Positions 1 to 64,000 of a stretch of 64,000 bases of DNA are shown here, in pieces. The translations under genes were made by a program, and so were the position numbers. Origin of the DNA: Pteria penguin. Its lineage: Eukaryota > Mollusca > Bivalvia > Pterioida > Pteriidae. The notes under the pieces are model-generated. The model searched no databases, had not been told where the DNA came from, and worked only from the letters and a program-made list of their open reading frames with translations. Where the stretch lies: assembly GCA_035048485.1 (NCBI GenBank), contig CM068581.1, positions 61,543,393 through 61,607,392 on the forward strand, given 5' to 3'. The stretch's first letter is position 1. Every line of letters starts with the position of its first letter.

Positions 1-338
1 GTCACTTCAAAGAGTGTTTTTGACAAAGATCTCATATCGCATAAATGTTTCAATGATAGCATTAAAGACCAAAAATGTAAATTTTGCTGAACTTTTACCG
101 TTAATAGAATATTGATAGCTGTTCATATCTAATACGTCTTTGTAATAATAGAATATGTTTCCGGCATACGAGAGATATGAAAATTTCCTCTCTAGCATAT
201 GCATAACTATAACATTCGTTTCGAGTGATACTGAATAAAAATTTGGGTTCGGAAAGACGTGTGTAGTATAAGAAAATTTGATTTGTTTATGGTTGTGTCT
301 TTATTTTTCCGAATGTGCTATTACTTGACGGTAACAGC
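1..338. other. unannotated AT-rich sequence
   Basis: I see no gene, RNA or repeat here. The short reverse ORF near the start shows no recognisable domain. Confidence 0.4.
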
Positions 339-463
339 TCCCCCCCCCCCCTTTCGCCACATACTTAACAATAAAACTCCATATTTGGCACCAAAAATGG
401 CTTAGTAGTTTGGCTAATACACTTGTCCCCCCCCTTTTTTCGGAAATTCTGGATCCGCCACGG
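339..463 (-). mobile_element. hAT-like MITE, truncated copy (family CAGTGGCGGATCC)
   Basis: In reverse orientation this matches the complete copy at 13223-13370. It has the terminal GTGGCGGATCCAGAA, a G run, AGCCAAACTACT and GTGCCAAAT, then GGCGAAAGG and a second G run. The other terminal inverted repeat is missing and runs into unrelated sequence near 339. A further truncated copy lies at 48449-48557. Confidence 0.7.
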
Positions 464-829
464 TTATTGCCCTATGTTATGAACCAATCCGTTTCAATTC
501 TATTTTTATTTCTATTATAATTGACCGTACTCCGACAAGTTGTTGGATTATTCTAATCCTGTACCTGCCCGGAACTGCCATAAGAGGTAATTAGATAGGG
601 TAAAGACATAGAAAGATGCTGGTAAAATTTATATCTTAAAATAGATATAAAGCACATTTTAGATTTACTTTATGTCCTTTTCTCGCTTTTCTCGGAATTT
701 GACATTCGAACACATGTATATACACTGACGCTATGTCACTAAAATTACAATGCTCAAAACACACAGACGATTTCAACATTGAATATGTGACACAAATGTA
801 GACTAGTAGGCTAATCATAAAAACAATTT
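464..829. other. unannotated
   Basis: AT-rich sequence with no supported gene. The 60-residue reverse ORF lacks any recognisable motif. Confidence 0.4.
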
Positions 830-1315
830 ACAGCCACCAACCATAAGAACAAATTAGTCAGAAACCATAAGAAAACATAGGAGCCACCAGCCATAAGGAC
901 AAATTACTGCCACTAACTATAACAAAACATCACAGCCACCAACCAGAAAAAGAAATCACATCCACCAACCATAAGGACAAATAACAGTTACCAATCATAA
1001 GAATAAATCAGAGCCACCAACCACAAGAACAAATCAGAGCCACCGGCCATACGGACAAATCGGAGCCACCAGCCATAAGGACAAATCACAGCCACCAGCC
1101 ATAAGGACAAATCACAGCCACCAACCTTATAATAAGAACAAATCGAAGCCACCAGTCATAAGAACAAATCACAGCCACCAACCATAATAACAAAACACAG
1201 CCACCAACCATAAGGACAAATCACAGCCACCAGCCTTAAGGACAAATCGGAGCCACCAGCCATAAGGACAAATCACAACCATCAGCCACAAGAACAAGTC
1301 ACAAGTCACAACCAC
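830..1315. repeat. 26-bp degenerate minisatellite
   Basis: About 18 imperfect copies of a unit like GCCACCAGCCATAAGGACAA plus ATCACA. The period is exactly 26 bp in the best-preserved part (1086 to 1112). Units vary at CCAACC/CCAGCC and ATCACA/ATCGGA. A few units have gained or lost bases. Confidence 0.9.
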
Positions 1316-1743
1316 AAAACATATGAACAAGTCAAATTCACTATGGGAAACTTTTTATGTACTACAAACGGTAGCCATTCCTTGTATTTTCAAAGCATTA
1401 TTTCGTAAACGAGAAACGAGACTTTCGAAGCCTCTGAATCGTAAATGGTAAATTAATCTTTGTGAATACTATAATGATTTTTTCATGTACGCAATAGAAA
1501 ATGCAGTATGTCAATGTTGTGTGGTGCGTCTAGTGTGCCGGTATCCGTCTGTGTGCTCTTCACTTTCGCTGTCAACCTGTACCGCCAAATACATGTAGCA
1601 ATTGCGAAAAGGAGAGATGAATGCGTTAGCCTGTTTCTCCTAGTACACAACCTCCCCACAACAAGTCCTACGTAATGTCTCTATGTGGCGACACATGGTA
1701 ACGGGACACCGTACGGTCCCAGGGTGAACTACGGGGACGATGG
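1316..1743. other. unannotated
   Basis: No gene or clear repeat seen. Confidence 0.4.
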
Positions 1744-2217
1744 CAGTGGCGTAGCTAGGCTAAGAATAATTATGAATATTATAAATGAAATTTTATAAAT
1801 TGTATGCTTTTAAAGTTGAAGGGGACATATGCGAACGTCGTTTGCGCGTGTATGTCAGGGAAGTCCGGAGCATGCGCGTGTATGTCAGGGAAGTCCGGAG
1901 CATGCGCGTGTATGTCTGGGAAGTCCGGAGCATCCCCGCTCAGAAAATTTTTTGAAATTTTGGAGGGCACCAGAAGCCATTTTCTGGCATTTAGACCCTG
2001 AAGTATAGAATTAAAATAATCCATGATAAAATGCTTTATTCTTTTAAAATGTGAATACGTTGTCTTCTACATTTTCAGTAATTATTTGGGTTGGATTTTA
2101 AACCATTTCACAATGACAACACCTAACCTTTGTTGAAACAATGTATGTGGAAGTCTTTGTCACTTATCTGAATCCAAAATGTTTGAGCATTAACGCATAT
2201 AAGTAGCTGCGCCACTG
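1744..2217. mobile_element. hAT-like non-autonomous element with internal triplication
   Basis: The left end CAGTGGCGTAGCTAGG at 1744 is mirrored by AGTAGCTGCGCCACTG ending at 2217, a terminal inverted repeat matching at about 13 of 16 positions. CAGTGGCG ends are typical of hAT elements. The flanking duplication is poor (GATGG against GATAG). It encodes no transposase. A 30-bp unit is repeated three times inside (1844-1933). Confidence 0.6.
1844..1933. repeat. 30-bp unit repeated three times
   Basis: Three nearly identical 30-bp units beginning GCGCGTGTATGTC and ending GTCCGGAGCAT; the third has one change (TCTGG for TCAGG). As 30 is a multiple of 3, both strands stay open through the array (CMSGKSGACA on plus, DFPDIHAHAP on minus). 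I take this as an artefact, not a coding signal. Confidence 0.9.
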
Positions 2218-2512
2218 GATAGGTAGGTGGGATTCGATAGCCTTGGCCTGCAGCTCTTCTACGATAAGGGAACTCTGACTGTAACACTCGGTTTGGGGGA
2301 TAACCATTTGCTATCCGAGGCAAACCTCACTGATTCTACGGGTTGAAGGTAAGACATAGGGGTTTAATGCCCCTTTCCTGTAAAACATTCTTTTAAAGAA
2401 ACTGCAAACCCTAAATTATTTGCATTTATTATGCCTGGAGAGAACTAAGTTAAGACACCGTTTGTATATCGAGGTTAAGAAATAAGTGTAACATATTAAA
2501 AGCTTACTTATT
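2218..2512. other. unannotated
   Basis: No supported feature; the short reverse ORF has no domain. Confidence 0.35.
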
Positions 2513-3310
2513 ATGCCTCTTCGAAGAAAGAGGGGCGTATTGTTTTGCTGCTGTAAGTCGGTCTGTCGGCCGGTCGGTCCATTTACAGTTTTCGCTCATT
2601 AACACTGGAACAAATAAAGATATTGAATTGATATTTGGTATACAGATACATTTCAAGGATATCCAGGTCAAGTTCAAACTTGGTTATTGTTCAATAATTT
2701 TTTGTCATAGTTATCCCCTTTGGACTTAGGAAATTTCCTAAAAAGCAGTAGTTTCCGCTCATTATCTCAGGAACGAATAAAGATATTGAATTGATATTTT
2801 GCATACAGTTACATATCAAGGTCAAATTCAAATCTGGTTATGGTTCAATAATTTTTGTCAGAGTTATTTGCCTTGGACTTAGGAAATTTCTTAAAATTAG
2901 CAGTTTCCGCACATCTTTGGAACCAATAAAGATATTGAATTTATATTTGATATACTGATACATCTAAGGGATATTTAGGTCAGGTTCAAATTTGGTTTTG
3001 GTTTGATAATTTTTATTAGAGTTATTCCCCTTGGGCTTCTTCTCTTCATTTTCTCAGGAACAACTAGATATATTGAATTGATATTTGGTATACAGATACA
3101 TCTTAAAGATATCTAAGTCAAGTTAATAAGTTATATATCAAACATGGTTCAATTAAATTTGTCAGAGTTATCCCCTTTGGACTTTGAAAATTTCTTAAAA
3201 TATGCAGTTTCATATCATTATCTCAGGAACTGATAAAGATATTGAATTGATGCTTGGTTTAAAGATACATAATGAAGACATGAGGTCAAGTTTTATTATG
3301 CACAGTGATG
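2513..3310. repeat. degenerate ~150-bp tandem repeat element
   Basis: The phrase AAAGATATTGAATTGATATT recurs at about 2617, 2780, 2929, 3067 and 3236 (spacings 163, 149, 138, 169). It is followed by GGTATACAGATACAT, a GGTCAAGTT stretch and TTATCCCCTTTGGACTTAGG. The element seems to open with GCCTCTTCGAAGAAAGAGG at 2515, a small hairpin. It is non-coding, and its class is not recognised. Confidence 0.7.
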
Positions 3311-3590
3311 AAAACTTTTGAATGGAAAATTTTTGTTTGTGGGTGATTATGAGGAGTAGATGACCTCTAATGTGGTCATGTGAGTCATGCCCACGTTACA
3401 AAAATAACCAAAAGGGGGGATGGGCGCCTTGCAGTTGCACTCACCCATGTAAAGATTATTTCCATTTTATGCCGAAGTGTTCTAACTACATGTATAATGC
3501 CCTAACAATAAACTAATTTACATCTATGGCTCAATATCGACCTTTCAATGTTGATAAATTATTGTCTGGTGACATATCATTAAGCAGTGT
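3311..3590. other. unannotated
   Basis: Nothing recognised. Confidence 0.3.
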
Positions 3591-3666
3591 CTTCTTCTTC
3601 TTTTTCTTCTCTTCTTCTTCTTCTTCTTCTTCTTTTTCTTCTTCTTCTTCTTCTTCTTCTTCTTCA
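3591..3666. repeat. (TTC)n microsatellite
   Basis: About 25 TTC/TCT triplets with a few T insertions. The serine-rich ORF through it is low complexity. Confidence 0.95.
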
Positions 3667-4385
3667 TTCTATGCAATATCTATCCATTCAATAGATAATT
3701 CAAACGCGTACCACCATCTGTGGTTATAGAATTCCTATTGTAATTCTAGGGATGTGTGGCACCATTAATATTTTAATACTTTATGCCCGATCCCATTTCA
3801 TGAAATGAAATAAAAACGGACGAAGAGTATTATAAACAAGGAAAACGTTATTTGTGCATGTGCATGTACTACAAAGGTCGCAATAATGCAATAATTAAGA
3901 AGAAAGGGGTTTGTTTGCATCTGCTTACATGAGTTTTAACTGTGCTCTAAAGTCGTAATTCATAACTTGAAAGAATGATAAAAATACGAATACAAAATAC
4001 GCAACTATGGCTTTGTTAATTTCATCTCTTTCACTAATGAAGTAATTTATTTCTTACACATTGCCTCATCATTAGTCAATGCAGAATGCAGAAAATGTAA
4101 GTTTTAAACGCAATTGGCCATGCTATGTGCGAACACATGCGCGTTTAGGGGTCATAAACTACGCAGTATATGCCGTTTCTCTCTTCCTTTGAAATCTGGA
4201 AACGTAATTGACATCACCCATTGTAAACACATTATTCTCTACATCAAAGACGGGAAAACTTTAGTGGAAGAAGGACAACTCTTGGAACGGAGACATAACA
4301 GAACAGAAAAAAGTAAATGAATAACAAATAGCGCAACCCCCCAATCAGACCGAAAACGACTAATCAGATGAAAACGAAATTATTC
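3667..4385. other. unannotated
   Basis: No gene or repeat supported. The 68-residue ORF at 4114-4320 has no recognisable domain. Confidence 0.35.
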
Positions 4386-4520
4386 AATTTTTAACAAAAG
4401 CCAAACAACCCCCCCAACCAAAAAAAAAAAAAAAAAAAAAAAAACAACAACAAACAAAGCAAAAATAAAAAAAGAAAAAGAAAAGAAAAGCACACACACA
4501 CACATACACACACAAACAAA
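4386..4520. repeat. A-rich and CA low-complexity tract
   Basis: A run of A from about 4419, then AAC/AAAC and (CA)n-like repeats. Confidence 0.9.
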
Positions 4521-4935
4521 CAAAACCAATCACATGTAATTAGTCATACTGAAGTTTAGTCCCTTGATCTTTTATACACTAATAGAAAGGGGTGAGTGAG
4601 GCGACGTCAATGCCCAATAACACAGAAGAGTAGATATTAGACAATGCAGGAAACATTAGATTAGGAATGAGTGAGTGCCCCATCCTGATCTTACCCTGAA
4701 GGCAGGATTGGATATAGTCGTAAAAACATATAACATAAGCGTATTAATTGTGAAAACTATATACACATCTCAATAGTAAAATAATAATCAATGTCAAACC
4801 TGTAAAAGTCTTACAACCAGCCGAGGACAGTCATATATAGGGGAGTATTGTCTAACGGATACGTTGTACATAATATTTAATTCTAGTATTGAATACACAT
4901 AGGATATATACTAAATGGATTTCATTGGTTACAAA
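4521..4935. other. unannotated
   Basis: Nothing recognised before the minisatellite. Confidence 0.35.
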
Positions 4936-6185
4936 TGGGGAAGAGGGGATGCCTGTGGAGGACATATGCGAAATCTATATAGTATGTTACTACTGGGGGA
5001 AGTGTAGATGCCTGTGGGTGACATATGCTAAATCTTTATAGTATGTAACTACTGGGGAAAGGGTGCCTATGGAGGACATATGTTAAATCTATATGGTATG
5101 TTGCAACTGGGGAAGTGGGGATGTCTGTGGATGACACATATGCTAAATCTATATAGTATATTACTACTGGGGAAGTGGGGATGTCTGTGGATGACACAAA
5201 TGCTAAATCTATATAGTATGTTACTACTGGGGAAGTGGAGATCTCTGTGGATGACATATGCTAAATCTATATAGTATGTTACTACTGGGGAAGTGGGGAT
5301 GTCTGTGGATGACACATATGCTAAATCTATATAGTATGTTACTACTGGGGAAGTGGGGATGTCTGTGGATGACACATATGCTAAATCTATATAGTATGTT
5401 GCAACTGGGGAAGTGGAGATGTCTGTGGATGACATATATGCTAAATCTATATAGTATGTTGCAACTGGGGAAGTGTAGATGTCTGTGGATGACATATATG
5501 CTAAATCTATATAGTATGATACTACTGGGGAAGTGTAGATGTCTGTGGATGACATATATGCTAAATCTATATAGTATGTTGCAACTGGGGAAGTGTAGAT
5601 GTCTGTGGATGACATATATGCTAAATCTATATAGTATGTTACTACTGTGGAAGTGGAGATGTCTGTGGATGACACATATGCTAAATCTTTATAGTATGCT
5701 GCAACTGGGGAAGTGGAGATGTCTGTGGATGACATATATGCTAAATTTATATAGTATGTTGCAACTGGGGAAGTGTAGATGTCTGTGGATGACATATATG
5801 CTAAATCTATATAGTATGTTACTACTGAGGAAGTGGGGATGTCTGTGGATGACACATATGCTAAATCTTTATAGTATGCTGCAACTGGGGAAGTGTAGAT
5901 GTCTGTGGATGACATATATGCTAAATCTATAAAGTATGTTGCGACTGGGGAAGTGTAGATGTCTGTGGATGACATATATGCTAAATCTATATAGTATGTG
6001 ACTACTGGGGAAGTGGAGATGTCTGTGGATGACATATATGCTAAATCTGTATAGTATGTTGCAACTGGGGAAGTGTAGATGTCTGTGGATGACATATATT
6101 AAATCTATATAGTATGTTACTACTCGGGAAGGTGGGAATATCTCTGGATGACATATGCTAAATCTATGTAGTATATTACTACTGT
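4936..6185. repeat. 60-bp minisatellite, left block
   Basis: About 21 tandem copies of a 60-bp unit containing GCTAAATCTATATAGTATGT and GATGTCTGTGGATGACA. Most units are exactly 60 bp, so open frames run for hundreds of codons on both strands (MLNLYSMLLLGKWGCLWMTH on plus, YYIDLAYMSSTDIYTSPVAT on minus). Neither resembles a known protein, and the frames break at array edges. The array resumes at 8826 beyond an inserted LINE. Confidence 0.95.
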
Positions 6186-6339
6186 GGGAGGTTTTAGTTT
6201 AAACATATTTTATTTCATTAGATGTCATGGGATTGGACATAAGTTATTACATTATTTGTGCCCTCTCCCTACAATTACAACACAATTATAAAGCCACAAA
6301 TGGCGGAATAAGAACTTTGTACAAAAACAGACTGTTGCC

Positions 6340-7150
6340 TATCAGACAAGTGATTTTTTAGAAGAGAGAGGATATTCCCAGAAACCGCATATGCTTGAAG
6401 TTTTATTAAAAGCCCCGCGTGCCAAACCTTATCAAATGCCGTTGTTACATTGCAAAATACAAAACATGACTGTATTTTTCTTATTTTCCCTATTCATGCA
6501 AATATTGTGATAAATTTCTATCAGTTGATATACAGTGGAATTGTTGGACAGGAATCCAGATTGAAGATGATATAACAAACTGTTATCAAGCATATAATTA
6601 TGAAGATGTTTATGAATAAGCCTTTCAAATACTTTACCTACAGTACTTAACAGCGCCTTAGGCCTGTAATTACATGCATATGGCTGATGCATATCACCTT
6701 TTTTAAAAAAGAGCCATATCTCTTGCTTTTTTTCCAAAGAGTTGGAAAGACTGATTGGTTCAAACACATTTTAAATAAAATATATAAGGGTACACTAACC
6801 GAAAAAGTAGTATTTTTTAACATCTGATGGCTTATTTCATCAAGCCCAATTGTCTTATTTAATTTAAGGGACATAAGTACGTCAATAATATCATCTTGTG
6901 AGATATTAATATTACTAATAGTATGATCGGTTCTACCGGGAAAATCAGGAATTTCAAAATCACTATCTTTTATGGTTGAAATATCAGCAAAATATTCATT
7001 TAGCTACTCCGCTTTTCCCTTATCATCAACTTTTTCTGTACCCGATGAATTTATTAATGGAGGGATAGAATTAACGGTTCCGGAAGATTTTGTTATTGTT
7101 TTAACTAATTTCCAAAAGTCTTGATTGTTATTGTTAGCGAACTGGTCAAC
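6340..7150 (-). pseudogene. LINE reverse transcriptase, N-terminal half, broken
   Basis: Minus-strand reading recovers a linker with DFWKLVKTITKSSG, then LNKTIGLDEISHQML, LYILFKMCLNQSVFP and, in another frame, FKKGD..YACNYRPKALLSTVGKVFERLI and LLYHLQSGFLSNNST. After a further frame break near 6432 comes FDKVWHAGLLIKLQAYAV. These are the early blocks of LINE reverse transcriptases. The sequence then goes straight to 3' untranslated sequence near 6300, so the catalytic Y-x-D-D block is missing. At least two in-frame stops and two frameshifts are present, so this copy cannot make an active enzyme. Confidence 0.85.
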
Positions 7151-7255
7151 TAAACCATACATATCCATAAAGTAAGATTCTCGAGCAAACTTTTCATATT
7201 GTTAAACGCGATTTCTTTGACGCTTGTAATTAATTAATACCGCCTCAGAAGATGG

Positions 7256-7610
7256 AAGTTTAGCCTTTTTTCTCAATCTCTCCCCTTTTTCTAATTTCCC
7301 TTCTAATTTCCGAATTAAACCAAGGTTTGTCACTAGACCTTACAGTAACCAGTTTTGTAGGTATATGTTTTCGAGCAATTTGAATATATTTTTGAGTAAA
7401 GGTTTCACAAGCTATTTCAATGTCATTATCTAATATAGTACCCCAATTTACTTTTGAGATTTCATTGGTAAAAGAAGAAAAATCAGCTTGTTTATACAAC
7501 CATATATTTCTCTTGAATGTTCTAGAAATTTTACACTTTACAAAAATCTCTACCTCAGTTGCATTATGATCCGAAATATTACGATCTATATCAAATGTCC
7601 CGCTTTTGAA
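7256..7610 (-). pseudogene. LINE endonuclease C-terminal end and linker
   Basis: Reading minus from 7610 gives FDIDRNISDHNATEVEIF, containing the S-D-H block that closes the catalytic core of LINE apurinic-type endonucleases. It is followed by NIWLYKQADFSSF, NWGTILDND, a KYIQIARKHIP stretch and KPWFNSEIRREIRKR. The preceding part of the domain lies beyond 8160, on the far side of an inserted AT-rich segment. The frame is open over 7260-7499. Confidence 0.8.
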
Positions 7611-8172
7611 AATTTAAGAATTAAATATTTGAAGAATTATTATTATAGAAGACCCTCCGTCTTCAAACTAATTCAACTTTTAAGTTCTGGTAATACCAAG
7701 AAACTTTGTAATTTTGGTAAATTTGAAAGAATGCTTTTAAAATGAGAAGCACTATAAGTTAAATTTCATAGCTATTATAAATATATTATACTATTATTAT
7801 ACTATTATATTATACATGTATTATATCTACTATATTCCATATAAGAAATGTATATAAGTTTATTGTGATATTTCTATGTATTGCGTTGACCTTGACATTA
7901 TATTATATTATTTGGTTGGATGGTTGATTGGTGTTTTACGTCGCTTTCAACAATATTTCAGTTATATCGCGACATGGAAGCAGGAGGTTACCAACCTCTT
8001 AAACCTAGTGGCGCAACCCGGGAATCGAACCCGGATCGTCGGCGCCGCAAGCCAAGCGCTTAACCACTACACCAAGCCTGCCCTATATTATATTATTGTT
8101 GAGTTTTACATATTGTACAATGTATATCTATAAGCTGTACAGCTTTTGATTTATAAACAATACAATACAATA
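7611..8172. mobile_element. AT-rich insertion inside the LINE endonuclease, carrying a SINE
   Basis: This segment separates the two halves of the LINE endonuclease. It is AT-rich, contains a SINE at 7912-8083, and its right end is an (ACAAT)-type tail near 8157-8172, as seen at the 3' ends of some LINEs. The exact edges are uncertain. Confidence 0.5.
7912..8083 (-). mobile_element. tRNA-derived SINE, family I, complete copy
   Basis: In minus orientation the head has an A box (TGGTGTAGTGG) and a B box (GGTTCGATTCC) in a tRNA-like layout. Then come GGTTGGTAACCTCC and a 3' domain with GTCGCGATATAACTG and GAAAGCGACGTAAAACACC. A 13-bp target duplication, TATATTATATTAT, flanks it at 7899-7911 and 8084-8096. 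Other copies lie at 37621, 42597 and 43145. The 3' domain resembles that of molluscan SINEs as far as I can recall. Confidence 0.9.
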
Positions 8173-8825
8173 CCTATACACAGACGAGAATCCAACCGAA
8201 CACTCTTGAATTTAAATCGGGTCAAGTAAGACGACCTCGTGTCGCCTATACGTTTAGGACCGTGAATAATATTAGTGAATTGATACTGGTTTATTAATTC
8301 AACAAATCGTGACTTATTTGTTAACAAATCAACATTGATGTCTCCGACAATGACAACGTTTGGATTATAATTTATCGCTTCTTCGATAGAATATTGAAGA
8401 CTATCCCAAAACTGGGTATTACTATTTGGAGATATGTATATAGTGCATAAAACAAAGGAATATGATGGAAATTTAACTTCAATCCAAACATTTTCACCGA
8501 ATTCAAATTCAAACTCTGTTAATCTGGAAATCATAAGATTTGTGGCTGTACATATAATTATCCCCCACCATGAACTGAACGATCTAGACGTGTGGGATTG
8601 GGATGAAAGCCTTCAATAAGTAAGTCTCTTGTTTTTACATTTTCATCTAAGTGAGACTCAGTTATACAAATAATGTCATAATCGGACGCTATGTCATCTA
8701 AGTATTCTACTTTGTGCCTTAGATTACGAATGTTAAGATGAAGGATTTTAATGAAAGTTTCAGGAGTTATGTTTTCAGGTCCAGGGTTTGGGTGTATATC
8801 CATACATACTAGTAATATTAACAAA
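8160..8825 (-). pseudogene. LINE 2A-like peptide plus endonuclease N-terminal part
   Basis: Minus-strand reading from about 8822 gives LLILLVC then MDIHPNPGP (codons for NPGP at 8777-8788). This is a 2A-like translational-recoding motif with His where the usual motif has Glu. Next are FIKILHLNIRNLRHKVEYL and DIICITESHLDE (with the metal-binding Glu), the start of an apurinic-type endonuclease. After a frame change near 8550 it continues with FVLCTIYISPNS and VIVGDINVDLL to about 8200. The open frame upstream of the 2A motif is minisatellite and not LINE sequence. The domain is cut by the insertion at 7611-8172. Confidence 0.85.
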
Positions 8826-9180
8826 GGGAGGTGGGGATATCTGTGGATGACATATGCGCTAAATCTATATAGTATGTTACTACTCGGGAAGGTGGGGATG
8901 TCTTTGGATGACATGTATGCTAAATCCATGTAGTATGTTACTATTGGGAAAATGGGGATGTCTGTGGATGACATATATGCTAAATCTATATAGTATGTTA
9001 CGACTGGGGAAGGTGGGGATGTCTGTGGATGACATGTGATAAATCCATATAGCATGTTACCACTGGGGAAGGTGGGGATGTCTTTGAGTGACACATGTAT
9101 ATGCTAAATCTATATTGTATGTTATTACTGAGGTAGTGGGTTTCTGTGGATGACTTATTTACTAATCTATATATTATATT
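8826..9180. repeat. 60-bp minisatellite, right block
   Basis: Five to six more diverged copies of the 4936-6185 unit (GGGGATGTCTGTGGATGACA and CTAAATCTATATAGTATGTT). They pick up the unit where the left block stops at the LINE insertion. Confidence 0.9.
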
Positions 9181-10004
9181 AAGTTCTTTATGCAAAATAC
9201 CGCTGACGATGCAGTCTTCCGGTATGCAAGAGTTATCTTTCTTTGAAAGGTAATATCGCTGCTAATTTATTCATTCGTATTATATAGATTTGCTATGTGC
9301 TTATTGTCCATGTTGAAATAATATATGTCGTTTAGACTAATATATACTTACGTTACATGTAGTTTTGCTATCGGAATCAGAAGAGAGATTACAAAGTATG
9401 TACCCATGGAATTTAACTGTAAATAGCGCGTGCGTTTAGCGAGGTTAAAAACAAACTAGAGTATATGAACTCAATGGTTAATTGGGTGGCCTGTTTAATA
9501 TAAAAAACGAAGCTTCATTTGCATTTCAAGTTTACTTTAATTCTTTTAATTTAACATTCAGGCTTAATATTCTGTTTATACAGGTGTCCTTAGTATTCTT
9601 TATTATGCAAACGAGATAAGATTATAGGCGCTGAGGAAGAACATACTCTTTTTGATACGTGAATTAGAAAGATTCCCTCTTACTATTACTTTCAAGTTGT
9701 AAGTCTATTGATATTGGTTGAAGTTAGAATGTGCATCTAACTGTATTGGTAAGGCTTGCTACATTGAAATATTTGAACAATACAACCACCCACCCTTTTT
9801 TTACATACTAATTGAACTGGGAAAAGTTTGATATTCATTTTAATTGACAGTCAAACTGTAGTATATCAGGGACATGCAACTGTAAAGTTTTTTTTTAAAT
9901 TGTACACGTAAATCGCGGTAAGAACTGGATTTTATATTTCTCAAGAAGAGAAAATATTTTCAGAATCTTGAGACACGGCTAATTTTTTTCATATTTACAG
10001 TTTG
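9181..10004. other. unannotated
   Basis: AT-rich with no supported feature. Confidence 0.35.
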
Positions 10005-11110
10005 TCACATGGTCTCATCCGAAGCAATGGAAGGGTACCAATACCGAGACACATGGTCTCATCCGAAGCAATGGAAGGATACTAATACTGAGACACATGC
10101 TCACATCCGAAGCAATGGAAGGATACCAATACTGAGACACATGGTCTCATCCGAAGCAATGGAAGGATACCAATACTGAGACACATGGTCTCATCCGAAG
10201 CAATGGAAGGATACCAATACTGAGACACATGGTCTCATCCAAAGCAATGGAAGGGTACCAATACTGAGACACATGGTCCCATACGAAGCAATGGAGGGGT
10301 ACCAATACTGAGACACATGGTCTCATCCGAAGCAATGGAAGGATACCAATACTGAGACACATGGTCTCATCCGAAGCAATGGAAGGGTACCAATACCGAG
10401 ACACATGGTCTCATCCGAAGCAATGGAAGGATACTAATACTGAGACACATGCTCACATCCGAAGCAATGGAAGGATACCAATACTGAGACACATGGTCTC
10501 ATCCGAAGCAATGGAAGGATACCAATACTGAGACACATGGTCTCATCCGAAGCAATGGAAGGGTACCAATACTGAGACACATGCTCACATCCGAAGCAAT
10601 GGAAGGATACCAATACTGAGACACATGCTCACATCCGAAGCAATGGAAGGATACCAATACTGAGACACATGGTCTCATCCGAAGCAATGGAAGGATACCA
10701 ATACTGAGACACATGGTCTCATCCGAAGCAATGGAAGGATACCAATACCGAGACACATGGTCTCATCCGAAGCAATGGAAGGATACCAATACTGAGACAC
10801 ATGGTCTCATCCGAAGCAATGGAAGGATACCAATACTGAGACACATGGTCTCATCCGAAGCAATGGAAGGGTACCAATACTGAGACACATGGTCTCATCC
10901 GAAGCAATGGAAGGATACCAATACTGAGACACATGGTCTCATCCGAAGCAATGGAAGGGTACCAATACTGAGACACATGGTCTCATCCGAAGCAATGGAA
11001 GGATACCAATACTGAGACACATGGTCTCATCCGAAGCAATGGAAGGGTACTAATACTGAGACACATGGTCTCATCCGAAGCAATGGAGGGGTACCAATAC
11101 CGAGACAAAT
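10005..11110. repeat. 44-bp minisatellite
   Basis: About 25 copies of a 44-bp unit beginning GGTCTCATCCGAAGCAATGG and continuing with AAGGATACCAATACTGAGAC. Variants include ATGCTCACATCC for ATGGTCTCATCC, GGGTACC for GGATACC, and ACCGAG for ACTGAG. Each unit junction forms a dyad, GAGAC-ACATG-GTCTC. A run of diagnostic variants at 10021 recurs at 10373, exactly 352 bp (8 units) later. Confidence 0.95.
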
Positions 11111-11795
11111 GGTCTCATCTGAAGGACAGTCATAGGCAAAAAGTAATTAATCACTTTAGAAAAAAAAAACCTCAATCGGCCGTCGTAATCAAGTCGGGGT
11201 CGTCAAATTTGAGCCCTATGCAATATTACTGGGTCATACTCAACCCATCTCCCTTTTGTTAACATTACGTTTCCTTATATACAATTTCATGAAAAACATC
11301 ACGTACATATTTATCACATGGCAATTTGGAAAACGTATGTAACTCATCATTTACATCACTTATTTGTTTGTGTATATATGTGTTTGCATGTAAATGTGTA
11401 TGTATGTTCGTTATTTTAATTGTATATATTATACACACTTTATGTTTTTCATTTTCTATACTGTATGATGTATTGGTTTTTTGAACATAAACTATACTTA
11501 AGAACTTTATAACAAGTATTCTGGATACATTCCAACACGAAAGTCACGTATTTTAAAAAACAAACTGTATACTTCGCTGTTACAACTTTGTTAAAATAGC
11601 TTTCATAGTATTTTCGAAATCTTGTGGCGAATTTTGGAGCCAACAAAATCACGAAAATGGTCATCCTGATAATATTGGTGTAAACAATGAATGTGTGTAG
11701 AACTAAACTTAAATGATGATTTTATCCATGATAAGACGGATACCACGTGATCTCGACGTCATTCCCACTATCACTAGAATCTAACTAGTACACTC
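11111..11795. other. unannotated
   Basis: No supported gene. The 71-residue reverse ORF at 11449-11664 has no recognisable domain. Confidence 0.35.
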
Positions 11796-12560
11796 TAACC
11801 ATCTTGAGATTTTCCCTGGCTTTCATATATCATGATTATAGTTTTGAATTTTCAAATCAGATTAAATCTACACAGGAATAAGTTATAACTTTTACGATAG
11901 TGCAAAGTACATGTACCTTAAAAATCTCCCAATGGGTTTCATATTACACTTAGGATTTGTTTTCTCCTAAGGAATATTTCTGAAAATAGTTATTCCTGTG
12001 GGATTAAAATTATCCCCCAGGATTAGTTTTTTCCTAAGGGATCTTTTATAATCCCAAATGATATTTTATTGCCTAAGGAATATGTTAATTTCCAAGGAAC
12101 AGGAGCAAATTTAATTATTCACAGCCAAAACTTTTCCCACAGGATTTTTTTTTTTAATTTCATGGGATAAAGCCAAATCCCACAGGATATTCTCCATTTC
12201 CCATGGGATATTTCAATTTCCAAAAGGATATTTTTGTCACACAGGAATTAAAATATCCTATGGGATTATTTAAAACTCCTTAAGGAGAAAATTATCCTAT
12301 GGGATAATTTTCCCCATAGGAAAGGGTTTTTTTCAGAATTATCCCTTAGGAGATAAGAAATCGTATGGGAAATATTAAAACTCTTTGGAGATTTTTAAGT
12401 TCTATTCCAAAAGTTGGTATTTTAAGACAAGTATTTACCATTTATTTTTTCATTTTAATTACTACATTATATTATTGTGAAAACTTATTCTTGTTTTAAT
12501 CTGATCTGAAACTCCAAAACTATAATCATAATAAAGGAAAACATGAGAAAATGTCGAACT
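11796..12560. mobile_element. foldback (long inverted repeat) element with palindrome-rich core
   Basis: The left arm at about 11803-11895 (ATGATTATAGTTTTG, CAGATTAAA, GAATAAGTT) is matched in reverse by the right arm at about 12478-12556. Weaker similarity runs further in (CTTAAAAATCTCC on both arms). The core 11930-12400 is crowded with short dyads of the type TCCYAWRGGA, such as ATCCTATGGGAT and TCCCATGGGA. There is no ORF and no clear target duplication. Confidence 0.7.
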
Positions 12561-13217
12561 GTTTAACATTTTCAAACATTTTATATGAAATCAATAGTAA
12601 AACTAATATAAGCCTTGTATAAAAAAGCAAAGTTGTGAATTGTATCTGACCACGTCAATGAACTGATTTGAAAGTTTTGTTGTAATGTATATGAGGTCAT
12701 ATGATTTTAGTACAAAAAAAAAACACACGGGCCCTGACAGTGACACTATTACTAAAATTATATAAAGAAAAGAATTATGACATGGTGCACCAAATTTACA
12801 TAAGAATTAAATTCATAGGTAACAATAAATAATAATAAAAAAGAAAAAGAGAGAACAATCCCCCTTCCCTAACCTTCCTACATGTATAACTACATCATAA
12901 GAAGTACACAAATCAAATAATGATATAAATGCTTATGGTAACGATATGCAATTACGCAAACGCGGGGATGATTCAGACAACATATAAACAGAGACTTATA
13001 AGTATATATGTCTCTGATATAAACAAACCCCCAAATTTGACACAGGATGGGGAAAATGTGTGTAGACTCTTCAGACGACAGACTGGGGACACGTTTGTAT
13101 TATTGTTCTATTACTTGTGATAAATATGTATATGGTTTTTGATAAACATGTATACGAGGGAGTTGCAGTTTGAACCCGTGGTATTTGCACTGGACTTTTC
13201 AAATGTGATTTATCTTC
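12561..13217. other. unannotated, A-rich stretches
   Basis: No gene supported. Confidence 0.3.
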
Positions 13218-13222
13218 TGATG

Positions 13223-13370
13223 CAGTGACGGATCCAGAATTTTCGAAAAGGGGGGGGGGGGGCAAATGTGTAATTAGCCAAACTACTCGGTCATTTTTGG
13301 TGCCAAATCTGGATTTTTACATGTAAATATGCGGCGAAAAGGGAGGGCGCCCCCTCTGAATCCGCCACTG
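13223..13370 (+). mobile_element. hAT-like MITE, complete copy (family CAGTGGCGGATCC)
   Basis: 148-bp element with ends CAGTGACGGATCCAGA and TCTGAATCCGCCACTG, a 16-bp inverted repeat matching at 14 positions. TGATG is duplicated on both sides (13218-13222 and 13371-13375). A G-run is near each end. The length and absence of an ORF indicate a non-autonomous element. Confidence 0.8.
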
Positions 13371-13645
13371 TGATGACCCTGTCTATCCTTTGGGTGAGAA
13401 GCATAAACCGAGGGACTGAAGGGAAAGGAGAACCTAGAGTAAAAGATAGAGGGCCATATTCAGAGGGGCGAAAATATACCTGTGTAAAGGGATAAAAGAG
13501 TAGAAGGTGGGAGCAAAAAGAAAATGCCAGGAAGAGGTTGGACAGTGGATATGAAGGAGAGAAATAATAGGAAATGTGAAGTGGGAAACCACAACCAGCA
13601 CTGCCTGTGGCCTCAGTCATGACAAACGTGGAGATTTAATTTCTC

Positions 13646-13646
<1 letters not shown>

Positions 13647-13681
<35 letters not shown>
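13647..13681. repeat. poly-C tract
   Basis: An uninterrupted run of 35 C. The length is likely to be unreliable in any assembly. Confidence 0.95.
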
Positions 13682-14598
13682 ATTTATTTATTATTGGTAT
13701 TCCATTTTGTAGTTAAGAACATGTGTATCTATCGTTTTTATAGTTTTCGTCTATTTTGAGGTATATTCGAATGGCCGAATATTAATCTGTGCTCTAAAGT
13801 TCGTGTTAATCCCCATGATGTATGTTAATTACACCTCTGCTCGCCATTCGGCACCTACATGTAGTTGGGGTTATGGTAATAACATACGTACTCAGTTTTG
13901 GTCAAACGTACCCACCTTTTTCCCTCAAAACGTACCCGACCCACCAAAACGTACCCAAGGTATTGGTCAAAATGTACCCAATATATTTTTCACTATTATT
14001 TCATAAAAAATACTTTGTTGGTTTAAAAAATCAAAATATATTAGCCTCTTATTGATACATTCTATACATTCTTCTCATTCATACAGCTACTGGGTAATGT
14101 ATTTTTGAAACATAGACATGGATTTTACATAGCTTTATATTTGTCATCTCTTATATTGCTTGACAAAAGCCGTTAGGCCGAAAAGATACGATATAGTTTT
14201 ATACTTTGTTGATTAAACATTACAAAAGAAAATTACCCAACACATGAGGCTTTTTTTTTGTCTCCAACATATACGTACCGGTACTCTTGGTCAAAACGTA
14301 CGAAAAAGTGTATTGTTTTATCTCTTTAATAGCTTTACGTTTACGTTTATCTTTTTCTTTTCTTTATTTGTAAATTGTATGAAATTGCATCATTACGAAT
14401 CTCGCGACTTTTTCTCACAATATGTCTGGCATTTATTTTTATGTGGCATTTGATTATTTCTTTCTTTGTCTTTTTCATGGCTTTTATAGAGGTGGCTTTT
14501 CATTTCAAGAGCTGGAAACAACGGCTGTCAGCCTCTATTTTTTCCTCATTTGATTTGTTTATTATTATCATTTTAATATTAAGATTAATATTTATATA
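13682..14598. other. AT-rich sequence with recurring AAACGTACCC motifs
   Basis: No gene. The motif AAACGTACCC or a close variant occurs near 13905, 13928, 13947, 13970 and 14293, usually after GGTC or CC. This looks like the remains of a short tandem repeat. Confidence 0.4.
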
Positions 14599-14625
14599 AA
14601 ATAATAATAATAATAATAATAATAA
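14599..14625. repeat. (AAT)n microsatellite before element A1
   Basis: About 8 AAT units directly abutting the CTAG end of A1. Here the repeat follows ordinary sequence, so it may be the original insertion target. Confidence 0.9.
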
Positions 14626-14636
14626 CTAGAAACGAG

Positions 14637-14656
14637 CTCGTTGCTAAAGCAACGAG
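14637..14656. other. terminal hairpin of A1
   Basis: Perfect 8-bp stem with a 4-nt loop, 7 nt from CTAG. The same hairpin is found at the left ends of A2 (from 18728), A3 (21444), A4 (58124) and A5 (61500). Confidence 0.85.
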
Positions 14657-15368
14657 TAGGTTTCACAAGTTAAAGTCGAAGCAGCGAAGCTGAGATCTCC
14701 TACTCTAATACAAAATTCTTTTTCACGATCCAGATATCTGATCTTTAGTGATGGTATCCACATTGCGCAATCTACTTGCAGAAATTGTAGGTAACGGCGA
14801 CTTACATTATACACATTATACTGAAGCCTACATCGCACAATATCGACTACTCTTGACCATATATTTGAAACAAGAAACATGTAGGACAATCACACTTAGT
14901 ACAATCTGCACGTGTAACCTACATCTTCAGTCCTTACTGCCCGCTTTATGTTGTTTATTTATTAACTTACGCAAGGTATTTCGCGTGTACAGATGTTTGA
15001 CCTTGAATCGCTTCTCTGCTGGAATAAACAATTCTCCTCGCGATGAACTTACGCAAGTTATTTCGCGTGTACAGATGTTTGACCTTGAATCGCCACTCTG
15101 CTGGAATAAACAATTCTCCTCGCGATGGCCTTTAGTAATGCCGCTTTCCCCAATATACAAAAGAAAGACTTGACAATGTCTCGTATTCCACAGGTAAAGC
15201 ACTGTAAAAGGCGATTAATTCACACACGTTTGAAGTCCTGTATAACAGCGGCGCAGTGCGAGGTATTAAGCAAGGCAAATTCACCGCGCTTCTCTAATGT
15301 GTAATGCCGACGCTCGGAGAAGATTTCTTTATAGCCTTGTTCAGCAGTAGCTCGTAGAATGTAAATTT

Positions 15369-15465
15369 GCTTTTTTTTTTCTTTTCTTTTTTTTTTTTTT
15401 GTTTTTTTTTTGGGGGGGGGGGGGTTGGTTTTTTTTATTTTTTGGGGTTTTTTTTGTTTAAGAAT
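15369..15465. repeat. T-rich/G-run low-complexity tract within A1
   Basis: Long T runs with an 11-G run. Equivalent tracts of different length lie in A3 (22193-22275) and A4 (58803-58862). Confidence 0.9.
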
Positions 15466-16462
15466 TCGAATGCATAATACTTTCTCAAACTCTATTTTAT
15501 AGAAAGCACTTTAAATCGCGATTGAATTAATCGCGAGTTACTGCGCCTTGTCCATGGAAGAAGTCCTATATCACAGCGGTGTCGTGCAAGGTATTAAGCA
15601 AGGCAAATTGACCGCGCTTCTGAAGATATGTTTATTGCGTTGTTCATCAGTAGAGTGCCCAAAATTTGATTTTTGTTTAAGAAATCGAAATCAAAATGCT
15701 TTCTCAAACTCTTGTTTTTATAATTTGTTCATACGACGAATAAAAAATACTTGAAAGTTACGCAAGTAAGATATTTTTATAAAAAAATCTTTAAATTGCT
15801 CACTTTCAAATACCGGGAAACATGTTTCATAGTAAAATCGTTACGGAAAATCGTTTCGTAATGTTTTGGAAACTAAAAGACTAAAAATAAGACAGTTTTG
15901 AACATTACGTAATTTTTAAAAAACTTTAAATTGAAATAGAGGCCAAACTAAAAGAGATAGATAATATCGGCCGATGAAAGTTCTAAAGATATGAACCTAG
16001 AGAACATAACAGTGAAAATTTGAGAGATCTACCATTAAAACTAAAAGCTACATACGCGAAAATCGAAAAATATTAAATCTTACGTAATTCTCTTAAAACG
16101 TCGTATATTTCGAAAAATTTTTTCATTAAACGGGAGTATGTGTCTGTGAGAATGAATAGCCGAAAGATGAAATTTCAAAGTAAAGAGTCGGTAGATACCC
16201 TCATTCCCTATCATGCTACCAATTTTCACATCTCTACCTTCTTTAATAAGCGAGCTTTAGCTGAAACCATTTCATTAAACATTAATGAACTTTATGTGAC
16301 GTTGAAAGCATCACTTTAATGGGGGTTGTCGTGTTTAAACCTAAATAACTCGAAAACGGTAAGAGTTAGCGAAAATTTGATGGCAATGTTATGCATATAA
16401 ATTTTCGCGCAGAATCGATTGCAACAATCCCCGATTCGATAAGATGAAAATTAATGGAGTTA

Positions 16463-17768
16463 TGACGTCATTTACAAAGTATGACGTCATTTTCAGGAAT
16501 TTGGTACCATGCCAATTCCCTTTTGTCAGTCGGTAGATATTTGCATTTTCTTTTATGCTACCAAATTTCATACCTCTATAGCTTTATCAATAAGCGAGAC
16601 ACAGGTACCTGAAGTTTTAAATTGTATTTTCAGGAAAGGCCAAACACTGAACTTTGACCGCAAATATCTCGAAAACGGTAAGAGATATCGAAATTCTGTT
16701 GCTGTATTTACTAATTTACTTTTTCACGCAGAATCGATTCCAACCGTCCCCGCCTCGATCCGATGAAAAATAAGGGAGATATGACGTCATTTACAAAGTA
16801 TGACGTCATTTTCAGGAATTTGGTACCATGCCAATTCCCTTTTGTCAGTCGGTAGATATTTGCATTCTCTTTTATGCTACCAATTTTCATACCTCTAGCT
16901 TTATCAATAAGCGAGACACAGGTACCTGAAGTTTTAAATTGTATTTTCAGGAAAGGCCAAACACTGAACTTTGACCGCAAATATCTCGAAAACGGTAAGA
17001 GATATCGAAAATCTGAGACCAGACCTTTCTCCTTCAACTACTTTTTCACGCAGAATCGATTGCAACAATCCCCGATTCGATACGATGAAAAATAAGGGAG
17101 TTATGACGTCATTTAGAAAAGTATGACGTCATTTCCAGGAATTTGGCACCTTGCCAATTCCCTTTTGTCAGTCGGTAGATATTTGCATTCTCTTTTATGC
17201 TACCAAATTTCATACCTCTAGCTTTATCAATAAGCGAGACACAGGTACCTGAAGTTTTAAATTGTATTTTCAGGAAAGGCCAAACACTGAACTTTGACCG
17301 CAAATATCTCGAAAACGGTAAGAGATATCGAAATTCTGTTGCTGGTATTTACAATTTTACTTTTTCACGCAGAATCGATTCCAACCGTCCCCGCCTCGAT
17401 CCGATGAAAAATAAGGGAGATATGACGTCATTTACAAAGTATGACGTCATTTTCAGGAATTTGGCTCCATGCCAATTCCCTTTTGTCAGTCGGTAGATAT
17501 TTGCATTCTCTTTTATGCTACCAAATTTCATACCTCTAGCTTTATCAATAAGCGAGACACAGGTACCTGAAGTTTTAAATTGTATTTTCAGGAAAGGCCA
17601 AACACTGAACTTTGACCGCAAATATCTCGAAAACGGTAAGAGATATCGAAATTCTGTTGCTGGGTACTTACCATTTTACTTTTTCACGCAGAATCGATTC
17701 CAACCGTCCCCGCCTCGATCCGATGAAAAATAAGGGAGATATGACGTCATTTACAAAGTATGACGTCA
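16463..17768. repeat. ~320-bp tandem units with paired TGACGTCA sites (A1)
   Basis: Units begin near GCCAATTCCCTTTTGTCAGT at 16511, 16830, 17153 and 17471, with a diverged fifth at 17790 (spacings 318-323). Each junction carries two perfect TGACGTCA palindromes about 19-20 bp apart: 16463 and 16482, 16782 and 16801, 17104 and 17124, 17423 and 17442, 17742 and 17761. Two more single sites lie at 17917 and 18258. TGACGTCA is the consensus cAMP-response element. Each unit also holds ATATCTC and GAGATAT in inverted orientation. Both strands stay open for 60-108 codons, but the frames stop within each unit. Confidence 0.85.
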
Positions 17769-18727
17769 TTTTCAGGAATTTGGCTCCATGCCAAATTCCT
17801 CTTGTCGGTCGGTAGATATTCTCAATCTCTATCATGCTACCAAATTTCACACCTCTATCTTCCTCAATAAGCGAGCTATAGGCGAAAACATTTCATGAAT
17901 AATTAATGAGTGTTGATGACGTCACAAACATCACTTTAAAGGGGGTTGTCGTGTTCAAACGCAAATAACTCGAGAACCGTAAGAGTTAGCGAAAATCTGA
18001 GAACACTTTACTGGTAGGTATTTGAACGCTCTATTGAATGGAAGAAACCCGATCAAAATCCGACTGCAAATAAAGTCGCTAGACCTTGCCAAAGATTTGA
18101 TTCGAAAATTTTCAATAATTTCAAAAATATTGGCAGCATGCCATTTTCATTCTAGAGGTAGATTAAGAATGTGGAAACATGTTTAGATATAAATTTTCAT
18201 GCCGATATCTCATTTAATAAGAGAGATATTAACGTATGAATATTTAATTAGCTTTGATGACGTCATAGCGAATTTTCCCACGCTCATTGTGACTTTATTT
18301 ATGGTCCGATTTCAAAAATTTTTCATATTCCAAATCAGACCATTAAAATCTTTCATCCTACTGTCTAAAATCTAAGATTGAAATATTTTTTTTGAAATGA
18401 AAACAATCGGGTCAAGGTCAACTTTTTCGGGGTAGAGCTACGAAAATTGACGCAGTGACATAAAAATCTTGCATCTCCTTTTCTGAATCGAATGCTGAAA
18501 ATTTCATTCCAATCGGACAAATAATAAGGAAGATATAGCGATTCAAAATTTTGGCGTCGTAGGTGGCGCTGCGCGCTTATAAGCGGTAATTTAGAAAATT
18601 AAAAAAACCAAATCTTGAAAATTTAATTTCGAATCGAACACTGAAAACAGAATAGTAATATCTTTAATAATGAGTGATTTCTGAGCCGTCACAAAAAAAA
18701 AAAACGGATGAAGAATAATAATAATAA

Positions 18728-21443
18728 CTAGAAACGAGCTCGTTGCTAAAGCAACGAGTAGGTTTCATAAGTTAAAGTCGAAGCAGCGAAGCTGGGATCT
18801 CCTACTCTAATACACAATTCTTTTTCACGATCCAGAAATCTGATCTTTGGTGATGGTATCCACATTGCGCAATCTACTTGCAAAAATTGTAAGTAACGGC
18901 GACTTATATTATATACATTATACTGAAGCCTTGACAATATATTTGAAACAAGAAACATGTAGGACAATCACACTTAGTACAATCTGCACGTGTAACCTAG
19001 ATCTCCAGTCCTTACTCCCCGCTTTATGTTGTTTATTTGTTAACTTACGCAAGGTATTTCGCGTGTACAGATGTTTGACCTTGAATCGGCCACTCTGCTG
19101 GAATAAACAATTCTCCTCGCGATGGCCTTTAGTAATGCCGCTTTCCCCAATAAACAAAACAAAGACTTGACAATGTCTCGTATTCCATGATTTATATTTG
19201 TTAACCATTGTTTTCAAAACGGGGGAATAATTTATGTATTTTTCTCATCACACTTTTAACATTGAATACTGCGAGTGTATCGTGTCTGTTGTTAAATCCG
19301 AGTAAGCCCTGTATATGATGGCAAAACCCTAACTACTCCACATACTTGACCTTAGATAACTTCTGTTAGAATTAACAATTCCGTCGATCGCGATTTCTCG
19401 CAGAGCTATTACACCAGGTGGTATAACACATCAGCTGGCCATACAGCGGCGAGTAGAAAGAGTCAAGAGTTGTCGCTCTTTGTCTTGTCCGCTTATCAAA
19501 ACAGTTAGTGACATTATTTATATTCCGATTGCTCATGCCAAATTCCATTTGTCAGTCGGTAGATACCCTCATTCCCTATCATGCTACCAATTTTCACATC
19601 TCTGCCTTCCTTAATAAGCGAGCTTTAGGTGAAACCATTTCATGAAACATTAATGAACTTTATGTGACGTTGAAAGCATCACTTTAAAGGGGGTTGTCGT
19701 GTTTAAACCTAAATAACTCGAAAACGGTAAGAGTTAGCGAAAATTTGATGGCAATGTTATGCATATAAATTTTTGCGCAGAATCGATTGCAACAATCCCC
19801 CGATTCGATAAGATGAAAATTAAGGGAGTTATGACGTCATTTACAAAGTATGACGTCATTTACAGGAATTTGGAACCATGCCAATTCCTTTTTGTCAGTC
19901 GGTAGATATTTGCATTCTCTTTTATGCTACCAAATTTCATACCTCTAGCTTTATCAATAAGCGAGACACAGGTACCTGGAATTTTAAATTGTATTTTCAG
20001 GAATGGCAAAACACTGAACTTTGACCGCAAATATCTCGAAAACGGTAAGAGATATCGAAAATCTGAGACCAGACCTTTTCCCTTTAACTACTTTTTAACG
20101 CAGAATCGATTGCAACAATCCCCGATTCGATACGATGAAAAATAAGGGAGTTGTGACGTCATTTAGAAAAGTATGACGTCATTTTCAGGAATTTGGCACC
20201 GTGCCAAATTCGTTTTGTCAGTTGGTAGATATTCTTATTCCCTATCATGCTAAAAAATTTCACACCTCTAACTTCCTCAATAAGCGAAACACAGCTTCCT
20301 GAATTTGAAAAGTGTGTTTTCAGGAATGGTGAAACCGTGAACTTTGACCGCAAATATCTCGAAAACGGTAAGAGATATCGAAATTCTGTTGCTGGTATTT
20401 ACCATTTTACTTTTTCACGCAGAATCGATTCCAACCGTCCCCGCCTCGATCCGATGAAAGATAAGGGAGATATGACGTCATTTACAAAGTATGACGTCAT
20501 TTTCATGGAGCCAAATTCCTCTTGTCAGTCGGTAGATATTCTCCATCTCTATCATGCTACCAAATTTCACACCTCTATCTTCCTCAATAAGCGAGCTATA
20601 GGCGAAAACATTTCATGAATAATTAATGAGTGTTGATGACGTCACAAACATCACTTTAAAGGGGGTTGTCGTGTTCAAACGCAAATAACTCGAGAACCGT
20701 AAGAGTTAGCGAAAATCTGAGAACACTTTACTGGTAGGTATTTGAACGCTCTATCGAATGGAAGAAACCCGATCAAAATCCGACTGCAAATAAAGTCGCT
20801 AGACCTTGCCAAAGATTTGATTCGAAAATTTTCAATAATTTCAAAAATATTGGCAGCATGCCATTTTCATTCTAGAGGTAGATTAAGAATGTGGAAACAT
20901 GTTTAGATATAAAATTTCATGCCGATATCTCATTTAATAAGAGAGATATTAACGTATGAATATTTAATTAGCTTTGATGACGTCATAGGCGAATTTTCCC
21001 ACGCTCATTGTGACTTTATTTATGGTCCGATTTCAAAAATTTTTCATATTCCAAATCAGACCATTAAAATCTTTCATCCTACCGTCTAAAATCTAAGATT
21101 GAAATATTTTTTTTGAAATGAAAACAATCGGGTCAAGGTCAACATTTTCGGGGTAGAGCTACGAAATTGACGCAGTGACATAAAATCTTGCATCTCCTTT
21201 TCTGAATCGAATGCTGAAAATTTCATTCCAATCGGACAAATAATAAGGAAGATATAGCGATTCAAAATTTTGGCGTCGTAGGTGGCGCTGCGCGCTTATA
21301 AGCGGTAATTTAGAAAAAAAAAAAATCAAATCTTGAAAATGTAATTTCGAATCGAACACTGAAAACAGAATAGTAATATCCTTAATAATGAGTGATTTCT
21401 GAGCCGTCACATAAAAAAAAAAACGGATGAAGAATAATAATAA
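18728..21443 (-). mobile_element. family A element, copy A2 (chimeric, shorter)
   Basis: The first ~460 bp match A1. From about 19188 it instead matches the stretch starting at 63066 (ATTTATATTTGTTAACC, AACGGGGGAATAATT), then rejoins the common body near 19550. About two and a half ~320-bp units are present (19881, 20204, 20511). The right end is ACGGATGAAG plus (AAT)n, directly followed by A3. Confidence 0.65.
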
Positions 21444-24400
21444 CTAGAAACGAGCTCGTTGCTAAAGCAACGAGTAGGTTTCACAAGTTAAAGTCGAAGC
21501 AGCGAAGCTGAGATCTCCTACTCTAATACAAAATTCTTTTTCACGATCCAGATATCTGATCTTTAGTGATGGTATCCACATTGCGCAATCTACTTGCAGA
21601 AATTGTAGGTAACGGCGACTTACATTATACACATTATACTGAAGCCTACATCGCACAATATCGACTACTCTTGACCATATATTTGAAACAAGAAACATGT
21701 AGGACAATCACACTTAGTACAATCTGCACGTGTAACCTACATCTTCAGTCCTTACTGCCCGCTTTATGTTGTTTATTTATTAACTTACGCAAGGTATTTC
21801 GCGTGTACAGATGTTTGACCTTGAATCGCTTCTCTGCTGGAATAAACAATTCTCCTCGCGATGAACTTACGCAAGTTATTTCGCGTGTACAGATGTTTGA
21901 CCTTGAATCGCCACTCTGCTGGAATAAACAATTCTCCTCGCGATGGCCTTTAGTAATGCCGCTTTCCCCAATATACAAAAGAAAGACTTGACAATGTCTC
22001 GTATTCCACAGGTAAAGCACTGTAACTGGCGATTAATTCACACACGTTTGAAGTCCTGTATAACAGCGGCGCAGTGCGAGGTATTAAGCAAGGCAAATTC
22101 ACCGCGCTTCTCTAATGTGTAATGCCGACGCTCGGAGAAGATTTCTTTATAGCCTTGTTCAGCAGTAGCTCGTAGAATGTAAATTTGCTTTTTTCTTTCT
22201 TTTCTTTTTTTTTTTTTTTGTTTTTTTTTGGGGGGGGGGGGGGGGGGGGGGTTGGTTTTTTTATTTTTTGGTTTTTTTTTTTGTTTAAGAATTCGAATGC
22301 ATAATACTTTCTCAAACTCTATTTTATAGAAAGCACTTTAAATCGCAATTGAATTAATCGCGAGTTACTGCGCCTTGTCCATGGAAGAAGTCCTATATCA
22401 CAGCGGTGTCGTGCAAGGTATTAAGCAAGGCAAATTGACCGCGCTTCTGAAGATATGTTTATTGCGTTGTTCATCAGTAGAGTGCCCAAAATTTGATTTT
22501 TGTTTAAGAAATCGAAATCAAAATGCTTTCTCAAATTCTTGTTTTTATAATTTGTTCATACGACGAATAAAAAATACTTGAAAGTTACGCAAGTAAGATA
22601 TTTTTATAAAAAAATCTTTAAATTGCTCACTTTCAAATACCGGGAAACATGTTTCATAGTAAAATCGTTACGGAAAATCGTTTCGTAATGTTTTGGAAAC
22701 TAAAAGACTAAAAATAAGACAGTTTTGAACATTACGTAATTTTTAAAAAACTTTAAATTGAAATAGAGGCCAAACTAAAAGAGATAGATAATATCGGCCG
22801 ATGAAAGTTCTAAAGCTATGAACCTAGAGAACATAACAGTGAAAATTTGAGAGATCTACCATTAAAACTAAAAGCTACATACGCGAAAATCGAAAAATAT
22901 TAAATCTTACGTAATTCTCTTAAAACGTCGTATATTTCGAAAAATTTTTTCATTAAACGGGAGTATGTGTCTGTGAGAATGAATAGCCGAAAGATGAAAT
23001 TTCAAAGTAAAGAGTCGGTAGATACCCTCATTCCCTATCATGCTACCAATTTTCACATCTCTACCTTCTTTAATAAGCGAGCTTTAGCTGAAACCATTTC
23101 ATTAAACATTAATGAACTTTATGTGACGTTGAAAGCATCACTTTAAAGGGGGTTGTCGTGTTTAAACCTAAATAACTCGAAAACGGTAAGAGTTAGCGAA
23201 AATTTGATGGCAATGTTATGCATATAAATTTTCGCGCAGAATCGATTGCAACAATCCCCGATTCGATAAGATGAAAATTAATGGAGTTATGACGTCATTT
23301 ACAAAGTATGACGTCATTTTCAGGAATTTGGTACCATGCCAATTCCCTTTTGTCAGTCGGTAGATATTTGCATTCTCTTTTATGCTACCAAATTTCATAC
23401 CTCTAGCTTTATCAATAAGCGAGACACAGGTACCTGAAGTTTTAAATTGTATTTTCAGGAAAGGCCAAACACTGAACTTTGACCGCAAATATCTCGAAAA
23501 CGGTAAGAGATATCGAAAATCTGAGACCAGACCTTTGTCCTTTAACTACTTTTTCACGCAGAATCGATTGCAACAATCCCCGATTCGATACGATGAAAAA
23601 TAAGGGAGTTATGACGTCATTTAGAAAAGTATGACGTCATTTTCAGGAATTTGGCACCTTGCCAATTCCCTTTTGTCAGTCGGTAGATATTTGCATTCTC
23701 TTTTATGCTACCAAATTTCATACCTCTAGCTTTATCAATAAGCGAGACACAGGTACCTGAAGTTTTAAATTGTATTTTCAGGAAAGGCCAAACACTGAAC
23801 TTTGACCGCAAATATCTCGAAAACGGTAAGAGATATCGAAATTCTGTTGCTGGTATTTACCATTTTACTTTTTCACGCAGAATCGATTCCAACCGTCCCC
23901 GCCTCGATCCGATGAAAAATAAGGGAGATATGACGTCATTTACAAAGTATGACGTCATTTTCAGGAATTTGGCTCCATGCCAAATTCCTCTTGTCAGTCG
24001 GTAGATATTCTCAATCTCTATCATGCTACCAAATTTCACACCTCTATCTTCCTCAATAAGCGAGCTATAGGCGAAAACATTTCATGAATAATTAATGAGT
24101 GTTGATGACGTCACAAACATCACTTTAAAGGGGGGTGTCGTGTTCAAACGCAAATAACTCGAGAACCGTAAGAGTTAGCGAAAATCTGAGAACACTTTAC
24201 TGGTAGGTATTTGAACGCTCTATCGAATGGAAGAAACCCGATCAAAATCCGACTGCAAATAAAGTCGCTAGACCTTGCCAAAGATTTGATTCGAAAATTT
24301 TCAATAATTTCAAAAATATTGGCAGCATGCCATTTTCATTCTAGAGGTAGATTAAGAATGTGGAAACATGTTTAGATATAAAATTTCATGCCGATATCTC

Positions 24401-24920
24401 ATTCAATAAGAGAGATATTAACGTATGAATATTTAATTAGCTTTGATGACGTCATAGCGAATTTTTCCCACGCTCATTGTGACTTTATTTATGGTCCGAT
24501 TTCAAAAATTTTTCATATTCCAAATCAGACCATTAAAATCTTTCATCCTACTGTCTAAAATCTAAGATTGAAATATTTTTTTTGAAATGAAAACAATCGG
24601 GTCAAGGTCAACTTTTTCGGGGTAGAGCTACGAAATTGAGGCAGTGACATAAAATCTTGCATCTCCTTTTCTGAATCGAATGCTGAAAATTTCATTCCAA
24701 TCGGACAAATAATAAGGAAGATATAGCGATTCAAAATTTTGGCGTCGTAGGTGGCGCTGCGCGCTTATAAGCGGTAATTTAGAAAATTAAAAAAATCAAA
24801 TCTTGAAAATTTAATTTCGAATCGAACACTGAAAACAGAATAGTAATATCTTTAATAATGAGTGATTTCTGAGCCGTCACAAAAAAAAAAACGGATGAAG
24901 AATAATAATAATAATAATAA
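21444..24920 (-). mobile_element. family A element, copy A3
   Basis: The first ~830 bp are almost identical to A1, including the same short ORFs. The middle has a longer G run (about 22230-22251). It holds about two and a half ~320-bp units (23338, 23661, 23980) against four and a half in A1, and the same right end with (AAT)n. The near-identity implies recent duplication or gene conversion. Confidence 0.65.
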
Positions 24921-24975
24921 CTAGAGCTTACCTGTTGCCGAGGCAACATGGCGGGTCTTCCTCTTTCGATCTAAA
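24921..24975 (-). mobile_element. family B element tip, copy B1
   Basis: CTAGAGCTTACC plus the hairpin CCTGTTGCC and its near-complement, then GGCGGGTCTTCCTC. This is the family B left end seen at 52077, 53955 and 55801. The paired arm is one base off perfect here (ACATGG for ACAGGG). Downstream sequence does not match other B copies, so the copy is truncated or rearranged. Confidence 0.6.
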
Positions 24976-25730
24976 AAGAGGAAGAAGGAGTGAAAGAAAG
25001 ACAGAAGAATGAAAGACAAAAAGAGAAAGAAGTAAGGACGAAGGCCGGCAAAGATTTTTTTTCTAAAAGACATATTGGTACCCTTCATACCGAACCATGA
25101 TATATGGAAAGCACCTGCACCTGTTTAAAATGTCTGTGTAAATACGGGATTCGCTGGATTTTCTTTTTTTCACTGAATACTTAATATGGAGGGTGTCCTT
25201 TGTAAATGTTAATCGATCTCATTAAAACGCGACTTGTACTTTGTCTCTTTAGTTGTGGAAAAAGCTGCCGACCACGTTAGCCAATGGAAAAGCACAGTCG
25301 TACCTTTTGTGCCATTGTTACCACTCCCCACGACGTGGACGTGTGGTTCGGACTTCGGGGAGCACCCCCCTCCCCAATTACTTTTGTTTATTAAATTTTA
25401 TTTTTACCGAAAGCAATACATTTCGACGATTACCTGTTTTTGGTTTTTCCCTTTGTGTGTCTGGTTTTGTTTTGTTTTAGGCTTTTCATTATTTTTTTTT
25501 TTCATTTATTTTTTTACTTGTTCTTTATGGATCAATCGTAAGTGCATTATTCAGATTAAACATTTAGTCATTTTTTATCTCATTAAGTCACATATTTTCC
25601 ATTTCTATTTTAATAATCTTTTGTGATTTATAGTTACAATGATATTCTACTCAATGTTAAAGCTGTTTACCCTAGCTGCATTTTCGTTAGTACAGTGCAT
25701 ATTATAGGTAAATTTATGCTAAATTGTTTT
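24976..25730. other. unannotated, GA-rich then T-rich
   Basis: A GAAAGA-rich stretch follows the B1 tip. Beyond it I see no gene; the T-rich ORFs are low complexity. Confidence 0.35.
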
Positions 25731-25743
25731 GATTATATATATA

Positions 25744-25808
<65 letters not shown>
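25731..25808. repeat. (AT)n microsatellite
   Basis: About 37 AT units with a single phase break. Confidence 0.95.
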
Positions 25809-25810
<2 letters not shown>

Positions 25811-26459
25811 TATTTAACATATTTTAGAAGGACCCTTGCAAATGTTGTGATCAAATTCCTCGTATTAAGTGAGATATGGCTGCCTAAAACGCGATTATTG
25901 TAACAGAATATTTACAACCAATGTATCACGTGATCTAATTCGGAAGCGAGAGCGAGATACACAAATTTGACGAGCAACTTATAACATCTGCATTCAAGTC
26001 TGCTAAAGTTAGTTTTTATTGAAATTGTTTTCTTTTGGAGTCTCCCTTCATCGTATTTGTTTTCATTAAACTGCGCATGCGCGAAGTCAGGTTATGGTTG
26101 TATTTTTAGAATACCCCCTTTATTTACGAAATATTTATTTTTTAATTTGACATCTCCGAGGGTTTGAAGCAACAAAAAATGTTATTAACGAAAAGTTGAT
26201 AACTTCAGCCTTACGAGGAGGATAGATTTTGCTTTACATGCCCAAATTTATAAAATTATACCGAATATACAACTTTAAAGTGTTTTTAATATTTCTTTTT
26301 TTTTTTCTTTTGAAACAAAAATTACTAAACCCCAATTATGTTTCCTCTCCTTACAACATTTGATGTATGATATTTGAGTTTTATATGTTCAATTCGCGAC
26401 GGTGTGTATGGGTCAATTTCGTAATTTAGCCTTCCCCATTTGGTTTTCGCCACTGAATG
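25809..26459. other. unannotated
   Basis: No gene or repeat supported. Confidence 0.35.
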
Positions 26460-29040
26460 ATAGATCGGTACTTCTTCGTTGTTTATTCTACTAATAAGGA
26501 GCGGATAAATATTACCTCTATTTGATGAAGTCGTGCCTTAATAATTAGACATGTTTAAATCTTTCTCGTATTTCCTGGAGATAAAATGGCATCTCTCCTC
26601 TCGCAAAATCCAAATCTTTATCCATGAGTCCACAGCGGGTTTTGTATATTTCGTCTATTTTGTCGTAACATATCAGATATATCTTTTTGAAATAGGGTTT
26701 CTCTCTGTCTCTATTCCCTGTGTGCGGTGCGATTTTATGTTACTTCAACCTGTGGTATTTGCTGGTCAGAAGGGGAAATCCATATGAAGAAAAAGTTTTT
26801 ATATGTGTAATAATACTGGCAATGCTAGGAGGATTGGTTACACGACTGGCTTTGAAAATATACCTTTCTGTAGAAGATGAATAGCTCGGTCACAATTGTA
26901 AAAGGTCTGTAGAGTTGATGATAACGCTGTTATTTCCCTTGATATATGTCAATGATCGTCTGTTGAACCATCGTTTGTTGTTGGAATTCTAATAATATTC
27001 TCACGTCAATGCTGTCTGGTAAACCTGTTTGCATGTTGGTTGTTTCCAAATGCGTTTATGATAAAATCTCCCGGTATAAATGTTTTTTATTTCCTTGTTC
27101 TGATAGAATAGTAGCAGAAAAGGGATGCTTTCATTGTATAAATTGGAGTTCTACATACTAACCGCATGTATAAAGTCTTGTTTTCTCTCGCATCTTTAAT
27201 ATCAATATTCGAGGAAACAGCGTTGTTGATTATTTTGTCGTTTTCTTAGTATTACATCCGATGGATCTTTCTGGAATAGGGTTTTTTACTCCTCTTTTTT
27301 CTTTCAACTTTCTTCATCATAACTTCTTCATTGTTTATATAATTAATAATGAACGAGTAAATATTACCTCTATTTGATGCAGTCGTGCCTTAAAAAGTTA
27401 CACGTGTGTTTAAACCTTTCTTATTTCCTGGAGAAATTCGCAAATTGCAATATCCAGATCTTTTATTCATGAGTCAAAGCGGGTTTTGTATATTTCGTCT
27501 ATTTTGTCGTAACATATCAGATATTTCTTTATGAAATAGGGTTTCTCCGTGTCTCTATTCCCTGTGTGCGGTGCGATTTTATGTTACTTCAATCTGTGGC
27601 ATGTGCTGGTCAGAAGTAAAAGGGGAAATCCATATGAAGAAAAAGTTTTTGTATGTGTAATAATACTGGCAATGCTAGGAGGAATGGTTACACGACTGGC
27701 CCTGAAAATATACCTTTCTGTAGAAGATGAATAGCTCGGTCACAATTGTAAAAGGTCTGTAGAGTTGATGATAACGCTGTTATTTCCCTTGATATATGTC
27801 AATGTACGTCTGTTGAACCATCGTTTGTTGTTGGAATACAAATAATATTCTTACATCAATGCTGTCTGGTAAACCTGTTTGCATGTTGGTTGTTTCCAAA
27901 TGCGTTTATGATAAAATCTCCCGGTATAAATGTTTTTTATTTCCTTTTTCTGATAGAATAGTAGCAGAAAAGGGATGCTTTCATTGTATAAATTGGAGTT
28001 CTACATACTACCGCATGTATAAAGTCTTGTTTTCTCTCGCATCTTTAATATCAATATTCGAGGTAACAGCGTTGTTGATTATTTCGTCGTTTTCTTAGTA
28101 TTACATCTGATGGATCTTTCTGGAATAGGGTTTTTTACTCCTCTTTTTTCTTTCAACTTTCTTCATCATAACTTCTTCATTGTTTATATAATTAATAATG
28201 AACGAGTAAATATTACCTCTATTTGATGCAGTCGTGCCTTAAAAAGTTACACGTGTTTAAACCTTTCTTATTTCCTGGAGAAATTCGCAAATTGCAATAT
28301 CCAGATCTTTTATTCATGAGTCAAAGCGGGTTTTGTATATTTCGTCTATTTTGTCGTAACATATCAGATATATCTTTATGAAATAGGGTTTCTCTCTGTC
28401 TCTATTCCCTGTGTGCGGTGCGATTTTATGTTACTTCAATCTGTGGTATGTGCTGGTCAGAAATAAAAGGGGAAATCCATATGTAGAAAAAAATTCTTTA
28501 TGTGTAATAATTCTGGCAATGCTAGGAGGAATGGTTACACGACTGGGTCTGAAAATATATCTTTCTGTAGAAGATGAATAGCTTGGTCGCGATTGTAAAA
28601 GGTGTGTAGAGTTGATGATAATGCTGATATTTCCCTTGATATATGTCCATGATCATCTGTTGAACCATCGTTTATTGTTGGAATATCAATAATTTCTTCA
28701 TACCAGTGCAGTCTAGTAAACCATTTAGTTTAAGTTAAAATTTCCTGGTATAAGGGTATTTTCATTTCCTTTTATTGAATAGAATAGTAATTTTGGAAGC
28801 AGAATAGGGTAAAAATTCGAGTTTATATACTACCACATGTATAAAGTCTTGTTTTCTCTCGCATCGTTAACATCAGTATTCAAAGACACAGCAATGTTGA
28901 CAATTTTGTCGTTGTGGTATTAATATATCTGATGTATCCTTCTGGATTAGGGTTTCCACCTCTCTTCAATCTAATATGCATAATTTCATTTTATTCCAAG
29001 ACATATGTTCAGCTAGGATAGAACGGACGTTCCATATTTG
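26460..29040 (-). repeat. tandem degenerate copies of the Helentron 3' end
   Basis: About three copies with an ~849-bp period. GTTGATGATAACGCTG starts at 26914 and 27764, and its variant at 28611. Part of each copy matches, in order, the end of the adjacent Helentron endonuclease gene. For example, TGATATATGTCAATGATCG aligns with its equivalent near 29200, and GCGTTTATGATAAAATCTCC with 29301-29320. The copies resemble each other more than they resemble the parent gene. The rest of each unit appears to be 3' untranslated sequence. The third copy lacks about 300 bp before joining the Helentron proper. All copies are non-coding. Confidence 0.85.
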
Positions 29041-29076
29041 AAACAACTTAATGTTTGCGTAACGGTGCTAGCTTTG

Positions 29077-29241
29077 CTAGGAAGAACTGTTTACTGGATC
29101 TATATTCATATTTCTTAGTAGGAGTCGAACAGCTTGGTGGCGACTGTAGTAGGTAGGCATAATTGATGGCGTTGCATCTACATCCCCTGATATATATACA
29201 TGATCAATTGTTGTACCATCGTCTGTAGTAGGGATATCAAA
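29077..29241 (-). pseudogene. end of Helentron endonuclease domain, out of frame
   Basis: Reading minus, the sequence after GFEQVV continues as DIPTTDDGTTIDHVYISGD and MPTYYSRHQAVRLLLRNM only if the frame changes by one base at an A run on the plus strand (29239-29241). It is therefore the severed C-terminal end of the endonuclease encoded by the large ORF. The Asp expected before the final catalytic His (S-D-H in this family) is Arg (S-R-H). Confidence 0.8.
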
Positions 29242-32200
29242 CAACTTGTTCAAACCCACGCAGTGTCATGAAGTTTTTCAATGTGTTGTCATTTCCATTT
29301 GCGTTTAGATTAAAATCTCCCAGTACCAAGGTTCCTTTCTTGCCTTTGCCTATTTCAGTAAGTAAGTTTTGGAAGCTGACAAGAAACACTTTCATTGTAT
29401 AGACTGGTGGTCTATATATTACAGAAAGTACATAATTTTTGTCATCATCTGATATCACAATCGCTTCGATGTTTCTACACTCGGTTAGTATCTCACGAAA
29501 CATTTGTCCTTTCCGGATATATATGCCAACACCTCCTCCACGAGAGTTCTTGAGTTTTGTAGTTAATTCGTCGTCACATGTGTATGACTGTATTCTTGTT
29601 CGGTGGAGGAAGTCATAATTTTGCAGATCTAATGCATCTAGTGCTTCGTCGTTATGTAACCATGTTTCAGTGAGGCATATGATGTCAGAGTTGAGAAATC
29701 TTGCATCTGCCTTGAGTTCTGGCATATTGTGTCTAATACTCTGCACATTGAACAAAATTATTTCTTTTGTGACTTGAATGTCGTCTGCCCTTTCTGAGTT
29801 ATCGTGGTACAATTTTGGCATCTTTTCTATGGCTTCCGCTATATCTCCATCAGCGTATATTTTGGACAATAGTGTTTCTATGTTGTTTGTGCTAATGTAC
29901 AATCCGTCTTTCTTGGTAAGTCTACTCAATGAGACATATGCTTGACCAGGACAAAACACATGATCCAAGTTTACTACAACTTCATTTGTTGTCATTCCTT
30001 GAACTTTGTGAGCAGTGCAGGCCCATGCAAGCTTTAGTGGAAACTGGTGTCTAACGATATTTCCTTTTTTCATATCATCTTCGACTCTTTCTATGCGAAC
30101 GATGTTTCCATTTGTAGATTTTATACTTGCTTTTTTACCCACGTTTTCATCGTCAAATTTCACTTCTATGGTATCTATGTCCTCGCTGCTTTTGCCACAA
30201 ATGTTAACTATTGTACCTACAGCCCCGTTTGCTAACCCATCAGCTACGTCAATATTTCTTGTCAGCATCACTCGTGCTTCTCTTGCAAGAAGTAGCTGTG
30301 AAGGAATTATATCTGATCCATTCGTGTTACATGGTGTCTGTAGTGCTTCTAGCTTTCCGCTTGTTTTATCTTTTCTGAAATCCCTTGCTTTAACCTCAAT
30401 TGGATCTTTGCATTGTTTCATGATCATGTCATTGTTGTAGGCATTTACATCCTTATTTCTTGAAAATACATGTAGACATCCCTCCGGCCCTTCTCTGATA
30501 CATTCTTTTAGTATTTCGACTGCATTGTTTGATAAAGACTTGTTTCGTGTACGTGATCTTAGTTCGTTCAATACATTGGCGAATGGTACATCTTCTTTTT
30601 GTCTCATCACTTCATCAAGCTGTACTATTTTGAATAAGTCATTCCAGTAGTCTACAGGGTATGCACCACTTTCATTATAGAGACGTTCGCTTTTAACTTG
30701 TTTCACTGGTGGGAGCTGATAGAAATCACCTACTGCTAGTACACATACTCCTCCAAACGGTTTCTGGATTCGCTTTATTTGGACGAGTCTTTCGTGAATG
30801 TAGTAAAGAAGTCTCTTGTACAACATCGAAACTTCATCTATCACTAGAATTTCTAAGTGTTCAAATTTAGCACGTAAAGGACTCAAGGCTTGTTCTCTCA
30901 GTGGATCATATGGAATGGGCATTGCTCGTTGTATTTTGAAAGCATGATGAATGGTGCAACCACCAATATTGTATGCTGCTGTCCCTGTGAATGCTGTCAA
31001 AAGGATTGTAATATTGTCTGGCTGCGAGATTGTTTTGGCAAGGAGTCTTGTTGATTCATATTCTATTGCTTTTATCAAATGACTTTTCCCTGTTCCAGCA
31101 CCGCCTGTGACAAATATATGGAATGCATCTGGGTTTAATCCTTGAATTTTTTTCAAACACCAGTCCCTCACCACATAAAACGTCTTTCTTTGTAAGGAAT
31201 TGAGGTTTCTTAGTACTTTGAGTATTTCAGATCTATCTGTGGACTTCTGCTCAACATGTACGGAAATATTTGGTACAACATTAATATCAACCATTGGGTC
31301 GTCATATTCTTCCTCTCCTAGCATACTACTCTGTTCTTCTCTGACTGATTTACATTCGTCGTTCATAAGCTCAGATTCAGGACAAAGTGTTGCCCATGCA
31401 TCTTCTTGTGGCCCTAGCATTTCATACATCTCTTCTGCTTGATCAATTGCTGTTTCATTGGATACAAACATTGCACGATTTCTTGCAACAATGTCACTGA
31501 CTTTGTATAGGGTTTTGTCATTCTTAAATTGTACGAATCCATCGGAATAAAATGTTTGATACAATTCAAAATCCTTAGGTTTCAATTGCTTCATGGTCCA
31601 ATATGGCAAAAAAAGTTGCAACATCGACTGGTAATACAATTCAGGACTTATCTTTTCACTGAATCGTGGATAACGAATAATTGCAGGATCTGTATTGGTT
31701 CTTTTCTGAATGTAACCTTTTCCATTCCGCAATTTAAACGTACTGCTGCTTTTCATTGCTGTTTTCACTTGAGATTTTGCCAGAACACGAAAGAGTGAAC
31801 AAAATGCTGCCAAGCATAGCTGCTCAAATTCATCGACGCACGGCCTACATTGATATCTTTCGATTATATTGGTCATCCACAAGTTTTCACCGTCAGTTTC
31901 ATCTTTGTTACGCTTAACATGGTACAAGGGTTTACTAAGGCGTGTTGGATTTTCTCCCACAGGAATAAATATGACATTTCTCGAACATTCTTTCATATGC
32001 AAACTACATATTCTGTAAATGGCTTCTTGTATACCAACTTCCCTATGATGTAAATATGCTGAACCTATTGCTCTCATTGTTTGCTTTGCATTCAAATTTC
32101 CTTGTTCCGATTCGATCTTTGTTTGTCGAAGGAGCATACCCATTTCTCTCTCTGATTTGGAAATGTATGATATGATATACACAATACAACTAAATGGATC

Positions 32201-35182
32201 CAGAACGAATTGTATATCCATGTTAGCATCCCAGCATCGAAGCAGTTGAGCATTATATTGATTAGTCCATGTTTCATCAGGATTTCGTCGTAATATGACT
32301 GTTTGTTTTGTATTCAGTATCTTGTGAGCTTCTTCATAAATTGATTGGTTAATTCCAAGCTTTCTGAATAAGCTTTCTATTGAAATTGTGTTGTCATTTG
32401 TACGATTGATGATATCCCAGACCTTTGTTAACAAGGCTTTAGCATCTGATTTTGTCATAGTGTTCATTGATTCATTTTCTGCATTCATACTAATTTCTTC
32501 TTCAGTGTTTTCTTTACATATAAATGTCTTTCCTGATGGGGGACGTGGAAAGTTAAATCTGCAGTTTGTTCCCTTTTTCTTGCATGATTTTGAATGATTT
32601 CTACTGTGTTGTTGTACACTGTTTACCATATCATAGAGTTCCGGGTCTCTTTCAGCTGAAGGCATAGCACAGGTAATATATTGATCAATAAAATCACAGA
32701 CAGCTGAAGAACCATCTTCATCTAATTTTGGAGCATCACGTATCCAAAATAAGCAGTGAGCATGTGGTGATCCCCTTTGCTGAAATTCTATTCGATAGAA
32801 ATAGTCAGTAACCTCACCAATTGGTTTTTGTGGAGATAAAATCACATCTTTCAGAAAAACATGAAACCTTTTATCAAACATTCTGGCAACGGTTACTGGG
32901 TCACTTTTTAAAAGTTTACTTTTTTCCATCCAGTCAAGATCTTCATACTTCCTACAATCACCTTGTTGTAACAACAAAACATCCAGTATTTCTTTCCATC
33001 GGAATTCAGCAGAAGAAAACGAACAAAACCATGTTGGTATACCAAGTTGTCGAAGCATTGCAAATAAATCCTTTTGTGCTCTCTGCCAATATGATGGTGT
33101 TCCTCTAATTGGTTGTAGAAATCGTAGAGCTTCATCTCTTTTTAGAAGATTTTTCAAGACATTCTCATCTTGTATATTGTCAGTGATATGTCCCTTTGAT
33201 GGGGTTGTTCCTTTTCGTAGCGAGATCTGCGTTTTTTCAATAACTTGCTTTAATTCTGATAGATACTGGCAGTAGAAGATATAGTTTGTGTCCTGTGCAA
33301 ATCTACGGTCAACATTCATTAATCTATTGTTAAAATATCTAAGCATTGGTATACTCACTTTCCTTTTCTCATCAAAAGTATTTATTCCTGACGGAAAATG
33401 CTTAGGAAAACATTTTGCCTCATTACCTACTTCCTGCATGATTTTTACAGGATTGTTTCCTTCACCTGGCGCAATATTGAAAATATCGTCAAAATAATGA
33501 TCAAGCACTTCTTGTCCTATATCTGCTGGCTGAAGACAGGTGTCATATTGTATGCCATTTTCTCCTCCATTTTCTATACTCTTGTCATCTTCTTCATTTT
33601 GCCTTTCGGTTTTGTTCTTTTCTGTATGAATACAATCGGCCAGCAAACTTTGATTGGTTCTTTCATTTTCTATTGTTCGTTTATTCTTTTGTATATCATC
33701 TGCATTTTCTGATATATCATCCAATGTACCATTTTCCTCCAAGCAATCAATTTCAATGTTCCTATACCAAACATTGTTACTTTTTAGGTATTTCAGAGCT
33801 GCCTGAATATGATTTGTATTCACAAATTGATATTCAAAATGTCCTTTGAACTGTAATTTTTTCTTCAGCTTCACTTTAAGTATCAAATTTGTGTTTTCTG
33901 ATCGTGGTAACATTGATATCTTCTGTATGTTTACTGGAACACAAACAACTGGTCCATGTACTGCACTTTGTCCACCTTTTGGCAATGCTACTACTTTCAT
34001 AAAAGGTATGTGTAGTGCTATCAGATGATGTTCCAAACTGTTTAGCACATTCAATTCCTCTGGTACTTCTTCCAATTGCATCATATTGAATGAAGATTCA
34101 GCAGGAATAGAACCATTTACTAATTTTCTGTGACAAGTTTTACATATCCATAATCTGCATTTGGGACAATCACTTAGGCTACATGCTTCGTTATTCTCAT
34201 GTGGTAATTCTTTTGCAAAGAAAACTTTTGTTGAACTACCTTCTTTTGACAGACATTTCTCATAGTTATCTAAATTGCACTTTTGAACTTGATTATCAAA
34301 CAATAACCTCTGACAAGAAGCACATGCATAAACTGGGCCTTTCGACACTTTGTCACGAAATAAAGATGTCATGACATTGTGTGTTTTTGCGTCTTTAGCT
34401 TTCCTGCGAATAGCTGCCTTTTCATTTCGTATTTTGTGAATTTCTGGTGTGCATTTTTTCATAATCCAATATTTTTTTTTCATTTCATCAACTTTCTTGT
34501 TTCTTAGATTCAAATCAATGTGATATTTCTGTCTACATGTTGATTTGTATTTATCACGAAATACTGTGTTGGTCTTGTATCTCATTTTCATTCTTGTTCT
34601 TTGTTGTAAGTCATTTTGGTACCTCATTTTGCTAGCTTCCTTGACCTTTTCTTGATAATTTTTATTCTGCTGATATTTCAATTTATTACTGTTCTTAATA
34701 TTGTTCTTGAATTGTTCATTCTTGTGATACTTCTCTTTACTTGCTCTCCTTACATCACGCCTGAACTGTTCATCTCTATGATATTTTTCTTTACTAGCTT
34801 TTTTCATTTCCTGCTTGAATTGTTCATTTTTTTGGTATTTTACTTTGCTACTATTCATAACTTTCAGCTTGAATTGCTCATTCTTTTGATACCTTTCTTT
34901 GTTGGCTTTCTTCACCCTAAACCTGTATTGTTCATTTTTCTGATACTTTTCTTTAATGCATTCCTTCTTTTCTTGTCTGTATTGTTCATTTTCTCTATAT
35001 TTTCTTTTATTGGCCTCTTTTATTTGTTGGCGAAACGCAATATTGTTTTGATACCTTAGTTTGCTCATTTCTTTTTTATTTATCCTATACTCCTCATCTG
35101 TTGCATACCTTCTTTTCAGACATAAACGTGCCTTCTTTTTGTAATCTGAATCTTTATATTTCTGTTTGCTGATCACAGCCAT
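29237..35182 (-). CDS. Helentron Rep-helicase-endonuclease protein
   Basis: 1,981 codons starting at a true ATG. Residues ~20-235 are lysine-rich ~20-residue repeats (KYQKNEQF type), probably helical and DNA-binding. A Cys/His-rich zinc-binding region lies at ~287-351. The rolling-circle Rep domain has its HUH motif as PHAHC at 806-810 and paired Tyr in YIISYIS at 1002-1008. The PIF1-family helicase has Walker A GGAGTGKS (1360-1367), Walker B LVIDE (1446-1450), GDFYQLPPVK (1485-1494), TAHKVQGMT (1723-1731) and YVSLSRL (1749-1755). An apurinic-type endonuclease begins near 1810, with Glu 1839 in ICLTETWL and GDFNLN at 1955-1960, but is cut short by a frameshift. Rep and helicase look intact. 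It should nick and unwind transposon DNA in the nucleus. It overlaps the OTU ORF by 29 nt in another frame. Confidence 0.93.
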   Translation of the reverse strand: MAVISKQKYKDSDYKKKARLCLKRRYATDEEYRINKKEMSKLRYQNNIAFRQQIKEANKRKYRENEQYRQEKKECIKEKYQKNEQYRFRVKKANKERYQKNEQFKLKVMNSSKVKYQKNEQFKQEMKKASKEKYHRDEQFRRDVRRASKEKYHKNEQFKNNIKNSNKLKYQQNKNYQEKVKEASKMRYQNDLQQRTRMKMRYKTNTVFRDKYKSTCRQKYHIDLNLRNKKVDEMKKKYWIMKKCTPEIHKIRNEKAAIRRKAKDAKTHNVMTSLFRDKVSKGPVYACASCQRLLFDNQVQKCNLDNYEKCLSKEGSSTKVFFAKELPHENNEACSLSDCPKCRLWICKTCHRKLVNGSIPAESSFNMMQLEEVPEELNVLNSLEHHLIALHIPFMKVVALPKGGQSAVHGPVVCVPVNIQKISMLPRSENTNLILKVKLKKKLQFKGHFEYQFVNTNHIQAALKYLKSNNVWYRNIEIDCLEENGTLDDISENADDIQKNKRTIENERTNQSLLADCIHTEKNKTERQNEEDDKSIENGGENGIQYDTCLQPADIGQEVLDHYFDDIFNIAPGEGNNPVKIMQEVGNEAKCFPKHFPSGINTFDEKRKVSIPMLRYFNNRLMNVDRRFAQDTNYIFYCQYLSELKQVIEKTQISLRKGTTPSKGHITDNIQDENVLKNLLKRDEALRFLQPIRGTPSYWQRAQKDLFAMLRQLGIPTWFCSFSSAEFRWKEILDVLLLQQGDCRKYEDLDWMEKSKLLKSDPVTVARMFDKRFHVFLKDVILSPQKPIGEVTDYFYRIEFQQRGSPHAHCLFWIRDAPKLDEDGSSAVCDFIDQYITCAMPSAERDPELYDMVNSVQQHSRNHSKSCKKKGTNCRFNFPRPPSGKTFICKENTEEEISMNAENESMNTMTKSDAKALLTKVWDIINRTNDNTISIESLFRKLGINQSIYEEAHKILNTKQTVILRRNPDETWTNQYNAQLLRCWDANMDIQFVLDPFSCIVYIISYISKSEREMGMLLRQTKIESEQGNLNAKQTMRAIGSAYLHHREVGIQEAIYRICSLHMKECSRNVIFIPVGENPTRLSKPLYHVKRNKDETDGENLWMTNIIERYQCRPCVDEFEQLCLAAFCSLFRVLAKSQVKTAMKSSSTFKLRNGKGYIQKRTNTDPAIIRYPRFSEKISPELYYQSMLQLFLPYWTMKQLKPKDFELYQTFYSDGFVQFKNDKTLYKVSDIVARNRAMFVSNETAIDQAEEMYEMLGPQEDAWATLCPESELMNDECKSVREEQSSMLGEEEYDDPMVDINVVPNISVHVEQKSTDRSEILKVLRNLNSLQRKTFYVVRDWCLKKIQGLNPDAFHIFVTGGAGTGKSHLIKAIEYESTRLLAKTISQPDNITILLTAFTGTAAYNIGGCTIHHAFKIQRAMPIPYDPLREQALSPLRAKFEHLEILVIDEVSMLYKRLLYYIHERLVQIKRIQKPFGGVCVLAVGDFYQLPPVKQVKSERLYNESGAYPVDYWNDLFKIVQLDEVMRQKEDVPFANVLNELRSRTRNKSLSNNAVEILKECIREGPEGCLHVFSRNKDVNAYNNDMIMKQCKDPIEVKARDFRKDKTSGKLEALQTPCNTNGSDIIPSQLLLAREARVMLTRNIDVADGLANGAVGTIVNICGKSSEDIDTIEVKFDDENVGKKASIKSTNGNIVRIERVEDDMKKGNIVRHQFPLKLAWACTAHKVQGMTTNEVVVNLDHVFCPGQAYVSLSRLTKKDGLYISTNNIETLLSKIYADGDIAEAIEKMPKLYHDNSERADDIQVTKEIILFNVQSIRHNMPELKADARFLNSDIICLTETWLHNDEALDALDLQNYDFLHRTRIQSYTCDDELTTKLKNSRGGGVGIYIRKGQMFREILTECRNIEAIVISDDDKNYVLSVIYRPPVYTMKVFLVSFQNLLTEIGKGKKGTLVLGDFNLNANGNDNTLKNFMTLRGFEQVV

Positions 35183-35736
35183 TGCTGTCTGATAAATTGT
35201 GTGTTCCCACCTTTTCAGGTTGATTCTCAGTAATATTTTTCATTGGATGTCTTGTCATTTCAGTTCCAAGAACAACATTGTAATGATTTTCATTAAGATG
35301 GTCTAAGTAGATACTTTGTTCTCCAACAGATATGTTTTTGTTGACAAGTGTTGGGGAGTACTTAAGCCATCTTCCAGCACTATAAATGTAGATATTGCAC
35401 TGCAACAAACATGTTGTACATATAATCTCAAATTCTGTAGCCCATGTATTCAAGTTTGTCATTCCTTCTTCTTGAATATAGGATGTCACTGACTGGTACC
35501 CAGATCTCAAAAACTGTTGGACACTTTTTTGATTGGAGATTGCATACTTGCATATAGCTTCCCTTATTACTTTGTGGGTATCTTCTGAATTACTAATAGC
35601 ATACGAAATTGCTCTGAAAAAACAATTGCCATCTCCTTTTACTTGCTGTACTGTTGTTGGTACGCCTGCAACATTACCACTCGATTCCTTTGGAAAGATC
35701 TTTGTTTTGCTCAATGGTATCTTAATTACTTTGCAT
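35154..35736 (-). CDS. Helentron OTU cysteine-protease-like ORF
   Basis: Contains VKGDGNCFFRAISYAI with the OTU catalytic Asp and Cys (Cys codon 35622-35624), and LNENHYNVVLG with the catalytic His (35283-35285), at normal OTU spacing. OTU proteins cleave ubiquitin linkages; the substrate in transposons is unknown. There is no ATG at the front: the frame is open from a stop upstream, and the preceding ORF ends within it. A seven-T run (35739-35745, A7 on the coding strand) at the junction would allow a one-base slip joining the two. The 3' end overlaps the Rep-helicase ATG by 29 nt. Confidence 0.85.
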
Positions 35737-36477
35737 AATTTTTTTCTGTGTGTTGCCTGTCAGTGGAACAAATTTTATACTCCCTGTATCTGTGCGAGTT
35801 ATAGCAAGATCTTTTTCAGGCTGATCCACATGTTTTTTTATTTTACATCCTGTTATCTCACATTCTACACAAGATGTGATATTCATCGACAAAGAGAGCA
35901 TTTTAATATGATGAAGAACATCAGCTATGTTTTCAATAAGAATGCATGTACTATAACCATTTTCTTGAAGCATACCTTCCTTTGATCTTGAATGTGAATC
36001 AAATATATACAAGGCACTGTTTTGTTTCCCTACCAGCAGTGTATTTCCACCAAAACATACAAAGCAGCAATCCATATCTATCAATGACATTTGTAGAGCC
36101 TCTTCTATTGGAAATGCATTGAAACTTGAATACTGCATTTCTTCTTCAACAATACCTACAACAGATGCAATTGATTCTTTATGTATTATCTCAAAGGTTT
36201 CATTGTATATATCTAACACACGTGGCAGCTCATTAATCAACAAATATGAATAATTCATGGTACTACTTTCTTGCAAGAACCCATATAATTCATTTCCTGT
36301 CATTAGAATTTTATCCATATCTTCTGACTGCCAAATTGACACAGGTTTCAGATGACTGAAAATTGCTGCACACAGGCAGTTTGCTACACACTGGTTACCA
36401 GCATTCTTACCAAAAATTGTATTGCCTTGGTGAAAATTGCCTTGGATAACCTTGCCTTCTGATGGAGAAAACTGTTC
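35722..36477 (-). CDS. Helentron second cysteine-protease-like ORF (C76/herpes-tegument-like fold, tentative)
   Basis: The frame is open from a TAA at 36478-36480 to 35722 and has no convincing ATG start. It reads GNFHQGNTIFGKNAGNQCVA, with a candidate catalytic Cys at 36388-36390, and further on LYIFDSHSRS, with candidate Asp (35998-36000) and His (35992-35994). A G-x-QC block followed by F-D-x-H-S-R is seen in deubiquitinase-like proteins related to the peptidase C76 group and in ORFs of some large eukaryotic transposons. This assignment rests on recall of the motif. The ORF ends IMQSN eight bases before the nominal OTU start, with an A7 slippage site nearby. It was probably once continuous with the OTU ORF. 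Confidence 0.6.
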   Translation of the reverse strand, partial: EQFSPSEGKVIQGNFHQGNTIFGKNAGNQCVANCLCAAIFSHLKPVSIWQSEDMDKILMTGNELYGFLQESSTMNYSYLLINELPRVLDIYNETFEIIHKESIASVVGIVEEEMQYSSFNAFPIEEALQMSLIDMDCCFVCFGGNTLLVGKQNSALYIFDSHSRSKEGMLQENGYSTCILIENIADVLHHIKMLSLSMNITSCVECEITGCKIKKHVDQPEKDLAITRTDTGSIKFVPLTGNTQKKIMQSN

Positions 36478-36860
36478 TTACTGCAGTAATATCTATGTCT
36501 GAATTTTTTTCTTTTGAACTCAAATGAATTTCAGATTTCAATCCTTGTAATTTATCACAAATATCTGTTTTTGCTACTGAGAGAAATATTTTCTATATGA
36601 ATTTCCTGATCATTTCTTTCTGTCTTTTCACCTTTTCTTAATGTATCCATTATACTGGGACTCCATTCTGTTGCCACAGAATGTGTGTCTTCCCCAGTTT
36701 GCGTCTGACCTGCAATGCCGCTTTTTGGCAGAGGTACCCACTCTGGAGTACAATCCCACGCTGGAGATTCAGGGTTCGCTGACACGTCTCTTTGCGAGGC
36801 ACTCAGACGACTTCCCTGAGGAGGTGATAACCTCAGGGCATTCAGAAGCGTTTTCCTCAT
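36478..36860 (-). pseudogene. Helentron upstream coding remnant
   Basis: ORF 36555-36860 starts MRKTLLNALRL and ends SLSSKNRYL. Another frame over 36480-36590 reads TDICDKLQGLKSEIHLSS, so the coding sequence appears to hop frames before the protease-like ORF. No domain is recognised. The segment is hydrophilic and probably a linker. Confidence 0.5.
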
Positions 36861-37069
36861 TTCGAGAGGCCAACTTCCAAGCGGCCAGGGGTTTTTTCCT
36901 CACAAGAAGGTGCCAACCCCATGGAGGCATTTCTTTTCTCCTCTTTACTTGTTAATTGCTCAGAAGCCGTATTTTCGCCATCATGACACACTGATTTCTT
37001 CTCTTTTAATCTTTGATTTCTTCTTTGATTTCTTATTGTCCTGAATGACTTTCTTTTACACTTTGGCAT
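36857..37069 (-). pseudogene. Helentron basic N-terminal ORF remnant
   Basis: Starts MPKCKRKSFRTIRNQRRNQR at an ATG (37067-37069) and continues with a Lys/Glu-rich stretch before a stop at 36857. It overlaps the next ORF by 4 nt. A short basic start like this is in keeping with Helentron polyproteins, but the match is weak. It may also be the start of an ORF broken by a frameshift at 36857-36860. Confidence 0.5.
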
Positions 37070-37606
37070 CCTTAAAAACATAAGAAAAATCAAGAGTATA
37101 AGTAAAACTGATGGATATTCCCTAAGCAGCAATTATAATACAGGACATAATGACTCAATTTATAAACAAATAAAACAACGTCGCTTACCTTGAAAGGGAT
37201 AAATTTGAATAAATGGCCAAGTTACAATCCAATACCTTGAAACACTACACAAAGAATTCCAGAAAACTGTAAAATCCTTGAAAATTTTTAAGTTCAAGGC
37301 CCATAATAGTGGCAGAAAAAAAGCAATCACGCCCAAATGCGAAGTGGTACTGACTCTCATTGATATTAAGTTATATGCCATGTTTCAATCAAATATCGCA
37401 GAAGACTGCAGAAAAAAGTCTGGAAAACATGACCCTAGACAGACAGACAGACGGACAATGTCATCACATAATACGTTCCGTCTTATGTTAGGCGTATTAA
37501 AATCAGTAAACCTGATGGTTGCTCCAAGAAGTACAGCAATAATGAAGGAAATGAATGACTTAATATATAGAAAATCATTGTATTAATTGATGTCGGTCTC
37601 AGATTT
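37070..37606. other. unannotated with a dispersed-repeat fragment
   Basis: 37280-37480 contains AAAAAAGTCTGGAAAACATG followed by (ACAG)n-like CAGACAGACAGACGG. This phrase is shared with the repeat at 40261 onward. No gene seen. Confidence 0.4.
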
Positions 37607-37617
37607 CAATGTATCAT

Positions 37618-37788
37618 TATTGGTTGGTTGATTTGTGTTTTACGTCGCTTTCAACAATATTTCATTCATAACGCGACATGGAAGCAGGAGGTTACCAACC
37701 TCTTAAACATACTGGCGCAACCCGGGAATCGAACTCAGAGCGTCTGCGCAGCAAACCAAGCACATAACCACTACACCAAGCCTGCCCC
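37618..37788 (-). mobile_element. SINE family I, complete copy
   Basis: Same sequence order as the copy at 7912-8083 (GTTTTACGTCGCTTTCAACA, then CAACCCGGGAATCGAAC). The B box is mutated. CAATGTATCAT is duplicated at 37607-37617 and 37788-37798. Confidence 0.88.
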
Positions 37789-38057
37789 AATGTATCATAT
37801 GGTTACCCAATTGTCAACTGTAGAACGGCAAAATGATCATTGTATCTTAAACTACTATGTGTAAGTTTGACCTTGATTAGTTATGAAATAAAGCTTTTTT
37901 ATCGTGACCTTGACCTTTCAGAAATGTCCTTGAGTGACTTTGTCCTAGAGCCCATAATCAAATAACTTTTATGTATGATCAAAGTCTGATGAGAAGTGTA
38001 GGAGATAGAAGTACATGTAGTTTGCTTTGTAAATATGCATACTTCAGATTTCTATAG

Positions 38058-38285
38058 AGCCGGCGTGGCCTAGTTGTACTGTCGGAGTCCTGTCTTTTGG
38101 ATGAGACTGTAAAAATCGAGGCCCCATGTCGTGGTATGCATGGCCCGTTAAAGATTCCTCACTGCTTCGGGTGGGTCAGTTGCAAAGGTCAAAAATTTGT
38201 ATGCCCTGCATCAGGCAGATGCTGTCACCATATACGTGAAATATTCGTGGTGTGATGCTAAACAAAAATCAATCAATCAATCAAT
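38058..38285 (+). mobile_element. SINE family II, copy a
   Basis: Begins with a tRNA-like head whose A box is TGGCCTAGTTG, followed by GGATGAGACTG and GGCCCCATGTCGTGGTATGC. It ends GTGTGATGCTAAACAAAAATC plus (AATC)n. The B-box part of the head is deleted relative to other copies. A perfect 13-bp target duplication, CAGATTTCTATAG, is at 38045-38057 and 38286-38298. Confidence 0.88.
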
Positions 38286-38298
38286 CAGATTTCTATAG

Positions 38299-38457
38299 GG
38301 AGGGATCATTTATGTGCCTCGTCTACCGCGACACGGGACCTCAGTTTTTAACTGTCTCATCCGAAAGAAAGAACACCAGTGTGACCAAGGTGGGAATCAA
38401 ACCCAGCACCCCTTGATCGCAAGCTGAGCGCCTCGTCCACTAGACCACACCTGCTTG
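38299..38457 (-). mobile_element. SINE family II, copy b (3'-truncated)
   Basis: In minus orientation it has a full head with A box (TGGTCTAGTGG) and B box (GGTTTGATTCC), then TTCGGATGAGACAG and GGTCCCGTGTCGCGGTAGAC. The 3' body is missing. It lies directly against copy a. Confidence 0.8.
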
Positions 38458-39055
38458 AGCTTCATTGAAGATGGAACACAAAATTTATGCATGTTTATTA
38501 TATATTCTGATATTCATTTACTTACATGTAATGATGTATAATTTAGCAAATACCGGATAAACACTTTATAATCTTTCTTTATGAATTAATTTTTAACATT
38601 AGCCCTTAAGACACCTTTTTCAGATCACTGTGATCTTTGTAGCTATTACCAAAAGTACAGTTTGACAATTGAGGATACTCTCTTTAGGCTGTGTTGTCTG
38701 ACTTAGATCCACCCATTCATGGATCTGGACAACAATGTCCAACCATTACAAAAGATAATGTGTACTTAATATTACCAAGCTACATGAAAATTGTTCATCT
38801 ACATACTATAGATATCAACGATATGCCTGGCAAGCTCTTTAGTTGCACACTGATGCTAATTACAATACTATAAGCAACCTCCTTTGATTTTAGTCTAGGA
38901 TGGAAATGCCTGCACAAATCTTAATAATTATTTATAGAAACTACCTTTTTCCAATAAAATGCTTTCATTAAAATCTTAATCACACCCATAAACAAAGCAT
39001 ACTCAGCTATCAACCATGAGAAAATCTATGAAATAATTTGGAATCAGAATAATGA
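38458..39055. other. unannotated
   Basis: AT-rich; the 60-residue forward ORF at 38691 has no recognisable domain. Confidence 0.35.
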
Positions 39056-39059
39056 CACA

Positions 39060-40260
39060 AACAAGAGGCCAACTGGCCATACCACTCACCTGAGCATCTA
39101 AACTGTAGCTGCCCAAAGAGAAAAGCAAAATGTTATCCATAAACTTCTTTGATCTCTCAATATGAATAATAATTTATGAAAAGACTGAAAAATGTGTCAG
39201 TCTGTTGTTTGGAATTATAATAAGGATCTCAATACTTTTACAGATATTAGAACATTTATAATATTGCAGGATCAGACATAACCCAAAGGTCCTCAGCATA
39301 AGAGTCTATGAACTATTCTTGACAAAAGGCACAATAACCACCAAAAAAACCAGCATTCTGAAAGTATTGCTTAGGCAATACTAAGTCCCCTACCGGCAAA
39401 TAGAAAACTAAGACCCCCCCCCCCTTCTTTTTTGATAACTTATTTAGATGTGTAAAAAAAAAAAAAAATTTTTTTTGACCACAGCTGGATTTGAACCGCT
39501 ACTCTCCATATTTCAATTACCAAGTGGTATATGTACCATTGTGAGAACTGCTTTTTAGACATGGTGGCATTATCTATTGACCAATTTGGATGAAATTTAC
39601 CAAATTGATAGAGGACTTTTAGTACTTCATGTATTGCATGTTTCATTAAAATCTTTCATGTGGTTTTGTAGAAAAAGTTGAAAATGTGAAAAATGGCCAA
39701 CCCCCCCCCCCCTCTCCCTTTTTTTCGAAGTCTTAAAACATTCATAAAAAATCCAAAAATTGAGATAATGACAAAATTCTTTCACAATAATATTCCTTCC
39801 CACAATTATGATCAAAATAGTCATTAAGAAATCATCAATATCAATTAACTAAAAAACATGACACTTTTCTTCATTGAAATGACCAAGTCCAGAAACACGT
39901 CAAAAAAGCGTAAATTTCTATTTGACGGATCTTAACCCCGAACACAATTTTTAATAACCCATCTTTATAGATTGTTGAAATGCAATTAGTTTCCCCATTT
40001 ATGTACTGGTTCTGGAGAAGAAGATGTTTGAAGAGGGGTACCCTTTTGGGCACTTTTGGCCCCGCCCTGGATCCACCCCTGAGGGAATCTGGATCCCGAA
40101 CACAATTTTAGTAGGGGACCTTGAGTACCTCATTTACACAAAGTTTGATCCAAATCTGCAATGTAGTTCCAGAGAAGAAGTCGAAAATGTGAAAAAGTTA
40201 CCGACGGACGGCGCACTATGACTATAGCTCACTTGAGCCTTTGGCTCAGGTGAGCTAAAA
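39060..40260. mobile_element. dispersed non-coding element with terminal hairpin
   Basis: Opens ACAAGAGGCCAACTGGCCAT..CACTCACCTGAG and closes CGGACGGCGCACTATGAC plus a hairpin at 40227-40255 (GCTCACTTGAGCC, loop TTT, GGCTCAGGTGAGC; 12 of 13 pairs). I recall this start and end as common in bivalve genomes. The interior is degenerate, with G/C and A/T runs near 39415-39475 and 39700-39725. No coding capacity. Confidence 0.65.
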
Positions 40261-40660
40261 AAGTCTGGAAAACGTCCATTTTAACGAAAATTTTTAATTC
40301 CAAAGTCCGTAATTCCGTAAAAAATCAGTGGACCATAACGAAACTCGAACTTGATCTGTAACTCATGGTGGTATACTCACACACCAAAAATTGGATGAAT
40401 ATCTACAAGCCTTTAGAAAAAAAAGTCAGGAAAACTGCTATTTTAAAGAAATTTTTCTTATTCCAAGAGCCGTAATTCTGTCAAAAATCAGTGTACCGAT
40501 ACGAAACTCGAACTTAATTCTGTAACTCATGGTGGTATACTCACACACCAAAAATTGGATGAATATCTACAAGCCTTTAGAAAAAAATCCGAAAACATGA
40601 GTGTGACTGACATACTGACGGACGGAGTGCAAACCTATAGTCCCCTTCGGCTAATTATCT
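40261..40660. repeat. ~164-bp direct duplication, bivalve-type dispersed repeat
   Basis: CTCATGGTGGTATACTCACA and the following CACCAAAAATTGGATGAAT recur at 40362 and 40526. Surrounding phrases such as GTCTGGAAAA and CCGTAATTC also repeat. It ends near a TGACGGACGGAGTGCAAACC phrase. Non-coding. Confidence 0.75.
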
Positions 40661-41140
40661 GGTTTGAGGGTGGAAATTGTTTCTAAAATAAATGGCCATT
40701 TAATTAAAGGTGAAAGGGCTGATAGTTCTCAAGGTCGGTTCTATGTGTGTACTGTGTCCTTGACCTTGTAGATAGGACCATGGTTCATGCTCATCACACA
40801 CTCTTGGGGCATGGACAAGAATTGTGTAAAATATATCTCCCTCCAAAGTAAAAGGGGGAACTTAAACCCGGAGAGATTCATGGACGAACAGACAGACAGA
40901 CACTTGGAATGATTTCTATATAAGTATATACCCCCCCTCTCCCCTCCCAAACAAATCTTTGTTTACAGGCGGTATAATAAAGGTGTGATCCGTCATGGAA
41001 TCACATACAGAGTCTGTTATCATGGTTATTGTTTAAGGACAGTAACTTTGTAGGCACTGAAAACAGCTATAGAATCTTACCCAGAAATAATGTTTTGTAA
41101 GGTCTGAAGATGTTTCCAGTAGATTGAAAATGTTATCAAT
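40661..41140. other. unannotated
   Basis: No gene supported; some phrases (GACCTTG, CAGACAGACAGAC) are typical of dispersed repeats. Confidence 0.35.
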
Positions 41141-41144
41141 AATG

Positions 41145-41435
41145 GTATGCAAGAGATCAAGCTAAACGCAAATTTAGACTGTGTTCTATGCAGTGTAAAA
41201 TTGAGGTCAAAGTCACCAAATTTTGTGTTAATCAGGAAGAACTCTATGTCTATAAAACTGTCCAAGTTGAAGTTGGTTTCATTAACGACATGAAAGAGAG
41301 ATCTAGCTAAATGCAAAATCAGACAGTGTTCACTGAAGCATAAAATTGAGGTCATGGTCACCAAATTTTGTGTCGGTCAGGAAGAACTTATCAATGTCTA
41401 CAAACTCCCAAGTTTGAAGTTGCCATCATCAAGCT
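41145..41435. repeat. ~145-bp degenerate tandem pair
   Basis: TAAAATTGAGGTCA..GGTCACCAAATTTTGTGT and AGGAAGAACT recur with a shift of about 145 bp (41214 to 41359). Non-coding. Confidence 0.7.
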
Positions 41436-41587
41436 TTTAAGCCGCCTTTTTAGAAAATTAGGGCAATTCTTCACCTTTTTGAGAGGTAATTTTAGGATTT
41501 TCAGAAAAAAAAACTTATGGTCTATGGATCATTTTTTGGATATATATATATATTAATTGATTGTTTGACTGACCTAAAAACAGAACA

Positions 41588-41664
41588 TGTGTGCCCTGAG
41601 CAGTCGAACCTGGGAGCTCTAGATTACAAGACAAGCACCTTATCCACTAGGCCACACTGGCTTT
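41588..41664 (-). other. tRNA-like SINE head fragment
   Basis: Minus strand has an A box TGGCCTAGTGG and a B box GGTTCGACTGC at tRNA spacing. The acceptor arms do not pair, so it is not a functional tRNA gene. Confidence 0.6.
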
Positions 41665-41796
41665 TTTAGTACATATAATTACTTTGAAGCAGCTATTAAT
41701 CAATGACTTACATACAGCTTTCAAACGACATGTCGAGGGTAAGTTCTTGCTCAACATTCATATGTTTGATATTTGCTTCATTTGATGCTAGGGTCA

Positions 41797-42045
41797 TGCT
41801 TGGTTTTTTCGATTGATTTTTGTTTGAAGTCACACCATGAATATTTCACGTATATGGTGACGGCATCAGCCTGATGCGGGGCATACAAATATTGACCTTT
41901 GCAACGAACCCACCCGAAGCAGTGAGGGATCTTTAATGTGCCATGCATACCACGACACGGGGCCTCAGCTTTTACTGTTTCATCCGAAAGACGTGACACC
42001 GGCATGACCAGAACAGGACTCGATCCCCGGTCTCCTGATGTAAAA
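41797..42045 (-). mobile_element. SINE family II, copy c
   Basis: Minus orientation: head with a B-box-like GGGGATCGAGTCC, then TTTCGGATGAAACAG, GGCCCCGTGTCGTGG, CATATACGTGAAATATTC and an AATC-type tail. No clear target duplication found. Confidence 0.8.
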
Positions 42046-42534
42046 ATCATACAGTATTCCCTTTGTTTAATTTTTACTGATATTTTAATGTTATTTAGAT
42101 CAAGGTCAAAGTAAATAAGATAATAAACCAAGGACTCTCAGTTATAGAGCTAGGGTCTGCTCATAAAACACAATCAGAGATTTGTAAAATTATACTGTTT
42201 AGTTTGTTTGAATGACAAACTTTTTGATTATTCTGTAACTATAAAACAAGCTCTCAGAGTATAACTGCTGTCTGACTCTGTGAAAATGTCCAATGCTTCA
42301 CCTCAAGTGTTTCAAATGCCCTTTATCAAATACTTGGTAGTCCAGGTTCACTAAAATAACAGCAAAGATGCACTACTGTCTATGATAAAACATCAAGATA
42401 CATGTATTCCTTCAGGTTATCCGGAGAATGTATTGGGAATAGTCGCAAGTCCTACACCTTTTTGAATGACAAGCCTACAATTCCTTAGGTTGCATAAACT
42501 TAATAGATGGAATGGCCAGCACTATTCTACACAT
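42046..42534. other. unannotated
   Basis: No supported feature. Confidence 0.3.
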
Positions 42535-42595
42535 TTCATTGATTGATTTAACGTCACACCACAAATATTTCACGTATATGGTGACGACATCTGCC
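42535..42595 (-). mobile_element. SINE family II, 3'-end fragment (copy d)
   Basis: GATTGATTTAACGTCACACC and ATTTCACGTATATGGTGACG match the 3' end of family II. It is cut off where a family I SINE begins. Confidence 0.75.
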
Positions 42596-42596
42596 A

Positions 42597-42731
42597 GGGG
42601 CAGGCTTGGTATAGTGGTTAAGTGCTTGGCTTGCGCTGCCGACGATCCGGGTTCGATTCCCGGGTTGCGCCACTATGTTTAAGAGGCTGGTAACCTCCTG
42701 CTTCCATGTCGCGATATAACTGAAATATTGT
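42597..42731 (+). mobile_element. SINE family I, 3'-truncated copy
   Basis: Intact A box (TGGTATAGTGG) and B box (GGTTCGATTCC). The sequence follows the family to GATATAACTGAAATATTGT, then departs, losing the last ~35 bp. Confidence 0.85.
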
Positions 42732-43007
42732 ATGTACTGGAGCAGGTAATAGGTGGATCCTGCCCCATTTTGATCTGGTCCAAATCTCTTTCGGCCCAAG
42801 TGGATCTGGCCTGTACTTATATATATATTAATATGCTTGTTTGATACTGATGAATGTAATTGTTATTAAACTATATACTAGCTATGATAATATTTGTAAT
42901 AATTATAGCCAATCTACAGGTAATTAATATTTGATCTCTGTTATGCCCCTTACAGTTCAAATCATTCCATTTAACTTCATTCAATTAGAGCAGTAAACAC
43001 AATTAAA

Positions 43008-43489
43008 CAAGATGTGTTTGTGAATCACTAATGCCCCCAACTACACCAAAGTCCAAAAAGTTATTTTTAGCTTGAAGGTCATGGTCAAGGTCAAAAGATT
43101 ATCGAACTTGGTGTCAATTGAAAGGGCTTTATTAGTTAAGTATGGGCGCAGACTTGGTGTAATGGTTAAGCGCTTGGCTTGCAGTGTTGATGATCAGTGT
43201 TCAATTCCCGGATTGAGCCACTATTTTAAGGGTTGGTTACCTTCTGCCTCCATGTCGCGATATGAAAAATTGTTGAAAGCGACATAAAACACTAATAAAC
43301 CAGCTAACCAACTATGGATGTTATTTGAAAGGGCTTCATTAGTTGAATATACATGTCAATTATGAAGTATCTATTCCTCATGATTAAAAAGTTACAGCTA
43401 AGGTTAAAGTTGACATCAGACAGACAAACAAACAGATAGGACAAAAACAATATGCCCCCAATTTATCGATCTTGGGGGCATAATAAGTG
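43008..43489. mobile_element. dispersed non-coding element with terminal hairpin, interrupted by a SINE
   Basis: Begins AAGATGTGTTTGTGAATCAC and ATGCCCCC. It ends with a hairpin of TATGCCCCC and GGGGGCATA (about 43450-43485). GAAAGGGCTTTATTAGTT before the SINE is repeated as GAAAGGGCTTCATTAGTT after it, which may be an internal repeat of the host element. Confidence 0.6.
43145..43312 (+). mobile_element. SINE family I, complete but diverged copy
   Basis: A box TGGTGTAATGG; B box decayed to TGTTCAATTCC. The full 3' domain ends GAAAGCGACATAAAACAC plus AACCA-type repeats. The head is more diverged than in the other copies. Confidence 0.85.
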
Positions 43490-44214
43490 ACATTAAAGTA
43501 ATGTGTGATTCCTGTGTGGCAATGTCTTTGTTGCCACCACATACTGGGAACATGTTGTCTGGGGCCAAGATTGATGTTGCATACAATGCCCAAGTGTTTA
43601 TGAATGAAAGTGGTATCATGTGTATCATACAGCTTATACCATCTTTTATTCAGTCACAAACATAATCATTTTGAAGTCTGGTATGTGTTCATTTTGATGT
43701 CATAATTTCATAATTTAGGTAATTGCATTTAATTGCTGTCCAAAGCTTCAGTGAGGTGTCAGCTTCAATTGTGAATCAACTGATATACTGGTAATTAGTC
43801 TCATGAACGATAACAGAGGACTTTAACTTTTGAAAATCTATTTTCCATGTTTATTCTCTTTACATTCAAAACATACATGTAAAGATTAATAATATTTGTT
43901 AAACTTATAAACTATATACCGGGGCAGGAATCGACAGGGTAAAAATCGACTGGGGTCAGAATTGACTGAGGCCGGATGTACTGAAGTTGCACATGTACTG
44001 GGGCCTGATCCACTATAAACACCAGGAGAAGGACCTAGTAAAATTATACAAAAGAGGTTGAAAAACTGAACTGTTGTTACGATAAACCTCAAGGTTTTTA
44101 CCCTTATACATGTACAACATCAGAATTAACTGTATGATTAATTCGTTAATATGGAGCACTTCATTTATGCTACCAAACAAAAATAAGAAAAATGTTTTAT
44201 TATGAACAAAGCAA
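43490..44214. other. unannotated
   Basis: No gene. Near 43920-44010 AATCGAC and CTGGGGYC recur as a loose short repeat. Confidence 0.35.
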
Positions 44215-44344
44215 TGATACAAAAAAAATCTGTATTTATCAGGTTGGGGGCAACCTCTCATTTGAGAGACAATCACTCAAATGAGTAACTATCACTGTTT
44301 TCAGTAATCAATTTTAAGGGAATGAACAGAAGTAAACAAGTAAT

Positions 44345-44948
44345 AAAAAATTAAAGTTTCAAAATTTTGACGTAAACTTAAAAGGGCACATCTATATAAT
44401 ATACTGAACATCAAATACAAAAAAAATTTACCTTTTCAATTTACCATTTTGGAGATTATAGAGCTCTGCAACATTTGTGCAGCTATAGAGTTTGCCCATG
44501 TGATGTCACACTACTAACATTAGCGGCCATGTTGGAGTACAACTCTCGAGCTTTTTCCATCTCTATCATCTAAACTTCATTAAATTTCTGAGAAAATAAC
44601 TATTTATCAGGGTAAATTTTGTGACTTCAGTCTTTATTAATCAGTAAATATAATTAATTAGTTGAAAATTTTCTGTATAACATTCAGATATACAATGCGA
44701 TTATTTCATAAAATTAAGCTAAATCAAGCAGTTCTATATGAGCATTGATGGATAATGTCCCAGAGTTGTACTCCAATTCGGGAGATAACTCTAGCTAATT
44801 TGAGGCCAACAGGATTTGTATGGGAACACTCTATAAACTCCAAAACAGTAAGTTAAAATGTTAACTTGTTTTGTAAACTATATTTAGTATGTTGTAAACA
44901 TGTGCCCTTTTGAATTTCAAATTATAATTCCAAAATTTCATTTTTTAG
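44345..44948. mobile_element. palindromic MITE nested in the left arm
   Basis: The ends TAATAAAAAATTAAAGTTTC..AAAAGGGCACA and TGTGCCCTTTTGAATTTC..ATTTTTTAGTA are inverted copies of about 50 bp. Inverted similarity continues inside (TTGGAGTACAACTCTCGAG near 44533 against AGAGTTGTACTCCAA near 44762). It is absent from the corresponding place in the right arm (near 47610). Confidence 0.75.
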
Positions 44949-45059
44949 TACTTGTTTACCGTTACATAGAATCACCGGAATTACCGCTATTCACTGGAAT
45001 TACCACATAAATGACAGGAATTACCGCTTAATGGACCAGAAATACCGTTGTGGAAGTAA

Positions 45060-45519
45060 ATAATAACCCAATGTACCTAGAAAGTATAACTGTATACTAT
45101 ATCATATAATTAAAAGTTTATTTTAGCAAAGAACGAGATATTGTCTTTTTTTGCAGCATGTTTACATGTATCTACAAACAGAACAAGTTCGGAGTTCGAA
45201 GTGTGAACTACTACCAGAGATTTATAACACCGTTATATTTCATTCACCTTTAATAAAGGCTTTAAATTGATCTGTTGGCAAAATTAGATTTCAGTTTATG
45301 ATTTCCTGAAGGAACAGATGAAATTTAATGTTAAAGTTTATATATAAGAATTAGATTTTATCAGTGGTCAGTTAGACGAGATGGATATGGCTTTAACCCA
45401 AACCAGACCCCAAACTGAAATTGCCAAAATGCAAAGGAAGCTCAATTATTGTCATTTTCCATCAGAAACAGATTTTATGTGGTATAAAGTTATACCTTCT
45501 AGGTATATTGGGTTATTAT
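45060..45519. mobile_element. 460-bp MITE with 28-bp terminal inverted repeats
   Basis: The ends TAACCCAATGTACCTAGAAA.. and ..TTCTAGGTATATTGGGTTA form a 28-bp inverted repeat with two mismatches, extended by ATAA on each side. It is absent from the right arm of the host foldback element. The superfamily is not clear; TA-rich flanks fit Tc1/mariner or PIF-like types. Confidence 0.8.
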
Positions 45520-46149
45520 CTACTCACACAGGGTCCTCCTAAATGAAGAACACTAAAGAACTCTAAGGTTAATTTCGATATGGATGGGTTAAAATGGAAA
45601 AATAAAATAATATTTAGGTGTATTATGATCATACAAACATGAATATATAAGGTTTGTTGGGGTTTAGATGAAAGAAAAGTGTCATAATTGTGAAATGAAT
45701 ATGGCTGGATTTACGAATCGCGTTGCGCGTCAAACGCCATATTGGAAGGTTATTTAAAGTTGGACGTTGCGATCGGTTTCAGAATGAAAATTGATTTCTT
45801 TTTTTTTTTTGGTTTTGTTTTTTTTTTATTTTTTATATATTTATTTATTTATTTAAAGCAAGTCCGCTTATATGTAGAACTAGAAACTAGATATACTCTT
45901 AACAAAAGAAATATAGGTTTTATTTCGATATGTGTGGTCAAGTTTACAATTATAATTTGATATTTTGACAGAGAGGGATTCATACAATTTTAAAAATGTA
46001 TAGTTTGTAAGGGTTTAGTGTTAGACAGTAGTTTTTTATATTTGAAAAATTAATTATTTATGTGCTAGCTACGCAACATGTACCATATTGGAAATACTTG
46101 TAATTGTTCTTACTTAAACATAATAATTGGCATATTTTTTCATTAAGCT

Positions 46150-46825
46150 ATCAATGAGGGGGGGGGGGGGAGGTGGCAGGTAAGGGGGAAGGGGATGGTA
46201 AGGGGTTGGGTGGAGGGAATTGATGGGCGGAAGAGGGGAGGCAAGGGGGCAGGAGGGGAGACAGGAGGAAAAATATAAAGAAGGGGAGATTCTTCTATTT
46301 CTTGAAAAAATCCTGAAAAAAATTCGCAACAGATACAATGGGAGGGGGGAGATGAGGGGCAGGGGGTGGGACGCAAGGAGGGGGAGAGGGGTCCCCCCTG
46401 TCCACCCCCTCATCAATATATTTATCTAAATAATTTTATTCTGATGATATTCACTAATTTTTAAAGCTCTTTATGAATATTTTATTTACTTTGTAAGTTT
46501 ATTGAAAAAAAATGGTGAAAGAAATGAAGCTAATTTTTTCTCCCACATTTCATTCATTTGTTAACTTGCGACCTGTACAATTATACTCTTTTTTCATGCA
46601 AGGGAGTGGACAGGATAAGACGGAAAGGGGTGGGGTTAAGGGGCACGAGAGGGGAGGCGAGGCGCGGAGAAGGGGATGAGAGACGGAATGGGAGAGGAAG
46701 AAAATTATACAGTGGGGGAGGGTCTTATACTTTAAAAAAAACGAAAAAATATCGCACCGGATACTAAGGGAGGGGGAGGTAGGGGCGGGTGGAAGAGGGG
46801 TACCCCCTGTCCACCCCTCATTTAT
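46150..46825 (+). repeat. G-rich direct duplication in foldback loop
   Basis: 46150-46432 and 46610-46825 are diverged direct copies. Shared parts include AGATACAATGGGAGGGGG against GGATACTAAGGGAGGGGG, and CCCCCTGTCCACCCC. Many closely spaced GGGG runs lie on the plus strand. Proline-rich ORFs on the minus strand are compositional. Confidence 0.75.
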
Positions 46826-46852
46826 TGTAGTATTTTTGTTCAGATACTACAA

Positions 46853-46896
46853 TACATGAATAAATGTTTTATTCAAATAATAAATTTATTCATGTA
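46853..46896. other. 13-bp perfect stem inverted repeat
   Basis: TACATGAATAAAT at 46853-46865 pairs perfectly with ATTTATTCATGTA at 46884-46896, with an 18-nt loop, just beyond the G-rich duplication. Confidence 0.85.
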
Positions 46897-47695
46897 TTCA
46901 TCATACATTTGAAGCGACACAAACCTTACCATATATTAAATATGTTTTTAAAACCATTGGAAATAAATTGTATCAATTATATGTCATAAATTGTAAGGGC
47001 ATACATTATCACTTAGAAAAGAGGAAGCAAGTAATATATACATGTATATGTATATGATTTTATTTCAATGTGAATAGTATTTCAGGGAAATAATAAGTAA
47101 AACATAACTTTAAAAAGTTGTAGATCTAAAACTAAAAGATAATGTCCATGAAAAAAAAATGCATCCATTCTTTGTTGCTTTTAAAACTGCCTTTTATGCT
47201 TTTTCCATTCTGCTCCGCTAATAAATAAAGGATGAATAATAAATATATAATCAATAATAATTATCATTCAAAAACACTTCAACAAAAAGTCACCAGCGAT
47301 CACAATAACTTTCCAATATGGCGCAACGCGCTTTGTAAAACCTAGCTATATTCAATTCACAATTATGACACTTTCCTTTCATCTAAACCCCAACAAACCT
47401 TATATATTTAAGTTTGTATGATCATAATACACCTAAATATCAATTTATTTTTCCATTTTACCCATCCATATCGAAATTAACATGAGAGTTCTTCAGTGTT
47501 CTTCGTTTAGGATTACCGACTCACACAACAATAATTCCGGTTCCTTTAAAGGTAATTCCAGTCATTTATGTGGTAATTCCGGTGAATAGCGGTAATTCTA
47601 TGTACCCCTTGTTTACTTCTGTTCATTCAGTGAATACCTCTCAAATGAGAGGTTGCCCACAAGCTGATTATGTGTATCAAATCCGACATTTCTCA

Positions 47696-48448
47696 AATCC
47701 GACTCCTACTACTAAATTTAGTCAGGGCCCAATGTCACACCCATTTCTCGAATATTTAGAAAATGGGAGATAGGCCTAAATCAAACTCATGAGAGTTATC
47801 GTAGAGGATTCAAAAGCTATCAGAGGAAATTCTAAAAAATCACACAAATATATGACATTTTAAGTCTTCTTTTTACATGTGTATATTAGAGGTGGAAAAC
47901 TGATAAAAAAGGAAGGCTTAAAACGTCATAAATTTGGTTGAATTTTAAAAATGCCCTCTGGCTCTGACACGAGCCCCTGGGGGCTGTGGCGCATGGCGGA
48001 ATCTTGCAAAAGAAAACAAACGAAAAGAGCTATCTTACCTGACCACTTGAGCAATAAACTTCACACTCTCTGTGTATCAATGGAATCTGTGAGGAGTAAA
48101 TTCGTAATCTCAGACAGATAATGTAACCCAATATGTAATAAATAGGCAGGTTTTAATGCAAGATCAATTCGTAAACAATGAGCTTCTAACAGCGTCTTTG
48201 ACCTAGTTCTGAAATGTCACGTGGTAGAGGGTGACATCGCACCAAAGTGATTTCACGATACTGACGATTTTGAACAACTTATGGGTAAATTCGTCACATT
48301 GAATATAAGTTGTTTTCCTATATATTTAACATTCGCAATAAAATTATTACTACGATTCTCTCATAATGATAACCGAGATATGAAATTATTTCTGAATAAC
48401 ACCCCCTTTACATCATAATTTCTTGTACTCTTAGTCTACTAACCATAT
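47696..48448. other. unannotated
   Basis: No supported gene or repeat. Confidence 0.35.
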
Positions 48449-48557
48449 CAATGGCGGGTTTAGAAGGGGGGGGGGGGGGGCGTCCCCCCTTTTCGCCACA
48501 TGTTTACAATTAAAAATCCAAAATCCAAATAAAAAATGCTGAGTAGTTTGGCTAATG
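48449..48557 (-). mobile_element. hAT-like MITE, truncated copy (family CAGTGGCGGATCC)
   Basis: AATGGCGGGTTTAGA, a G run, CCCCCCTTTTCGCCACAT, TTTACA, AAAATCCAAA and GAGTAGTTTGGCTAAT are in the order expected from the reverse of 13223-13370. The other end is lost. Confidence 0.65.
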
Positions 48558-49190
48558 GATTTTAAGACTCTTCCACCTTTTCATAACATTATCTCATATT
48601 CACATCACCATCCTTACCGCAAAATGCCGGAGAAATATGAAATGCCGGTCAAAGAGCCAGCACATATGCTTTTTATGTTAATGAAACATTTGGTACATAA
48701 TCCCTAAATTGAGCTGCATGGTGAATGATATGTGTTGTCTAAAGATAATAGTAATAAAAAAATTATTTTTATAATCAAATGGATTGGTGAAGGTAAACAA
48801 GAGATTAATATGGGCCTACATTGCTTACATTCGACAATTTGCGCATTCACAAACAAACAGCGTAAGCATTTTCGGGAAACTATATCGATCGTAAAACAAA
48901 ACTAAATGCATCTTCCTGCAAATTAAGGGGGGGGGGGGCGGAGATTGTGATTCAGGTCCCTGAATCGCCATCCATACCAATATAAAGAGAGGACTATTGG
49001 AATCGGGGTAGGGGTTTAGCTGAATTGTTCAACTCAAATTATTTATTCATATATCATCACAAGAGAACTTACTTACAATGCAACCTAACCCGAGACAGAT
49101 AATTCATATTTCCCAAATTTTCAACGTATTTATTGCAAACTTGATTATTCTGTATGACAGCATAATACCAAAATGTTATAGTTATCATTT
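48558..49190. other. unannotated
   Basis: No gene supported. A G run lies at about 48929-48938. Confidence 0.3.
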
Positions 49191-52076
49191 ATACTGTCCA
49201 TATATAGCGTGCAGTATTAATCGCGCCATTAATCCACACACGTATGACAGCTGCGCTGTGTAAGAAGGTAAATTTTACGGTCGCTGTGTAATCGCGGCAT
49301 CTTAGAAGAGATCTCTCGAGACCGTTGGTCATCTGTAGCGGGTGGGGAAAGGGTGGGGGGGGGTAAAGAATGCTATTTAAAGAAAAAGAAAAAGAAATAA
49401 ATATTGAAAATGTTGTTCATATGATGAAGAACTATTCAAGAGTTCTACTATTTCCATGCTGATGTATCTACATATATCACACAGATCATGTAACAATACA
49501 AAAGTTTTATGGATACTTGTATTTCCTTAATTCTTGCACTAACCGCTTAGTATTGAGGGTTTCCTTATACTTGTTTATTAAGTATAAGGTATTCCACCTA
49601 TACAGCGCAGGAACTTGCGATTAACCCACACAAGTTGATTTCCTATATAGCACGGCGGCGCTGTGAAGGAACCAAGGCAAATTCACCAATTCATCATGTG
49701 TAATCGCGGCGTTCGGAAAACATTTATCTATATAGATAGCTCTGCTTATCAGTTATGGGTAGAATGCAAACATTAATAATTTCCTCTAAAACTCTCATAT
49801 ATTTTGTTCATACAATGAATAAGAAAGTAACATTAAATAATTCAAGTAACAAAGTTGCGTTATTTCCCGAATCATATTCCTATCTTATTAATCCTACATA
49901 TCTTCACAAAAAACAGTACACTGTCAAATTTATTTAGATATTCCGTGTGTCTTGTACTGAATGCTGAGTATAGAGGATTCCTCTCTAATTTTCAATTTCG
50001 TAAGTATTAGATATCCCACGTGTATAGCGCAATATAAACGTGCGATTTAATCCACACACATGAAGTCCTGTAGGACATCTGCGCTGCTGTGCCAAGTAAA
50101 CAAGGTAAATTTTACGGTCGCTGTGTAATCGCAGCATCTAAGTAGAGTTGTCTCGAAACCGTTGGTCATCGGCAGCGGGCGGGGGTTAAAGATTGCGATT
50201 TCTTTAAAAGAATTCGAAATTAGTTTGTTAACCTCAAACTCTCTTATTCATTGTTTGCTTATCCGACGAATAAGCAAACCGCACGAAAGTTAGGATTTTT
50301 CATGAAATCTTTTAAATTTGTGACCATAGATGTTGAAACACAAGTTCTCATACTAAAATCGTAATTTTATGTCGATTTTTAATGGTTTGTAAAAGTTAAC
50401 ACAAACAATAAAGAAGTTTTGTAGGTTATGTAATTATTTGAAAATTTTAAATTACTATCACACGTTTGAAGTCCTCTATAACAGCGGTGCTGCGCGAGGT
50501 ATTAAGCAAGGCAAATTTAACGCGCTCTTCTAATATGTAATCCCGACGCTCGGAGAAGACTTGTTTATTGCGTTGTTCATCAGTAGCGGATAGAATGCAA
50601 AAAAAAAAAAAAACAAAACAAACCCCCCCCCCCCAAAAAAAAAACCCGTTATTTTTGTTTAAGAATTCGAATTCAAATTAACTGTCGTTTAAACATGCCA
50701 CGGCCAAAGTGCAGTAACAATCCTGTATAACAGCGGTGCTGTGCAAGGTATTAAGCAAGGCAAATTCACCGCGCTTTTCTGATGTGAATTGCCGACGCTC
50801 GGAGAAGATTTGTTTATAGCGTTGTTCATCAGTAGCGGAGAGAGTGCAAAACATGTGATTTTTGTTTTAAGAAATCGAATTCAAATTCTTTCTCAAACTC
50901 TCGTTTTTATTCTTTCTTCCATACGAAGAATAAGAAAATACATGAAAGTTACGCAAGTAGGATATTTTTTAAAAATCTTTAAATTGCTCACTTTCAAATA
51001 ATGAGAAACATGTTTCATACTAAAATCGCTACGGAAAATCGTTTCGTAATACTCTGGAAACGATAGGACTAAAAATACACAACTTTTGCAAATTACGTAA
51101 TTATTCAAAAACTTTAAATTGAAATAGAGGCCAAACTAAAATAGATAGATATTATCGGCCGATGAAAGTTGTAAAGATATGAACCTAGAGAATATGACAG
51201 ATAAAATTTGAATAGTCTAGCTTGAAAAATAAAGCTGTTAGTAGAGAATTTAAAATTTAACTAATTGTTACGTAATCTTTCAAAAAAACATAGATTTTAA
51301 AAATTTTTTTTATATAAACGGGTAACGGTGCCGGTGAAAAGTCTGTAATGAAAATATGAAGCGTGTAGATAAAACTATTTCTCAGAAAACGGAATTGAAA
51401 AATCGGGGTGAAATTTTGGCGATTTAAGACCCCCTCTCGATAAGGTTTGCAGACGCCAGAGGGAAGGGGGCAAATATTTCGATGGTTTTTAAAAAAAAGT
51501 TCAAAAGAGTAAACCCTTCTCTAGTGCTGTATTGGTTTTTTTGTGATCATACGACGAAAAATAAGCAAGTTATGAAGCAATTACGCAACTAACCAAATTT
51601 TTGAAAATCTTAAATTTCTCACTTAAAAATAATTTTAAAATATTAAAACACCGTTTTTCAAGCTGAAATTGACATTTTAAATCGTTTTGTTTTCTTTTTG
51701 TAACGCTAGGACTTAGAATAAAACGAGTTTGAAAGTTACGTAATGACTTTAAAAACTTTAAACACAAATGGCGTCTTTATCCTAATAGTTACATAATCGG
51801 CGTAAATTCGGTTGTCAAGACCTACACCTGTACAACATTAAAAAGAAAGTTTGAGGAGTCTAGCTTAAATAATAAACGTTTTATTTGAGAAAGTTTAAAA
51901 ATTAAATATGGCTCTGTAATTTTCTTTACAACCGGAATTTTTCAAAACTTTTTTTATAAATCTAGTGAGTTTAACTTTGAAAACAAAGTAAAAGAGAAAA
52001 AAAGATTACTGGTAATGCCGTTGCTGAGAAAATTGTAGTCAAAACCTGTTTGGAATAAGAAAAAAAATAATAATAA
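49191..52076 (-). mobile_element. family B element, copy B0, with older degenerate modules
   Basis: 50460-52076 matches B2 at 52600-53954 closely (TTATCGGCCGATGAAAGTTG, CCTCTCGATAAGGTTTGCAG, GCCGTTGCTGAGAAAATTG) and ends in (AAT)n against B2. Further left, at about 49200, 49620, 50040, 50490 and 50745, are repeated variants of a module containing GTGTAATCGCGGC or GACGCTCGGAGAAGA and TTGTTCATCAGTAGCGG. No CTAG-hairpin left end is visible, so the copy is incomplete or rearranged. Non-coding. Confidence 0.6.
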
Positions 52077-53954
52077 CTAGAGCTTACCCGTTGCCGAGGC
52101 AACAGGGCGGGTCTTCCTCTTTAGAAAAAAAAAAAAAGAAAAATATGTACGTAGAAAGAAGGGAAAAAAAAAAGAAAAAAAGAAACGAGATACTGCAATG
52201 AGTATACGCATTTATTGCGGCATCATAGATATGCCGATTAGGACAAATGAGAAGTATATACATAGATACATGTATATATCTCGCCGAGACACTATGTAAA
52301 CACACTCATGTAATTAAAGCGGCATGATTCCAGCTACGGAAAGTCTGTGTATTACAGAATTCCCATTCAGAAGCGTGGTGACGTAATACGACAAAGCTGG
52401 ATAGAGAGTGTGTATTACGCATTTATTTCAAAGGTCACGTTTAGCTGTACGTATAGCACTGAGATGACTACTATAGTAAGGACATAAAGAAACTCAAATT
52501 TAAGTAAACATACATATTGAGGGATTCCTTTATAATTGCCGATTAGATATTCCACGGGGGCCCAGTAACTCGCGAATGAATTAATAATTAATCGCGAGTT
52601 ACTGCGCTTTTCCCGTCTCTATAGGAACGGCGCTGTGCGAGGTATTAAGCAAGGCAAATTTAACGCGCTCTTCTAATGTGTAATCCCGACGCTCGGAGAA
52701 GATTAGTAGATTGCGTTGTTCATCAGTAGAGTGCAAAAAAATGTTATTTTTGTTTAAGAATTCGAATTCAAATTCTTTCTCAAACTCTCATTTTTATTCT
52801 TTGTTCATACGAAGAATAAGAAGATACACGAAAGTTACGCAAGTAAAATATTTTTTAAAAATCTTTAAATTGGTCACTTTCAAATACTGAGAAACATATT
52901 TCTTACTGAAATGGTTACGGAAAACCCGTTTCGTAATACTCTGGAAACGATCGGACTAAAAATAAAACATTTTTGCAAATTACATAATTATTTAAAAACT
53001 TTAAATTGAAATAGCGGCCAAACTAAAAGAGATAGATATTATCGGCCGATGAAAGTTGTAAAGATATGAACCTAGAAAATATGATAGTTCAAATTTGGAT
53101 AGTGTAGCATTAAAAAATAACGCTGTTAGTGGAGAATTTTAAATTTTATTAATTGTTACGTAATCTTTCAAAAAAACATCGATTTTCAAAATTTTTTTTA
53201 TCTAAACGGGTAACGGTGCCGGTGAAAGTCTGTAATAAAAATATGAAGCGTGTAGATAAAACTGTTTCTCAGAAAATGGAATTGAAAAATCGGGGTGAAA
53301 TTTTGGCGATTTAAGACCCTCTCTCGATAAGGTTTGCAGACGCCAGAGGGAAGGGGGCAAATATTTCGATGGTTTTTAAAAAAAAGTTCAAAAGAGTAAA
53401 CCCTTCTCTAGTGCTGTATTGGTTTTTTGTGATCATACGACGAAAAATAAGCAAGTTATGAAGCAATTACGCAACTAACCAAATTTTTGAAAATCTTAAA
53501 TTTCTCACTTAAAAATAATTTTAAAATATTAAAACAACTTTTTTCAAGCTGAAATTGACATTCTAAATCGTTTTGTTTTCTTTTTGTTACGCTAGGACTT
53601 AAAATAAACGAGTTTGAAAGTTACGTAATGAGTTTAAAAACTTTAAACACAAATAGCGTCTTTATCCTAATAGTTACATAATCGGCGTAAATTCGGTTGT
53701 CAGGACCTATACCTGTACAACATTAACAAGAAAGTTTGAGGAGTCTAGCTTAAATAATAAACGTTTTATTTCAGAAAGTTTAAAAATTAAATATGGCTCT
53801 GTAATTTTCTTTAAAACCGGAATTTTTCAAAACTTTTCTTATAAATCTAGTAAGTTTAAGTTTTGAAACAAAGTAAAAGAGAAAAAAAGATTACTGGTAA
53901 AGCCGTTGCTGAGAAAATTGCAGTCAAAACTCCTGTTTAGAATAAAAAGAATAA
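52077..53954 (-). mobile_element. family B element, copy B2
   Basis: The left end CTAGAGCTTACC leads into a hairpin of CCGTTGCC and GGCAACAGG (one arm mutated, CCCGTTGCC), then GGCGGGTCTTCC. The body carries the module shared with family A (GCGAGTTACTGCGC, TTAAGCAAGGCAAAT, GACGCTCGGAGAAGA). The right end is GCCGTTGCTGAGAAAATTGC, then AATAA, and the next copy. No protein is encoded. Confidence 0.65.
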
Positions 53955-55668
53955 CTAGAGCTTACCTGTTGCCGAGGCAACAGGGCGGGTCTTCCTCTCT
54001 CGAAAGAAAAAAGAAAAATAAGTAGATAGAAAGAAGGAAAGAAAGAAAAAAGATCAGGAGAATGACTTAAATGTACTTTACACACAAAAACCCCCCCCCC
54101 CCCCCAAAAAAAAAAAAAAAAAAAAAAAAAAAACCAAGCAATCAAATTAATTAATAATTGAAATTGAAAAAAGTATTATCTAGAGGAAATAAATCGAAAA
54201 TCAAGTTAAAGAAATCATACCTATTACGGCTCTCCATTATAACAGTCGATTAAACATTCCACGGAAAAAGCGCCGTAACTCTCGATTGAATTAATCACGA
54301 TTGAATTAATCGCGAGTTACTGCGCTTTCCCCGTGACTATCATACACGTTTGAAGTCGGTATTTAGCAAGGGAAATTCACCGCGCTTCTCTTAGATGTAA
54401 TCCCGACGCTCGGACAAGATTTTTTTATTGCCTTGTTCATCAGTAGCGGGTAGAGTGCAAAAAATGTGATTTTTGTTTAAGAATTCGAATTCAAAATACA
54501 TTCTCAAACTCTCCTTTTTATAATTTGTTAATACGACAAATAAGAAAAAACATGAAAGTTACGCAAATAAGATATTTTTTTTTAATCTTCCAAATCACTC
54601 ACTTTCAAATACTTAGAGACATGTTTCATACTAAAATCGGTACGGAAAATCGTTTGGTGATGTTCTGGAAACGATAAGACTAAAAATAAAATGTTTTTGC
54701 AAATTACGTAATTATTTAAAAACTTTAAATTGAAATAGCGGCCAAACTAAAAGAGATAGATATTATCGGCCGATGAATTTTGTAAAGATATGAACCTAGA
54801 GAATATGATAGTTTAAATTTGGATAGTGTAGCATTAAAAATAAGTTATATAGTAGAGAATTTAAAATTTCATTAATTGTTACGTAATGGTTTTAAAAACT
54901 TTCATTTTTAAACTTATTTTTTACTTAAACGGGTAACAGTGCCTGTGAAAATTTATAGACACAATATGAAGTGTGTAGATAAATCCGTTTTTCTGAAAAT
55001 GGAATTGAAGAATCGGGGTGAAATTTCGGCGTTTTAAGACCCTCTCTCGATAGGGTTGTCCGACGATAGAGGGAAGGGGGCTAATATTTCGATGTTTTTG
55101 AAAATATAATTCAAAAGCACTAACCCTTCTCCGTCGCTGATTGAATTTTGGTGATCATATGATAAAAACTAAGAAAGTTACGAAGCAATTACGTAACTAA
55201 CCAAATTTGTGAAAAACTTAAATTTCTCAATTAAAAATGCATTTCAAATATTAAAAGAAACTTTTTTACCATGAAATTGACATTCTAAATCGTTTTGTAC
55301 CATTTTTAAAAAGCTTAGTTCAAAAACAACGAAGTTTAAAAATTACGTAATTTTAAAATTTAAATAATGGCTTAACCGTTAAATGTAGATAATCGGCGTT
55401 GATTCCATTCTCAAAATTACACCTGTCAAATTTAAGAATGAAAAGTTGAGGAATCTATCTTAAATAATAAACTTGTTTTTGAGAAAATAAAAAAATTAAC
55501 CCTATTACGTAATTTCCTTTAAAACCATAACAGTTTAATATTTTTTTCTTATCAATCAATTTCCCCTGGCTCATCAAGCCAGTAGCCGCGATAAAAAGAT
55601 TGTTGGTTAAGCCGTTTTTGAGAAAATGGCAGTCAAAGTGCTGAGAAAAAGAATAATAATAATAATAA
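53955..55668 (-). mobile_element. family B element, copy B3
   Basis: Left end CTAGAGCTTACC with a perfect 9-bp hairpin (CCTGTTGCC, loop GA, GGCAACAGG). The body is like B2, with a C/A homopolymer tract near 54090-54133. It ends GAAAAAGAATAATAATAATAA, followed by two hairpin modules and not directly by the next element. Confidence 0.65.
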
Positions 55669-55800
55669 CAAATGTAAAGAAAAAACATCACAATAACAGA
55701 AGGGTCTTCCGATGGAATCGGAAGACCCTAATAAAAACAAATGTAAAGAAAAAACATCACAATAACAAATGGGTCTTCCGATGGAATCGGAAGACCCAAA
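55669..55800. repeat. two tandem palindrome modules, B type
   Basis: Two ~69-bp units (AAATGTAAAGAAAAAACATC, ACAATAACA) each end in a perfect palindrome with a 12-bp arm GGGTCTTCCGAT, loop GGA and the complementary arm, at 55702-55728 and 55771-55797. One more base pairs outside each. GGGTCTTCC is also the sequence just inside the terminal hairpin of family B. The second unit abuts the CTAG of B4. Confidence 0.9.
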
Positions 55801-57793
55801 CTAGAGCTTACCTGTTGCCGAGGCAACAGGGCGGGTCTTCCTCTCTCGAAAGAAAAAAGAAAAATAAGTAGATAGAAAGAAAGAAAGAAAGAAAAAGGAT
55901 CAGGAGAATGACTTAAATGTACTTTACACACAAAAATAACCTCCCCCCCCCCCCCCAAAAAAAAAAAAAAACCCTCAAGCAATCAAATTAATTAATAATT
56001 AAAATTGAAAAAAGTATTATCTAGAGGAAATAAATCGAAAATCAAGTTAAAGAAATCATACATATTACGGCTCTCCATTATAACAGTCGATTAAATATTC
56101 CACGGACAAAGCGCCGTAACTCTCGATTGAATTAATCGCGATTGAATTAATCGCGAGTTACTGCGCTTTCCCCGTCACTATCATACACGTTTGAAGTCGG
56201 TATTTAGCAAGGGAAATTCACCGCGCTTCCCTTAGATGTAATCCCGACGCTCGGACAAGATTTTTTTATTGCCTTGTTCATCAGTAGCGGGTAGAGGGCA
56301 AAAAATGTGATTTTTGTTTAGAATTCGAATTCAAAATACATTCTCAAACTCTCCTTTTTATACTTTGTTAATACGAAAAATAAGAAAAAACATGAAAGTT
56401 ACGCAAATAAGGTATTTTTTTTAAAAATCCTTTAAATCGCTCACTTTCAAATACTGAGAAACATGTTTCATACTGAAATCGGTACGGAAAATCGTTTGGT
56501 GAAGTTCTGGAAACGATAAGACTAAAAATAAAATGTTTTTGCAAATTACGTAATTATTTAAAAACTTTAAATTGAAATAGCGGCCAAACTAAAAAAGATA
56601 GATATTATCGGCCGATGAATTTTTTAAAGATATGAACCTAGAGAATATGACAAAAAAAATTTGAATACTCTAGCATTTAAAATAACGCTGTATGGTGGAG
56701 AATTTAAAATTTAACTCATTGTTATGTAATGTTTTTGAAAACTTTTATTTTTGAAATTTTTTTTTCTTAAACGGGTAACAATGTCTCTGAGAGTCTATAA
56801 CTATAGTATAAAATTTGTACATAAATCCGTTTGTCAGAAAATGGAATTGAAATATCGGGATGAAATTTCGGCGATTTAACACCCTCTCTCGATAAGGTTT
56901 GCAGACGCTACAGGGAAGGAGGCAAATATTTCAAAATTTTTAAAAGCATAATTCAAAAGAGCAAGCCTTTCTCCAGTGCTGATTCAAAATTTGGTGGTCA
57001 TACGACGAAAAATAAGCAAGTTATGAAGTAATTACGTAACTAACCAAATTTTAGAAAAACTTAAATTTCTCAGTAAAAAATGGATTTAAAATATTAAAAA
57101 CACCCTCTTACACGCTGAAATTGACATTCTAAATCGTTTTGTAATATTATTTTAACGCTAAGACCTAAAATAAAAAAGTTTGAAAGTTACATAATGAGTT
57201 TAAAAACTTTAAACACAAATAGCGTCTTTACCGTAATAGTTACATAATCGGAGTTAAGCTGGTTGTCAAGATCTACACCTGTACAATATTAAATAGAACA
57301 TTTGAGGAATCTAGCTCAAGTAATAAACATTTTATTTGAGAAAATTTAAAACCTACTTAAAAATGAATTTAAAATTTTAAAACTCATTTTATACAGTTAG
57401 ATCGATACTTTGAATCGTTTGATACTGTTTTTGCATTTCTAAGTCTTAAAATAAAGAAAGTTTAAAAATTATGTAATAGCCTTAAATATTTAAACTCAAA
57501 TAGCGTCATTGCCATTATAGGTATTTAATCAGATTTAATTCTATTGTCAAGATTTACACCTGTGCATGATTGCTAAGAAGAATTGAGGAGTTTGACTTGA
57601 ATAATGAACGTTATATTTGAGGAACTTTAAAAATTGAAGTTGGTTACGTCATTTTATTTAAAACATGATTTTTTCAAAATTTTTCTTATAAATCTACTAA
57701 GTTTACCTTTAAAAGTAAGTAGCATAGAGAGAAAATGTTGCCCGTGAAGCCGTTGCTGAGAAAATTGCAGTCAAAAATCCTATTTAGAATAAG

Positions 57794-57812
<19 letters not shown>
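55801..57812 (-). mobile_element. family B element, copy B4
   Basis: Same left end as B3, including the perfect 9-bp hairpin and a C-run tract (about 55942-55956). It is extended on the right by an extra partial duplication of the body (57340-57700 resembles 57040-57340). It ends in (AAT)n and is followed by five palindrome modules. Confidence 0.65.
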
Positions 57813-57824
<12 letters not shown>

Positions 57825-58123
57825 GTAAAGAAAAAACCTCACAATAACAAATGGGTCTTCCGATGGAATCGGAAGACCCAAACAAATGTAAAGAAAAAAC
57901 ATCACAATAACAAATGGGTCTTCCGATGGAATCGGAAGACCCAAATAAGAAAAGACAGTAGAATAATAAAAGGTTTCACAAGTGAAACTTGTGAAACCTA
58001 ATAATAAATAAGAAAAGACAGTAGAATAATAAAAGGTTTCACAAGTGAAACTTGTGAAACCTAATAATAAGAAAAGACAGTAGAATAATAAAAGGTTTCA
58101 CAAGTGAAACTTGTGAAACCTAA
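57813..58123. repeat. five tandem palindrome modules: two B type, three A type
   Basis: Two B-type palindromes lie at 57853-57879 and 57916-57942. Three A-type palindromes have a 13-bp arm AGGTTTCACAAGT, loop GAA and the perfect complement, at 57971-57999, 58034-58062 and 58093-58121. The A-type units carry the leader AAGAAAAGACAGTAGAATAA, with periods of 63 and 59 bp. AGGTTTCACAAGT is identical to the sequence just inside the terminal hairpin of family A, whose copy A4 starts at 58124. Confidence 0.92.
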
Positions 58124-61100
58124 CTAGAAACGAGCTCGTTGCTAAAGCAACGAGTAGGTTTCACAAGTTAAAGTCGAAGCAGCGAAGCTGGGATCTCCTA
58201 CTCTAATACACAATTCTTTTGCACGATCCAGATATCTGATCTTTAGTGATGGTATCCACATTGCGCAATCTACTGGCAGAAATTGTAAGTAACAGCGATT
58301 TACATTATATACATTGCACTGAAGCCTACATCGCACAATATCGACTACTCTTGACCATATATTTGAAACAAGAAACATGTAGGACAGTCACACTTAGTAC
58401 AATCTGCACGTGTAACCTAGATCTCCAGTCCTTACTGCCCGCTTTATGTTGTTTATTTATTAACTTACGCAAGGTATTTCGCGTGTACAGATGTTTGACC
58501 TTGAATCGCCACTCTGCTGGAATAAACAATTCTCCTCGTGATGGCCGTTAATAATGCCGCTTTCCGCAATATACAAAACAAAGACTTGACAATGTCTCGT
58601 ATTCCACAGGTAAGCACTGTAACTCGCGATTAAATCACACACGTTTGAAGTCCTGTATAACAGCGGCTTGACCATATATTTGAAACAAGAAACATGTAGG
58701 ACAGTCACACTTAGTACAATCTGCACGTGTAACCTAGATCTCCAGTCCTTACACCCCGCTTTATGTTGTTTATTTGTTAACTGGCGATTAATTCACACAC
58801 GTTTTTTTTTTTTTTGGGGGGGGGGGAGGGGTTGGTTTTTTTATTTTTTGGTTTTTTTTTTTGTTTAAGAATTCGAATGCATAATACTTTCTCAAACTCT
58901 ATTTTATAGAAAGCACTTTAAATCGCGATTGAATTAATCGCGAGTTACTGCGCCTTGTCCATGGAAGAAGTCCTATATCACAGCGGTGTCGTGCAAGGTA
59001 TTAAGCAAGGCAAATTGACCGCGCTTCTGAAGATATGTTTATTGCGTTGTTCATCAGTAGAGTGCCCAAAATTTGATTTTTGTTTAAGAAATCGAAATCA
59101 AAATGCTTTCTCAAATTCTTGTTTTTATAATTTGTTCATACGACGAATAAAAAATACTTGAAAGTTACGCAAGTAAGATATTTTTATAAAAAAATCTTTA
59201 AATTGCTCACTTTCAAATACCGGGAAACATGTTTCATAGTAAAATCGTTACGGAAAATCGTTTCGTAATGTTTTGGAAACTAAAAGACTAAAAATAAGAC
59301 AGTTTTGAACATTACGTAATTTTTAAAAAACTTTAAATTGAAATAGAGGCCAAACTAAAAGAGATAGATAATATCGGCCGATGAAAGTTCTAAAGCTATG
59401 AACCTAGAGAACATAACAGTGAAAATTTGAGAGATCTACCATTAAAACTAAAAGCTACATACGCGAAAATCGAAAAATATTAAATCTTACGTAATTCTCT
59501 TAAAACGTCGTATATTTCGAAAAATTTTTTCATTAAACGGGAGTATGTGTCTGTGAGAATGAATAGCCGAAAGATGAAATTTCAAAGTAAAGAGTCGGTA
59601 GATACCCTCATTCCCTATCATGCTACCAATTTTCACATCTCTACCTTCTTTAATAAGCGAGCTTTAGCTGAAACCATTTCATTAAACATTAATGAACTTT
59701 ATGTGACGTTGAAAGCATCACTTTAAAGGGGGTTGTCGTGTTTAAACCTAAATAACTCGAAAACGGTAAGAGTTAGCGAAAATTTGATGGCAATGTTATG
59801 CATATAAATTTTCGCGCAGAATCGATTGCAACAATCCCCGATTCGATAAGATGAAAATTAATGGAGTTATGACGTCATTTACAAAGTATGACGTCATTTT
59901 CAGGAATTTGGTACCATGCCAATTCCCTTTTGTCAGTCGGTAGATATTTGCATTCTCTTTTATGCTACCAAATTTCATACCTCTAGCTTTATCAATAAGC
60001 GAGACACAGGTACCTGAAGTTTTAAATTGTATTTTCAGGAAAGGCCAAACACTGAACTTTGACCGCAAATATCTCGAAAACGGTAAGAGATATCGAAAAT
60101 CTGAGACCAGACCTTTTTCCTTTAACTACTTTTTCACGCAGAATCGATTGCAACAATCCCCGATTCGATACGATGAAAAATAAGGGAGTTATGACGTCAT
60201 TTAGAAAAGTATGACGTCATTTTCAGGAATTTGGCACCTTGCCAATTCCCTTTTGTCAGTCGGTAGATATTTGCATTCTCTTTTATGCTACCAAATTTCA
60301 TACCTCTAGCTTTATCAATAAGCGAGACACAGGTACCTGAAGTTTTAAATTGTATTTTCAGGAAAGGCCAAACACTGAACTTTGACCGCAAATATCTCGA
60401 AAACGGTAAGAGATATCGAAATTCTGTTGCTGGTATTTACCATTTTACTTTTTCACGCAGAATCGATTCCAACCGTCCCCGCCTCGATCCGATGAAAAAT
60501 AAGGGAGATATGACGTCATTTACAAAGTATGACGTCATTTTCAGGAATTTGGCTCCATGCCAAATTCCTCTTGTCAGTCGGTAGATATTCTCAATCTCTA
60601 TCATGCTACCAAATTTCACACCTCTATCTTCCTCAATAAGCGAGCTATAGGCGAAAACATTTCATGAATAATTAATGAGTGTTGATGACGTCACAAACAT
60701 CACTTTAAAGGGGGTTGTCGTGTTCAAACGCAAATAACTCGAGAACCGTAAGAGTTAGCGAAAATCTGAGAACACTTTACTGGTAGGTATTTGAACGCTC
60801 TATCGAATGGAAGAAACCCGATCAAAATCCGACTGCAAATAAAGTCGCTAGACCTTGCCAAAGATTTGATTCGAAAATTTTCAATAATTTCAAAAATATT
60901 GGCAGCATGCCATTTTCATTCTAGAGGTAGATTAAGAATGTGGAAACATGTTTAGATATAAAATTTCATGCCGATATCTCATTTAATAAGAGAGATATTA
61001 ACGTATGAATATTTAATTAGCTTTGATGACGTCATAGCGAATTTTCCCACGCTCATTGTGACTTTATTTATGGTCCGATTTCAAAAATTTTTCATATTCC

Positions 61101-61499
61101 AAATCAGACCATTAAAATCTTTCATCCTACTGTCTAAAATCTAAGATTGAAATATTTTTTTTGAAATGAAAACAATCGGGTCAAGGTCAACTTTTTCGGG
61201 GTAGAGCTACGAAATTGACGCAGTGACATAAAATCTTGCATCTCCTTTTCTGAATCGAATGCTGAAAATTTCATTCCAATCGGACAAATAATAAGGAAGA
61301 TATAGCGATTCAAAATTTTGGCGTCGTAGGTGGCGCTGCGCGCTTATAAGCGGTAATTTAGAAAATTAAAAAAATCAAATCTTGAAAATTTAATTTCGAA
61401 TCGAACACTGAAAACAGAATAGTAATATCTTTAATAATGAGTGATTTCTGAGCGGTCACAAAAAAAAAAACGGATGAATAATAATAATAATAATAATAA
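58124..61499 (-). mobile_element. family A element, copy A4
   Basis: The left end and hairpin are as in A1. Near 58600-58800 a second partial copy of 58340-58460 is inserted (TTGACCATATATTTGAAAC recurs at 58670), followed by the T/G tract. The body from 58860 is nearly identical to A3, with about two and a half ~320-bp units (59917, 60240, 60559). It ends CGGATGAATAATAAT and is joined to A5. Confidence 0.65.
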
Positions 61500-64000
61500 C
61501 TAGAGACGAGCTCGTTGCTAAAGCAACGAGAAGGTTTCACAAGCTAAAGTTAAAGCAGTGAGATTAAACAAGAGTTTTGTAGCGGAACTTGAATTTAATA
61601 CTGGAAGCAAAGAGCTTTAAAGCTAAATATTAAGAGAGAAAAAACAGAAAGGAGTCAGTATCAAAACCGCTGAAGTTTACGTTTAGGGTCGAAACCAACG
61701 CAGATCAGGAGTAAAAATAAGTAATAATAGGGATGTGTGTGCGGATGCGCTTGTGGGCGGGGAGGGGTGGAGATGGTTTGAAACGTTTCCATCGGATGAC
61801 GGAGTGCCCTTAAAGTGGTAAGTTGTGACGGGTACAAAAGTGTAGGCTTTGGCAAGGTTCTATATTAAGAGTGTACTTGTTCATTATGTCCTGTATTGAA
61901 ATTCCGCTTTATTTATTTTTTAGAGTTTTTTTCCCTCAATCTATATTTTCTCAATTTAAATATAAATAAAAAGGAACAAAGAATAAGCAATAATTACTAA
62001 CGGCATGGAAACTTGGGCAAGGCGGGGTAGAAACATGAGTATGTTTCGAACCACGAGGGATCTGGAAGCTGTGCAGGTTCCAAGCGGATCAAGGACAGCG
62101 TCTTGACACGGGTATCAGGGAGGCGGAGGATAAAGCGTCCCCTTCTCAAAGGAAAAATATTCTAAAACGTTTAAATCATAAAAATTTTGCAACAAAACAA
62201 AAGCAGGATTCTGTATAATTATATATGCAATCTAGAATAATATACAACTAACCTATTCTTTCTCTGACGGCATATGTGAGAGCTCGGAAGGGGTATAGAT
62301 TAAATTATGCAAGAGGCTTGACTTGCCCAACTTTCAGTTTGTTTGAAAGGTAGACTATTTTAGAAAGCCTAGTCTGATATTTCGCTTTTTGTCACTGTAT
62401 TCTTTTAGACTTGCTAAGTTTCTCTATTTTATTTCAGTAATTGTCACGCATGAAAGAGAGAGGGGTTGAATTTAAAGGGAGTAAGAGGAATATTGCTCAA
62501 AATCTCTAAAGATATTTTGTATTGAATGAAATGAAACAAAAATATATTAATAATAACAACAGAAGTATATGAGCAAATCTTGATTCCTTTTAACCTCTAC
62601 GGTTTCGCGGTATTAAAAGTATTAGGAAAGAGCAATGGATATGGAATAATTATCAACGAAAACATATCATGGAGACTAGAGCAAATCTAGCTGGGATCGT
62701 GAGTATTTACAAAGACACGAGGGGTTGGGAGCCCCGCAGAATAACATATCATGGGGACTTGCGTAAATGTAGCTGGGGTCGTGAGTATTTACCAAAAGAC
62801 GAGGGATTCGGAGCCGCACAGGTTCCCAGTGGGGTCTTGGCGCTGCGCAGGTTCCCCGCGAATCTATCATCATCTATTGTCATATCGTACTTGTTGTTAG
62901 AATTTTTTGGTACGGAAATTAGAAAATTCTGTTCTCTAATACAAAGACCGAATCTCGTTCAGGTGCTGACATAGGTAAGAGGAATAATAATAATCTTCAA
63001 CTCCCCCAACCCTCTCAAACATTACATCAGCCTATATATCTACGTTATTCAATGACCGCTTAAATGATTTATATTTGTTAACCATTGTTTTCAAAACGGG
63101 GGAATAATTTATGTATTTTTCTCATCACACTTTAAACATTGAATACTGCGAGTGTATCGTGTCTGTTGTTAAATCCGAGTAAGCCCTGTATATGATGGCA
63201 AAACCCTAACTACTCCACAAACTTGGCCTTAGATAACTCCTGTTAGAATTAACAATTCCGTGGATCGCGATTTCTCGCAGAGCTATTACACCAGGTGGTA
63301 TAACATATCAGCTGGCCATACAGCCGCGAGTAGAAAGAATCAAGAGTTGTCGCTCTTTGTCTTGTCCGCTTATCAAAACAGTTAGTGACATTATTTATAT
63401 TCCGATTGCTCATGCCAAATTCCATTTGTCAGTCGGTAGATACCCTCATTCCCTATCATGCTACCAATTTTCACATCTCTACCTTCTTTAATAAGCGAGC
63501 TTTAGCTGAAACCATTTCATTAAACATTAATGAACTTTATGTGACGTTGAAAGCATCACTTTAAAGGGGGTTGTCGTGTTTAAACCTAAATAACTCGAAA
63601 ACGGTAAGAGTTAGCGAAAATTTGATGGCAATGTTATGCATATAAATTTTCGCGCAGAATCGATTGCAACAATCCCCGATTCGATAAGATGAAAATTAAT
63701 GGAGTTATGACGTCATTTACAAAGTATGACGTCATTTTCAGGAATTTGGTACCATGCCATTCCCTTTTGTCAGTCGGTAGATATTTGCATTCTCTTTTAT
63801 GCTACCAAATTTCATACCTCTAGCTTTATCAATAAGCGAGACACAGGTACCTGAAGTTTTAAATTGTATTTTCAGGAAAGGCCAAACACTGAACTTTGAC
63901 CGCAAATATCTCGAAAACGGTAAGAGATATCGAAAATCTGAGACCAGACTTTTCTCCTTTAACTACTTTTTCACGCAGAATCGATTGCAACAATCCCCGA
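61500..64000 (-). mobile_element. family A element, copy A5, diverged and cut by the window end
   Basis: CTAGAGACGAGCTCGTTGCT has the same hairpin, followed by AAGGTTTCACAAGCTAAAG. Some 1.5 kb of sequence not seen elsewhere in the window follows. From 63066 the sequence matches A2 from about 19188 (TTTATATTTGTTAACC) and then the common body with TGACGTCA pairs. Within the unique part, ACATATCATGG..GAGTATTTAC is duplicated with an 82-bp shift (62663 and 62745). The 62669-62974 ORF has no recognisable domain. Confidence 0.55.

Follow-up and report, generated by a model that had tools for sequence, protein, structure and literature searches.

The seven palindromic modules located between positions 55669 and 58123 of the window, the 64,000-nucleotide stretch of Pteria penguin DNA analysed here, are very probably the 5' termini of Helentron/Helitron2 elements that were stranded from their bodies by nested insertion into a (TTA)n microsatellite. 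The 5' ends would be separated from their bodies because later copies inserted into the microsatellite just behind each 5' end. This explanation is based on the observed anatomy of the elements, the typed pairing of their ends, near 1:1 counts of both ends in the genome, the conservation of microsatellite length and one empty site.

According to the proposed model, a module is the 5' terminus of a single Helentron or HINE and would comprise a 13-bp inverted repeat, a 3-nt loop, the complement of the repeat and a leader of ~27-33 nt. The leader would run into a (TTA)n microsatellite, which measures ~22 nt in intact A copies, followed by the body. A new copy would insert at TT, often within the (TTA)n of an older copy, so that the older 5' module comes to lie upstream of the inserted copy and the older body beyond the new CTAG, downstream of it. 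With repeated insertion, k consecutive modules on the 5' side would face k consecutive bodies on the 3' side, arranged in the opposite order as in a set of brackets.

The presence of seven perfect palindromes at this place, as reported by the first-pass annotation, was confirmed, with type A at 57971-58121 and type B at 55702-57942. All seven have arms of 13 bp once the outer pair is counted. This outer pair is T...A in three B modules versus A...T in the B module at 55728, indicating that both sides changed together and the pairing was kept. Eight first-order Markov sequences of 64 kb contained no palindromes with an arm of at least 12, a loop of at most 6 and a GC content of at least 0.2, and the single-stranded DNA folds of one A module and one B module had z-scores of -8.10 and -7.85. 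The three A modules of the window are identical to each other (56/56). The earlier claim that the arms copy the sequence just inside the terminal hairpins holds in part. The A arm matches this sequence in 13/13 letters at three of the five window A ends (14658, 21476, 58156) and differs by one letter at the ends 18728 and 61500, while the B arm shares nine letters (GGGTCTTCC), not its whole length, with the sub-terminal sequence of all four window B ends.

The 3' ends of families A and B on the minus strand are composed of an ATIR, a hairpin and CTAG, in this order, which bears out the previous suggestion of a Helitron-type 3' terminus. They are located at 14626, 18728, 21444, 58124 and 61500 for A and at 24921, 52077, 53955 and 55801 for B, and TT directly follows all nine. 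The 3' inverted repeat has a length of 13 bp in A and 9 bp in B and lies 32 nt from the CTAG end, and the hairpin of both families has a 9-bp stem 10-11 nt from the element end. Two B copies, B4 (57880-55801) and B3 (55729-53955), are complete with palindrome, leader, (TTA)n, body, ATIR, hairpin and CTAG; no intact A element was found within the window. The bodies of A1, A2, A3, B1 and B2 start in a T/A-rich (TTA)n-like stretch right behind the CTAG of another element, and no palindrome was found at any of these starts. The palindromes outside the complete copies are exactly five modules, as many as there are bodies without a palindrome. The following features were assigned:

58066 to 58121, minus strand: 5' end of A1, palindrome 58093-58121 plus leader, assigned by 56/56 identity and bracket pairing to the body and 3' end at 14626-18727
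58007 to 58062, minus strand: 5' end of A2, assigned by module identity and bracket pairing to the body at 18728-21443
57944 to 57999, minus strand: 5' end of A3, assigned by module identity and bracket pairing to the body at 21444-24920
57883 to 57943, minus strand: 5' end of B1, assigned by bracket pairing to the body at 24921-52076, which contains a Helentron transposase ORF
55738 to 55798, minus strand: 5' end of B2, assigned by bracket pairing to the body at 52077-53954
55801 to 57880, minus strand: complete element B4, module 57820-57880, inner insertion absent, 2079 nt from arm to CTAG
53955 to 55729, minus strand: complete element B3, module 55669-55729 with outer pair A...T, (TTA)n, body and 3' end
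52077 to 53954, minus strand: body and 3' end of B2, CTAG at 52077, then TT and the start of the B1 body
24921 to 52076, minus strand: body and 3' end of B1, probably an autonomous Helentron, 3' end at 24921, ORF at 29237-35182
29237 to 35182, minus strand: Helentron Rep/helicase/endonuclease ORF, 1981 aa, with the Pfam domains Helitron_like_N, PIF1 and Exo_endo_phos
21444 to 24920, minus strand: body and 3' end of A3, assigned by its 3' end and bracket pairing
18728 to 21443, minus strand: body and 3' end of A2, assigned by its 3' end and bracket pairing
14626 to 18727, minus strand: body and 3' end of A1, outermost of the nest, followed by host-like (TTA)n
58124 to 61499, minus strand: body and 3' end of A4, whose 5' end lies beyond the window
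61500 to 64000, minus strand: body of A5, cut by the window end, with the nearest A 5' ends at window-equivalent 65361-65809

The A bodies also contain tandem repeats of 319-323 bp (16402-17875, 19711-20594, 23229-24064 and 59750-60644), which resemble the satellite-like repeats of HINEs. Long minisatellites are present outside the nest at 4928-6189 (60 bp x 21) and 10006-11124 (44 bp x 25).

Read on the minus strand from 58121, with capitals for 5' ends and small letters for 3' ends, the order of the ends is A A A B B b B B b b b a a a. All seven modules close with a 3' end of their own family and none is left over. The module at 57942 (B1) is paired with the 3' end at 24921, and the 3' end of A1 lies 43 kb away from its 5' end. 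The bodies are found on the modules' other side, directly behind the module for B3 and B4 and further away for the other five. After in-silico excision of the inner elements, each 5' region consists of module, leader, (TTA)n and body. Full typed pairing occurred in 960 of 400,000 shuffles of all 16 tokens and in 35 of 4410 shuffles of the family labels with the open/close pattern kept. An independent typed nest at C1:38751000 has the order A A P, P body, p, A body, a, A body, a. Here, P is a sister subfamily of A that has the palindrome in common with it and differs in leader, body and 3' hairpin.

Further loci were examined in the 838 Mb host assembly containing the window, in which repeat counts are lower bounds. 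The A palindromes number 1640, and fifteen loci (L014-L028), most of them singletons and three doubles, were chosen by hand from the 100 that head the list. Nine of the eleven loci with one module (L016-L018, L020-L025) run into a matching 3' end 1.2-4.4 kb downstream. The module of L024 is located directly behind a B 3' end, and several other single loci lie in host (TTA)n. In the other two, L015 and L019, the fetched stretch contains the module and no 3' end. In L019, a perfect A palindrome around 6134 lies in (TTA)n with neither a leader nor a recognisable body, and could be a lone palindrome or a remnant. Among the four loci with several modules, L028 has equal numbers of modules and 3' ends (2:2). 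In L014 and L026, two 3' ends precede the beginning of a third body. L027 carries two modules but a single body, and host (TTA)n flanks this unit on either side.

These loci bear directly on the first-pass annotation, which had suggested that the modules, lying at a neighbour's 3' end, could be miniature elements, snap-back products formed once termination is bypassed, or terminators that are spare or new. Modules can indeed directly follow a CTAG (58124/58121 and 55801/55797), and their second arm equals the 3' inverted repeat. However, the one-module loci bear the module 5' of a body, several of them with unique host sequence before the module, and the pairing collapses when the listed ends are read in the opposite direction, in which the number of unpaired tokens rises from 28 to 116 for A and from 34 to 122 for B. 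The adjacency of module and CTAG arises because insertion takes place at a TT before an existing 5' end. The modules are instead the 5' ends of the elements that follow on the minus strand, and the earlier interpretation is almost certainly wrong. Its variants were also rejected individually. Termination-bypass arrays are expected to have a 5' end at every unit, and five of the seven nest bodies have none behind the preceding CTAG. De novo snap-back does not fit the leader and microsatellite behind the palindrome, which are identical in single elements with unique flanks. For miniature elements, no module standing alone was found in the fetched loci, except possibly in L019.

The genome-wide association of the palindromes with A and B ends, which the first-pass annotation had proposed to check, was found for both families. 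With exact 29-letter patterns, 544+823=1367 A 5' ends and 549+815=1364 A 3' ends were counted. For B, 183+383=566 palindromes (27 letters) compare with 181+352=533 3' ends (29 letters). The palindrome count is the fair comparison here since the B leader varies, with 74 copies of one variant and 149 of another. The bare A palindrome, common to A and P, has 660+980=1640 copies. Backward-read control patterns gave no matches for any pattern. Exact patterns overlook mutated ends, and two of the four window B 3' ends were missed in this way.

Pairing was also evaluated in the position lists, using 98 of 100 listed 5' ends and 78 of 100 listed 3' ends for A (C1+C2; rows on C3 were dropped due to unequal list ends) and 92 of 100 listed palindromes and 84 of 100 listed 3' ends for B (rows on C3 beyond 34.5 Mb were dropped, again due to unequal list ends). 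A gap of 60 kb (A) or 120 kb (B) marked the border between clusters, and tokens were shuffled within clusters in 2000 rounds by a simple scheme that does not keep runs together. Among the listed A ends on C1+C2, 98 modules and 78 3' ends formed 74 pairs, and 28 tokens remained unpaired (24/98 modules and 4/78 3' ends), whereas the 2000 shuffles averaged 60 and never gave fewer than 36. Among the listed B ends on C1+C2+C3 up to ~34.5 Mb, 92 modules and 84 3' ends formed 71 pairs, leaving 34 unpaired tokens (21/92 and 13/84) versus a mean of 72.5 and a minimum of 48 in 2000 shuffles. Balanced clusters made up 11 of 20 for A (C1+C2, listed ends) and 22 of 40 for B, the latter including 18 single pairs and one cluster of the form OOOOcccOOccOcc. 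Some of the unpaired tokens are ends missed by the exact patterns.

The insertion sites and microsatellites provide a further line of evidence. In the flanks of 11 loci, TT is present on the 3' side in 11/11 and on the 5' side in 10/11 cases. The search for empty sites suggested earlier yielded one, in L017, where the element lies in a tandem host repeat whose neighbouring units differ by a few point changes and lack both element and TT. Compared with these, the occupied unit has gained both the element and TT. The (TTA)n tract that separates leader from body measures 20-24 nt in the intact A elements of the fetched regions (n=12, mean 21.7). In interrupted A tracts, 5-12 nt are left on the module side (n=17, mean 9.0; six of these pieces come from one run of eight modules, and the mean is 8.7 without these and L027) and the body side retains 11-20 nt (n=8, mean 14.4). 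The halves paired by the brackets add up to 22 (A1), 23 (A2) and 25 nt (A3) in the window, 25 and 25 nt for two pairs right of the window, and 25, 22 and 19 nt in the C1:3875 cluster. Seven of these eight sums lie within the 22-26 nt expected from the intact length plus TT, and one is too short (19 nt).

The balance within the window alone was dropped as proof of nesting, as the extended cluster holds seven surplus A modules. This cluster contains 17 A modules versus 10 A 3' ends, with seven modules left open, six of them in one run of eight, and no further A 3' end was found in the 34.6 kb left of A1. The ratio of 17:10 counts against a pure nesting model. In the run of eight (window-equivalent 65361-65809), two modules carry a point change in one arm, and only two bodies adjoin.

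One explanation would be that module runs stem mainly from local tandem duplication of the 60-bp 5' end by slippage or unequal exchange, independent of nesting. The run of eight beside two bodies and the two modules with one body in L027 are in line with this. The same applies to C1:83697814-83702246, where the position list has three runs of A palindromes (4, 4 and 5) spaced ~2.1 kb apart, probably as a result of local tandem duplication. However, in both mixed runs (A A A B B and A A P) the last module matches the next body and the bodies follow in reverse order, the genome-wide numbers of 5' and 3' ends are nearly equal in A and close in B, and the split microsatellite halves add up to one intact tract in seven of eight cases. 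As the main source of the runs, tandem duplication is therefore improbable.

Alternatively, the excess modules could result from composite transposition, in which replication runs from an outer 5' end to the first 3' end and several 5' ends move with one 3' end as a unit. Body loss by recombination between near-identical copies would look alike, and is favoured by A bodies that are up to 99.4% identical and in direct orientation. The two-module, one-body unit of L027, flanked by host microsatellite on both sides, would fit composite movement, but it is a single isolated case among the 15 loci, and the genome totals leave little room for many such units unless they are offset by copies without a 5' end. 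This reading concerns the exceptions only and is compatible with nesting; it is a possible, though somewhat doubtful, source of the excess. Nested insertion remains the preferred explanation for the array in the window.

The B1 body contains the 1981-aa transposase ORF, which was detected in a Pfam scan of five ORFs of the window, and B1 is probably an autonomous Helentron. Among the 120 of 704 similar proteins listed, the highest identity to this ORF was 61%, and the best named match, with 59% identity, was to proteins of Pinctada imbricata. The named relatives in this list belong almost entirely to Pinctada, Saccostrea, Crassostrea/Magallana and Ostrea, with one fish. Just upstream of the Helentron ORF, at 35154-36342 on the minus strand, an ORF for an OTU protease was observed, together with a weak match to Herpes_teg_N that falls below the Pfam cut-off. 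In many bivalve relatives, the OTU and Herpes_teg_N domains are fused to the transposase in the same protein. Viral contigs contained no matches for either palindrome and no confirmed relative of the transposase. Judging from its domains, rolling-circle transposition by the encoded Rep/helicase/endonuclease would perform the insertions.

The first-pass annotation knew of no described element of this form, but palindromic 5' ends have been described for Helitron2 and Helentrons in the accessible text of Bao & Jurka 2013 (PMC3627910) and Thomas et al. 2014 (PMC4067079). In the available portion of the former, two features define Helitron2. One is a 5' ATIR that forms a 5' hairpin and lies 0-2 bp from the 5' end, and the other is a 3' ATIR that lies ~20-30 bp from the 3' end and precedes a hairpin. 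Compensatory changes keep the hairpin, and pairing of the 5' and 3' ATIRs is proposed to end replication. As far as this text goes, the elements described here share the 5' ATIR as a 5' hairpin and a compensatory change keeping it, and differ in their perfect 13-bp arms, a 3' ATIR 32 nt from the end and deep self-nesting. By analogy, the palindrome may work as the 5' hairpin proposed for Helitron2, in which the 5' and 3' repeats pair when replication ends. According to the accessible part of Thomas et al. 2014 (PMC4067079), Helentrons have subTIRs that are palindromic, contain microsatellites and OTU genes, and use T-rich targets, with two or more T at each end. On this basis, the likeness to Helentrons, HINEs and DINE-1 includes the endonuclease-bearing Rep/helicase, palindromic subTIRs, the 3' stem loop, the OTU ORF, a T-rich target (two or more T per side), the microsatellite and tandem repeats in the body.

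Similarities also exist to systems in other organisms, to the extent that the available text of their reports allows a comparison. The HINE of the bivalve Crassostrea gigas, Cg_HINE (PMC7492417), resembles the present elements by description in its 5' subTIR with a complementary inverted repeat, microsatellite, satellite-like repeats and 3' subTIR with a palindrome, but has mostly 4-nt microsatellites. In FoHeli1/2 of Fusarium (PMC5148889), an inverted repeat likewise forms a 5' hairpin with a 3-nt loop, but these elements are fungal and have other termini and another target. The elements of the window have the features of Helitron2/Helentrons, namely a Rep/helicase with a C-terminal endonuclease (in B1), a 5' hairpin, a 3' inverted repeat upstream of the hairpin and insertion at TT without a longer target duplication. 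Canonical Helitron1 elements start with 5'-TC and have no 5' hairpin, whereas the present elements start with AGG or T/AGGG, carry a 5' hairpin and insert at TT; their CTAG end does fit the CTRR of Helitron1. Given the known descriptions of Helitron2, Helentrons and HINEs, the modules are ordinary, and their components have been described before (Bao & Jurka 2013; Thomas et al. 2014). Helentrons nested in their own 5' microsatellite as bracket arrays were not found described in the accessible portions of the literature searched, in which subscription journals are sparsely covered.

In a raw count of the listed ends on C1+C2, 53 of 98 A 5' ends follow another A 5' end at a distance of at most 130 nt, and a further 21 follow an A 3' end at no more than 200 nt. 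Tentatively, the (TTA)n may be a landing pad carried by the element that draws new copies into old ones, spares host DNA and keeps a bracket record of the insertion order, with nested 5' ends sometimes moving together as composites with several 5' ends. A plain preference for TT/(TTA)n, together with local hopping and later duplication, could also account for these distances.

The accessible text of Thomas et al. 2014 (PMC4067079) gives termination bypass as the supposed origin of Helitron tandem arrays, and also notes neighbouring Helitron insertions. The arrays described here very likely consist of nested insertions into the 5' microsatellite instead. Nesting offers an alternative to termination bypass for Helitron tandem arrays that is backed by counts, and it turns a puzzling array into a readable insertion history. 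It also carries a warning for genome annotation: Helentron 5' ends can be tens of kilobases away from their bodies, which makes copies appear 5'-truncated and modules resemble satellites.
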